This document shows, piece after piece, positions 1 through 64,000 of a stretch of 64,000 bases of DNA. The notes beneath the pieces are model-generated. The model saw nothing but the letters and a program-made list of their open reading frames with translations. It had not been told where the DNA came from and ran no database searches. The position numbers and the translations under genes were made by a program. The stretch is from Cyathus striatus (lineage: Eukaryota; Basidiomycota; Agaricomycetes; Agaricales; Nidulariaceae), in assembly GCA_025738555.1 (NCBI GenBank), contig JAOVFP010000003.1:2480001-2544000 (forward strand), read 5' to 3'. Each line of letters starts with the position of its first letter. Within the stretch, counting starts at the first letter, position 1.

Positions 1-616
1 ATCACCCGAGTGTCGCGTGTTCAGGATATTCCCTTTCCCGTCGGGGAAGCAGAGGAAGAGGATACCTGTTCCTGGTAGGGTGTTAGAGTGATATTTTTAT
101 GATGTGGAATGTGTGTAAGGGTACCTATTGATGTGAGGAAGAGGAGTGTGGGGAGGAAGGATATTGCCCACATGGGTATGCGACTGCCTTTGTATACCAC
201 TATACATCTCCATATCTGAAAAAAAAGATTGAAAAGAATGAAAAATTACAATTAAAAGGCGAACACACCAAAAGTGCATCTGCACCCCAATTTGCAATCA
301 CATAACACACATCCCCAAGTCTGCCCAGACTATTCATAACGCTCTCCTGGATACTACACCAATCCCTCACGCCGAAAAACAGAGTGTACATATTGGATGA
401 GAGGATGAGTGTCGCTAGGAAGAACATAACTCCAACGTATGTCAGCAGGGCGCGGTTTTTCGTAGTGCGCGTGGAAAGTCCATCGTTTCTCCAGAGGAGT
501 TGGACGCAGAAAAATGTGAGGAGAGTGACGCCCCCGTAGACGATCCCTGAGGCGACTCCTCCTTGTACCCATATTGTGATTGCGGTGCCCTGGAAGCAGA
601 AGGCGTTCTCTGACAT
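1..616 (-). CDS. Seven-helix membrane protein, DUF6533-like, 5' part (runs off window)
   Basis: This is the start of a fungal orphan 7TM protein on the minus strand. Exon 1 (616-269) begins with ATG at 616 and ends in NWGADALL. Exon 2 (215-125) encodes WRCIVVYKGSRIPMW and exon 3 (71 to the window edge) encodes GTGILFLCFPDG. The introns 268-216 and 124-72 have GT/CAG borders and keep the frame. At least three hydrophobic segments are visible. The GADALL...WRC pattern matches the large Agaricomycete family of integral membrane proteins of unknown function that expanded in tandem. The family assignment is from memory of the pattern, not a search. The 3' part lies outside the window. Confidence 0.8.
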
Positions 617-2784
617 TTTGGTGTGGTGGAATGGAGAGAGGAACGGGATAGGGGGGGTGAGAAGAATGGGGGGAGATGTGATATACTTACTGCTGTATTC
701 TATTTGTCCTGGACCATCAAAGATTAGCTTCTAGTGACTAAAATTAGTTCACTTAGAAACGCAGTGGTCCGGACTTGTCGGTCAACTTCAATCGTTTGTT
801 TCAATGCGTTAGTCACATGACCGATGTTCAATGTCACATTGACTTGATTGACATGATACGCTATGACATTGATACGTCGACAACTTGAACGTTTGAACGA
901 CGACCATCGAGTTCGATGCACTCTACGCTGTTTTTTGCCCTTCCAGCCTCTGGGACTCGTCTCCTATCTTGTACGGCATTCAACACAGCTTAAAGCTTAT
1001 CAGACTGGAAACCGATGCCTTGCCGATACTCGCAATGATTCTTCTCGACACCTGCCATCATTGCTGATATCGAAATTGGCCATCACCAGGCCTAACTTCC
1101 AAGAACCACTTCGATGCTCTTATCTAAAATTGGAGATTGATGTTATAACAGGTTATAATCCTGTAATAGGGCTGTGTTGGGTGTCATACTGGTCATGAAG
1201 ATGTTGGACGGTGGAGTGGTAGAGGTTCGTTCGACTTTGAGGTCTGTCTTGCCACGTCACAGCGCTGAAACTGACTGGACCTCTTTGCATATCATAGGAT
1301 ATCTCTCGCATTGTCGCTAGCGCATATTTTCGTACAATATATGCTCATTGCTCATGAATACACGCTACTTATGTGCGACAGAGAACATACAGGCGTCTAT
1401 GACCACGCCCGGAAACTAATTTCCTATGAGGCTATAGGCGTGGAATACCAGAGCGTTTGCACTATTTTTGTTGTTGCTGCGGCTTCCTGTGGAAGTCGGA
1501 CGCCTCGTTGATGGGTCGATGACAGTACGTACCTGTTACCTCTGGCTCCAGCGTTTCGTCATTGATGCATCCTCGCGGGCCAACTTCCAAGAACCACGTC
1601 ATATGTAGGCTTGGGAATAGAAGATGGAGAGCTGTAATCGTGCGATGCAGTGCTAACTGCTAAGAGCTCCAACCTCCTACCCGCAATCCCAGAGGCTGTG
1701 GCAGTGCCATTGTGGCAGTAATGAACAAGGGTGCTTTTATTCATGTCCAATGCGCCACACTACAGCACTGAAAATGACTGAAAATCTTTTCTTGTCGTAG
1801 GTTACCTCTCGTGCTGTTGCTAGAGCCTATTTCTCGTACAATTCGCTCGCAAATGATCAATGATTCTGTGTATTACAGAACATGGATATACGGGCGCCTA
1901 TTGGAGAACCCATTGGCGATGTTGATTATCCTTCTACGAGCGATCGACTTCCAAGTCCGGAATATCGAAGCAGCATTGTTTCGGTCTTATCAGCAATGCC
2001 CCGCAGAGATCGGCATTGATCAGCATCAATCGCTTGCACATTGTTGACGTCTTGTCAGGTCTTGTCTCGGATTTCTTAAGCCCATTCCCCCGTGTATTTT
2101 ACTTCTTTTACATCCTTGACGGTTGAATTTGCTAAACACGATCATCGGTCGTGCCTCCTCGAATCGACTTTTTCAGTAGGCGCTTGCTATATAACGAGGT
2201 TTAATGCCCCATTGCGCGCCACGCATCACGCTAGATCCAGACATCACTTTTCTATGAAGTATCTACCATTTCGAACATTTTTGCCACATACATGTCATTA
2301 TGACTATTGTGTCGTGCATTGTTTCGTGCGACTCAATGGACGATTAGAGATGGAGTAACTTGTTCTGAATGAATGTCTCGTAATAACGGGGTTAACTGTG
2401 CAGCTATGATTGGAAGAATATAAACCATAAATCAATCAAGAATAGTGACTAATTGCAGAGGACTTGATGTCGTATAACTGGCAGCCACACTTTATATATA
2501 TTCAACTCGTATGTATCTACAATAACGTGAACTGGGAGAGTATGGATTGGAGTAATCATTTCTTTAAATTAAGATTCACGTGCGTGCCAAAGATTGTCCT
2601 TAGGTAACTTGATAGAATGCGCTTTCATAATATGTGGCCTTATCACCGCCCTCTCATTTTGTTAGCCCAATCTTGTGAAACTTTTATAAATATACATACC
2701 TGAGTACAAGCATGGGTGATATTGGTTAACACCATTTCACAATTTTCATTTTCGGGATGTACAATGAAATAACCTATTAAGTGA
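617..2784. other. Intergenic stretch with a diverged direct repeat
   Basis: No convincing gene was found; open frames are short and in unrelated frames. Two diverged copies of one sequence lie at about 1250-1400 and 1750-1905. They share a block with CGTACAAT and further matched patches around GACAGAGAACAT and TACAGAACAT. They could be remnants of a tandemly duplicated gene too decayed to identify. Confidence 0.4.
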
Positions 2785-2792
2785 AGTCAGTT

Positions 2793-4156
2793 AGGACCCC
2801 TGACATATGGGTCAAAGGTCGTTCCAGAAAATTTCTCTTTTTCCGAAAGTTTGTCCGTCCCAAATTTGCGAGTTTTTGTCCGGAATTGGAACGACATACC
2901 ATATAAATTTTGAAATTTGTCCGGAGATCTGGGAACGTCCCCCCATGACTCAGTTTTTGTCCGAAAAACAGGGAACGACCTCTAATCACGCCATTTTTTG
3001 TTCTGGTCGTCAAAATCTTCCTCTGAAGCACTTATACTTGTCATTCTCCAATACATAAACATGTAATGGTAAATATTATATACTACGCATCCTTCTTTTT
3101 GAAGTTATTCACTGCTTTGCTAATATTTTCGCGCTCTGCAAACAGCTCTTTGTAGATGTTTAGATCAACTTGCCCAATTTCCAATCCACCATTTGAGAGG
3201 TGTGAGATTTTAAATAGGACGTTAGAGAACGGGAAAATGAATAAAGGAGTCCTGAAATAAATACCAACACATCGGAGACAGGAAATGTGTAAATGTGGAA
3301 GTAAATCAAATAGAAAAGCAACAATTGAAAATAAAGCCTGAGAGAAGGCCGAAAGAGATAAATGAGAGCAGTTGTAAGTCTTAGATCAGATTCGAGAGGA
3401 AAACTAAATTCTTGTTGGGTCGAAAAGGACATAGATACATGGCTTTATAGTAAAAAAAAAAGTGTGAAAACAAACCTCAACAGGGTGCTGTGAATATGGA
3501 GTATAGTGTAATATAGAGTAGTAAAATGAGTATAAAAACCGGCATATGTAAAGCCTGACCGACAAGAAATGAAAGGGAGCACAGCAACTCCATTGAAAGG
3601 AGTTTTGAGGCAAGCGTGGCCGCTTTTGATATGGCGTTAGCTGGGTTTGGTGGGGCTTTTGACGAGCGCAAATTAATAAAACATAACTGAGGAGTCGAGG
3701 AAATGCAATGAACATCATTAGTCAGTCTGAGGAAAGAGGAACGGTGATGGAAGAAAGAACACGAACCCATCGACAACGGAGCTACTTATACACCGACTGG
3801 ATTATGTAGCCGATCGATAATACACACGCACGCAGATTGTGAAAAACACGTCAAAAAGTAATCCCTTCAGCGGGAATCGAACTGTCATCCCACTACCTTC
3901 GCAAGTTGTGATGTTGGAAGCACAACCGCTTCACCACTCTGATCTTTCTAGAGAACGGCCGGACACACTAGATTGTAGTTCATGTCTGGACTGTAGAACG
4001 ACCCACAGATAGAGACCAAAGCTGTCCGCATTTTTGGAACTACCTTTTGCTCAGAAAGGCTCAAAATTTGTCCATATCTGGAACGTCCTAAGGGGTTAAA
4101 ATTCAAAAATTTGTCCGCTTCGCGGAACGACCCTTGGCCCATATGTCAGGGGTCCT
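2793..4156. mobile_element. Non-autonomous TIR transposon, 1364 bp, with 8-bp target duplication
   Basis: The ends are inverted copies of AGGACCCCTGACATATGGG, extended by YCAARGGTCGTTCC. The element is bordered on both sides by AGTCAGTT (2785-2792 and 4157-4164), a perfect 8-bp target duplication. Subterminal regions carry repeated GTCGTTCC/GGAACGAC and TTTGTCCG motifs in both orientations, which look like transposase-binding sites. No transposase frame is present inside. Eight-bp duplications fit the hAT group and some other DDE families. The TIR does not start with the usual hAT CAG, so the superfamily is left open. Confidence 0.88.
3861..3943 (-). other. tRNA-like sequence (pseudogene or SINE head)
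   Basis: Inside the 1.36-kb transposon the minus strand has a good Pol III B box (AGTTCGATTCCCGC), an A-box-like stretch upstream and a T5 run just after it (3853-3858). Acceptor and T stems do not pair, so this is not a functional tRNA. It is best read as a tRNA-derived remnant captured by the element. Confidence 0.4.
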
Positions 4157-4164
4157 AGTCAGTT

Positions 4165-5367
4165 ATGGCAAGTATTGGTTATATGAGAGAACCTAAATTG
4201 CAGTGTGCACCAAGTGTGCACGGAACAATAGAGCGCTACCGAATAGATATCATTTGCTTGACTCGGAGAAAGCCAAGAAAATACGACGATCATCTGCACT
4301 TTTACATAAAGTTTGAACACATGCGAGGCTGTTGAATGAAATACAATGGTAACGCGTGTTTGAGAGCAACGGCCTTAGTCGTCGTTCTCAATTTGAATAT
4401 GACTATAATACAACTGAATGGATACCACCTTCATTGAACAAAAAGTTCATGGTCATTATCGGGTCGTTCCCAACATATTTCCCGAGTGGACACAAGGCGA
4501 CATGTACGGAACGCCAGATACTTGCGTTACAGCATTGATGATTGTCGAATCATCGTGTTTTTGGATTGGCTTAGTAAAAGAATTATTTGAAGGGGGGTCC
4601 TGAGCGTTCTGACGTACCAGATTACATCACTAGCTTATTTATGTATTTCCTATAAGTTGTAAGCTAAACTTTCCTCTACCCCGGGTTTCTATTATAATAA
4701 TGGCCGTCACACTTGACATTAGCGCCACTGCTTTTTATCATATTCCGCCGAGCCTATCCCTGTACAAATACTCTTGTTCAAGTAAAAATATGACGGTATG
4801 ACTTCTGTGTGAATGCCGCAAGCAACAGAAGAAAGTCTCTACTTTAAAATTTGTTACTACAGTAAAATAACTGGAGGGGAAGTGAAAGTGTTTCAAAAAT
4901 TCCCGAGCAGAATTGAAACTAACGTTGTCTGGTACTCGTACGATTGATGTTTAACACGTGTGAAGTTAAAGATAAGTTTAGGTTAGACACTCGAAATCCT
5001 GTCCACCTCGCGTGCTACCTTGAGGTGGTAGACAATCTTAAACAATTAAAAAGTGCTGCGCAAGTCCCTGATCTCGCTGTCATGTGCAGTTATAAATCGA
5101 TGTTTTTCAGATAGCTGTACGAAATTAGCCTGTATAAGGACGTATCAACCTACGTAAATAAACAGCTAAGCGCCAGGACCTCAGGGTATTTGATGGCGAA
5201 GTGCAAGCAAACTCTTCTCCCAATTATCATTGCGTTCCTCGTTCTTTCCTGCCACACTCGAAATAAAATATGTCTGTTGTCAATATCTACTATATATTTT
5301 CGGTGATTAGGATGGGTCGATCGATAGGTTAGTCATTGAAATACATATTTTTGCGCATGTTCCTAGA
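4165..5367. other. Intergenic stretch, nothing recognised
   Basis: AT-rich sequence with only short open frames. I see no TIRs, tRNA or coding signature here, although the most upstream exon of the next 7TM gene could begin in its last 100 bases. Confidence 0.4.
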
Positions 5368-6982
5368 ATGATGGTACGTATATACTTAGCTGCAGCGATT
5401 GCAGTGCTCTTGTTTGACATATTCGAAAAACTTCCAGACGAGGTTCATATTTTCAGTTCATTTAAATTAGTTAAAGCTACTCAAGATCTTGTCTCCAGGT
5501 TCCGCTCATTTGGAGGTATTATATCACTTGTTTTCCTGAAATTTTCCTTAACCCAATATCCTGGATCAGCGTCAAGTGGTCGATCCCCAAAATGCTATAC
5601 ATTATAGCTAGATATTACCCACTTATCTTCATGTCGTACGTTTAATTTCCTTAATCATCGTCTACGACTTGCCTAATTCTATTTAATCAAGAATTCATCT
5701 TCGTGAGCATAAGACTACCGCTATAAGGTTAATACAAGGTCTCAATGTACGCATAGATTCTGTTATATCAAACAGCCCACAGGTAACATACATCGACATA
5801 TGTAAATCTTTTAATGACTGACCGACTCATTCATCAAATAGTTGTATGTATGTTAGTTGCGATTTTGACTATTCTGGATGCGAACATATTCTATCTAGTT
5901 GCAAATTCGTAGTTTGGTACAAAGATTTGTACGTTGACAAAATCTCTTTATTTTTATTACTGACAGGAGAAAGCAAAGAGGTGGAGGGACATTTCTTATA
6001 GCAGTTGTAAATACCATCTTTGCTTTACGCGTTGCTGCACTGTACCGAAGAAGCTCGCGCTTAGGTATGTAGTAGGCTCTTCCTCAACCGTGCAGAAGTA
6101 TTCATCACTAAACACAGCAACGGCGTTTATCGTTTTTCTACTTTTAGGTACGATGGCTTTGGTTGATTCAAATGGAATAGCACCCTGAGGCATGCTTACA
6201 CTCATCAAGCAAGTTTAGCGGTACGCTCAGGTTTCCTGCATTTTGTACTTATTTCAAATCGCTTGGAGCAGTGTCAAGTCATAGGGGTTACCTTAATAGC
6301 AATTTCACGGGTCCATATCATTCATCCGGTTCAATTTCCTCCGACCTGCTGGGGATATATCGACTCTGATACACGCTTGGGGTATCATAGGCTACTTATC
6401 TTAGCTGGGTGAGTAAATATACAAACTTAATTGATACTATAAATAATAAGGAATCTCTGGTACAGAGTTCCAACTACAGTGGTAGAAGGTGCGAAACCGA
6501 GGGTTCATTTTCATATGTAAACTAACACCCGCCCGATGTGATAAGCATGCTTCATGATTTTAACAATGATCAGGTTTATCATAGACTACATTGGTCGATC
6601 TGATGGAGTTCATCTCCGTTGGCCTTTTATCAATTGCGACCCGCTAGTACAAATTTATTTCCGTGATGGATTCATGTTTTTTCTGATGTATGTAATTGGT
6701 ATCATCATGCGACATGTACATCTCATTCACATTATCTGTCTCAACAGAATATTTGGTAAATATTCTTGCCCTAACCAGTAGCGATCAACTAATATACTTT
6801 ACATAGTAATATCAACGATATACAACATATCTGCATTCAGGAACGGAAGCTATAATCCAAGTCCGATCGTTTATCCGTAAGTATTATTGCTTTGCTGAAG
6901 CTTTAGATATAATTTACTTTTAAATATCTATAGATGGCTCATTGTTTCCTATTCCCTCTGCGTAAGTGCTAGAATGGAATAA
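5368..6982 (+). CDS. Seven-helix membrane protein, DUF6533-like (multi-exon)
   Basis: Exon pieces match the DUF6533-type 7TM family in order. 5368-5442 encodes AIAVLLFDIFEKLPDE. 5499-5515 encodes VPLIW. 5570-5635 encodes WSIPKMLYIIARYYPLIFM. About 5979-6063 encodes VVNTIFALRVAALYRRSS. About 6340-6410 holds WGYIDSDTRLGYHRLL. About 6555-6703 holds CDPLVQIYFRDGFMFFLMY, and 6935-6982 encodes the C-terminal WLIVSYSLC. Most junctions have GT-AG borders. An in-frame TGA near 6190 and unclear joins around 5640-5960 and 6750-6930 mean it may be decaying. The start at 5368 is the first Met of the first recognised exon; a short upstream exon is possible. Function unknown; presumably a plasma-membrane protein. 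Confidence 0.6.
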
Positions 6983-9117
6983 TATCTTCCTTAAGCTTCT
7001 ACTTAACCGGACATTGAAGGGTTCCCGGTTGATTCTTAATCTTCGTCGAACATCAGAAATTATAGAAACCTCAACGCCCACTATTAGAACTGTAATGGCG
7101 TTTTTTACAACAACAACAGTGACAGATTGATATGGTCAATATCTTATGGCGAATACACGTTGCTGAATTACTGCATACATTATAGCTTATGTTCGAGATT
7201 TAACAGTCTTACACTAAAGATAATAAATGCTTTACATAGGAATAATCGAGGGCCCGAGTTGATTTGGTATAGACTCACCGCCATAAGTGCCGTTAAGGAT
7301 GGATACATGTGCCTGAAGGTTCCACCTCACTGTATTAATCAAGTAGAAGGCAAGAACATGGATGAGTTCATATCGGTATGTGGACAGGACGCCTTGGGTC
7401 GAGGCTAGACCAACATCATTACCATATAAAGCCCATCTCACGATATCACAGATATCACATGGACCCTTCCGAATGTGGACACTGGCGTCTGGAGGGTACT
7501 TATGTCAGGACGTATCCACTTCGGATGTGGATGTCCTGGACCGAGACCACATGTTCGTCTATCGTGCTCTATGTACTCTTGTAAAGGAAGATGTTTTAGG
7601 CAAGTGTTACGACTTCGGAGTGGATGCGTAATAAACTAGAATAACCGGTGCCATACAGCAGGAGATGATAATGACGTTCCAGCATAACCTAGCATTAGTA
7701 GCCCCATGGACTCAATCCAGACACGAACTTTCCTTTGAACTACATAAGACTACATAGCCTTACGAAAAATAGGTACTGTCAAGACGAAGCATACGCGTAC
7801 ATAACATGTAAGGCCGAGACGGATGTTAGTTATCAGCGGTAGATGCTAATCTCCACATGGTCTTCATCATCAAGAGCAGCTGCCATCTAACTGCCACTCA
7901 AAAGCTAAGATTTCACGTCGAATCCTTCCTCTGGTGGACAAAAGTAAATTAAGAGGTTCAATTTTAGACGCTCTTCGTCCATACTGAAGTATTTGTCCCA
8001 CTCGTGGGCATCAAACACATGATATATTGACGAGTGTAGCTACCTAGCTAGCTAGTGACATGTGGATATGAGGAAGCTTGAATACATTACACAAGCGCAT
8101 TCCGATAACGCCGCTATATATACAAATATAACTTTATATTACTGATGATTACATTGTCCTGACGACACTTTATGCCTAGCTTGCCCATCCATTACAGCTG
8201 ACACATTGGGCAAGTTTAGGCCAAGCAGTTGCAGACATCCAGCTGTCCGTCGTCATTAAAACAAACTACAAAGTTATCATTGTTGCCAAATGATGGAGCT
8301 ATATTGGAAGCGAGCTCCGATATTCACGCAAGAGGACAACAAAATTGCGTTACAGTACGTGCGAAGTATATACTTCAGGAGTTTTCTGTTAACCGGTTCA
8401 TCAAATATAATGGACATTGAAGTAGTGTGGCGATATGTGTCGGAAGCCCTATACATACCTATGTACGGGCGTTCAATTCAGTAAGAAATTTTAGTGTTTC
8501 GTGCTCAGTGTGGTGAATCTGTAGTAAATTAGGGCCCAAATTGATACATGGCATCCCACCTAGTAGTATCCGATAAAATTTAACTTACGTAATGGTGGCG
8601 TGAAGAAATATAGAATGGAACCGTCGAGTGCAGTGTCAGAGACGATGATGAGCGGAGAAGGGCAAAGTAACCACGTAAAGCATCTGGTGTTCATCATGAC
8701 GTACATTTCATCGTCTTGCACTGCGTTTAAGAGTTTCTTTAGCAGTTAACAACAGTCATGACGCCGCCGTAGAGCTAGAAACTATCATATGTGTGTGATT
8801 CGCTGTTTAACGGATGCGCATAATGCAACGACTGACATTTTGAATACGATGCAAAGCTTTTCAGCGTGTCTCGAGAATAAAGCAAGTAAAATTATATCAT
8901 TTTAAAGTACTTCTTCCATCTAAAATGTCAAAATGGCTTTTCTCTGATATAGATAAAGATGTCATAGCGACGAGTTCTAGTGTATATATACGCCATGTGG
9001 AAGTTATGAAGCCGCCGATTAAATCATCTGTGCTGTCTTGCTCTCATATTAAAAACACACATTAGCACACCTGCTACCGTTTACATCCCTTTCTTTATCT
9101 CTCTCTTACTTTACATC
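6983..9117. other. Intergenic stretch, nothing recognised
   Basis: Many short frames (for example around 7127-7640 and 8290-8484) show no motif I recognise and no consistent exon structure. No repeat or RNA gene was detected by eye. Confidence 0.35.
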
Positions 9118-9217
9118 ATGGAAAGAGAACAGAGCTCGATGTTAGTGTAAATTATGTTTTTTACGGTAAACGAAACACTAATAATGCTTCATTTTAGCTT
9201 AGACTATGGAGCCATAA

Positions 9218-9226
9218 CTCACATAC
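9218..9226. repeat. Left target-site duplication of the giant element
   Basis: CTCACATAC, identical to 27718-27726; it lies directly outside the GGGC terminus. Confidence 0.88.
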
Positions 9227-9684
9227 GGGCTGCATACTTTTCGAGTTTTTGTCGAGTCTCACTTAAGTTATAGTCGAGTTCCACTATTGAGCTCGCTTAA
9301 ATTTTTCGAGTCAAAGTTAAGTTACCTCAAGTGGCCATTTTCTTATTTCGAGTGGACTCGAGTTCCCGATTTTTTTTTTTTGGTGAAAGTCGAGTTCCCT
9401 CGAGTGGACTTAAGTTCCTTTATTTCGAGTGGACTCGAGTTCCCTATTTATTTATTTTGGTGAAAGTCGAGTTCCCTCGAGTGGACTTAAGTTCCTTCTT
9501 TTTTTTTTTTTTTTTGGTGAAAGTCGAGTTCCCTCGAGTAAACTTAAGTTCCTCGCTTATTTTTTTTTGACTGAAAGTTGAGTTCCCTCAGATCAAGTTA
9601 AGTTAGTACCTTATGTTTTTCCAGTGAAAGTTGAGTTCTTAAGTTCCATTCGAGTTATCGGTAACTAGAAAAGTTGACGGCCCT
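9227..9684. repeat. Left terminal satellite block (GAGTT/AAGTT repeats)
   Basis: This block is made of degenerate GTCGAGTTCC, CTTAAGTTCC and TGAAAGTCGAGTTCC units with a local period near 60-85 bp and long T runs (9370, 9500). Its inner border (9648-9684, TCGGTAACTAGAAAAGTTGA then CGGCCC) is a direct copy of the element's right terminus at 27679-27717. The block therefore looks like a complete pair of ends on its own. No target duplication flanks the block itself, so I treat it as the element's long left end. Confidence 0.75.
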
Positions 9685-10439
9685 TTAGCTGCTGTGATAC
9701 GCCGGTTAACGACTATCAGAAGATCCGAGTAGTCCCAACATGAAGGCGTTGGGTTGGCATACAGATTGTATCTAAGAGGCTATATATACTTTCCATAGGC
9801 TTATGAGCACTATGGTGAACGCCTTTTCTCACTTAGCTCAACACTCCTACTCACCGTAGTACGCGCCTCCTCGCATGGAGTCGTGTAGCCGGACTAACTT
9901 GAAGGATGACTGAGGCCAAGGAAACTGCGAAGCCGGCGGGTGTCGAGGCAGTTTGCCCAATCCGAGTCCGTGAATCCGATAGGAGTAATAGTGTTGTCGC
10001 CATCTAGCGTAAGTTGTATATTTTGCGTTCCCTTGAAGTATTGAACGACGCGTATAGCTGCCCCTATACCGACGATGTGCTTAACGCCGCCAAGATCAGA
10101 GATAACCCACTGCGTATCATTCCCACGCACCTGCTCCGCTGATCGTGGTATCCCGCCCCCGCGCCCATTTTTTCTTACACACATCCTACCGTGGCGTTTA
10201 ACGCCCTACTATCCATCCCGTAGAGTAGTCAATCTGCTCTATCCAATTATTATCGTTATTCATTTGTTTGGAATAAAATGCGTTGGTAAACAACTTCGTC
10301 GGTGCCAAAATCACGTCGGTGCACGAAGTATGCTCCAGTTCTTAACATTTATTTCCCTGCCACCATTTCTACCATTGGCGCAGTATTTTTTATTTGACCA
10401 TCTTCGTTATATGCTAACTAATATCATCTATTCTTGTAG
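9685..10439. other. Spacer inside element with copia-type fragment
   Basis: Apart from the minus-strand copia fragment (9905-10080) nothing coding was recognised. The acceptor-like TTCTTGTAG at 10431-10439 with a branch-like GCTAACTA suggests a 5'UTR intron of the small gene that follows. Confidence 0.4.
9905..10080 (-). mobile_element. Ty1/copia polyprotein fragment (RNase H region), decayed
   Basis: The minus strand reads VVQYFKGTQNIQLTLDGDN followed by GFTDSDWANCLDTRR. This matches the conserved copia RNase H stretch around the TDxDWAxxxDTRRS motif. The frame breaks right after DTRR, and neither LTRs nor other domains are nearby. It is an isolated, dead fragment. Confidence 0.75.
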
Positions 10440-10802
10440 ATGCCCAAGAGGATCCCACCTATTCAACATCCCAAGTACGAAGAAAAGTTAGCAACCTACC
10501 AAGTAGGTATTTAATTTTGCTCCCTTTTTTAAGCTAACGTGTACGTAGTGTGGAAACTGTGTCATGATACTAATCGATCAAAGATACCACAGAGGTCGTA
10601 GACTTGGACCAATATGGAGGTCAGGAACGGTGGACCAAATTATCGAACATAAAAAGAAAAAATGTAAAGTAAGTGATTCATTTCTATTACTAGTACTCGA
10701 TACTTACACATCGAATCCTATTAGTACCTTGAGTTTGTCGTCCAGACTGGAAAGCGTACATATCGCTCAGTTGGCTGGGATCATATTCGTTACCCTGTGT
10801 AG
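10440..10802 (+). CDS. Small Tudor/chromo-like basic protein (86 aa)
   Basis: Three exons (10440-10502, 10549-10668, 10725-10802) joined by 46- and 56-nt GT-AG introns give an uninterrupted 86-aa protein beginning MPKRIPPIQHP. It contains RSGTVDQI, a lysine-rich turn, YLEFVVQTGKRTYRSVGW and DHIRYPV, then TAG. The alternation of short hydrophobic strands resembles a chromo or Tudor-like beta barrel, but no family is recognised. It lies upstream of the transposase on the same strand and sits wholly inside the giant element. The upstream acceptor signal at 10439 means an earlier exon or a 5'UTR intron is possible. Confidence 0.5.
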
Positions 10803-11154
10803 TAAGTATTTTTGTTTTATATTCTTCAAGTCCTCAACTTCCTATAGGACATGAAATCATTTTCTTTTGACTTTATACGTATTTTTGTTGCATGTACTAT
10901 TATTGTATTATACATTTTCGGCACTTCTTGACTGTATCATTAGTACTGTATTTAGTTCTTGTACGCATCGGAAAGATTCCTTATCATACCTCGCCTTTTA
11001 TTGCCTGTAGGTAGCTATCAAATGTCTCAGATTATCTTATGTAGTTCATGACTTGCCAAGTTAAACATGCAGGTGTACATGGCCTTACTTTGATGAGCAG
11101 TGTACAGGTAATTTTATGTAGGAGATAACATCGAAATCTACCATATAATAAACA

Positions 11155-11770
11155 TATGGTGTCAGTTATATATTAATAAAATGTACAACAACGATAGAAG
11201 AGCTTAAGCAAAGTTCTGTAATGCCTAACGGTACAGTTGGAAATACGGCACAATGCTCAGAAGTGCGTGGGAATTATTTTCATCATAAATGCATTCTGCT
11301 ATATTATAATATATGTTGCTATGTAAATCTACTGTCGATATGTCTGTAAAATTGACCATTTCGACGACTTTCTAAGGCTTCGGAAATTACCGTTTAAATT
11401 CACACGCTCTTCCGAGTGTCGCGCCGTACATCTAACTTCATTCAACTTCACCGTTAGGCATTACAGAACATCACTTAAGCTCTTCTTTCATGTTTAACAT
11501 TGTATATTACATGTTAAGATATCCAATACACTGCTTTATTGCTATCAATACATTAAGCAAGATGTATAATAAACATTTTTATGGTCAATTATCTATTAAT
11601 AAAATGTACAACAATGATATAAGAGCTTAAACGACATCCTGTAATGCTTAACGGTACAGTTGAGTGAACTTGGAATGACGGCACAACGCTCAGACGAGCG
11701 TGGGAATAAGGACGGAAATTTCCGAATCTTTAGAAAGTAGTTGAAACGGTCAATTTCACAGACATTTTGC
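11155..11770. repeat. Foldback: three related blocks, one inverted
   Basis: Block A (about 11155-11285) and block C (about 11588-11770) are direct copies. Both contain AATAAAATGTACAACAA, GAGCTTAA and TAACGGTACAGTTG. Block B (about 11338-11515) is an inverted copy with CCGTTAGGCATTACAG and CTTAAGCTCTTC. B and C could fold into a stem of about 175 bp with an 80-bp loop. It looks like a foldback or MITE pair. Confidence 0.7.
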
Positions 11771-12092
11771 AGTGTTACAATATATGAATGCATAGTATAA
11801 AAACAGGAGAATACATTTCTGTATAAAATATTGAGAAATGAGCCAAATCTGAGCTTATGGCAACACTTATTTATGGCAACGAAATACGGCGCAGGTTTTT
11901 AGTACGGTGAATTTATTAATAGCTGGAGCGTCATACATTGGAGTGTCATAGTACTGTAGTTCGGTTGCCGTAGCATTGGAGGCGCCGTAGTCTATGATTT
12001 GTCCTCTATTTTCCACATTTTCATTGTACATTTTTGTTCTCAGGTATAGATAGAAGTCTCTAAATAATATATTAACACTAAGATAGTGTAGA

Positions 12093-12109
12093 GCAGGCAT
12101 TCTGCCTGC
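12093..12109. repeat. Hairpin repeat GCAGGCA-TTC-TGCCTGC (copy 1)
   Basis: Perfect 7-bp stem with a 3-nt loop, preceded by GTAGA. The same motif occurs at 31976, 32701 and 33591. Confidence 0.7.
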
Positions 12110-12367
12110 ATGGTAAAAATGCATTTTTCATTACCATTACCTCACTCCTTACATACTGCTGTTTACCTCATGTCGCCTACCTACATAAATGTCATACATA
12201 TGCTTCGAGAAATTCAGCTTCGCATTTCCCCCCTTTTCTCTCTCTCAGCATTGAGCCAGGATATTTCCAGGCAATAGTACCAGTAGAGTAGTTGAACTTG
12301 ATTAACATCTATGTGATTATGCGCATTGCTACCGGATGGCCGGAGCGAGTAGTAATATGTCATTGAT

Positions 12368-15300
12368 ATGTCTGAGGCGCATCAGGTGAGTACATGTTAC
12401 ATGGGGATAATACTTTTTTTCTGCAGTTCGAAAAAGGGGGCTTTATTGAAACAGGCTCATTGCTTCGGACCTCAACAACATTTTTATCCCAGCTTGCAGC
12501 AAGTTATAGATAGTGCTAAACAGGAATCGAGAAATGGGATTTGTATGTACTAGTAATCAGTATTCATCTATAACTTTTTGCTTACACAATAGCAGACCAA
12601 ATTTGCGCAGTCGATTGCAAGTTTATTTGCTGTCGGACATAAACGCAAATGTTCCATTTCGAATCCCACATCTCCCCCTCCAAAGAAACTGAAAGCTTCC
12701 AGTGGCGAAGAGAAGACTGAAGGAGAGGGGAGTAGGAGGGAAACAACTACGCAGGATCTCCTCAATACGGCCGGTTCGTTACACTATAATGATATGCCCT
12801 CTACCTTTTCTAACATCCGCCACCAGGTGTGGTTATAGCCTGCTTACAGACCTACAAAAATGAAACACAGGACGATATTGATAAGAAGAATAAAATAATC
12901 GGCGAAGTATACGAACGGGCGGAACAAGGCATACCGAAAGGATTCGCACTCTTTGTAACACCTGAAGGTCAGTTATTGATGTATACTAAGACATTATTTG
13001 CTAGATACTATCTATCCTTTTGCATTAGGACATGTCCGTGGATATATTCCAAGGCCCATTGAAAGGGACATAACCGGACTACTTCCTGAGCCCATGGAAC
13101 CTATATGGTCAACTGCAACCCATGCACAGACACAAGTCAATGCTAAAGCTTCAAAGAATAACACTAACCGCCGGACTGCACATCGTACAGACGACAACAG
13201 CAACAGCGATGACAGTGACAATAACGGTAGTGACAGTACTGGCAGTGACAGCAATGACAGTGATAGAGAGATCGACGACGACGAAGACAATGGGAAGGGC
13301 CTGAACACTAAGAGCGGTCACAAGTTCGGAGGAATCAATGAACACGAGCTCAAAAATATCACCAAAACAGTCGAACTTTGGCCCGGTGAAGACCCTAATA
13401 CATGGAACACTTTTCCAGATGGGGAGTGGCATCACAGATACTCTCTGCGGTATTACGCTGATACAGGACGAATGAAGATCCAATGGGCGAATCAGTCATC
13501 TTGGGGGGTGAAAAAGAATGGAAGCCGAAGTGCAAAAAAATACAAAGGAGGCTACAGAAGTGAAAGAACTTGTCGAGGAGTCTTTACCTGCGATAATCCC
13601 CGTTGCAAAGTTATTATTCGCGCCAGAGCCACAGTGCAGGAACGAGTTGGGCAACAGGAGCGCAAGTGTAAGCAATGTAGGAACCCGATCACCTACATTA
13701 CATGCCACGCAAAGGCCATTACTTATGTTTATAAGACGGGCGTATATTTCCATCAGCATGGTTATCATCATCACGGCAAACCGGGTGACATAGTTAGTCC
13801 CTTACCAGTGCAGCGCGACAAGCTAAGGCAGGATGTCATCAAATATCCAAACGCTAAAGCTTCGGAGCTGAAGACAGGACCGCGAGATGTAATGGGCATA
13901 CCTGGGGTGCCAGCGACTGATTATTCCTCCTGCTATAACAATACCCACAGAATCGCTGTGGAAAGAAGACAGATCATTGAGTCTTTGGGGGGCCCCCCAA
14001 TGACGCTGGAGTTCAATCTCGAAGCATACAAAACATTTTCTAAAGCATATCCGACATTTATTGTCGCTGAGGATCTTATCGACAAGAAAGTTATCTCTTT
14101 CCAATCTACTTGGATGGCTTCCTTACTCATCAGAGCTGATTTTAATCCTTCTGGGTTAAATGGTGTTATCTCAGATGCCGCGCATGGCTGGTGGAAAGAC
14201 AGGTCTTCTCTCGTTATTATTTCTACACTCTATTGCACGCAAACTTTATCATGGATGCCGGTCTTGTTCACCTACAGTGACGGCGGAACGAGCTTACACT
14301 ACAAGCTTCATTTCCGGGTGTTATTCGGAAATATCTTCATTCTGTACAGAGAGAACAACGTGCAGATTACCGATCGTGCCTTCTCTGGGGTGTGTATTTT
14401 ATATGCTCTCTCTCTATAGATAACACACATTAACCATCTGTTAGGTTGTTGATTTCAGTGAGGCCCAGCGAAATGGGTATGTCGATGCGTTTGTTGAGAT
14501 GGCCATTGAAATGAATGATCCTCGGGACGTTGATGAACTGACGGTCACCGCTGGGGGTCTTCTGAAAGGCTGCCAACAGCATTTCAGGAGCAGCGTGAGG
14601 CGTATAAAGCATATGAAAGGAATCGCCGACGATTCCAATGGCTATAAATTCGAAATGAACGTGCTTCGTCTTCTCGATGTGCCGGCGAAAGAATTTGACC
14701 AGATTCTCGAGAAGATTTTTCTAACCTTCCCGAAGGTGAAGCCATGGCTCTCCTGGTATTTACGGCCCCACATGGCATCCATGATTTTCCAGTGTAAACG
14801 AACGATGGAGGTTACTGAATGGACATCTCTACCATCCACGACGAATGCTGAGGAAGCGCAGCACTTCAAGATGTACATGGCCCAGGGTCGAGACCACTAC
14901 TTTTACGAAGGCCTTAAATCGTTGAAGGCGCTTGCAGACGCGAACGAAACGACATTCAATGCTGTCATTAGTAAGTCTTTACTCTTATCTTAAGTTGGGG
15001 AAGGTACTGATATTTATTTTCACAGCTGGTGCACGTATTCGTTATGGAAAAGCTGCACCCTGGCAGACATATGATCGAAAGTCTCGCCATCCAGAAAGGA
15101 AGCCAATAAATGACTTGACAGATGAGGAAACATGGAAGGAAAGTAAAGCGACCGAATCGCCTGAAGAGGAGTCTCCAAAGAAAACATTGGTTGAGAATAA
15201 ACCGAAGAAGAAAAGAACAGAGAAGATCGTGAATGATGGTCGTCCTTACGATCCCAAAACAAAAAAATATCTAGATACCCAAGTGGGTCTAAATGAAGCT

Positions 15301-18300
15301 GCTAAGAACGAAGAGAAGGCTAAGCTCCTTCAAGCGACAAAAGCAGCGGATAGAGCCACAAAAAATACCACAAACAAAGTTACAACACAACGGAAGACTC
15401 GACAAGGACCTAAAGGTATTACGAAGCCTCAAAAGAAGAAAACTCAGCGCGAGATACTACCTGAAGGCATTACGAAGCCTCAAAAGAAGAAAACGTATGA
15501 CGATTATAGCTCCAGTATCTCTAATGGAGGGCGCGAGCCCAGTCTTTTTGCTTCCTTCTCATGGGAGGATAATTCGTGCTGGTTGGATTCCTCTTTACAG
15601 CTGTTATTTCAGGCTTTGTATCGTCGCCCCCGCGACTTCGCAACTGCGGTGAGGACTGTGCCACCAAACTGCCATCTGAAGGTAGTCGAAACATTATTTC
15701 ATAAATACTCGGGCTATCAAGCCGAAGTCTTTAGCCAATCCTCTGTAAAGAAGCTGTCAGAGGAACGGAATACATTTTTAGCCTATCTCGCAAATAATAG
15801 GATAGGAAGTGTTAAAAAGGGCGAATTTAACAATCTCTGGGTGAGTTGGTACGATCTATCACGTATACTTTCTTATTGGCTTCATGGTTAGGAATGGTTT
15901 TATGACGTTGTGAACGAGGCGAGCACAGAAAGTAAGTATAACGGCCACCTGTACTTTGAACGACTCGAGGTGGCCATACGCGTATGTTGTAAAGCTCTTG
16001 ACGCAAACGAGATTACACACTTGTACATGGAAAAAACGCCGAAACGGAAAAGGGCCGTTCATCTGAACATTAACGACTTTAACACATTCAAAGGAAATGC
16101 AAATACCTGGCTTCAACATCAAACCTGCTTTAAATACGACATCCACGATGTACTTCCCTGTTACAGAACCATTGATGGCGAGCCCAAGTGCACTGGGGTT
16201 AACTTCAATATTACGAAATGGTTATCTATCCCAGTCATACTAATCATCAATGTGGATGAGGGTTGTTTTACGCCTCAAGGCAAGGACAACTTACCTTTAG
16301 TTTGGAATTTTCCGGGGGAAATTCGACCTGACGGGGGGTCCGTTACTTACGAAATGATCGGGCGTGCTTTCTATGGTGCTAACCACTTTAGAACTCGGTA
16401 CATGTACAACGATGCAATTTACGACTACGATGGGATGGACAATGGTATCGCAACGGAGCTCACCGATGTGATGGCTAAGACTGCTCTGTACGGACAGCAC
16501 ATAAATCCTCCACCCGGCTTCTCCACAACCACGGTCGTTTATAAATTGCGAGGTGGAATAAGTTCACAAGAATCATTCTTAGAGCGACAGGTCGCAAAGG
16601 TTCTTGAGTTACATCAGATTAGCGTGGATACGGAGGGGCTACAGAAACCTCCGGTATTAAAGTACTGTGGAGCCGATCTTTCTCCAGAGGTCAATCGTCC
16701 ATGGTTTGCGAAGAAGAAGCAAGTGTATACTCGGGAATATACTAAAGTTATTTCCGAACTGCCCACAACGCCACCAGAAGAATCGTCAACTCTGCACCAT
16801 CGAGTTATCCCCATTACAGATGATGAGAGCGACGAACCTTCCATTCCGCCAGAGGAATCGTCAACTCAGCATCCGGAAGAGAAGCGTTCTTCGCAACTAC
16901 AAGCTGAGGAAGATGACGACTCTGTCGAAAGCGACTCACCTTTCAATTGTCGATGCGGTGTAGCTGGAAACGGCCCAGAACTCGATGCGGAGGCACCAGG
17001 AGCTATTCAATGCTACGGGTGCAAAGATTGGATGCACTTGGCTTGCCAACGAGGTGGACGAGGATCTTGGCTTCCAGAAGAAACAGATTTCATCTGTGAC
17101 TACTGCTCAAAGGGAGTGTCTTATAAACCGTAAGCAACCTTTTACTCACTTTATAGCAACGTTTCTTATATTTCCACCTTTCAGGCCAAAACTTCCGCCA
17201 AGGTGGCTACTAAGAAAGCAAAAAGATCGCTTACTGTTAGTTCTTCCTAGCCACATAAGAGATAACTACTAACCATTTTCGTCAACTAGAGCAGGGAGAG
17301 GCGCTTTAATCCTAGTCGGTTCGTATTGGTACCCAGGAAGGATTCTTAGGAAGGTCGAGCTAGGAGATGAGACGCAATGGGACGTAAAGCTTTGGAGGGA
17401 CTGTAGTATCCCTGAGAGCAATCAAGGAGAATTTCATATCTATAATGGAGTTAGGGAAAGCGAAATTGTTGATGAGCTGTGGACAGATATTCAAGGCCGG
17501 CGAGCGATACAGGTGATCATATTTTTATAGTATTAACATAATAGCTAACGAACATATCAGCTTGGTCATTGGAAGCTGGCGATTAATACTCCTTCCGAGG
17601 AAGACATAATCGAGAACTTCATAAAGACTCCGGTAACAAAAGAAATGGACAGAATCCTTGGTCCTCACGTCACTATACTGGATGAGCTACTCCATATCGA
17701 CATCTACAAAGTCGATCTCCGAAAATATAAGAACGTACCAGTACTTCATTATGTTCGCAGAATGGAGAAATACCCCAAGGAGCGAAGCCTAAGTTATATT
17801 CGAGGGACAGTCGACCATTATGGAAACCTGATGGCTCAGCAACGAGCTGAAATCGCGCATTGGTTCTCCATTAATATTGCTTCGGCATCGTCAGACAAGA
17901 AAAAGCCTTCGAAGTGTCATCCATCAAAGTGGATGCTTACTGTATCATTTGCGCACGCGGTGACATTATACATCATGTCGGTCTACAAGGATAGGCTTGA
18001 AGCCGGAAAGAAGCCTGTCGAAGCCGCATGGATATACCAGGTGGAGGAAAGGATGATGCCTTCTATAGATGTGGATCGCGAGTGCGTGACAATGTTTGAA
18101 CAGAGACTGTTCGAAAGTTCGATTGAAGCAGACTGCGCTGGAAGTGGAATTTGGGGATTCGATGTTGGGCCTCTCCAGAATGAATGGTTCCCCTATAATG
18201 AAGTCCCTGCTTACTGGCGAGAATCAAAATTTGAAGATGTTCAAGAGGATCTGGAGGTACGCTTATGTATGCTCATCCTGGACTGTCGTATTAATTATGT

Positions 18301-18337
18301 CGTCGAATAGGTTGGTCCTAACTATAAAGAAGAATAG
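12368..18337 (+). CDS. MULE-type transposase fused to USP deubiquitinase, PHD finger and Tudor-like domain
   Basis: A multi-exon gene of roughly 1,700 residues. Exons with GT-AG borders: 12368-12385 (tentative MSEAHQ), 12593-12774, 12828-12968 region, 13031-14389, 14445-14970, 15026-15840, 15892-17129, 17185-17235, 17290-17512, 17561-18256, 18311-18337. In order it has an acidic Ser/Asp-rich stretch (13180-13300) and a GCM/WRKY-like zinc head (13430-13780; CDNPRC, CKQC, HQHGYHHHGKP). The DDE core has Asp in SDAAHGWW (14174) and VVDFSEAQ (14451). A Lys-rich linker follows (15100-15500). The C19 ubiquitin protease has Cys 15577 (DNSCWLDSSLQ), His 16384 (GANHF) and Asp 16429 (YDYDGM). Then come a C4HC3 PHD finger (16945-17115), a Tudor/PWWP-like module (SYWYPGRILRK) and an unknown helical C-terminus. 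All catalytic residues sought are present, so it may be active. The 5' exons are the least certain part. Confidence 0.8.
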
Positions 18338-18345
18338 CTAGTATC

Positions 18346-18600
18346 AGTAAACGGTTTGTTCGGATGAATACGTAGATAGCCGTACCGTACCGAATGCCAT
18401 TATCCCTCCCTTCTTCATGTAAATCGGTGCTCGCGGCTGAGCTGTAACAGTAAACGGTTGGTTCTGATAATATATAAAGAACATTAGTTACATCTCGAAT
18501 ACGTAGACAGCCATACCTAATTCCGTTCACAGTACTGAGGGGAATACTATGTTTTTCTCCATCCCTTTCTCATGTAAATCGGCCCTCGCTGTTGAGCACT
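18346..18600. repeat. Diverged tandem duplication downstream of transposase gene
   Basis: CAGTAAACGGTT, AATACGTAGAYAGCC, CTCATGTAAATCGG-like and CTCGCxGxTGAGC blocks recur in the same order about 100-150 bp apart. The second copy carries small insertions. Confidence 0.6.
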
Positions 18601-18788
18601 CCATCTTCTTTTCTTAGTTACCATCGGTATTCAAACGTTTGTTGAAGAATATAATGTATTTTTATTATTTCTACTATTAGGTACACTCGAGATACTACTG
18701 CTACTATCTAACTATGGGAGTACGTGGTAGTAGTGGAAAGAAAGTGATGACGCGGCCACATCATGTGACTCCAAGTTTGGTTGTTTCG

Positions 18789-18827
18789 GTCATATTTAGG
18801 GCAGGGTTGGCCTGCCCTAAATATGAC
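18789..18827. repeat. Perfect hairpin, 17-bp stem and 5-nt loop
   Basis: GTCATATTTAGGGCAGG, GTTGG, then its exact reverse complement. A related CCTGCCCTAAAATA occurs near 21556, so this may be the tip of a foldback repeat. Confidence 0.7.
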
Positions 18828-18907
18828 GGGAGCGGTCAACACTGTGACCGTTACCATCAATTCTTTCATCTATTCACTCATGTTCTCACTAGTAACATAT
18901 TAGAGTA

Positions 18908-18985
18908 GCACCAGTATAAGTAATAGTAGTAGTAGTAGTATTAGTACAAGTAGTAGTAGTATTAGTATTAGTATTAGCAATAGAA
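18908..18985. repeat. Microsatellite of AGT/ATT triplets
   Basis: Runs of AGTAGTAGT and ATTAGTATTAGT with a few interruptions. Confidence 0.8.
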
Positions 18986-19320
18986 AGTCCTCCTCCAGAC
19001 GGGGTGGTGTGGACATCCAGGTCACTCTCAGATGGGTACCTTAGCCACTTTGACGTCGTCGGAAACAACGCAGCGGACAGGGAGGCTAAGCGTGCAATTA
19101 CCCACGGCTCGAGCTCGCGGAAGGAGCCTCCGAAGCTCCTCCACAAAAACTTACCATTCTCTAGGTCTGCTTTGCGTGCAGTTCATCATGATGTGAAACG
19201 ACTCAAAGCTGCCGCCTCCCACCACTGGAAATTCTCCCCCAGCCACCCACAGATCACCCGCAACATCTCCTCTAAGTCGACACTACTCCTCCATTAAGAC
19301 TCACTAGCCTCATCACACAG
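18985..19320 (+). mobile_element. Non-LTR retrotransposon fragment (RNase H domain)
   Basis: The plus strand reads VTLRWVPSHFDVVGNNAADR then EAKRAITHG. This is the third conserved block of a LINE-type RNase HI (WVPGHxGxxGNExADxxAK). The frame continues to a stop at about 19296. Reverse transcriptase is absent. The matching 3' end of such an element lies at 24990-25250. Confidence 0.75.
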
Positions 19321-20097
19321 ATGGTCGCGTACGGCGTGATTTCTGCGCAAAAACCTTTCGCGCGTCACGTCGTGAGCCGCACACACCGCGCTTCGCAGTT
19401 CACTCATTGCGGTTGAAGTTTTGAGGGTAACTTATAGTACATTATACATACGTCTTGTTTCTGTGTTATTTTCTTATTGATAATATGTTGTTCAGGATTT
19501 TCGGTTGTTTCAGTATGCTAATTTTAAGTTTATGTCATTTTAGGCTATTTATGTAACAAGAATGAACGTCGACATCGAAGCGCAACATATGAGTACAGTA
19601 TCGGTAGGATTCAGGCCTACAATAAGTATTCTTTTCCGTATGTAGAAAGTAGAGAATATTTTTATTAATATATTAGAGGTGATATCATGGTTTCAGCTGC
19701 ATTACAATTATGAAGATACCTAAGCAAGTGTATGTTTTCATGCATATCATTTCGTTATTGATTCAATTTTGTCTATAAATCCCGAGTGTCAGTATATAAC
19801 GACGACGGACTACGCATACACATTTTTCTCTTCTACGATACAATTTCTATACTTACACATACAAGTAGACACCCCTATGTCGCGACATATGGTACCCCAT
19901 CACCGATATTACACCCAACTACACGCGCTGAAAAGGGACATAAGTGTGATACAACAGTACTATCCATATACCTCAACGAGAATTCTATGGGATATTGAAC
20001 ATGTGATGTATGCTGCTGAGACATCTTTTTTTTCTGAGTTAATGAAGACTCAATTGAGTTGAGGCCTTTCAGTTAATCAAATGAAGGTCGACATACA

Positions 20098-20570
20098 GAG
20101 TGAAAAGTTAAGTTCTGTCGAGTGATAGTCAAGTTCAGTTAAGTTCCTTCGATTAAAAAGTTAAGTTCCGTCGAGTGGAAGTTAAGTTCCTTCGAGTCAA
20201 AAGTTAAGTTCCTTCGAGTCCAAAGTTAAGTTCTGTCGAGTGGTAGTCAAGTTCAGTTAAGTTCCTTCAATTAAAAAGTTAAGTTCCGTCGAGTGAAAGT
20301 TAAGTTCCTTCGAGTCAAAAGTTAAGTTCCTTCGAGTCAAAAGTGAAGTTCTGTCGAGTGGTAGTCAAGTTCAGTTAAGTTCCTTCAATTAAAAAGTTAA
20401 GTTCCGTCGAGTGAAAGTTAAGTTCCTTCGAGTCAAAAGTTAAGTTCCTTCGAGTCAAAAGTGAAGTTCTGTCGAGTGGTAGTCAAGTTCAGTTAAGTTC
20501 CTTTGATTGAAAAGTTAAGTTCCATCTAGCAAAAATTCAAGTTCCTTTGAATGTATGTTAAGTGAATATT
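20098..20570. repeat. Tandem satellite, 118-bp period, about four copies
   Basis: TTCTGTCGAGTG starts at 20113, 20231, 20349 and 20467, a constant 118-bp step. Each unit is itself built of GTTAAGTTCCTTCGAGTC-like subunits. The same subunits make up both ends of the giant element and the block at 26695-26965. Confidence 0.88.
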
Positions 20571-20960
20571 AAGTTACTTAAAGTCCATGTGACTTCATGG
20601 ATTAGAAGTGCTCCTGTACGATGTTCTAGATTGCTCTTGTTATTAAGTTTATTAGGTGGTAGTAATATAACGTGAGCAGTCGACTTGCTTATGTTGCATC
20701 TAGTGTTTTTTTTAAAAGTTTATGCTATGAGATCCTTAATATTATTCTTCAGTACGCATAGATCCCCGTAGTTGTACACTCGACTTAAAAGTATTATATA
20801 TCTCAATTTTTTTCCAGATTGTTTCAGCATTGAAAGTTCGCACAACAAAGAGTATCATATAGTTCTTTTTAGTTCAACTAGTTGTAAGGTTAGTTTTTTT
20901 AAAAAAGTTCACGGCATAAATAGTAGTGATATGATCTGAGCAGTTGCATATAATTCACAA

Positions 20961-21335
20961 GGTCAATTAGCCTAATGGTACAGTGCGAATAAACATTGTA
21001 CTAGTCTTTGGAAGGCTTTGGGTTCGAATCCGGAATGGACCTCTAGGTCAATAACTTCCGAGTTCTTTTTCCAGATTGATCTTAAGGTCAATTAGCCTAA
21101 TGGTACAGTGGCAAACCAACGTTGTAATATATTACGGAAGGCTTTCGGTTCGAATTCCAGTAAGTACCTGTTCATATATTTTATAATGTCTTTTAAAAGT
21201 TTGTGCCACGAATAGTAGTGATATGATCTGAGCAGTTACATGTAATTTCTAAGTTCAATTAGCCTAATGGTACAGTGTGAATAAACGTTATACTAGTCTT
21301 TGGATGGCTTTGGGTTCGAATCCAAATAAGTACAT
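20961..21335 (+). repeat. Three tRNA-like copies (probable tRNA-derived SINE heads)
   Basis: Copies at 20961-21041, 21086-21168 and 21253-21335 each have an A-box-like TAGCCTAATGGTACAGTG and a B box GGTTCGAATCC (GGTTCGAATTCC in copy 2), 50-55 bp apart. Copy 1 can form a partial acceptor stem (GGTC with GACC). T stems have mismatches and no clear anticodon loop is formed, so they are not called as tRNAs. The flanks (TAGTAGTGATATGATCTGAG at 20920 and 21210) are repeated too, giving a unit of about 290 bp. Confidence 0.6.
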
Positions 21336-21845
21336 TATTATATCGAGGTTTTCCAGTAACATTTTTCTAGATCGATTTTATTATTAAGTTTAGTGGGTGC
21401 CAATATAGATTCAACTAGTTTATGGTTTTTTTTATCAATTATTTCCGTTCCTTCACCATCGTAACAACTGAACACTAGTTAAAGTAGATAAGATACTGTA
21501 GGTACGCTATCCGTAAGTTTGATACGATCGTGAACATCACGTGATTATTTGAGCCTGCCCTAAAATAAACCATTTTCAATATAACGGTTGTGGGCGCCTG
21601 TTGATTCTCTGTCCGTTCCTTCACCATTGCAGTATCCGAACATTAATTACAGTAGATAAACTAGATACAGTAGATACAATAAGTAGATAACATAGATAAA
21701 CGTAGATACATATCACTGAGCGATAAAACATCCAGTCATAACGAAGCTACGCCGTAAAAGCAACAAAAACCACCAGGACCTGGGACCCACAACGAAGGCA
21801 CATTTCGATACAATAAAAACACCACCCGTAGCGATAAAAATAATA

Positions 21846-24843
21846 ATGGCTGAAGATAATTGTGCTTTGAATCACGACGGCACATTGAAGGATGCCAGCG
21901 AAATTCAATGGCATTACGACCCTGACGACGAGATGCCTCTACCGAAGAATAACAAGAGAGCAAGAATAGAGGTGATGTATTATGCTGAGAGTAACGAATG
22001 TATTATTGAAGTCTTTCATCTCGTACAGAGAATGTTCTTAGATATCGAAGCAAAGGTGGCTACTGACTCAGAGGACGAAGAGGACGGTGAGAATATGGAC
22101 GGTATGTATAATTCATTACCCGAATTCAAATTATCTGGCTGAAATTGACTATTGTAGGGTTTATCAATGATGAGGATCAGGATGAGGAAGATCCCAACAC
22201 CCCCATAGCACGACTGATACTTCAGCGCTCGCTTTACACGCGCTTACAAAATGAAGACAAGAAACAGCAAGTTATGGATCGCTTACGCTCAGGTGGAGGG
22301 GACCTTCTTGCGAGTTTACAAGCAGGACAACGCATTGATAATCACCGCAAACTTATCAACGATATTTTTACAATGTATGTTAACTCAAGTCCTAGTTCAT
22401 ACATAGGTGCTGTTTCGCAAGCGAGCAGAACTAGTTCTTCGGCAGTCAGCAAGCATAGTATCCCTCGACGCGGCCGTAATTCTGGGGACTGGCCCCTTTG
22501 GGATCTAGCGGTTAAGGTCAGTCAGTACAATACGGATATGTCTGAGATCTTATTTACATTTTATAGGATGGATCTGAGGAAGATGTGGTATTTTCCCTCA
22601 GCTTACATGGCGGCCCAAAGTATATCCGCAGTGCATTTTCGTTATCGGTCATCCCTGGTCACGTTTATGTGGAGGCTAAATGTCTCGACGATGTTAAAAC
22701 CAGCACCAAAATTTTGGCGGATGTATATCAAAACAGTATCCATGCGGCGCCAGCTACCACTTGGGATGTCTCCTTTTCAAAAATTGGAGAACGCTATATT
22801 CCATCCAAGAACACATGGGTCCGACTCAGAGGAAGGTTTCAATACGACCTAGGTTTTATTACAGATGTCTGCGAGAAGACTTTCGAGATCGACGTTGTTC
22901 ATATACCTCGAACAACGTATAGGAACTCGTCGAAACGAAAGCATGCGTCTAGTTCATCAAATCTGAAACCACCTTGCGAGCTCTTTAATCCTGAAAAAGC
23001 ACGAGAAATAAGCCCGAATACCTTTGAAGTTATTTTCGAAGATCAGAATAATCGAATTATTAAAGGATATAAGTTTAGGAAATCCTTCTACACACAAGAT
23101 GGGTTCATACTGCGTGAGCAACTCAAATCGGGATGCCATTATCAGGTTGAAGCAACCCCTACGATCGATGAGCTACGGTCATTCGAGAGCTGTAGCCTAA
23201 TTCCTAAAAAAAAATTGGAAGATACAAGGCGAGCTGTACTTTCAGCAACGATACGTATAGGTGATCAAGTGAAGGTTGTCCTACAGCAGCCTAAGGTTTT
23301 ACTCGCCTTCATAGAAGACATCTCAGAAGGAAACGCGACACTGAGACTCCTTGAATCCCCGACAATACTATTCGAATATCCGGTTATTCAACTCCAAAAA
23401 TGCTTCAAAATTGGTGATGGTGTTAGGGTGAAGTCTGGACATCTCAAGGGAATTGTTGGGATGGTATCCGATATACAGCCTTATGGGCAAATTGGCGAGG
23501 AGAAAGTTACCATCGTCACCTTTCCAATAAAGGTAGTTATAAACATTTTTGCAGTGACACGTTACTCAAACCGTTTTAATAGGGGCATCATGAGTCAGTT
23601 CGCTCATCGGATTTGGATTTTTGTAGCGAAGTCCATAGAAGCCGTACCTTTAAGGAGGAGAGTATGGCGGATCGTGAATATGAGGCCAGGATCATGCGAG
23701 AAGATCCGTATAAATTTCTTTATGGCCAATACGCAGTGGTTAAATTTGGCCCTCGTAAAGGGGATATGGGTATACTGAAGAGTGTGAATGCGGATGGGAA
23801 AGCCATTCTTGAAGTTCAGGCCCGCTTAATAAGCTCCAACCGTCAGGATGAAGTGTCAATAAAACACTTATATATTCCTGGGTAATTATAGATAAAATTT
23901 TGACTTTCTGCTCCTGCAAACTAATAATATATCGTAGGCATTACGACACGTTCCCAGAAATTTTCAAGGGTCTTAATTTAGTTGGAGATTCATCATCGTC
24001 AATGAATATATGTCCTACGCCTCAATGGGAAAATGATTTTGGGACTGGGTCCCATACGCCTGCTTGGAATCCCAGCTCAAGGACCCCGCAAGTAAGTATT
24101 TATATTTAAATGTGATATATGTGCTTAATTAAATACTGCTTAGATATCAAATGCCGCAGCTGCTGAATTTATCGCGTATCCGCATCGCAGTCAGTCAGTT
24201 TTAGTCGTAGTATTGGCATATACTGATAACAGTAATTATAGTTCCAGAGAACGAAGAATCAACTGGCTACTTGGAACCCTCTGGTCCTCTTCCACCATCT
24301 ATGCAAACTTTTGCTATAGGTGAAGGCTCTTCAGTACATTCAAATCTCATAAATGAATTCAATGGTGTGTATTGTTATTCCTCATAAATATTTCCCTAAT
24401 ATATTTACAACTTTGCAGATCATTGGATCAAACGGCTTGTCGATGGCGACAGTTCGTTTCTGAGTAAAAATTATCTCGATGTGATTATTTCGGGCTCCCA
24501 ACCGACTATGGCTAGCTGCGGATTTGAAAATGGGAGGTATGAAAACTGCACTGGTTTTTGCGTCGAAGTCGTTAATAGCGATCAATCAATCCGAGTGGAA
24601 TTAACTGGTAATATTGTAATTTCTGTACCGGCTAAATATGTCCATAGGGTTCCCCCGGAAAGGAGAGGTCAACTGGTTACGGCCGTGAATCACCTAAACC
24701 ACCAAATCTACAGGGGGGAATACCAGGTAGTCGATCTCAAGGGAGAGGCTGTCTTTGCCTATCCACACAAAGGAAAGAAAAGACATGATAGGGGGATTAA
24801 CATTCCTATGGGGGATCTCGCTGTTATTGCAAAAAGGCGCTGA
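21846..24843 (+). CDS. Spt5-like transcription elongation factor carried by the transposon
   Basis: Nine exons (21846-21971, 22029-22101, 22158-22516, 22567-23532, 23583-23881, 23938-24091, 24144-24189, 24242-24364, 24419-24843) all join in frame to give 856 aa. The N-terminus is acidic with FLDIEAKVATDSEDEED, the Spt5 signature. An NGN-like domain follows a WPLW motif (LSVIPGHVYVEAKCLDD, about 22620-22720). KOW-type modules follow (WVRLRGRFQYDLGFITDV near 22815; GDGVRVKSGHLKGIVGMV near 23415; VVKFGPRKGDMGIL near 23735). A short C-terminal repeat-like motif, SHTPAWNPSSRTPQ, matches the TPAW repeats of fungal Spt5. The C-terminal 140 residues contain a further barrel-like region (VPPERRGQLV). 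In the known family, Spt5 pairs with Spt4 and travels with RNA polymerase II. This copy is shorter than a usual fungal Spt5 and lies inside a mobile element, so it is probably a captured paralogue. Confidence 0.85.
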
Positions 24844-24989
24844 TATTTGCTCGCTTACCATATATTGTATATAGTATTTTTAGACATGTACATAGCTATC
24901 GGGTATTACTTACATTATAAAACTTTCTTGGTGCTATATAACAGCAATCGTTTGCTTAGGATTCGAGCACGCATGAAGAAAGAGAAGAG

Positions 24990-25250
24990 ATGATTAGAAA
25001 TACGCTAAACAAATCAACGCTCCCCCGCAAGCTCTCTACAGTGCTCGTATACCCCATCACAAATTACAACCTCCTGGGCTCCCACCACCATCGCATACGC
25101 AAATCAACGGGCAAGATATGTCTCTCTCCTGCCAACATGGCCCCGAGACCACTAATCACTTCTTCCTCCACTGCCAGACTTATAACGCCGCTCGCCTCAC
25201 CCTTGCGGACACTACTCACCCTTCTCGTAGATAAACTAGGATTTTAAAAA
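24990..25250 (+). mobile_element. Non-LTR retrotransposon fragment (3' end of ORF, zinc-knuckle region)
   Basis: One frame reads SCQHGPETTNHFFLHCQTYN then AARLTLADTTHP. This is the Cys/His motif (CxxxxxETxxHFLLxCxxYxxxR) found after RNase H in LINE ORF2. It is the piece expected to follow the RNase H fragment at 18985-19320, but 5.7 kb and the Spt5-like gene lie between them. Confidence 0.65.
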
Positions 25251-26174
25251 TGATATCGCGCTAGATGTCGATAGAGAGGACTAGTAAGTTTTGCTTCCCC
25301 ACAAAACACCAGACGCGACTCGATTCATGGCACGTCATTTTGCAAATACATGTACTATACAATTCCATTCTATTTCGTATCCATATTACCAAGACATACA
25401 GTAAGATATATGTACAATATACGATAGTATATGATTCCATTCCCCCCTGTATCCGTATTACCAAGATATACAACAAGATATATGTACGATGTTCCACAAA
25501 CTATATTACACTACAAATTATATTCAAAGCTGATAACAATCCTTGTTGAAGTCCATTCGAAGCTTTCCCGCACTACCCCATTTCACTCCACCGTTATCGA
25601 AATAATGCTCCCGGGTACGCGAGTATATGTGCATGGTCACTATAGCCTTTCCATTTATTTTGAATCCTCTGAGGGTATAGTGTGGTTCGCTGTCCGAATC
25701 ACTGTCGTGGAAAGGTGCCCTGAAGCACCAGCATTTAGAGGTAACAAGAAAGAGCGAGCAAAGACTTACAACAGGACCCAGTGTCGTATGTTGCAATGAT
25801 TTTCCTGCCACAAATTTCGATACACTGCGCGTCGGGCAGCGACCAGGGCTTCCATTCGTTCTTGGTATGTCATGCGATTGCAGACAGGACGGTAGACATG
25901 AATGGGCTATTACACATGTTAAGGGGATGAAAACGGAATGGAAAAATCGAAAACATACGGCCATTTCGTCGTTGGTTGGGACTGAAAGAAATAAAATGGT
26001 TATGAGAATAGAGAATAAAGACGAATAGATAATAGTTACCGATATAAAAGAATGTGTGAGATCAAGAATGAAGAGATCACGAAGAGGTCACGATGAGGAT
26101 AGGAATTGGCGTGAAGTGTTTGCCACGATTGGAATAAGCAATTAGAAGAGACGAAGGAACAAACATAACTTAAA

Positions 26175-26285
26175 CTCACAAATATCAATGCTCCCATCAG
26201 TCCTCCTCGATGTAGGCTCCTCGGCAGCCTCATTACCAACGATGACCCGATGACCAGGTACCCATTAAGCAGTAATAAATAAAGC
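26175..26285 (-). mobile_element. Non-LTR retrotransposon RNase H fragment, decayed
   Basis: The minus strand reads WVPGHRVIVGNEAAEE, the RNase HI third block of LINEs, with a stop just upstream. No other domain remains. Confidence 0.6.
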
Positions 26286-26694
26286 AATACGCACGCCAGT
26301 CGAACTACGAGTCCGGCATGCGCCACTTGAATAAGTGGGAGTGGATGTACGATGAAGAGGACAAAGTCATATATTCAGGAAGGGGACCTGCAGCAGAGAG
26401 CTGATGAATCTCGTCGTCACCTATTATGCTTGACAGGCCTTCGTTCTTTATCGCATTCCCACTAGCACATTCCGCCCTTCCGCATGTGATTGGAGAAATT
26501 AAATTTGAGAATAGTAGTTATAATTCCACAAAATATATCAAACGTGTATCTAAATGAGCTTGAGTTAGGGTAAATCTAAATGAATTCTGGGTAGTGCGCT
26601 TTGCCACTTGCTGGCCACAATGAAAAATGTATCTGAACCATTGAACAACGTAACCTGTATACTACATACTTGTAAAAATCAAAATAAGTAAAAG

Positions 26695-26965
26695 TCGAGT
26701 GTCTTCAAGTTCCTCGAGTGGAGTTAAGTTCCTCGCTTATTTTTTCGAGTGAAAGTTAAGTTCCATCGAGTGGAGTCGAGTTCCTCGCTTATATTTTTTT
26801 CGAGTGTCAGTCGAGTGGAGTTAAGTTCCTCGCTTACACTAAATTCGAGTGGAAGGTAAGTTACCATCGAGTTACCTTCGAGTGGAAAATGCCACTCGAC
26901 TCCACTCGAATTTGAGTCGAGTTCCATTCGAGTTCCACTTAAGTTCCAGTCGAGTGTCTAACTTA
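26695..26965. repeat. Third GAGTT/AAGTT satellite block of the giant element
   Basis: Units such as CGAGTGGAGTTAAGTTCCTC and TCGAGTTCCTCGCTTATTTT recur at 25-45 bp spacing. They are closely related to the blocks at 9227, 20098 and 27640. Confidence 0.8.
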
Positions 26966-27639
26966 AGTTCCTCAAGTTCCATAACAAAAAACCCATACTT
27001 TATGATTGTGCTCATTGTTGTCGTGATCCCTTACCTCGTTGTTTCCTACGCCCACCCCTGCCGCCGCGGATGTGTAAAAATAGCGCCATCACATCATCCA
27101 TCATTGTGCTCAACAGTGAGCACATATTTTGTGCATTCTTCTCTCAGTTTTTCGATTTTTCCTATGATTTTTTTTGTATAATATGGAGTTAGTTATTTTG
27201 TATGCAATATAACATCTTAGTTGTATAAATATCATGTACTGTGCTTATAGAAAATATTACATGAACAATAATAATTTCAGCTTTTCATACTATTTCATAG
27301 GTAGTTTAGCTGTACTGTCAAAGCATTTAATATATATTCATATTCACAAAAAAAATTGAGAGAAATCGCCCAAGAACTCAACCAGAAATGAAAATAATGG
27401 GTGCTCACTGTTTATGACGATGACGAGGCACATGAACGCGATCAAACGCGCCGCGGAAAACAACGTGCGGCACTCATTGATCAATTTGATGGACAGATCA
27501 AATTAATGATCGACATTCAGGGGCGTGGGAAATAATGAGTGCGGAGGCGCAATAGCGAGTAAGCACCAATCTAGCAACCCATAGCAGTGTTGGAATGTCT
27601 GTCATATACCATACATTTTACATTTTTCGAGTTACAGGT
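26966..27639. other. Spacer near right end of giant element
   Basis: No gene seen. A perfect hairpin TGTGCTCA-ACAG-TGAGCACA lies at 27105-27124, and a partial copy (GTGCTCACTG) at about 27403. Confidence 0.4.
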
Positions 27640-27717
27640 GAGTTCTGAAGTCGAGTTCTAGTCGAGTTCCGATCGAGTTCCATTCGAGTTACCGGTAACT
27701 CGAAAAGTTGACGGCCC
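27640..27717. repeat. Right terminal satellite block and TIR
   Basis: GAGTTCTAGTCGAGTTCC-type units end in ACCGGTAACTCGAAAAGTTG then ACGGCCC, the inverted partner of the left end at 9227. Confidence 0.8.
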
Positions 27718-27726
27718 CTCACATAC
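27718..27726. repeat. Right target-site duplication of the giant element
   Basis: CTCACATAC directly after the terminal GACGGCCC; identical to 9218-9226. Confidence 0.88.
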
Positions 27727-29348
27727 TCACGGTGTGTTAGTAACTTTCATCGCTAAAAGTACTTCTTGCTTGCTAACTATTAATCCGAAGCTGTGTTATA
27801 CTATGATTATATCTTGACATTCGGTAGGCAGAGTACTTTCAGTTTCAATACTCCATCTCCGGTCATTTATACTAAATACAACAGACGATGAAATAAATTA
27901 TATATGGAAGCGTCCCAAGCGGGGAAGCGCTTATTGGTTTTTCGTCAACCGATACGCCACGTTCTTCGGCACTGTACCAGTAGCTATTGCAGTATTTAGT
28001 TCATTATTACAAAAAGAGGTATCTAGTACCAAATATTTCCTTAATATATATCAGCTAACAGTTTGTATATTAGGTTCAGAGGTTTGCCACATTCAAATTG
28101 TGTGATGCTATTGACTTATTAGCAACCTCTCAGTAATGAGTGTAAGGGGTTTTACATCTTTCAGGAAGTTCTCCTGGTCTTCAGCCAACTAGTGGTTTCG
28201 TGTAAGCCTTTTCGCAATTTATAGAATTTTAAACTAATCTTTTAGTACTTCTCACACTTCGTGTTCATGCTCTTTATGAGCGCTCGCTTCGAATACTTCT
28301 GTTTCTGCTTGGTTTTGGGACGGTCCTTATGGGTATTTCAATCGTGCTTACTATTTTCTATGTTATTGATTGCGAAATAACACATGCTTTCCTATAGTGG
28401 GCTCAGCTTGATCAGCGGAGTTTACAACCTGAAATCGGAATAGGTTGTCGCATGATTTTGTCTCATGAAACGTAAGCAAACCTATCCTGTATTGACATTC
28501 AATATTTATGACAGTGTGTATCTCTTTAGATCAATTCGTACGGCAGATGCTACTCTATTTAATGTTCTAGCTTCTAAGCTTGATACAGGTTTTGGAGTAT
28601 CCTGGATAGCTCTTATGGTCTATGACACCACCATATTTTGCTTTACATTATACAAGACTTGGACAACAAGAAATCATCATGACATAAATACGCCCCTTCT
28701 TTCACTAATTCTTAGAGATGGTCAGGAATTTTTCCTGTCATACTATTATATGTGCCGTTACTAAATAATCCTAGGAACCCTATACTATGCGTAAGATTTT
28801 TCGGAGCCCGCTATTTAATACTGTTGTCATCATATTTCACAGAGCTATGGTCATGGTGGGTCTTGCAAACATCTTATCATACTATGTAAGTGATTAGCTG
28901 AGAGCTAGCTCCAACTTTTTCAGCCTACTCACTCTATTGTTTCTTAGTTTGCCAGTGTTAGTTATAAATCAACTGTGCACAAGATCTATGAAAATTTGAT
29001 AATGTATAGTCTGTCTTTAGTGGTGGAATTTCACAATTTGCTAGCAGGTCTAGAGAATTCTAATTTCAATTAATAAAAATTTTCTAACTCTTACTTTAGT
29101 ATATCAGTAACCATGATGTCCTGCCTAATGCTTAACCTGCACCAGAGCAATAACATAGGGATATATTCAAGTATAACAGATTTTGCTCCAGATATCCAGT
29201 TTGCTCATAGCATAACTACTATGCAAGAGCAGTCAAATTGCTTAGAACATGAAGTGTAATTAGTACATTAGAACATGTACAGAGCTTTGAAAAAGTTAGG
29301 GAACTGCTAGACTGGGTTTAGGTGTTTGTATATTTCATAATGAATATA

Positions 29349-30035
29349 CAGTCATCAACCATCAAACGTGACACCCCACCCAACGTGACAAACCCAACTG
29401 ATTGACCTCTCCTCACCTCAAATCTATGGCTATGGCTATAATTCTTTTTGTATTTTGAGGCCTAGTATCCCAGGAATGATTTCAAACAATATTTTTACAA
29501 GTATATACCGAAACAGACATATGACGCACAAACTAAGCCAGAGAGTTACCCCAAACATGAGATTTCCAAAAAATACATGGCATAGATTACTCAATAAAGG
29601 TACTTGATTTAACTGTTTTATAAAATAGGCAGCTGTTATTTAATATAATAAACCTCTATAAATGTTTTTATGGTAAAGTACATCTATGTTCTCTGATATA
29701 TCACTAGAAATCTGAAGTGCTCAGTGTTGTGAGACAAGGAGGTTTTGTTTATATTAATGATCCAGACTTTGGCAATCTTTAATTTTGAAGTGTTCTGTAA
29801 TAAACTGTATGGCCATCAGCAGCTGTCACACCACGTGGTTTTGTTCAAAATTCAGTCCCCTCAACTATTTTGCAAATGTTTGTTCCCTACTAAAACACAG
29901 TGCAATAAAAATTATACAGAATGATTCTATAAGATTATATCTATCCATATGTACAATTTTTATAGTAGAATATGTACTACATGATGTGCAATCACACCTT
30001 CAAGTTTTGTTGTCACATTGAATGGTTGATGACTG
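29349..30035. mobile_element. Tc1/mariner-type MITE, 687 bp
   Basis: Terminal inverted repeats CAGTCATCAACCAT extend with four mismatches or so to GTGACA. They are flanked on both sides by TA (29347-29348, 30036-30037), the standard target duplication. No transposase frame is found inside. One TIR difference is ACGTGAC versus ATGTGAC, as expected from CpG decay. Confidence 0.88.
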
Positions 30036-30874
30036 TATATATTTGATTTATCACTGAGATCAGGAAACTCTTAAAAATAAAATGAATGTCAAAGTTCACC
30101 AGCTCATAAATATAATGACCAGAAGTGACTAACTCTCTCATCAGTGCAAATATGTATGTAAATTAATAATCCAAATATCTGCATATTTAATGGTAAGCAC
30201 AGCTTAGTGTTGTCACTGAGCTGCTAGGCAGAGCAGTAAATTGAGCAAGCTGAGTGGGGATTTTTACTCACCACTCATGTCAACTCAGCTCAAAACATGT
30301 AACATATGTCACTTCACAATGCATGTTAAAGGTAAAGTACCTAGTTTAGCACAATGTAATGTAAATTAAAATATAGTTAACTCTACTCACACCATGGATG
30401 CTCACTAAGAAAGTGCTTGGTGGGTAAGATTTAGATGCCAGATGCTTCTGGGCACAGTAAGGTAATGAAAAGTTGTTGAAGACTGATGTTCAAGATGGGA
30501 TGTGTGCTTAGTGAATGCTTTGATGCACATTTGATGCACATTCCTTAATCTCAGACTTAGCACAGACTTAGAACTTTGACTCTCATTGTACTCTGAATCT
30601 CTTAGCTCACATTTGTTAGTGACAGACAAGCTAAATGCTTGAAGTTGAACTCAAACACTTGAATAGAGAAAGAAGTGAATCTTATTGCTTGTCTGGAATA
30701 AACTAGCACAAGAATAGTGAATACTAAGTAAAATGTCTGTATTTATAGAAATGTCCATGAGGATATTGCATGTAAGTCTACCTACACTACAACACATGTT
30801 TACTGTGCATTTACATTAGAAACTCATGTAATACATATGGCCAAACTGTGCAACTGTGTCCACAGTCTTGATGA
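30036..30874. other. AT-rich, CpG-poor intergenic sequence
   Basis: Short frames only. The composition is TG/CA-rich with almost no CG dinucleotides. Nothing recognisable. Confidence 0.4.
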
Positions 30875-30879
30875 GTAAC

Positions 30880-31488
30880 TGTCATATCCGTGACAATCCC
30901 TGTACCATTGGAGTCAACTCTGGGTTTACTCCGCTTTTAGTACGTTTCCTCCGGACTATGTATACTTGTTATATATCGAACTCTTCCTTACTAATGTTTA
31001 CTTGTATCTGTTTACTTGTTCCTTCCCTTTAATATTACTACCTCGTTCTCTGGCCACGGCCATTTCTCCTATGACTATAATCTAGAGGCGTACTACTAGT
31101 TTACCATGTTCTACATTTCATGGAGTTTACTTAACCCTAGGATGCCACATACCCATGGGCATTACTCCATATGCATTCGGACAAAGTAGTTTACTATATA
31201 AACTACTCCTGTAATGTAGATAGACTTCAGTTTCAAATCAACTACGTTTACACCCTTCTCCCACTTGAGCCTTGAGCCAACTCCACTATTTTGCCACTTA
31301 CTCTGCTTTGTTCTAAATACGGAACTGGAAGTCCAAGGGGCGCAACACACAAGTTGAAGCCAACGTTCCACTACTCCCATACTTGTTCATCATCTCCACA
31401 CACCCTACTAACGTTGTACAAGTTACTCCGCTATTAGACTATCTACTCCAAGGTTCTTGTCCCTAGTGGAAAAGAATGGGACGTGACA
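30880..31488. mobile_element. Solo LTR, 609 bp, with 5-bp target duplication
   Basis: Starts TGTCATATCCGTGACA and ends GGGACGTGACA, so it has TG...CA ends with an inverted TGTCA/TGACA. It is flanked by GTAAC on both sides (30875-30879, 31489-31493). No internal retroelement region is present, so it is the product of LTR recombination. It still has many CpGs, unlike the sequence around it, and is probably a later arrival. Confidence 0.83.
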
Positions 31489-31975
31489 GTAACATATGTT
31501 GATCCACATGGCATCTAAATTGTATGTCATGTGACTAGTCACATGACAATAGATAAGATATGATTAGATAAAAGATTTAGATAAAGGGTGAAATTCTAAC
31601 AACATTAATACTAGCAAAAGACTGCTGGATCATATTTCTCAGGGCACAGGACACTGCACTTCTACTACTGAACCCTATCTGTAAATATCATACAGAACTA
31701 TGGCTATAGGAACTATATAGTTAATACAAATGCAGTAATTGTGCATTAGCTAAGCTGTAAAGTAGACTTCTTAAACTGGATAGGAGCATCTGGGATGAAT
31801 CAGGGTAAATCATGATTTTACAGACATATGAGCACCAAGAACAGATCTATATGGGAAGATAGCAAAGTACAATAAACTATGTCTGCAGGTAAGATAGGCC
31901 TCATACAGAATCAACTACCCCATGTAAGGTGACATTCTGTTATGTACTGTGACAATGTGTGACTACTATTGTGGA

Positions 31976-31992
31976 GCAGGCATTTTGCCTGC
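31976..31992. repeat. Hairpin repeat GCAGGCA-TTT-TGCCTGC (copy 2)
   Basis: Same stem as at 12093; the loop is changed by one base. Confidence 0.7.
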
Positions 31993-32695
31993 AGTACAAA
32001 AATCAACATATTACAATTTCTATTATGTAATCAGCTGATGCATGCATTGACACATTTGTTCGCATTCATGTTTGTGCACATTCTCTCTCTCTCATTTTCC
32101 CTCCAATGCCGACACACTCCTACATCGCTCGAACACTGCAATTACTCAACAAGAACTCAAGATCATTGGTATCGAGTACTACCAAGGCCTGTTGAATACC
32201 ATAAAACACATTACTGAAGGCCATGTTTGTCTCTACTCAAGTTTTATTCTTTAAATTTTCTTTCTATTCATTGGTATGTTCTCTGTTTCATACTTTACCA
32301 TTTTCCTCCATAAATCTACGATTTAAACACCATTAATTTCCATTTTATTAACTACTCCTCATTAAGTACTTTCTTTATTTTAATTTTCTATAAAATCCTT
32401 GTATCTACACATTTGCAATCTAGTGGAACTTTATCCCCCTTTCTCAACATCTTAGAACACCTCAAGGTCGAATGGATGTTCACCAAATCGCTTACCAATT
32501 TCTTTGTTTAGGTATCAATGCACCTTACACCTCTACACTATCACATGAGTATTTAGATAATCCTTATCATTGTTGATGTCAATCAAATGTCAACCCATGC
32601 CTGACACATGTGTGCATCAACATAGGACATTAAGCAGGAAACTTCAGGACAGTGAAAACCCCATGGTTCCATCTTACCATGTTACTTTGTTCTCT

Positions 32696-32931
32696 GTAGA
32701 GCAGGCATTCTGCCTGTACTGTAAAATTGGCCTCATGTTGGTTTTTATTAGTTCACTCATTTACATGTTCCTGTACCTATTTAAGTACAGTACTCAACAT
32801 TCTTTGAATACAAGTTCCTTTCCCCCTTTCTCACATTCTCAATGAACCTCACTAGGACCTGAGGAGAGACAGATGTGCTATCTGCTTGCAAGTTCTTTGT
32901 TCAAGAACTTCCTTCAACCAGAAATCTTCTT
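32696..32931. repeat. 235-bp direct repeat, copy 1 (with hairpin at 32701)
   Basis: Begins GTAGAGCAGGCATTCTGCCT and runs through ATTTACATGTTCCTGTACC and GCAAGTTCTTTGTTCAAGAA. About 90 percent identical by eye to 33586-33821, 890 bp downstream. Confidence 0.85.
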
Positions 32932-33585
32932 CTACAAAGTGGAGCCCACTGCAAGGGGTGAAGGTCCTTTTATTTGTCCTGAAACCCCTTGCCCCACAAG
33001 CAAGTCCTTTTTAATCATTATTTCCTCCAACATTGACAACTGTTATCACACATTCCCTATTCTCAATTATCTGTCCCAGTCAGCCTCTTCATCACCAATG
33101 ACATTGACAATGCCTTTTCCATCACCTCATGGTCATCATGCTGCACAGTGTTCCTCCAACTTGGGCTCATGGCTTGAAGATGCCATGCTGATACCTATCA
33201 GCTTTGATGGATTTTACATGAGCCATACACATGCCTCATTCTGTTTGATATTGGCTGGCAACAGATTTGTTGCTTATTGTTTTGAAGAACCTCCATCATT
33301 CATTTACTGTTTCTCAACCTCTCTCCTGCCATGCATTTGTGTATATTGCACTTCATCATCCCCACCATAGCCAGCCATCATTATAACCTCAAGATATTTG
33401 CTGTTATCATCTCCTTTCTGTCTTGACTGTTGATGTCATGTTTTTATCCTTGTTGTGTCACAAGTGGTATTGCATTTTTCCTTTTCTTCTAACAGTGTTA
33501 CATGGTGGACTGTTTTGTTGCTTGTATCATAACTGGTTTGTGTGTGGATTGACAGGGACATCAATTTCTGAAGTGTCTGTTAGGT

Positions 33586-33821
33586 GTAGAGCAGGCATTC
33601 TGCCTGTACCATAAAATCAGCCTCATGTCAGTTTTTATTAGTTCACTCATTTACATGTTCCTGTACCTATTTAAGTACAGTACTCAACATTCTTTGAATA
33701 CAGGTTCCTTTCCCCCCCTTCTCACATTCTCAACAAACCTCATTAGGACCTGAGGATAGATGGACATGCTATCCACTTGCAAGTTCTTTGTTCAAGAACT
33801 TCCTTCAACTGGAAATCTTCT
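33586..33821. repeat. 235-bp direct repeat, copy 2 (with hairpin at 33591)
   Basis: Partner of 32696-32931. Its 3' border abuts the C-terminal coding end of a decayed transposase on the other strand. Confidence 0.85.
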
Positions 33822-34900
33822 TCCACATCTCCACCAAGTCTTTCTTCCACTCTGGAGGAAGTACATGATGGCCTTTATATTGCTTTCCTGCCCATGCTGC
33901 TTGTTTCCCATCATGGCCTACAAGATATGCATCCATGAACCTATTGGCATGATTTGAAAATCCACAGAACAGCAGGAATTCAAATGACTTCAACAGAAAT
34001 AAGTAAGCAAATTTACCTTCTCATCGTATGCAATAGCACAGAATCTAAAGCCTTTTCTACATTATCTCTAATATCTTCCATCTTTGGTGAATCAGGAAAC
34101 CAACATTAAATTCATTTTGCATACCCCCAACACTGCTCTATGAAGTTCAACTTGCAATGAAATTTTGGGAGGAAAAGCATGATAAATCCATGGGCCTCAC
34201 ATTCCTCTTCTAAACATGACTTTGCATTTCTGAAATCAGGTTCATTATACAGCATGTGTCAACAGCAACAGTCTGATCAGCTGGCTTCAACACAACCATC
34301 CTTGAAGTCAGCACATTGAGTTGGTCTTCCATTTTGTTCCGCACAACCTGTATACCCACACTCTTCAAGGATAACAGCCATGCCTTTGAATAGGCCAGCT
34401 TGTGGATGACCTTCAGGAAAGTACAAAGGCTGTGCTGTTCCATTTGGCATGACAGCATCTTGCATTCATGTCCATCTCTTCTGCTTCTTCCCATCAGATT
34501 GATATTGAGGTTTTCCATTTTCATCAACTACACTCACCTCCACACCTCAGTTTTTATTTGGCCTTGAAGTGTTTTTTGGCATTTTGGAGGCTGACAAGGC
34601 ATCTGGTGACTGTTTTTGGTGGGTAGTAGCATTATCATATATGAGAATGTGCTTTTGACCTGGATACTCAATCTCTAGCAGATCCATCATTGTTTTGGCC
34701 TGTGAAACAATTTCATTGTTGTCAAAGTAACCATCTCATGTCTTCCCTGCTCTAAAATAGACTCATGCACTGCACTTTCCATTGCATGAATGAGACCATC
34801 CATAGTCAGCTGAAACAAAATCTGCTGCCATTAATGAAATGCCTTCACCTTTAGGTTGAGGAGATATATAAAGGTTACAGAGCCCCTCTTTGGTTGGTGA
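33805..34900 (-). pseudogene. DDE superfamily endonuclease transposase, decayed
   Basis: The minus strand reads, in order and with in-frame stops, SLMAADFVSADYGW, AKTMMDLLEIEYPGQKHILI, YDNATTH, LYFPEGHPQAGLFKGMAVIL, FLPKFHCKLNFIEQCWGYAK and RFMDAYLVGHDGKQAAWAGK. These are the conserved blocks of a transposase family common in mushroom genomes, with DDE residues in SADYGW, IYDNATTH and LNFIEQCWG. Several stops are TGA where the family has CGA, which fits CpG decay. The 5' end beyond 34900 is not recognisable. Confidence 0.82.
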
Positions 34901-37900
34901 CTTTTACATCTGTATCATTATTCCTCTGCTCCTTTGGTACATATCTTTACCACATTTTCAATGTGTCATTCACACTTGCTCACTTCCACATATCAGGCAT
35001 GGGCATTTCTTTCCTTACTTCTAATCAAGGCCTCTTTGGCACACAACCAATTTATTCAGCTACAGTAGAAATTGTCATAGTGAATACAGATTTGCAAAAA
35101 CAAACTCAAATGACACACTGTGACAGCTTGTGGTAGTGAATAAATGCTCAAAATGAATAAGAAAGTCCACAACCAACCTTATTCATTATGACAATTTCTA
35201 CTGTATTACATTAGCTTTAAATTTGTTCCTAACTTTCATGATAGTCTCTCATCTCCTTCTTTATAGAAGAAGGGTCACCAAACTCCTGGAAAAGAATATG
35301 GTTCCCCATACACTGGAATAATAGCAATGATAATAAAATTCCAGCTACTTCTTATCATTTTCAATGCACTATTGGTAGGGGAATTAATCTGGAAGGGGGA
35401 TTTTGACAAAACAACCTTATTAGCATATCAAATTGTATCTCAGGTCCAAGTTGTCAGAAATAGATAATTATTACTTACTTATTATTCCATATTTACATAA
35501 TCATCTCATACCCTTATCTACGAAATCTTTTCTTCCACACACCTCAGTCCATTACACTCTGACTGAGGTGAGCCATCTTTATTCTACTATACATTAACTA
35601 TGTACTGATTTACCATAGACACTTATCTGTGTCTATTTAGGTTAGTTAATACTCAGTCCATTACACTCTGACTGAGACACTTATCTGTGTCTATTTAGAT
35701 TCGGTTCTTGACACAAGTAAGTGTTATCAATAAAGATGTTCATTCTTGCATTATTGGAAGCTAATATTCATGAAAGATCTTTTTGCCCATGCTCATCATA
35801 TTCCACATTGCACAAGGTCAAGCAACACACAAGAAAACACACCACTGAAACCACTCATGAAAGGAAGGCCAGTGGAACAATTTCTGCATTACAGTTTTCA
35901 TGCTCAATTCTGGTTGCTAGTGTGGTGAAAAGTAGCATAGTTGGAAACAAAGCATATCCTGCAACATTAAATGCTATCTGTTGAATATCCAATATCTTGT
36001 CTCTTTTAAACATGTAAAGGGCTGAAATTATCTGATTTCAAGTGAATAGTGTGAAGTTGGTATCCAGGTATCCATACTTGTGGGAGGATTTAAGAATAAC
36101 ATTTGTCATAGAAGCTGAGTTACCAAGGCCTGAGGGGGTGTCATGAAAACCTAGTTTGCCACACAAAGAATTATGGTGCATTGTAAGGCCTTAAGGCACC
36201 AGCTGCCTTAAATTGAACACAGATCCTTGGGTATAGTTGCAGGTCATGACTGGATGCCTTATAACACATTATATGTCAAGCTCCATGCTCTAAAAGTTCT
36301 GTGAGGCAAACAGTAGAGTATTATAATATATCTCTTTTACTTAATGGATTATAAGCTATTAGCACTGTTTAGGCTTATAAAACTTATTATATCATCTAAT
36401 CTTATTATGAAATTGTGACCTCTTGGAGAATGATACATTATGACATTCATTACTAGACTACTTATGTACATGCAAAGACAGTAAGTACTCATGTCAGCAA
36501 CTTATCAACTTAACAAGTATACATTAAATAAGAATACTTACCTTGGTCTAAGTTTCACTTACCTTTACCCATGCTACTTACCTTTCTTGAAGTAAAAAGC
36601 AACCCAAAACCCATCACTCTTTTATACATCTTGGGAAGGTGAATTAGTCAGCATGTTTCAGATCTTGCATGGTCTCAGCACATGTTCCAGAATCAACTAC
36701 AACTTCATCCCATCCAACTTCCAACTAAACCCAGACTCACCCACACTTGTCATAACTGCTACCTATTCATATTTCTCAGCTCTTCGCATTCTCAGGCATT
36801 CTAAGTTAGTTAATTGTAAGTTATTGATTGCTATACACTTTTTTATGATTACTGCTTTATACCAAAGCTGTAGTCTAAAGGCAGTCCATACTGAACCTGA
36901 TGTAAATTGGCCAGACTAAACATCAGTTTATGTTTTTCTAAAAAACAAGTCAAGGTGCTGCATGAATCAGATTATACTGTTGTTATCTTGAAATATAGTT
37001 GTACATGTGGTCGCCAAAAATGATGGCAACCTTTCATTTTTCCCACCCAGAATGCGAGGTGTTCTCACATTAATTAGTATGTAGCACATTAGTCTTTGAA
37101 CAGACCAACTTTGAATTTTGTGTACATATTTGCCTAGCTGTATTCTACTAGAATTTAAATTTATGAAATACTGGACACATTTATTGGTGTGATTTATGCA
37201 ATCTAATTCTTCAACTATGTTTGTGTCATACAATCTACTAAGTAGCCTACAGGAGTTGTTATTGATGATATTTCTACATAGGATTTTGGATATACGGAGT
37301 GCTATATATACAACATAATATATTAAAATATTAAAATATTCAGGTATCTGTATACCGAGATATAATGACATTTATGTAAGACTTCTTATTTGTCGGACCT
37401 GAGCGAATTAGAAATCACATATTTAATCACTTTATGGACTGCTTCACCTCTGTAAATTCATGAACATATGTATAATTTATGCTTCAAAATAGTGCTGTAT
37501 TGAAAATATGAAATTTACTCAGATATAGGAACATATCTGCTGGTAGGAGATGAAACACAGATATCAGTCAAGTATGATCCAACTAATCACTCTCATTTTT
37601 GGTGAAATAATGAAGCAATTGCTAAATAATATGGAGGTTATATTAGTTGATATACAAGTAATGTCTCAGAGAAATTTTGAACAATTCCATAGCTTCCAAA
37701 ATGTTCTACTGAACAATGAATCATTTCCCTGAATAAAATGCAGCCTTGTATAAAAATAGCTTATACTATACCGCCAAGATACTAAATTCATCCCTAATTT
37801 TTCATACACGTACTGTACGCTATGTAGAATACATAACCGAATTTAGGAGACATCCTGAGCTGTGTATAATGTACTACAGCTTAAACAATGCAAAAAACCG

Positions 37901-39105
37901 TTCTAATTATGTGTGGGAATTGTTGTTGTTTGCCATCACTTTTGGCAACCACGTGTATACATTAAAACCCATTGTGTAGTACCCCACAGTCTTATAGGAT
38001 TTCACATGATAATCCTTGTCCTATAATGCCTTATGATAGTATTATAATTATTCCACTTACACCTTGCAACAAACCTATAATACATTATGATGATATTAAA
38101 GGCTTAATGTCTTACAAGATGTTTTCGGTTTTATGACAGGGACCTGCCGTGCCATTACAGGGAAACTCAGTACATGGGGTGATGATTCTGTTTACCACTC
38201 CCATAAACTGGTTCACCCCATTTTTATAAAACCACTATAGTGCATTTATTCGGTAACCATATCAATTTGCATATATGACCTAAATATATCATTATTACAG
38301 GTACATACTTCCACCTACGTAAGTATGAAACTATGATAGGTTTAGGTTCGGTTATCAAAAACTATAAAAGTGGCCTTGATATCTTTTAAGAATAATATAC
38401 AAGTCTGCGACAACTGAACTAAGGATCTAAAAGTAACCTACCACACGTCATCCTTCTTGTAAATGTCATCAAACTGCCAGCAAAGCCTGACGTGCGCCCT
38501 TTTCGGTGTCAGCAACAGCAATTGCCTCAAACGTGTCGTTTGTCCAGGCTTTCCCTTGTACAACGCCGCACACGCAGTACAATAAGAAGAGATGCAAAAA
38601 TCTCAAGAAATAAATCAATTTAGATTCGGTAATATAGAACAAGCAGATATGTGAGCAAATTAGCAGTGTCGTGGAATTCAGGAATACTGTATGCCGTTGG
38701 AAACAGAAATCTTGTTCGAGCCAAGCATTAAAATACTCAGGAAAAGCATGATAATAATATATGCGGTTAGGGTGTAGTCCTTGAAGCCTTTCCGTGCACC
38801 TCCTCGTTGCGCCAGGGACGATGTACTAGACAGTAGATTGAGCTGTAGAAGTTGAAGAAGGGGATTTGTATGCGCTTGCCGCCGGGGTAAACACTGATAG
38901 AAATTGAGGCTCTTCGATATAGAAAAAGTTGCTCTCCTAAAGCTCAGCAGCTTACATACAGGTCCGTCGATTAGTGTTTAAATTTGACGCGACGGCGCCG
39001 GGTAACGAAAGGCAATGAGCTGTCGATAACATTATAATTATAATGGTATGTACTGCTAAATGATAGTCTATCAATACTTACGTCTTGGGAGCATAGCATT
39101 CCACT
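34901..39105. other. CpG-poor, AT-rich intergenic region
   Basis: Apart from the small MITE at 35063-35203 and short repeats, nothing coding is recognised. A palindromic CTCAGTCCATTACACTCTGA repeat (ending CTGAG) occurs at 35545 and 35653, with the GACACTTATCTGTGTC palindrome nearby at 35618 and 35677. Near 38450-38930 the minus strand has frames such as YYYHAFPEYFNAWLEQDF and GKAWTNDTFEAIAVADTEKG that look like remains of a real but unidentified gene. CG dinucleotides become frequent again after about 38400. Confidence 0.45.
35063..35203. mobile_element. Tc1/mariner-type MITE, 141 bp
   Basis: The inverted ends CAGTAGAAATTGTCATARTG plus AATA give 23 of 24 bases paired, with TA on both sides (35061-35062 and 35204-35205). 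It sits just upstream of the decayed transposase, but its TIR differs from the 687-bp MITE. Confidence 0.85.
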
Positions 39106-39206
39106 TGTCCCATGGCCCAGCTGGTTAAGGCGTCCGACTGTTATCAAAGTGTTGTTATGTACACAAGTATATCGGAAGATCGAGAGTTCAAGTCTCTCTG
39201 GGACAG
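39106..39206 (+). tRNA. tRNA-Asn (GTT) with a 27-nt intron
   Basis: A full cloverleaf can be drawn. The acceptor TGTCCCA pairs with TGGGACA (39106-39112, 39199-39205); discriminator G. D arm GCCC...GGC. Anticodon stem TCCGA/TCGGA with loop C-T-GTT-A. The T arm is GAGAG-TTCAAGT-CTCTC. The intron 39144-39170 sits one base 3' of the anticodon, the canonical position. The mature length would be 74 nt. Anticodon GTT specifies asparagine. Confidence 0.9.
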
Positions 39207-39497
39207 CTCTGTTGTGTCTCTATATTTTTTTTAGAAAGTAAGTCGCTCTACATAGTTTGATCCATTATCCCTACGTACAGGAAGTACAGGTGGAATATCG
39301 CTTAGCTAAAAACAAGCTACGAAGCCAACTGAAGCCTCTTGGAGCGCACTTTGAACTTGAGCTTGGACCTTTGCAAAGCCATTGTGACATTCGGCTAACG
39401 TCACGCCACGACAGCCGAGTCACATCTGTGACTCACGTTGTTGTTACGCAGCGTACATATTGGACGCCGACAGCGTGGCTTGTTCTCTACAACCATC

Positions 39498-40403
39498 ATG
39501 GACGAGTCGCCCACCGTTCTCTTTGACTCATACGAGCAGGACTTTCGCCATCTCATCCAGAGCGTTGAGCAGAAACTAGGAGTCGATGCCAAAGACCAGC
39601 GAGGAGGTGAGCAGTCGTCATGTGAAACTCAACCCCAGCTCATGCCACGACCATAGAACAACGCAAAGCAGCTTTGAGGAAGGTGGAGATCGAGCTCGAT
39701 GAGGCAGATGATATTGTGCGTACATGATATACCTATGTTACCCTGGAAAGGTACTGAACCTATGCAGGTCTCCCAACTCGAGATTGAGATCCAGGGCATC
39801 CCCAAGTCTATCAAAGGACAGTATGTCAGCAGGCTGAAGCAAGTGAAAGCCGATCTCGTAAAGTACAAGAAGCTGTCGAAGGACATCCACTCCCAAGCGG
39901 CTAGAGCTGACCTTATGGGTGGCTTCAGACGGGGCGCTGGCAACTCCCCTTCCGATGACCCATACGGAGAGAACGGCGAAAGGAGTAGACTTCTTGCAGG
40001 CACCGAGACGCTCGCTGATGGAAGTCACCGACTACAAGACTCTACCGGCATTGCCCTGGAAGCGGAGGAACAGGGTGCAGATATCTTAAGGAACCTACGG
40101 CGGCAGAGGGAACAGATTGAGAATACGAGGGACACGGTTCGTATACCCGGGTTATATCTTATTCGTTTCTGACCCTCCGCGTGTCTCAATAGCTCCAGCA
40201 AGCAGATACCCACATTGACCGGTCGAGTACCACAATAAAGGGCATGATTCGGCAGTAAGTTTTCCATGTTTCTCGAACTTTGCTTCTTCTCCCCAGCTTA
40301 ACCCCGCAGTATGTATAAACAGCGTGTTATCATCAGTCTCATCATAGCGTTCTTCGTGATCATGATAGGCGTGATCCTGTACTTCAAGCTTGTCCGCCGG
40401 TAG
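39498..40403 (+). CDS. VTI1: v-SNARE of the VTI1 family
   Basis: Five exons (39498-39606, 39657-39715, 39768-40136, 40193-40254, 40310-40403) join to 230 aa, close to the usual length of about 217-230. The N-terminal Habc-type helices start MDESPTVLFDSYEQDFRHL. The SNARE helix runs from TGIALEAEEQGADILRNL through LQQADTHIDRSSTTIKGM, with the zero-layer Gln in LRRQREQIENT. A single C-terminal membrane anchor follows (VIISLIIAFFVIMIGVILYF) and ends KLVRR. In fungi Vti1 is the Qb-SNARE for Golgi, endosome and vacuole fusion. The gene looks intact and expressed-like; introns are 50-56 nt. Confidence 0.92.
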
Positions 40404-41897
40404 GGATCCGTCCACCTTGCTCTAGCATAGCCGAGGCATGGTTCACGTTACTTGTTTACTCTTCGGACACGAGCACTCGGGTCATCCATCTTTCCGCGTT
40501 TTGTATCGGACAGTTGCAATCATTTTTTAGGTGTATATCTTCTTTTTCGACCCCTGCTTGATGCTGGAACAACAAGTCGTCCTCGGATGACCCTAACTTC
40601 ATTCCCATCCTTGTCTATCTATTTATTAAGTTATATATCAAATTAACCTCTTTTCATTTTCCTGCACTGCCCATTCCCGTTCCGCTGGAAGTTCATTCGT
40701 CATGATTGGTCTAGAGCTCGACATCTAAGCAAGTTCTTAAAGCTTCCTTGTTCCTATTAACAGATTCTCTTTCAGTTACACCGCGTCACGTACTCCGGAA
40801 ATAAATGATATCTCTGCTGTTGAATTGAAAGAACATCCATGTGGTAGATAAATCTCTCTACCTCCGCACGATTATCCCCATGTCAAGGTTTACAACTGCC
40901 AAAGACGACATTGCGGTGATGCCGCGGAAATTCGGAAAACATACTGTTCAGGAGGTAATGTAATATATGTGCGCGAAACTAAGAATATCTTTCTGTTCCC
41001 CCTTGTTCCTTACGTCCACCCTCTCTCACTGCCAGTGCTGTTGGCCAGACACCGCTCAATCGTTATAGATTAAAGATTTCTCACTGTTCCTGCAATAATG
41101 GAAGTTGTTTTCTCTGCTCGCGGAAGCTTTTTGCCGGAATTAACGATTATAAGAGGTATAATGGGTGCGTTGGATGGTTTGCTATCAATGATCTGTGCTG
41201 ATTCAGTGATCGTCGACCCATGCGTTGGTGCGCTGGTGCTCTAGTGGCCAGTTCCTTGACCTTCTTTTGCTGCAAATGCATGGGAAAATGAGCAAGGCAC
41301 AAGGGGCGCTCAATGCTCATGCCGAACGCCGTTAACAACCTCTGACCATTACTTTGCGCATCCGGGTCGGTATTTACCTATGTAGGCTCTATGATTAGAT
41401 CGCGGTCGAGTTTGCTAAGTAATGGGTCTCCTACCACTTCGTAGTGAAAGAACTAATTACCTTATAGCCCGCAGATGAAGCGGTGAATCCCAATTACTCT
41501 TCCGTTGGAAAGGGACGTCCTAGGCCGGCTCTGTGTCTTCTCGCTCTCGTTTAGTACCCGTAAGGACACATCGTGCGTAAGAGAAATATATCGGTTCCTG
41601 GCCGCTCTTTAACCTCACGTCATCAATCCCTCAGCGATTGAATTCGAGGTAAACAACAAGCTCACGCGAAGCACGGGAATTATACCACGACACTGTTCAT
41701 TGTTTCACGATACCTTGGAGGACTGTTCGTTCCGTGTACCCCGTCTATTAACAGGCCCTTGTACCCAGCAGTCATCATTCCTTGTCTAACAGCTGTTCTG
41801 ATCGCATGGATAGGCACGGGGGCAGTGAAGATTGTAATGCTCTGGTCTGGATGGGATGAGCAATTCACGCCATGAGGCTAGAAGGTGGAGGGAAGCG
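40404..41897. other. Intergenic stretch
   Basis: 3' flank of VTI1 and 5' flank of the secreted-protein gene. Short frames only; no repeat or RNA gene recognised. Confidence 0.4.
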
Positions 41898-41905
41898 TAT
41901 ATAAG
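41898..41905 (+). promoter_or_regulatory. TATA box of secreted-protein gene
   Basis: TATATAAG, 77 bp upstream of the ATG at 41982, in a C/T-rich leader. Confidence 0.6.
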
Positions 41906-41981
41906 CCCTTCGAGCGATCATGGGACGGGGCAAGACACTGTTCCTGACAAGTCTTCCTGTTCTACTCCTACTCGTCGCACG

Positions 41982-43713
41982 ATGTTAAGTAAACTGTTGC
42001 CTTTGATCTCGTTGGCAGTAGCTGCTTCAGGTGCGAGCTATTTCTCTACTACCTGTACTACCTGTTTATTCTTACTGACGATTTTACTTTTATTTATACT
42101 TTAGCTGCTGTCGTGACGACTGTTGTACCTCCTGCTTTGAAGGGTCTTCCTAACTCTTCTGCAAATACTCTGTCTCTCGATGGAACCAATACCGACACTG
42201 ACAGCATCGTCAATACTGCCGCTATTGTCGACCAGAAGGGTGGTGCTAACGATGATACGCCTCCCAACCAGCCTGTTCCTCCAACAGTCGTGACTGCCGT
42301 CGATGGTCAGCTCACAGATGCTGGTACGGCAAACGCAACCACGCGTCGTGACTTGATTTTTAAGCGTGGTCCCGCGCCTCACAGACCTGTGAAGCGCACA
42401 GTGGCAGGCTTTGAGCAAGTCTTCGCTGGTACCGGAACTGGGCCCAACGACAGAGACGCATCGATCGAGGGTACTGCCTATTTGACTTATACTGTCGTCC
42501 CTAACGCGACGTACAACATCGACGCGTGTCTCAATTTCTGCGTTGGTGTAGATGGATGTGGTACGTCATATTCGATCAAGAAGTTCTATGAATAGCTCAC
42601 GTCTCCATCAGTTTTCGCCAACTTGTACTACGAGTTCAACAACGAGCTTCTTGATTTTGTTTTCCACGAACAATCCAACTTGAAGTGTGCTGTCTATGGT
42701 GACATCCACAGCGCAGCTGAGAAACTAAACTTTGGTGGTCAGCAACTCGAGGCGCCACCCGCTGGCCTGACCTTCATTCAACAAAGTAGTGGCTTTGCTG
42801 CCGATTCTCTTGTTGACCCCGCTGATCCTGAAGGTTACGAGTTGGTGTTTGGTCCAACAAATGGTGCCAACAATGCTCCTGGGGTAAGGATGTAACGTAT
42901 ACTCCGCTATTACGCAGGCTAACGTTGTACTTATAGTACATGGGATTCGCATTCCTTGACAAATACGATGTGGATGCTTGTGCTCAACAGTGCAATACCC
43001 GCGGCGCTGACCCCAACGGTGGAGCATGCCAATACTTCAACATCTGGCGTGCTGTTGTCAACGGTAACCCCACCACTTACACCTGCAGCATGGTATGTTC
43101 CAAATATTACTCGATATCTCTTATCTTTACTGATAACGAATATTAGTACTTCCTTGTCGCTGACGAATCTACCGCCGTTAACACCGGTCAGGGAGATCTC
43201 GCCGTCACCTTCTCTAGGGGCTACAAGCGCAAGAACTTCATCTTCGACGGTGGATTCGAAGGATTCTTGAACTGCGACGATTTCTGCTTCGCAAGTTCGT
43301 ACGCTGACTGGGTCGGTACCAGCGCCCCTGGCGGTGTTTTGGATGCAACCTTCTTCTTCTTCGAAACCTTTGCGCACTCCGGTCACGGTTCAGCTCTTTT
43401 GGGTTCCGCCAACGGCACCGACAACCTCCCGGGTACTATTACCCCCTCTGGACCCCTCGCGACTGTGGCTGGGAAGACTTACGAAATCTCGTTCTTCCAA
43501 CAAAGCTCCTTCGCTGGATCATCTCTTGAGTCCGATGCTTTCTTCCAGGTCCTATGGAATGGACAGATTGTTCAGACTGTTAACGTTGGCTTTACCGACT
43601 GGAAGTTCTTCTCCTTCCAGGTCACTGCTCAAGGCAACGATGTGTTCGCTATTAGCGGTGGGAAAGCCCCTGCCTGGTCGTTCATTGATGATATAAACAT
43701 CTTCGAGATCTAA
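41982..43713 (+). CDS. Secreted cysteine-rich protein with PAN/apple-like repeats and C-terminal jelly-roll-like domain
   Basis: Five exons (41982-42030, 42105-42560, 42612-42883, 42937-43092, 43147-43713) give 499 aa without gaps. The signal peptide is MLSKLLPLISLAVAASAA. A low-complexity Thr/Asn-rich spacer ends in a KR processing-like site (RRDLIFKR). Two cysteine-patterned modules follow (YNIDACLNFCVGVDGC; KYDVDACAQQCNTRG...CQYF), resembling apple/PAN modules. The last 190 residues start FIFDGGFEGFLNC and contain AGKTYEISFFQQSS, a pattern of galactose-binding-like beta sandwiches. Likely extracellular and carbohydrate- or protein-binding. No enzyme motif seen. The start is supported by the signal peptide and the TATA box. 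Confidence 0.85.
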
Positions 43714-44092
43714 GGTATGTATCAATATGCTGGAAGTTTTTTTTATAGTGGTTTTAAGGACTCCGTATTTTTAAAATGTTTTTACACTATTTTTGGTTGT
43801 TATCATTTGCCCTCCACGTTATTGATGCTATATAAGACACTTCACACTACGGATTGAGGAACCAGGATCAAATATACGTGACTCCACAAGCACATTAGAA
43901 ACTTTAAGTAGCACCACTACACCCTTACGCAAGTCTGAGCTGGATTGGAAATCTGAAGGCGTGTGTACAGCATTAAGCATGAATACACTCAGAATCAAAT
44001 AAGTATTGAAATATCGCTCCGAACATTGAATATTGAATATACGCATTGCGCAAGTCTAGGCCAACAATTCACATAATGAAGACATCAATTGC
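43714..44092. other. Short intergenic stretch
   Basis: 3' flank of the secreted-protein gene and 5' flank of the GH18-like gene; nothing else seen. Confidence 0.4.
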
Positions 44093-44100
44093 TATAAATA
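44093..44100 (+). promoter_or_regulatory. TATA box of GH18-like gene
   Basis: TATAAATA 49 bp upstream of the ATG at 44149. Confidence 0.55.
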
Positions 44101-44148
44101 GCCGACGTCTGTTGACTTCCAAACTCATAATAGCGACTCGTCATCATA

Positions 44149-45029
44149 ATGAAGGCTTTTACTCATTTCAAGTTCTTGGCAACTACACTGTTGCTAGTCC
44201 AGAAGGCTGTCGTCGCGATCATGCCCATGAAAAGAGATCTTGTCGAAGTTCCTTCAAGCTGGTATTTAGGCTGGAATCCTGAACTGTCTCTGTACGATAT
44301 TGACTGGTCAGGATACACACACGTAATATATTCATCTGCGTACGTGATGATTTTTTATTTCAAATTTTATCGCTAATCACTATGACTGGAACAGCGAGAC
44401 CGCTTCTAACGTCAATCAGATTATCTTACCTATTGAAAATTCATTACTAGAGTTCGTGGATGTTGCTCACATGAATGTAAGTTCACTCGTATTTGACTTT
44501 AAATATGTAGTACTGATGACATGGTAGTTTGTAAAAGTACTCGTTAGCATTGGAGGACCATCAGGATCACGCTATTGGTCCTCCAACGTTGCGTCGGAAG
44601 CAAACAGAACAGCATTTGTGAAAACTGTTACCAGTTTTTCTCAGACATTTAACCTCGATGGATTCAACTTTGAGTACGTTTATTTTTTGCTTTATATGAG
44701 CCGGCTCTTGACCTTGAATAATTAGCTGGGTAACTAACATCATCCATCCGGAAGATTCAAATAACTTCCTTGCATTTTTGAAACTTCTGCGAGAAGACCC
44801 TGTCGGGTCGAAGTTAGTTCTAGCTGCTACGGACGGTTCTGTACCCTTTATCGGACCAGCAGGAAATTCCTCTGCTGTTGTTCCCGAAATTGAGAGGTAC
44901 CTGGATTCATCCCCTATCAGATTGAATCGTAGCGGCTGGAGCTTCTGGAGTAGTGAATATATATATATTGGGATAATTATTGTATGCGTTGGTATTCTTA
45001 TCAGTATTATCTTGTTAGCAGTGCTGTAA
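44149..45029 (+). CDS. Short GH18 chitinase-like protein lacking the catalytic Glu
   Basis: Four exons (44149-44339, 44395-44476, 44528-44673, 44726-45029) give 240 aa. A hydrophobic leader (FLATTLLLVQKAVVAI) is followed by SSWYLGWN and SGYTHVIYSSA, the first strands of a GH18 barrel. Then come VKVLVSIGG (the SxGG motif) and LDGFNFDWV. Active family members have DGxDxDWE; here the second Asp is Asn and the catalytic Glu is Val. The reading frame then stops about halfway through the usual barrel and ends in a hydrophobic tail (YIGIIIVCVGILISIILLAV). It is either a membrane-anchored non-enzymatic relative or a truncated pseudogene; splice sites are intact. Confidence 0.7.
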
Positions 45030-45244
45030 TACCGTAGCACGTCCACGTTCGTCATGATAAACATAACATAAAATATATAAGTAAATGACTCCTCTCCGAA
45101 CGAAGTCAAGAATATAAGTATCTCTTGGAATATTAAGCGCACGGTAGTTATAGGTGACTCGGATATACCAGCGAGATCTATCACATCACGTACTAGTAGG
45201 TATAAAAAATTATAAATAATAAGCTAATCGTACGACTCTAAATC

Positions 45245-46765
45245 CTAATGTATTTGAGTCCTCGTAGCTACCTTTACCCCTAATTCTTTGCCGAGACCTG
45301 TTAATGCAGATTCATATTCTTCTTCTCCGTCAGTATGAACCTCAGCGTTATATCTGAAAGATAAAAGCGTCGCTGGTGCCCCACTACTTGTGGAATTAAA
45401 AGCGGCCGATCGAGAGCGTATAATATCCATTAGGGAAGGAAGAATATTGACCCCGACCTCTGAAACAATCCCTATATTTAATTTATATAGTGAGGGAAGA
45501 AGTTTTCTAATTTTCGCCCCATCCCTGCTATTTGCTATGGAGTTCCAAACCAAGCATGGAAGGAGCTTGTGAGCGTGTATTGGATCGAGCAGCGAGAGAT
45601 CTTCTACGTGGTAGTTTAGTCCTCTGATAATTTCCAAGATGGTAGTATTGGAAATATAATGCAGCGTTAACGATTTAATAACACAGTCAGATCTTTCAAT
45701 CATGGAAAAGAGGGAAATAACGTCAATGCCTTCCGAAATACGAATGTTTGAAAGGCACGGCGCGAAAAGAATAGGCCACATTCCAGGATCACCCAAACCA
45801 CGCCCCGTAAAGGTAACGGTATGTAACGATGGAAGCGTGATAAGCTGAGGGAAAGGTCCGAAATCAACCATATTTTTTGACCATATCAGTTCTCCAAGGT
45901 GGGGCAGTGCCTGTAGTGCGGAGTAAAGTCCATTCCCCGGTCCTAGTAAACATGATACGATCGATAGTTTTGTCACTGTACTCCACTGAGGAAATTCAGA
46001 AGCACCAGTAAGACTGATAGATTGAATCTGGACTTCTTCGAGTGAAGTGGCATTCCGGAAAATATGAAACGATCCTTCACGATACCATGCATCACCAAAA
46101 CCATGTATGGCTAATTTTCGGAGGTTTGCAACTCCAAGTCGCTCCACAGACGCATGGATAATGTTTGGATTAATCATTATCATGTAAGCCAGAACCCCCT
46201 CTCCGACTGAAAACGAGGCCCAACGATTCGCCTGATCCATGATATCCTCGACTGCCTGATGGGGAAAAGTACTGCTAATCAAAGGTTGAAGGGAAATTGT
46301 CAACGGCAATGACCCAGAATATATAAGACATTGCTGGACACGCAATATGATGCTGGATGCTTTGATTCCTGGCAGCTGCAGAGGTCTAATGCAAAAGTTG
46401 TGCCATAGTAGCGGGGTTCCTTGCGCCACGTTTCGCCAACGTAAACAGACCTGCACCAGATCCCATATCGGATCTCTTCGGTCCAGTATTTCTACGGGAT
46501 TGCTGCATACTGTTTGGGCGAAAATTTCACCCAATACCTCGTTGGGGAGTCGTGAAATTGGCGATAACGATGTTTTGAGTGTGCGAATGTGCGATAATTG
46601 TGTCTGGAGGGTAGCTAGTTCTGCCTCCAGTTTGTTAATAGCAACCTCGCATGCAGATATGCGTTCCTGAAGCGTCGTGCGTCCTGAGTGATTTGGAACA
46701 TAGCTCAAATGGACAGAGGAAAGAGGAAAATCCGGCAGCGAACATTTGCTAATATTTCCTGTCAA
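45245..46765 (-). CDS. F-box protein with LRR-like C-terminus (506 aa)
   Basis: A single uninterrupted frame, start at 46765. Residues about 30-65 form a coiled coil (ACEVAINKLEAELATLQTQL). It is followed by the F-box (SRLPNEVLGEIFAQTVCSNP, near residues 70-90, with WDLVQVCLRWRNVAQGTPLLW to about 120). The rest contains repeated leucine-rich patches as in the large Agaricomycete F-box family. Such proteins bind Skp1 and recruit substrates to SCF ubiquitin ligases; the substrate is unknown. No intron is needed, which is common for this family. It is convergent with the GH18-like gene. Confidence 0.85.
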   Translation of the reverse strand: MTGNISKCSLPDFPLSSVHLSYVPNHSGRTTLQERISACEVAINKLEAELATLQTQLSHIRTLKTSLSPISRLPNEVLGEIFAQTVCSNPVEILDRRDPIWDLVQVCLRWRNVAQGTPLLWHNFCIRPLQLPGIKASSIILRVQQCLIYSGSLPLTISLQPLISSTFPHQAVEDIMDQANRWASFSVGEGVLAYMIMINPNIIHASVERLGVANLRKLAIHGFGDAWYREGSFHIFRNATSLEEVQIQSISLTGASEFPQWSTVTKLSIVSCLLGPGNGLYSALQALPHLGELIWSKNMVDFGPFPQLITLPSLHTVTFTGRGLGDPGMWPILFAPCLSNIRISEGIDVISLFSMIERSDCVIKSLTLHYISNTTILEIIRGLNYHVEDLSLLDPIHAHKLLPCLVWNSIANSRDGAKIRKLLPSLYKLNIGIVSEVGVNILPSLMDIIRSRSAAFNSTSSGAPATLLSFRYNAEVHTDGEEEYESALTGLGKELGVKVATRTQIH

Positions 46766-49145
46766 CGAGCCGCATTTTGTGCAGGCGGGTGGGATGTTAC
46801 TATTACAACTTTAGGTCAGCATAAGGTGCACATAAATAAATACGGCGTACAGGAGATTTGGAGCTACAGGAATAGACGGTCCCATGGGAATACTATTAGA
46901 TGTTAACTTTTAAGCCAGTGGGGAGCAGTGTAAAAATCGAATGATGGCAGCTTCAGGAATAAAAACGAAGCATCCTCATTGAAGACGTTACTCGCTCGCT
47001 ACACGTTGCTAACGCATACATGCAAGGGAGAGCGGCAGCTAGTACCCAAGCTTTAATTGTGATTTTAGAATCACTCCGTTTGGTTACAGCAGGGCGCCTC
47101 GCACAAATTTAGACTGAAACCGCAGCTAAGTACCATTTAGCGTGTTTTGCGCGGTCTACAGGGAGGCTGACACGTTCTTTGGCAGCTGGTCACTTCTTTG
47201 ACCTGTCTAGTTTTTCGGGTCTATGATTTCATTGACAACTTTTAGATACCTCTTTTTAAACGAAAGGAATTAGCCGCTGGTACATACTCTCTATATTCGA
47301 CATTATGTATGTCATATAATTTAACCTTCTGGCAGCACAGCATTTTAAGGGTAGCGGGCATGTATTAAGTATATATTACGTTTGATGCATCGTGCCTTTA
47401 ATATAAGTCAGCGTCATCGTGAATTGCTGTTGTCCGAAACGGCGCCTATTGCACAGCTCCAGCATTCCAGAGCCTTGCTTTCTACAGCTTTCATAATATC
47501 TCAACTGTAACGACAGTAGTAAGCCCGTACGTTCAACTTGCATTCGCCTTTCTTATGCATTAGTAGATCCACTCACTAACCTCCGAAAATATAAATCCTT
47601 CAATTCCTGTATGCGAGTACCCTATAACTTGTATAAGGAAGCTAAAACTCTTACTATGTAAATGCACCGCGCAACTCAAACGCTCTTGAACGCAGTACTT
47701 ACACCAGATTTACTTAAATCTCTGAGCAAAGCATTTGCAAACACAACGTGGATTTTATCGTCTAAATATTAGCTGGAATGCCATGCATAGTATATCGACG
47801 TTGCTGCGTAATGAGCTGTCAGAATAACCAAGTCCGCGAAGCATCAGAGGCATAACAAATTTCGACGTGCTGTAGACATACATACCAGCTAGAATTGATA
47901 CAACAAAGTTGCCTTACATCTGTCATGCTAGAACGATGTACATTTTGGGTCTTAAGGTGATCTGCAGGGTTTAAAATAGATGTTATTAGACCATGGGGAA
48001 GCTATCCACGGGTTCTTATCGGGTGACAACGATTCACGTAGATATTTGAGTCACTGAAGGGTGCCGGGAGGGCATGTTGTACTTTCAATCAGCTATGGTA
48101 CGTACTTTATTGCATTCTATTCAATATTCGGGGTAAGTAACCATTCTAGATACGTCAGGTGGCTGTAAGAAAATCAAATGATGTTCAACATCATGATCTG
48201 ACGTAGTCTGGTTTCTTTCGCGTTGACTTTTTGGTTTCACACGACAAGAGCTGTGCTGAGTCGTTTAAAGGTGATTCTCTGATCGTCGTTTTAATTGCGG
48301 GGACGTTGAGTTCGTGTTGGTCGGGAGTTGAAAGACAACCATGTCGTTGGCTAAACTAACCGGAGACAGAAGTTGATCCCGACGTTGTCTCCGTTGTGCT
48401 AGGAATTCATAGGCTTCCGCACCATGTTACATATGTTTTTCTCTTCTTTCCGCTTCCCGTTCTCGAACCTGGTGCATTTTGATAAATTAAGGCTGTTGTT
48501 GCGTAGCGGTTGGAGGAATTGCTTATCTTTCTGCAATCTTTCCGAGTATTTCATGTGTGTGCTAGGTACGTACTGCGAGCTGTGCATCACTCGAAGAAGT
48601 TGTTCAATTTATCTACTTTTACAATGGCATTTATTAAAATACTATAGGAACGGCAGGGTCTTATCACGGATTGTAGATGGATCAAGTCTGATTGGCAGGA
48701 GCTGGCATTCTGTCCGCCAGGAGCCGTGACGCGTGATCGGAGATGTGTAGGTCCAACTTCAGTTGTCAATCCAATATGGACCTACAACGAGATAGGGGGA
48801 GCTGTCTGGAGCTGCTTACTTCTGGGTATAGATATTATGCCGCCGTTTAAATAATTCTAAACGCATGGGTGAATTTATCTTCTCGATCGTGAAGAGTAAA
48901 AGCTTCGGGTCATCAATTGAGGCCGCAACAGGGAATAATTGTACACGTGACTATGTGATTTGATCACGGGACTAGCGGAAAGTCACGCTCCTCAACAAGT
49001 GGCACTACGCAGCTGCTCTCATCATTTCGCCGGAGAACATGGCCCTTTTCCTTAAATACTCGCAGACCTATACTTGCCATGCTTTACCCTTTCTTCCTAA
49101 CCTATCCATTTCACATCCTCTACCTAAAAGCTGCGTTATTGAGCT
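46766..49145. other. Intergenic stretch
   Basis: About 2.4 kb between divergently oriented genes (F-box minus, ABC plus). Only short frames; no repeat or RNA gene recognised. The CTTAAATACTCG at about 49050 may be part of the ABC promoter. Confidence 0.4.
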
Positions 49146-52102
49146 ATGGACGCCCCCTCACCGCCAGCATCCATGGATCATGGAAAGCAGTCGTCATCGG
49201 GCTCGGTGTTAGCCTATCACCACCTCACCTACGAAGTAAAAACAAAGGAAGGTGGAGTGAAGAGGCTTGTGGATGATATTTCAGCGGAAGTAAGAGCTGG
49301 TGAGCTCCTCGCGATTATGGTGAGTATCTCCTCTATAGATCTCCTCATCGCCGCCCTGACCGACAACCTTCTCTTCTCGAACGATTTTAGGGACCTTCAG
49401 GCGCAGGTGAGCTTACAGCCACATATATCCTTCCAGATCGTAGCTCATTAGAACTGTGCCGCAGGAAAAAGCACCCTTCTCGACTTGATGGCATTCAGAA
49501 AACCGGCACTAGGAGAAACACTGGTACGTCGAAATGTCCAATGTGCATACGCCACCAAGCGCCCACATCCATCACACCGTTCCTGAAACATACATTTCTA
49601 ATCCATCCTGTCAGATCTATCTAAACAACCGGAGGTTAAGCAAAACTGCCCTGCAGAAAATATCGACGTTTGTAGAACAGGAAGATGCTCTCCTCGGCGT
49701 TCTCACAGTCCGTGAATCTGTCACCTATGCATTGCGGCTCCAGTAAGTCATACTTTGGCTTTGGCTTTTTCGCCACTGTCATCTCTGGTTACTGCTAGAC
49801 TATGTTAATTGTATTTGGTGTATTAGCTTGCCTCTTCTCCCGCGCAAAAAGGTCAATGAGCGCGTGGAGAGGGTTATTCTTGCCCTAGGCTTGCAATCTT
49901 GCGCTGACCAGAGGATAGGGACTCCTATCTCTCGTGGCATATCTGGAGGTACGAATTCCTTATTTTTTTTATTCCTTTTCTTTTCACTCATGGTACCCCA
50001 GGCCAGAAGCGCCGTGTAACGGCTGCATGTGCCATGGTTACTTTTCCGTGAGACCACATTTCACTTCTAGTCAAACTCACTCTGAAGTTCACTTCTCATT
50101 CTACATAGACGTATCCTTCTCCTTGACGAAGTCACCTCTGGAGTATGTCCCTTCCCCGTACTCATTCTATACCCTTAGCTAACTCTGACTTCGCTCTAAA
50201 GCTTGACAGCACTTCCGCGCGTGAAGTCATGTCCTCCATCCGCACGTTAGCAGTATCGGAAGGCATGATCGTGCTAGCTACGATTCATCAGCCATCCTTG
50301 GAGACTCTGGCGCAATTCACGAACGTGATGTTTCTTTCTGAAGGAAAGACGTGTTTCTCTGGTCGCGTGGATGAGCTTGAGAGGTTCTTTGAGAGGTGGG
50401 GTAAGCCTGTGCCACGATTCGTAGGTCTTTTCAGTTTGATGTCCTTGAAATATTGATTGATTGGTGGACAGAGTACCCCTGCTGAACATGCGATGAATTT
50501 CCTCAATAACGATTTTACAACCTCCGGGTCTGGAGGGGACATTGTGCATGAGTTTAGAGACTTCTATATCTCCACTATGGGCGGTGCCTCAGTGCACTCT
50601 TCAGAGGCTACATATCCTCCGGAGAAAAGCCTCCCCGAGACCGCGATAGACCTTGATGCCGAAACAAAGGGCAAGGCCGGACTTCTAGGGACCCTCTTTT
50701 GGAATACTATAACCCTTTCTGAGCGGAACGCAATGAACTATATGAGGAACTTGTTAGCATACGGTGTTCGAGCGGGGATGTATGCTGGTACGTACAGCGT
50801 TTCATATTACCACTCTTGCATAGGATTGTGATTTTGACGTTTACCGTTTAGGTATGGGGCTGATGTTGGCGTAAGGGCGGCTTTTGTGGTGTTCAGCGTT
50901 TCGTTGTGTCTTACTGTATATCCCATACTAGGACGATCTGGATTCGACTTGGAGATGCTGACTCAACGATTAACGATCGTCTTTCAGTGCACTTTTACAG
51001 TGTTGCTTTTCTTGCTTTCGTGAGTTCCTTATCCATGTTTTACATCGTGTGCTGAACTTTACTCCGCTCTGTCGCAGATGTCTGTTGCCGGTATCCCTAG
51101 CTGTGAGTTAAAATTTCCCTGCGTGATGACTGATAACAATCAGATATTGACGCCGGATCCGTGTCTTTATCTAGTCTTGGAGGAGCGGGCCGTTTACTAT
51201 CGCGAGACGAAGAACGGGCTGTACACCACCCTTCCGTTCGTTCTTGCTAATACATTAGTCAACATCCCGTTCTTGTTCTTCTGTGTGACTATCTTTTCGT
51301 TGATTTGTTATTGGGCAATCGTACGTCTTTCATAATATCTAATACGTTATGTTCTGTGATAACCATGAGAACATTGTAGGGACTCCATCATGGAGCTGTC
51401 CCGTTCTTCCGATTCCTCGCGTTCCTCTTTCTCGCCATTCTGACTGCCGAAAGTCAGGTACTTGTTATAGCCTCGCTTCTGCCTATATTTGTTGCAGCGC
51501 TCGCGATTGGTGCATTGTAAGAAGCCTTATTATTATCTCTGTTATTAATTAACTGATCTTTTGACGTGGGTGTAGTATGAACGGATTTTGGATGAGTGTT
51601 GGGGGGTATTTGTAAGTTCATTTCGTTCGTCTCTGATCCTCGCTCTAGGGGCTGATATGATCATGGATAGTATCAAAGCACGATCTCTTCCCCGCTTCTG
51701 GTTCTTCTCGTTCCATTACATGGATTATCAGAAGTATGCGTTTGAGCTGCTCACGAATGTACGTGTCCATTTCCCTTCATTAACTTATAATATGGATCTG
51801 ATAGATCAATATGAAATCTAGTCTGACTTCAGCGGTCTAACCTTCAAATGTGATACGATAGTGAATAATGCTTGTGTTTGTGCGTATCCGTCTTCGACGC
51901 CTGCTTCGTGTACGGTCTCGGGCTCGGATGTGTTGAAGTACCTTGATGTTGCGGGTATTTCGTATGGCAAGTGGAGTGCGATTATTGTGTGTATCAATAT
52001 TATTTATCGGATTGCGTGAGTTGTTCTGTTTATTTTTGGCTTTGGTTCGAGGCTGACATGTGGTGTAGATTGTATTTTGCGCTGAAGATGCGCACGTCGT
52101 GA
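49146..52102 (+). CDS. ABC half transporter, White/ABCG type
   Basis: A multi-exon gene of about 600 residues. The N-terminal ATPase domain starts MDAPSPPASMDHGKQSSSG with the first strand LAYHHLTYEVK. Walker A (GPSGAGKST) is assembled from a 16-nt microexon (49391-49406) and the exon starting 49465. Q-loop region STFVEQED (about 49665). Signature ISGGQKRR spans an intron near 49950-50010. Walker B and D-loop ILLLDEVTSGLDSTSA (about 50110-50220). H-switch IHQPS (about 50285). The membrane domain has six-helix-like segments (MYAGMGLMLA, EERAVYYRETKNGLYTTLPF, RFWFFSFHYMDYQKYAFELL). The NBD-TMD order and RAVYYRE motif are those of ABCG half transporters, which dimerise to export lipids or drugs. 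The start is set by the first Met before the NBD. The last two exons are duplicated at 57110-57240. Confidence 0.88.
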
Positions 52103-52291
52103 GTGTGGTGGATGGGTGGATTTTGGAGGATTCAAATTACACAAAGTACGTTAGGTTTACAGTAATTCGTTTGACTTTTGGTGTGTTTCAACTTTACGAG
52201 ACGGGATCGTTAGACTTGTACGATTTACTGGTGATAATAAAAAATCATTTCTTTGGAACAAGAATACATATATAATAGTACGAAAGACTAT

Positions 52292-55200
52292 CTACGTCGT
52301 ACTGAACAAGCTTTTCCAACCTTTCTTCTCTTTCTTACTTCCAGAGCGATGTACATCTGTTGAAGTTGAAGGTTGCGCAGAATCCAGTTGCGAAGTTGAG
52401 TCAATTTGAGAAAGATCGAGATTTGAAGAGTTGAGTGGTGAGTAGTAGAGCTTTTCAGAGGCCAGTTGCTCAGAATGGGCGTCGGAGTGATAAATCTAGG
52501 CCGATGCACTGAGATTACTATGTGATAAGGGAAGAAATATTATATTTTATACCTCTAGCTCTCTGAAGTCGTCCAACTTCTGCTTTATCTTGAGTAATGT
52601 CGCTTTGCGTTGTTCAAGATCTCTTCTCTGCTTCACAGTCGCAGGGTCCTCTTGCAGTAGTTCCGCCAATTTCTGCGAGTCAGTTCCGTTTTGCAGAACG
52701 TTCGAAAATAGTTTTTGTTGTACAACGGCTGTTAATGGCTGTTTCAGCCCATGCTCTATTGTGAGCGGGATGTAATCAATGAAACGCTTGGTTGAAGTTA
52801 TATATGAGTATGGATGACAGTGTGCCAAGTTTAAGAAGAACACGCTTACTTTATATGCAACTTGGAAGTATGCACGAGCTTTCGCCATAACCAAGATTTC
52901 TTCTCGAAATTCATCGCTTTCAAATGAATACTTCCAGGACCTTGTATCATAATCCCGTTGCGGTATTGGGGATCCGTATTCAAGAGCAGGATATTCACGA
53001 GCCCAAGTATAACGAGAAATCCATTTCTTCTCTGCGGACCGCAAGTAATGTGTATTTAATGTGAACAATGGATCGGTCTCGAGTGCTAAGATAGCCTCTA
53101 GGTGTTGCAAGCATTTGTCTTTGAAGTCGGTCAATATAGGTTGTATCAGGTCACTAATCGTGAATAAATTACAATTTAGTACGGGATTCCCAAAAACACA
53201 ATTCTAAATCACTGACTTGACATAACGTTTCAGTGCCACGAAATCACCGAAGTTCTTTTCCAGTAGTACTTCAATAAAGGACACCGTACTCTTGAAAATA
53301 TCCTCGAAGCAGGAAAGAGCTGGGTCCTTCCATTGCGAAGTATACTTCAACACAAGGCGCTTTGTTGCCTCAAAGGGAACATGGCCGGGCAATTCCCAGC
53401 CAATTGATCTGCACGAATAACGGATGAGATTCAGGTAGTATATGAAAGTGACATTCGCTTACTCAGATATTACTTTGGTAACGTGCGTCAAATACACGGC
53501 TTCGGTGTTAAAAATGATGTCTTTCTCTTGGGGTCTGCTGTATGCTGAGGCGGGCCCGACAAAAGGTCTGAAATCAGGTGTCGTCGCTCTGATATCCTCT
53601 TGGAAGTCAGCGTAGCAACTTCTATGCGCCTGTGTAACTTGTTTGTTCCTATCTGCGCTTACTGTGCTCTTCAGATCATCGCAAAATCTGGTGATACGAA
53701 GAAGAATTTCAGTTGATGGCTCATTGATAGGCGGCGCCGGGAGATCGTTGAGAGAACTGGTACAATCATTGAGAAGTTTATCTACATTCTCTTTTAATGT
53801 CGGAAGGCTGGCAGAAGACCAGTTTAATAACGCTAAATAGAATATGGGCGCCTAACTTACTTGCTTTCGATCAGATTGACTAGCAAATAACTGACATCAG
53901 CGACGAGACCAGGAATTCCGAGCCTGTTTCTGAATTTATTTTGAATATCCTTCCAGGGTGATACGGTGTCGAAAAATTCGGAGGCGCGTCTTTGAGACTC
54001 AATTCTTGTGATTCCGCTAGCGCGCTCTGCATCGTCAGGAAGGCGTACACAATAGTAACCGTGTAGAAGCTTGTAGTCTTCGTCTTGCAGGACTTTCTTC
54101 CACTTTTCTTGCTGACCAGTTGAGCCTTTCCCCAAGGTGTCCGGCTTTGTAATGACACCTTCAGATTTGCCCATCGCTATCATTAATTAGAAATCTTATA
54201 CGCATCTACAGGCCACGTGCCTATTGTTCTCTTTCCTTGAGGATCTGCCTCCCTCGCCAACCTCACGGCTTGCTGATTTTCCATATCATCTATGGAAGAG
54301 ATTAGTCCCATACCAAACAGACGCCGAAAGTAATACAATGCCATACCTGAAGCTGGAATGGTAATGAGAATTAATGTATTCTTTTTGTGGATATTCGACA
54401 CGGCAAGGTTCTTCACGAGGTCAATAGTATCTGTCTTGGCATTCTGAATCAAGCCTACAAAAGTAATATTTGACTATGATCCACAGTGGAAAAATTCGTG
54501 TGATGTGGGACACGTACCTGGAAGATCGATGAACGATAAATCTGTTAACTCTGGGTCTTTGACGTCGATATGAACGATATTCTTCGAAAATTCAAGCACC
54601 CCCGAGTCGCTCTTCGGATTCAAGGCATCTTTCAGTTCCTTTTCGGACTTCTCAGAGAATTCGGACGCATTGCGATGAGGGCATAGAATTGCTGCCTGAG
54701 CACGACGAATCCACAGCTCAACTTCTGAACGGTTAGTAATAAGGGACCCGAAGGCAACACTGCTGGGTGAAGCTAGCTCGTTGCCGTCCTTGTCATATCT
54801 CAGACGGAGAGATATGGTGCAGGACCATGTTTCAGCCGAACTGGACATCGTGCATTCCATGGGACATCTGTGATCGTGATACACCATCAGCCTTGTGCGG
54901 TCTGATGTAGAAACCTCGAATGCTGTAAGTACCTTGTACACGTTCCACTGTCGCGTGGAACTTTTACCTATAATTAGGAAGATACGTAAATATCCAAGGT
55001 CACAGGATTGGCAACTCAAAATTAAGTGCTTACACCGCTCACAGCCTCCACGAGAGAGCTCTTCCCAGCTGCACGTACCAGTTGAGTGTGCTGCACAGTA
55101 TTGACTGGCAGTTCTGGAATTATGACGTACCAGATTGACCTCCGATAACTGCGATCCTTGGCAGATCCATAAGCATTCCTGCTCTGTGTGGCTGGTTAGT

Positions 55201-55360
55201 TTCGTGGCCCTAGTACCAAGCATGGCAGAGAGACTTCCACGTACCCGAGATTGTTGAGCTCTCTGTCCAAATCAAGGATAGCTTTGCATTTTCTAGCGTA
55301 TGCAGTTGATGAGATATTTGTGTCTTTGACATTGTTATCTGCAACGCCGTTTCGAGGCAT
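52292..55360 (-). CDS. Dynamin-like GTPase, copy 1
   Basis: Starts at 55360 (MPRNGVADNN) and ends TAG at 52292. The GTPase domain has all motifs. G1 is GGQSAGKSS, split by an intron (about 55135-55040). VPRDSGTCTRCP supplies the G2 threonines (about 54950-54865). G3 is DLPG (about 54520) and G4 is TKPD (about 54150). The middle/stalk region follows, and a GTPase effector domain ends RFIDYIPLTIEHGLKQPL and LAELLQEDPATVKQRR (52790-52560). After a further intron the tail is Ser/Asp-rich and finishes with a basic KKEKKGWKSLFSTT. No PH domain or membrane anchor is seen, as in Mx/Vps1-like proteins. It should be a membrane-remodelling or Mx-like GTPase; the specific role is unknown. It has a full tandem duplicate at 57430-60466. 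Confidence 0.85.
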
Positions 55361-55900
55361 TGTAGTAAATGTGGTTTCTGTTGTCTGTATATGAGAAAAT
55401 GGTAGATGGAAGGGGGGGATTCTTGTAGGATGCTCAGACGCTCATCACCCTAACATTATTTATATGCCTAGTGGACCCACCAGGTCAAATATGCGCATAT
55501 GCGAGTCATCCCAGAGCTATTGTTCCAAATAAGTTAGCCGATTACTACAGCATCGACATCCGTTCAAATGAGTTAGCATGCAGTGGCCTCGTTACATATG
55601 TAAATTACGTAGGCTGGATTTGGGTTGGATTTGGTGCTCTGGCAGGATATTCTTTAAACTAATTAAATGCTGAATGAAGCTGGTCGTATTAGCATTATGA
55701 GAGATACGTCTAATTCCAAGGGGCACGCAAGGAGGAAATGAACCTGAATCATTGACAGACTGATGATTGCAGTGCGCTGAGTTGGCGCTGAGTTACGAAT
55801 TATCAATTACGTGGTCGGCGAACAAAAAGATTAAGCGGGGCTCGAAATCCTGTCCTTGTTCATTTGCTTACTACTCTCTCTTCTTCGACTTGCTAACTTA
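55361..55900. repeat. Shared promoter segment of dynamin copy 1
   Basis: The segment 55378-55680 is related to 60475-60715 and again to 60725-61025. All contain GAGAATATGAAxGxTAGATGG-like and AGGATGxTCAGxxxCTCATC-like blocks and a TTGCATGCAG or TAGCATGCAG core. It is the 5' flank of the minus-strand GTPase gene and may hold its promoter. Confidence 0.65.
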
Positions 55901-56994
55901 TGACAAACAAAATTCGTATCCAACTTGTCTACTTTCTCGAGCTAAGAAACATTTGGGACGGCGACCATCGCTTACCAACGAACTCTTCTAGGCGCGCTTG
56001 GGCTGGCAAGAGACCTGGATCCTGATGCAGTGAACAGGTGGTGGTACCGCAGACGACTAGCCCTCAAAAACTCTGGAGTACCAATTACCTCCGAACAATA
56101 CGACCTACCTATTGGATTTTCTCCTGTTCTTAATAATAAGTCACTCGTTCGCAAGGAGGAGGGAAAGCCAAAGAGAGGGAATAAGAGGAAGGTCATCGTC
56201 GTTCCTACTCATGAGGGGAAGGAGAATGATTCTGTATCTGAGACTGGGAAGAGGAAGAAAGGGAAAACTGTAAAGGGGAAGGAGAACGCTGCTGTGTCTG
56301 AGACCAGGAAGACAAGGAAAGAAGGGATTGGAAAGGGGACGAAGAATCGATCTTCGGTTGCGGTGAAGGAGGAGCAAATCGAGAGGGCACTTTCGAGCAT
56401 CGATATCAATCGCGCTACATCTTGCTCGTCTACAGTTATCCCTTCTTCATCCTCTCCTTCGCGCTCTTCATCGTTACCGCCAAGCTCTTCGCAAGCCAAC
56501 GCGAAAAGACACGTATATACCCGACTTCTGCCCTCTCCTCCTCCAGAAGATCAACTCGTTCGCACTTCATCGCCTGAGTCAATTCTAGCTTCTTCACCTT
56601 GTCTCGTGGAATATCTTACTGAACCTGCTGCTGAAATGAACTCTGGTCTTGATGTCTCTCTCTGAGAGTTCGTACTAACCTTCTATCTCTCGCGAAAAAT
56701 CTATAGTTTCAGAACATCAGGAAGATTGGTACTGCAACTGAGGCCTTAGGACTACTTCGAACATTCACAAATGTGGTTTATGCTCAGGTATCGTTTCATA
56801 TCTTGCTTTATGTTTTGCGTTTCATGCAGTGGTATTACATTGCTATCGAGTTTCGACTCTTTAGGATTATACTAACAGCGTTTTTGATGGTACAGCTTTA
56901 CTCACAGCCAATTACTGTCTACTATGGTCATCGCTCTTCGACTTTATTCCTATTGAAGAAGTTCTGCTACCTCCAACCGGAAAATGGACAATGA
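55901..56994 (+). pseudogene. Homeodomain-like gene, copy 1, frameshifted
   Basis: The first part reads MTNKIRIQLVYFLELRNIWD and ends HRLPTNSSRRAWA. The following frame reads LARDLDPDAVNRWWYRRRLA, which resembles a homeodomain helix 3 (VxxWWxxRR). Compared with the second copy at 63682, two bases are missing in CTTGGGC-TGGCAAG (about 55995), so the two halves are out of frame. The downstream frame stays open to 56665 (211 codons, Lys/Ser-rich, low complexity). Possible later exons lie at 56707-56788 (NIRKIGTATEALGLLRTF) and 56897-56994. It could be a sequencing error, but the DNA-binding head would be lost if it is real. Confidence 0.65.
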
Positions 56995-57109
56995 CATGCG
57001 CGCGTTGTCGAATCGCGTCGAGTCACATGATATATGCAGATACCACAGCCACTTCAAGGCAAGTTAGGCAACTCAGGATGGTCACTTTCGCGATAAGACA
57101 CCCCCGTGG

Positions 57110-57240
57110 CCATAGCTATTATTGTATGTATCAATATTGCTTATCGAATTGCGTGAGTTGTTCTCTTTTGAGTTTGCTTTAGGTCGAGACTGATGTGTGG
57201 TGTAGGTTGTATTTCGCGCTGAAGTTGCGCACTTCGTGAT
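57110..57240 (+). pseudogene. Duplicated 3' end of the ABC transporter
   Basis: It matches 51985-52102, including the last intron (GTGAGTTGTTCT...TGTAG) and the terminal exon ending LRTS-like before TGA. No upstream ABC exons are present. It marks the left border of the second duplication unit. Confidence 0.85.
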
Positions 57241-57429
57241 TGTGGTGTATGAATGGATTCGAATTGGGTAAAGTATGTTAGGTTACAATAATTAGTTGGA
57301 CTTTGAGTATGTCTCAACTCCATGGGATGCGATCGTTAGAATTGTACAATTTCACACTGAGTCGGCTACTGCTAACAAATCAAGTTTCTTTTGACATAAG
57401 AACATAGACACAGCAGTACGAAGGACTGT

Positions 57430-60400
57430 CTACGGCGTACTGAATAAACGTTTCCAACCTTTCTTCCCTCTCTTCCCTTTCTTCTTACTTTCAGAACCAT
57501 ATACATCTGTTGAAGGTTGCGCAGAATCCAGCTGCGAAGTTGAATCAAGTTGAGAAGGATCAAGCTTTGAAGAGTTGAGTGGTGAGGAATCAAGCCTGTC
57601 AGAGGACAGTTGCTCGGAATAGAAGTCAGAGCGAGGAATCTAGGGTAAAGACACACTGAGATTATTTTATGTTAATAAGTAGAACGATTTTACTTTATAC
57701 CTCCAACCCACTGAAGTCATCCAACCTCCGCTTTATCTTGAGTAATGTTGTCTTACGTTGTTCAAGATACTTTCTCTGTTTTGAAATCGCAGGATCCTCT
57801 TGCAGTAGTTCTGCCAATTTCTGCGACCCAGTTCCGTTTTTCAATACGCTTGAAAATAATCCTTGTTGTACAACGGATGCCAAAGGTTGTTTCAGTCCAT
57901 GCTCTATGGTGAGTGGGACATAGTCAATGATACGCTTCGTTGCAGTTACATGTGAGTCAGGACGCTGCGAGTTTAAAAGAACAACCTTACTTTGTATGCA
58001 ACCTGGAAATAAGCACGAGCTTTCGCCATGACCAGAATTTCGTCTAGAAATTCATCGCTTTGAAGTGAATACTTAGAGGACCCATATTTTTGTTGTATTA
58101 TTGGCGTCCCGTATTCAAGAGCGGGATATTCGCGGGCCCAAGTATAACGAGTAATCCATTTTTCCCCTGCGGACTCCAAATAATGCGTATTTAATGTGAA
58201 CAATGGAACGGTTTCAAGTGTTAAGATAGCCTTTAGCTGTTGCAAGCATTTGGCTTTGAAGTCCGCTAATGTAGGTTGTATCAGGTCACTAATCGCGATT
58301 AAATTAGTACCGGATTCCGGATTTTCCTAATACATAATTCACTGACTTGATATAACGCTTCAGGGCCTTGAAATCTCCGAAATGCTCTTCCAGTAGTTCT
58401 TCAATAAAGGACATCGTGCTCTTGAAAATATCCTCGAAGCAGGAAATGGATGGTTCCTTCCATTGCGAAGTATACTCCAACACAAGGCGCTTTGTTGCCT
58501 CAAAGGGAACATTGCCGGGCAATTCCCAGCCAATTGATCTGTACAAATGACGGATAAGCTTCAAGTAGTATATGAAAAGTGACGTTCGCTCACTCGGATA
58601 TTACTTTACGAACATACATCAAATCTCTTGCTTCAGTGTTGAAATTTATGCCGTTTTCCTGGGGTCTGCTGTACGCTATTGTGCTCTCAGAAAATGGTCT
58701 GAAATCTGGAGTTGTTGCTGTGATATTGTCTTGGAACTTAGCATAAAAACTTCGATGCTCCTGCGTAACATGTTTATTTCTATCTGCGCTTGCAGTGTTC
58801 TTGAGATCATCGCAAAATCTGGTAATGCGAAGAAGAATTTCAGTAGACGGCTCATTGATAGGCGGCGCTGGGAGACTGTTGAGAGAACTGATGCATTTGA
58901 TGAGAAGTTTCTCAATGTTCTCTTTCAATCTCGGAAGGCTAGCAGGCGACCAGTTTAATAACATTTTATAAAACATGGGCACCTAACTTACTTTCGTTCG
59001 ATGAGATTAACCAGCAAATAACTGATATCCGCGACAAGATTAGGAATTCCGAGCCTCTGTCTATCTGGAATATCCTTCCAAGGCGATACATTGTCGAAAA
59101 AATCTGAGGCGTGTCTTTGAGACTCAACTCTGGTGATTCCTTTTGCACGTTCTGCATCGTCAGGAAGGAGTACGCAGTAGTAACCATGTCGAAGAGGGTA
59201 AGCTTCGCCTTGTAGGACCTTCTTCCACTTGTCTTGTAGACCAATCGAGCCTATAGTCAAAGTGTCAGGCTTCGTTATTACGCCTTCAGAAGCAGCCATT
59301 AGTTAGAAATCATATAAACGTTCACAAGCCACGTGCCTATTGTCCTTTCTCCCTGAGGATCTGCCTCCCTCGCCAACCTCACGGCTTGTTGATTTTCCAT
59401 ATCGTCTATAGAGAAGATTATACCATATCAAACAGACGCCGAAAGTTATACAATGCTATACCTGAAGCAGGAATGGTGATTAGAATTAACGTATTCTCTC
59501 CTTGGATGTTCGAGACAACAAGGTTCTTGACGAGGTCAATTGTGTCTGTATTCTTGGCATTCTGAATCAAGCCTACGAAAATGATATTTGACTGTGGTCC
59601 ATGGAAGAGTTCGTGTGTTGTGGGACACTTACCTGGCAGATCGATGAACGATAAATCTGTTAGCTCTGGGTCCTTAACGTCGATATGAACGACGTTCTTT
59701 GAAAATTCAAGGACCCTCGAGTCGCTCTTCGGACTCAAGGCGTCTTTCAGCTCGTCTTCAGACTTTGCATAGAATTCGGATGCAGGGCGATGAGGGCATA
59801 AAATAGCCGCCTGAGCACGACGAATCCAGAGTTCGACTTCTGAGCGGTCAGTGACAAGAGGCGCAAAGGCAACACTACTGGGTGAAGCTAGCTCGTTGCC
59901 GTCCTTGTCGTATCTCAGACGGAGAGAAATACTGCAGGACCATGATTCCGCCGAACTGGACATCGTGCATTCCATGGGACACCTGTGAATCGTGATACGC
60001 CATCAGCCTCATGCAGTCCGATTTAGAACTTCGAATACTGTACCTCGTACATGTTCCACTGTCGCGTGGAACTTTGACCTAATATTAGGAAGGTATGTAA
60101 ATTTCCAAGGTCACAGGATTGGCAACTCAAAGTTAAGCACTTACACCGCTCACAGCCTCCACAAGAGAGCTCTTCCCAGCTGCGCATACCGGTTGAGTGT
60201 GCTGTAGACTAGTAGTACAGGAGTTACGACGTACCAGATTGACCCCCGATAACTGCGATCCTTGGCAGATCCATAAGCATTCCTGCTCTGTGTGGCTGGT
60301 CAGTCTCGTGGTGCCAAGTAGTAGCAAGCAGAGATAATACGGCCATTTACCCGAGATCATTTAGCTCTCTGTCCAAATCAAGGATAGCTTTGCATTTTCT

Positions 60401-60466
60401 AGCATATGCAGTCGACGAGATGTCTGTGTCCTGGGAATTGTTATTCAGAACGCCGTTTCGAGGCAT
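57430..60466 (-). CDS. Dynamin-like GTPase, copy 2
   Basis: A full-length tandem paralogue of 52292-55360. It starts at 60466 with MPRNGVLNNNSQDTDISSTA and has the same exon layout. G1 GGQSAGKSS is split by an intron (about 60245-60160). MECTMSSSAESW is at about 59975, DLPG near 59632 and TKPD near 59270. The GED reads LAELLQEDPAISKQRK (about 57800-57750), and the tail is Ser/Asp-rich with a basic GKRGKKGWKRLFSTP end. The basic tail is longer than in copy 1. Differences are spread over the whole gene and both frames are open, so both copies may be functional. The 5' flank is itself duplicated (60475-61025). Confidence 0.84.
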
Positions 60467-60474
60467 GGTAAATG

Positions 60475-61025
60475 TGGTTTCTGTCGTATATATACGAGAA
60501 TATGAACGTTAGATGGCAGGAGTATTCTTGCAGGATGTTCAGGCTCTCATCATCCTAACATTGTTTTTATACTTAGTGGGCCTACCAGGTCAAATAAGTA
60601 CATATACGAGTGCATTCCAGGGTTCTTAATCCAAATAAGCAATCCCATTACTACGGCGTCCGTTCGAAATCTGCTTGCATGCAGCTTCATTGCGTATGTA
60701 AATTACGTATGCTAATGGAAAATGTAGTTACCATCGTATGTATACGAGAATATGAATGGTAGATGGAAGGGGTATTCTGGCAGGATGCTCAGGGGCTTAT
60801 CACCTTAACATCATTTTTTTTTACCTACATAGTGGATCCACCAAGTCAATAGGTACATATACGAGTGCATTCCAGGGTTCTTGATCCAAATAGTAAGCCC
60901 ATTACTATGGCGTCCGTTTGAATTCAACTTGCATGCAGCTTCATTGTGTATGTAAGTTATGTAGGTTAGTTATGAGCGGATTGGGTGCTTTGGCAGGATG
61001 TTCTTTAAGAAATTTAATCACTCTC
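60475..61025. repeat. Two tandem copies of the dynamin 5' flank
   Basis: 60475-60715 and 60725-61025 share ATACGAGAATATGAA, CATATACGAGTGCATTCCAG, GGTTCTT and GCATGCAGCTTCATTG in the same order. Together with 55378-55680 there are three copies of this putative promoter. Confidence 0.85.
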
Positions 61026-63097
61026 ACTACCTTTTAAGGTGGTTGGGTTTCAGGGGACGGTCGTTTTCCTTAGAAGCCATTTTTACCATTTTGTCTCCTT
61101 TGTGATTGGCTGTTGTCGTACGCTTTGGGAATGTCATGGTTTAGTTACTTCCTTCGTAACCGCGACCGTCTTGGCTTATCCACAAGCAGCAACCCTCTTT
61201 GCTGAGGTTTGTAATACACATCTTTCTCCCTTCCTTGACAGTGCATACTCTCTTTACACTCTAGTTATGTGAGCCCTGCATTTTGGACTGCTTTTCAAGT
61301 CGGGGTGGTTGGAACTCTCGGGTACACGTGGGCATCACGCAGCAACCGTTGTGATTCACCCGGGAATCCAGGTTCCTTGTAGCCTTTTATGACGTGTTGA
61401 AGATTCATAAATTTCCAGTTAATTCGATTTGGGTGATGATGTCCTTCGTGATCATGGGTGCAGTACAGCAAAAATGACATGATTATTACAGTCACTGATG
61501 GTGATCTCGGTCACCTAAGATCAAATTGAGAAATAAGACATAAAATATTTCAAATACTGCCATTGATTTATGTTAACATTATTGTACACCTTCCAAAGAA
61601 TAAATTGAGACCTTGTTTGTAATTTTTGGATGCTCCAGTGTGTTTCTATGAATATTTTTTTAAGGTGCATGCGATCTTGGACAAAACTAAGAAGCCGGTC
61701 ATAGCGCGGGAACTTATTATTGCGCAGCGTTTAGTACCTGACAGCTTAATATCTTATCTTATCAAGTGCCACTGGGCAGCCTGTTGACTCGTGCTTGCCC
61801 GTGCTCTCTGCACTTTAGCTCTGCTTACTCCGTTGCTCACTGCAAAATACTTCCACAAAAGCTTCTAAAATATAATTGAGATACTATTCATTAAATTTCT
61901 GACAGTTATTTGCGAGTTGAAAGCCTTTTCCCAAAATTCCTCCATTTGACATTTCTATGTCCTGAAAATGGAATTTTTCCGATCTCATCACTCCAGCACC
62001 TCAAATAAAACTGTAAAAAGTGCGATAAATACACTAATATATTTTAGATAATACCAATAACATTAAAGCCAAATTTCAAGGTCAGTGTTCAACTACACAA
62101 TCCACAGTAGTGCTTTCAACTTGTGGTGGGGGGTGTGTGGAGTATACCTAACATACAAACTTAAACTACAAAATTTAAACAGAGCAATTATGCTGTGAAA
62201 ATGTTGTAAAAGTGTGCTTTTGAACTCAAAAATTGAATATGATAAGTCGCCATACTAAAAGATATTCTTAAAAAGTGACTGTACGCCAGATATCAAGCAG
62301 CTGATGGGAAATACATAGCCAAATAGATGATGTGATGGCATGGCGAGACATACAGTTGTTATATAACAAATAAGGCCGGCTATCGCCGGCAAAGCCCACT
62401 AACTACACACAAGTAACCTGTGAGGAATATCAAGCATACTTACTTAGTATGTGGACAGAACTTATTATAATTGCTACGCGTGTAGCACAGACGATAACTA
62501 ACAAAGGGTAAAATATATGTAAGTGACAACGGTTGACCGCACAGACCTTAACGAAGCTGAAAGCCTGAACAAGAGGGAAAGCGAAATGCCGAGAGTGTAA
62601 ACAAGAACAAATGTATTGTAATTTACTGCCAAAGAATTTTGAGCTCGAGCCTTATAACCCTACTAACTAAAGTTAGCGGGAATCATAGCCAAATCTACAT
62701 CGTTCAACATATAAATTGAGATATATAAAGGCAATACTTATATAATTATTATTGTGGTTTCTTTTTTGCAGGGGACTGACTTGATCTGTTAAAAATTCCA
62801 TGCTGACCGACTGCTAGGTGTGACCGAGTTCCTGATTACGTACTGTAGTGCTAATATAGAGTAATTGTTCCACTGGTTGCTCATCACTCTGATTGCGGGA
62901 CCATGATCCTTTATGCCCTCCTTCCTGCTTTCTTCATTTTACAAGAGGTTCATTTTAATCGGCTCTGGGTTATGCATGAGTAGATTTGGGCTTTAAATAG
63001 TACAGTATGTGTTGCGTACTCGGGCATCTTAGAACATAGATTGGTCTCTTTTTCTACATCCATTTCCAACATAATGCCCGTCCCCATCAAAAAGGTA
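61026..63097. other. Insertion within the second duplication unit, nothing coding recognised
   Basis: About 2 kb absent from the first unit. AT-rich with short frames. A GCCGGC-TATC-GCCGGC hairpin lies at about 62373-62388. No TIR or LTR pair could be found by eye, so its origin is unknown. Confidence 0.4.
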
Positions 63098-63105
63098 GTG
63101 AGCTA

Positions 63106-63418
63106 CAGTGATGTGCCAACCGCTGGTTTTTGAGTTGGGACCGAACCGATGGTTTTCCGGAATACGGAGAACATTACATAATAGCCTACGGCTTTAATCA
63201 CGAGAGAAAAGGCTTTGGTCACGCTTTTACGAGGGGTGGGAAAGTACTCAAAGCTCATCTAAGATTTCATTTAGACTCCGCTCCAAATGTACCAACACAG
63301 TGTGCTCAAGCCAAGTCCACGCGTTAAGTTCAACCGAAAAGCCTTTCGGTTGATCAAAACCGGCTTTAGGACCAAACCATCGACCTTACTCGGACGTTCG
63401 ACGGTTGGCACATCACTG
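63106..63418. mobile_element. hAT-type MITE, 313 bp
   Basis: Ends are CAGTGATGTGCCAACCG and its exact inverse. They are flanked by GTGAGCTA on both sides (63098-63105, 63419-63426), an 8-bp target duplication. CAGTG termini and 8-bp duplications are the hAT hallmark. Internal CGATGGTTT and ACCGAACC motifs recur in inverted orientation. There is no transposase. Confidence 0.92.
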
Positions 63419-63681
63419 GTGAGCTATGCCGCTCGTCGGCCCTATTTCTTTATTATTTAGTGTAACTATTCGTATTAGCGCCCTCGGAGATAAGCCTGGA
63501 AAGGAGTAAGCAAATGAGCCCGAAATATCATTAACGCATTGTGGTGCGCTGAGTTGGCGCTGAGTTACATACAAATTATAAGTAGTCGGCAAGTAAAAAG
63601 ACTGAGCGCCGCTTGAAATCTTGTCATTGTCGTTTGCCAACTCGATTGCCTCTCTTCTTCGATTTGCTCACTTATGAAGTT

Positions 63682-64000
63682 ATGATGAACAACATTCGTA
63701 TTCAACCTGTCCACTTCCTCGAGCTGAGAAACATTTGGGATGGTGACCATCGCTTACCAACGAGCTCTTCTAGGCGCGCTTGGGCACTGGCAAGAAACCT
63801 GGATCCTGATGCAGTGAACAGGTGGTGGTACCGCAGACGACTAGCCCTCAAGAACTCTGGAGAACTAGTCACCTCCGAGCATTACGATCTACCTATTGGA
63901 TTTCCTCCTGTTCTTGATGATAAGTCACTTGTTCGTAAGGAGGAGGGAAAGCCGAAGAGAGGGAAGAAGATAAAGGTTGTCGTCGTTCCTGCTGATGAGG
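63682..64000 (+). CDS. Homeodomain-like gene, copy 2 (5' part, runs off window)
   Basis: Open from ATG 63682 to the window end. It reads HFLELRNIWDGDHRLPTSSS, RRAWALARNLDPDAVNRWWY, then RRRLALKNSGE and a Lys-rich stretch. Residues about 12-60 resemble a divergent homeodomain: a Leu-rich helix 1, a short turn and VNRWWYRRR as recognition helix (usual WFxNRR). This copy keeps the two bases missing in copy 1. A nuclear DNA-binding role is inferred. Identity as a mating-type HD protein cannot be judged from this piece. Confidence 0.65.
   Translation, partial: MMNNIRIQPVHFLELRNIWDGDHRLPTSSSRRAWALARNLDPDAVNRWWYRRRLALKNSGELVTSEHYDLPIGFPPVLDDKSLVRKEEGKPKRGKKIKVVVVPADE

Follow-up and report, generated by a model that had tools for sequence, protein, structure and literature searches.

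A giant, probably MULE-type DNA transposon with a USP-type domain in its transposase and an Spt5 paralogue, inserted in an agaricomycete DUF6533 gene

DNA transposons of the MULE type such as Muta1, MuDR and Hop generate 8–11-bp target-site duplications and possess terminal inverted repeats (TIRs), an N-terminal zinc finger and a DDE core with a CxxH motif. Their TIRs range from 14 to 500 bp according to PMC6446971, and for arthropod MULEs sizes of 1.4–10.0 kb are given in PMC13359780. Second genes have been described for plant Vandal MuDR elements (anti-silencing protein) and for Phytophthora MuDR (SET methyltransferase gene), and the account in PMC12730594 also covers basidiomycete DNA transposons carrying a TET/JBP dioxygenase, for which an escape from silencing was proposed there. 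Giant cargo-carrying transposons of fungi are known as Starships, which use a tyrosine recombinase and belong to Pezizomycotina as far as described in the excerpt of PMC12134995. In a window of 64 kb, the whole stretch of DNA analyzed, we found what is very probably an autonomous giant (18–22 kb) cut-and-paste MULE-type DNA transposon recently inserted into an agaricomycete DUF6533 (7TM-type) gene. It shares the MULE hallmarks named above but differs in its size, in a predicted protein A of about 1,755 aa into which USP and PHD domains are fused and in having an Spt5 paralogue as second gene. As in Vandal and Phytophthora MuDR, a MULE-type element carries a gene with a suggested effect on silencing, but cargo and host are different; as in the TET/JBP transposons, a basidiomycete DNA transposon carries a host-type regulator, but their cargo is different and the lineages named in the abstract of PMC12730594 do not include MULE/MuDR. 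The words ‘spt5’ and ‘ubiquitin’ are absent from the main text of that paper. A search of open-licence PMC papers, with Repbase outside its scope, yielded no paper combining Spt5, transposable elements and basidiomycetes, and the sole match there for Spt5 and agaricomycetes concerned mitochondrial transcription.

The element proper comprises 18,491 bp (9227..27717), as defined by its TIRs, by the borders common to its copies and by the duplications. The initial annotation had given a span (9218..27726) that takes in the two duplications. The perfect 9-bp duplication it had claimed is confirmed, as CTCACATAC is present at 9218..9226 and 27718..27726 (no strand) and nowhere else in the window, each time abutting a TIR-bearing end, while 0.59 occurrences are expected by chance anywhere in the window. 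The TIRs, GGGCTGCATACTTTTCGAGTT on the left (9227..9247, plus strand) and AACTCGAAAAGTTGACGGCCC on the right (27697..27717, plus strand), form an imperfect inverted-repeat pair of 21 bp with 81% complementarity, and an 18-bp palindrome CGAGTTACCGGTAACTCG is located at the right end (27685..27702, no strand). Motif arrays, all on the plus strand, occupy the left subterminal region (CGAGTT/TTAAGTT, 9236..9660), the space between genes A and B (20098..20577, with a 118-bp period), the right subterminal region (26685..26970) and, as CGAGTT repeats, the sequence adjoining the right end (27623..27690). In addition, an internal copy of the right end lies on the plus strand at 9642..9683, 457 bp from the left end; it is 95% identical over 42 bp and its core is altered to AACTAG. 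Plant MULEs with multiple TIRs likewise contain an additional terminal repeat in their interior that lacks a duplication, and divergence of this internal copy was suggested to favour external cleavage, but these are plant elements and mostly non-autonomous (PMC3310237).

The insertion disrupts a predicted host exon on the plus strand, whose 5' part covers 9198..9226 and whose 3' part has its predicted end at 27735 (27727..27735); the next predicted exons (27791-27823 and 27885-27991, together 27791..27991, plus strand) encode DUF6533. When the element was excised in silico, the flank aligned gap-free across the junction to four paralogous genes at 68–74% DNA identity. The interrupted gene is of the DUF6533 (7TM) type with uninterrupted sites in four paralogues, in agreement with the earlier proposal that a host exon closes upon removal of the element.

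Further genomic copies, whose borders would have spoken against the initial annotation had they differed, showed the same borders. Six additional large copies (19.2–22.0 kb) in the same genome have both borders in common with the window element, five of them with their own perfect 9–10-bp duplications and one with a 10-bp duplication containing one mismatch. Taken together with 13 small derivatives, the seven large copies gave 20 paired copies, and 17 of these show perfect 9–10-bp duplications, two have one mismatch in 10 and one (L036) has none; none of 380 wrongly paired flanks passed the same test. This count covers copies with both ends in the fetched stretch, leaving aside nine others (2/9 large, 7/20 small); the right-end-like site located 0.4 kb inside L040 and L043 was read as the internal copy of the right end. 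An assembly artefact or a chance resemblance of the ends is hardly conceivable: the data come from a single assembly, but the seven large copies are collinear and lie on seven contigs with different duplications. Because these seven copies agree in their outer ends and genes and are flanked by duplications, the whole unit now moves as one, and the claim of a single multi-gene DNA transposon holds. The whole 18–22-kb unit has been mobile repeatedly.

Both genes are open in the window copy and form two long predicted gene chains, the exon model having been built on this copy and hence favouring it. Gene A (12534..18337, plus strand; 1,755 aa) is predicted to consist of 11 exons (12534-12542, 12593-12773, 12827-12967, 13029-14389, 14445-14970, 15026-15840, 15892-17129, 17185-17235, 17290-17512, 17561-18256 and 18311-18337) and is conserved over its full length in family C13. 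Its product shows, in this order, a GCM1-type zinc finger, a MULE-like D-D-CxxH-E core, a USP-type domain, a PHD finger and a conserved tail. The finger and the putative catalytic core (D493, D567, C607xxH610, E701) are encoded at 13029..14970, the USP-type domain (Cys924, His1176) at 15520..16548 with an intron at 15841-15891, and the PHD finger at approximately 16990..17129, all on the plus strand. For the finger, a profile (A1) in which five of seven families were aligned matches GCM1 (1odh, E 2.2e-7), and PF03615 (GCM) was detected in five of nine homologues with E values from 8.7e-5 to 0.019, in every case short of the curated cut-off; a second profile (A4, 36 rows) gave no match to solved structures, GCM1 included, at E ≤ 1. 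The D-D-CxxH-E motif, with the CxxH between the second D and the E, is recognized at motif level and is invariant in all five aligned rows. In the predicted model of the homologue P0012 the first D is part of a strand and the second directly follows one, and its fold search returned no match for the catalytic fold because it in effect covered the USP half only. That same homologue has a USP fold in its predicted model and gene A possesses the Cys and His boxes of the USP (C19) family, while the window’s own USP stretch matched neither a Pfam family nor a USP of solved structure, and the C13 sequence by itself did not match a solved USP either; folded alone, the window’s stretch reached a mean pLDDT of 34.9. 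As the USP-type domain is part of the single protein A, the deubiquitinase noted initially is indeed encoded by the element, not as a separate cargo gene but within the transposase chain.

The assignment of protein A as a MULE-type transposase is based on the length of the duplications, the TIRs, the GCM1-type finger and the motifs, so that the earlier classification stands on these features but not on a profile, the Pfam MULE profile having matched none of five family members and none of nine homologues scanned. Compared with Muta1 the D-D and D-E spacings are nearly the same, but the distance from the D to the CxxH histidine is 43 residues as against 24 in Muta1 (D283, H307). It is unlikely that the element is of the Rehavkus kind, which is described by 9-bp duplications, a PHD finger in the transposase and a minisatellite before the 3' TIR (PMC6446971, in part). 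By description, the window element does show 9–10-bp duplications, a PHD finger and tandem arrays before its right end, but it has arrays at both ends, and its PHD finger is located some 660 residues past the catalytic E, beyond the USP domain. Rehavkus is described in that paper from insects and annelids only, and in this description it is set apart by another host group and by having neither a USP domain nor an Spt5 gene. Three other classes were rejected. No tyrosine-recombinase captain of a Starship was detected by Pfam on 8 + 10 element frames and four sequences, DDE motifs being present instead; PF18758 of KDZ transposons was found neither in the element among the matches listed nor in the gene-A pieces scanned; and a Pack-MULE, made of gene fragments without transposase, does not fit genes A and B open at full length. 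With a 526-aa transposase part as query, 36 homologues were obtained. Rarity of gene A, suggested when residues 225-1260 matched none of 5,789 candidates at E ≤ 0.001, was therefore dismissed, and the shorter query having found 36, a length filter is the likely reason for that result. Since the relatives are unnamed proteins in many Agaricomycetes genomes, the transposase part has probably been overlooked rather than being rare.

Gene B (21846..24843, plus strand; 853 aa) is predicted to contain nine exons (21846-22101, 22158-22374, 22435-22516, 22567-23532, 23583-23881, 23938-24091, 24144-24189, 24248-24364 and 24419-24843). Its residues 62-488 match Spt5 (8qsz, E 8.2e-14), and an acidic N-terminus as well as NGN and KOW domains are present, with Pfam scores slightly under the cut-offs (NGN 21.4 bits vs 22.4, KOW5 24.1 vs 27). 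Full eukaryotic Spt5 has a long C-terminal repeat region; as only about two repeat-like units (SHTPAWNPSSRTPQ) could be aligned in gene B, we refer to it as a paralogue, which specifies the elongation factor recognized initially. All eight public matches of gene B are from Cyathus striatus. One might think of a composite of two older mobile units, one with the transposase and one with Spt5, both terminated by a CGAGTT array, which became fused and in which Spt5 is perhaps a functionless passenger. The motif array between the genes at 20.1–20.6 kb, the internal right end 457 bp from the left end, the 10 of 33 B loci without this gene A (one beside a WD40-like gene) and family C13, with gene A and no Spt5 found within about 7 kb downstream, would all suit such an origin. 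The seven large copies, alike in outer ends and genes and each flanked by a duplication, speak against it as regards present mobility but are compatible with a past fusion, and overall we regard the composite as quite improbable. KDZ transposons as a home of the other Spt5-like genes were discarded, since no co-location was seen among the matches listed (tables compared by eye).

The raw dN/dS values of 0.39 for gene A and 0.42 for gene B are confounded, because most changes are C-to-T at CpG, and were withdrawn as proof of selection after the CpG control. Outside CpG-prone sites N/S is 0.66 for transitions and 0.34 for transversions in gene A, and 0.60 for transitions in gene B, where 18 transversions are replacements and none is synonymous. 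Divergence is lower in introns than at any codon position, and constraint on gene B is unproven.

For the giant MULE-type transposon we suggest a model in which the zinc finger of protein A would bind the terminal and subterminal CGAGTT arrays and its catalytic core would cut the ends and insert the element with a 9–10-bp stagger, the internal right-end copy presumably being left uncut owing to its altered core. The small copies with the same ends may have been moved in trans. The USP domain and the PHD finger might target chromatin modified by ubiquitin (or SUMO), or else protein A itself, and the Spt5 paralogue could aid transcription of the long element or compete with host Spt5. In this way USP, PHD and Spt5 may help the element to escape silencing.

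More tentatively, and with considerable doubt, the element could belong to a lineage of giant MULE-type transposons that extends across the Agaricomycetes and has a chromatin-enzyme transposase, which captured an Spt5 paralogue in Cyathus-like fungi and counters CpG-methylation silencing via ubiquitin signalling and Pol II elongation. If true, zinc finger, DDE core, deubiquitinase and PHD finger would be united in one chain and co-transcriptional ubiquitin signalling would be the target. With a deubiquitinase integrated in the transposase and Spt5 carried by a transposon, the known silencing countermeasures of transposons would reach past DNA demethylases and histone methyltransferases, and one could test whether genomes and transposons contend over transcription elongation.

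A perfect 9-bp target duplication had been claimed for the element borders, and CTCACATAC is indeed present at 9218-9226 and 27718-27726 and nowhere else in the window, delimiting an element proper of 18,491 bp (9227-27717) whose inverted ends just inside the duplications span 21 bp and are 81% complementary. The interrupted exon encodes ...DYGAITHILTV followed by an intron and sits upstream of DUF6533 (PF20151, E 5.9e-14), the domain match beginning right after the junction. Using the joined flank as query we found four places besides the window's own halves, all continuous through the junction at 68-74% identity and with zero gaps there (4/4). These empty sites are paralogues in the same genome, not alleles, and they bear out the closure of the host exon on removal of the element as proposed in the initial annotation.

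The window corresponds to C3:2480001-2544000 in a genome of 107 Mb and 24 contigs. In this genome, 40 of 157 left-end candidates (70 match rows) and 40 of 179 right-end candidates (40 rows) were scored, and as this is only part of the candidates all copy numbers are lower bounds. We compared eight large loci besides the window and 20 small stretches, and both ends lay inside the retrieved DNA for 7/9 large copies (window's included) and 13/20 small stretches. Perfect 9- or 10-bp duplications flank 17 of these 20 paired copies and two show one mismatch in a 10-bp duplication, leaving L036 as the sole paired copy without one, while left flanks matched to wrong right flanks gave 0/380 duplications. 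The search with the element ends that had been suggested returned further copies sharing the borders and, for all paired ones but L036, having their own duplications. The borders of the element, its domain content and its mobility as one unit are shown, and the family to which it belongs is mobile and includes both autonomous-type and non-autonomous copies. The large paired copies (18.5-22.0 kb) are mostly collinear with local insertions and deletions; the small copies measure 1.7-4.5 kb, and when they are matched to a large copy the six longest stretches of similarity fall within the first ~0.49 kb and the last ~1.07 kb of the latter. At 25352-26087 the identity of the window to four other copies falls to 78-79%, with 92% to the copy on contig C6 and 98% to that on C5 over the same stretch, perhaps due to exchange between subfamilies.

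Clusters of CGAGTT/TTAAGTT-type motifs occur at 9.2-9.65, 20.1-20.6 and 26.7-27.7 kb of the window. All nine large copies possess a second, internal right-end copy 0.42-0.49 kb from the left end, with the core AACTAG (9/9), and the external right end reads AACTCG (7/7). The change is not family-wide, as some small copies (L029, L040) keep AACTCG internally. Plant MULEs with additional internal terminal repeats are on record, and a diverged internal repeat is suggested to hold cleavage at the outer one (PMC3310237).

Stops were counted with the predicted exons of the window copy as reference. Gene A, the transposase gene, has 1-8 stops in each of the eight other large copies (two covered in part), and gene B, downstream of it, has stops in 6/7; for the seventh, coverage is limited to 227 codons. 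Substitutions between copies are mainly C-to-T at CpG, a pattern which suggests that the older copies are CpG-methylated. As the window copy has the highest CpG observed/expected in gene A (0.945; other eight 0.283-0.883) and the others show stops and CpG loss, it looks the youngest of the nine. The raw dN/dS values (gene A 0.39, gene B 0.42) are confounded by CpG bias and therefore cannot count as selection; transition N/S in CpG-prone contexts is 0.83 and 0.87, respectively. Outside these contexts gene A shows a moderate replacement deficit (N/S 0.66 for transitions, 0.34 for transversions), and gene B gives no clear direction (transition N/S 0.60; of its transversions 18 are replacements and 0 are synonymous). 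Introns of both genes are less diverged than each codon position, which also counts against a simple selection reading.

Residues 62-488 of the 853-aa gene B protein match 8qsz (E 8.2e-14) with acidic region, NGN and KOW; Pfam NGN and KOW5 score slightly under cut-off and only a remnant of the C-terminal repeats is left. Judged by this homology the protein is an Spt5 paralogue, in agreement with the elongation factor claimed before. Searching the genome with PF03439 pointed to C20:1396051 as the probable Spt5 of the host itself, with a strong score of 72.5 bits, and C22:1289612 was matched more weakly at 27.3 bits. Spt5-like places are numerous (343 first-look candidates, of which 53 were scored). 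After merging rows by hand, 23/27 gene-A loci are followed by gene B in the same orientation and at most 25 kb away, and 10/33 gene-B loci have no gene A of the element type. At L056 (C3:739600-744100) a WD40-like gene lies upstream of an Spt5-like gene with a nearly identical N-terminus (MAEDNCALN), and the Cyathus protein P0009 bears both parts; together they are a second context of the multi-copy Spt5-like genes. Among the public candidates sharing most words, all eight gene-B relatives (34-78% identical) are from Cyathus striatus (Agaricales), which makes a bird's-nest fungus or a close relative the probable host.

Further transposase families in the same genome show 33-53% identity to gene A, many with USP matches a short way downstream. 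Public proteins gave 36 matches, 27 with organism name, all of these labelled hypothetical or uncharacterized and from agaricomycete genera (Mycena, Suillus, Armillaria, Trametes and others). Many of the models are partial, and under a strict pattern 4 of the 36 proteins have both USP boxes, 6 have the Cys box and 5 have the His box. At C18:743-781 kb a 53% identical transposase lies near 91-96% identical Spt5-region pieces, for which mosaic or nested elements are a suggested reading.

Inside the element, a frame at 9894-10205 (-) carries the motif DSDWANCLDTRR, presumably copia-like RNase H, and LINE C-terminal-like frames were seen by eye at 18920-19297 and 24960-25247 (+; GNNAADREAKR; ETTNHFFLHCQTY). 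The remaining window holds pieces of ordinary host genes for a v-SNARE (39678-40169, +), an F-box protein (45248-46810, -) and a dynamin GED (52550-53203, -), a 250-bp tandem repeat of 2.0 copies (60465-60963) and an Rfam tRNA (39106-39206, +; 52.2 bits) absent from the ARAGORN output, for which an intron may be the reason.

Its target duplication, terminal repeats, zinc finger and motifs argue that the element is MULE-type, consistent with the transposase assignment of the initial annotation. A PHD finger and a minisatellite are common to it and Rehavkus (PMC6446971). Fungal DNA transposons with regulator cargo (TET/JBP) are known, and anti-silencing or SET genes are mentioned as part of MuDR elements in plants and Phytophthora (PMC12730594). 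No account of Spt5 inside a transposon was found among the open-licence PMC papers searched. In the proposed mechanism, the zinc finger of protein A would bind the motif arrays and its catalytic core would do the cutting and insertion. Spt5 and H2B ubiquitination belong to one elongation pathway, which makes the pair of USP and Spt5 suggestive, though not more than that; USP and PHD may act on chromatin or on protein A itself, and the Spt5 paralogue may help or hijack elongation.
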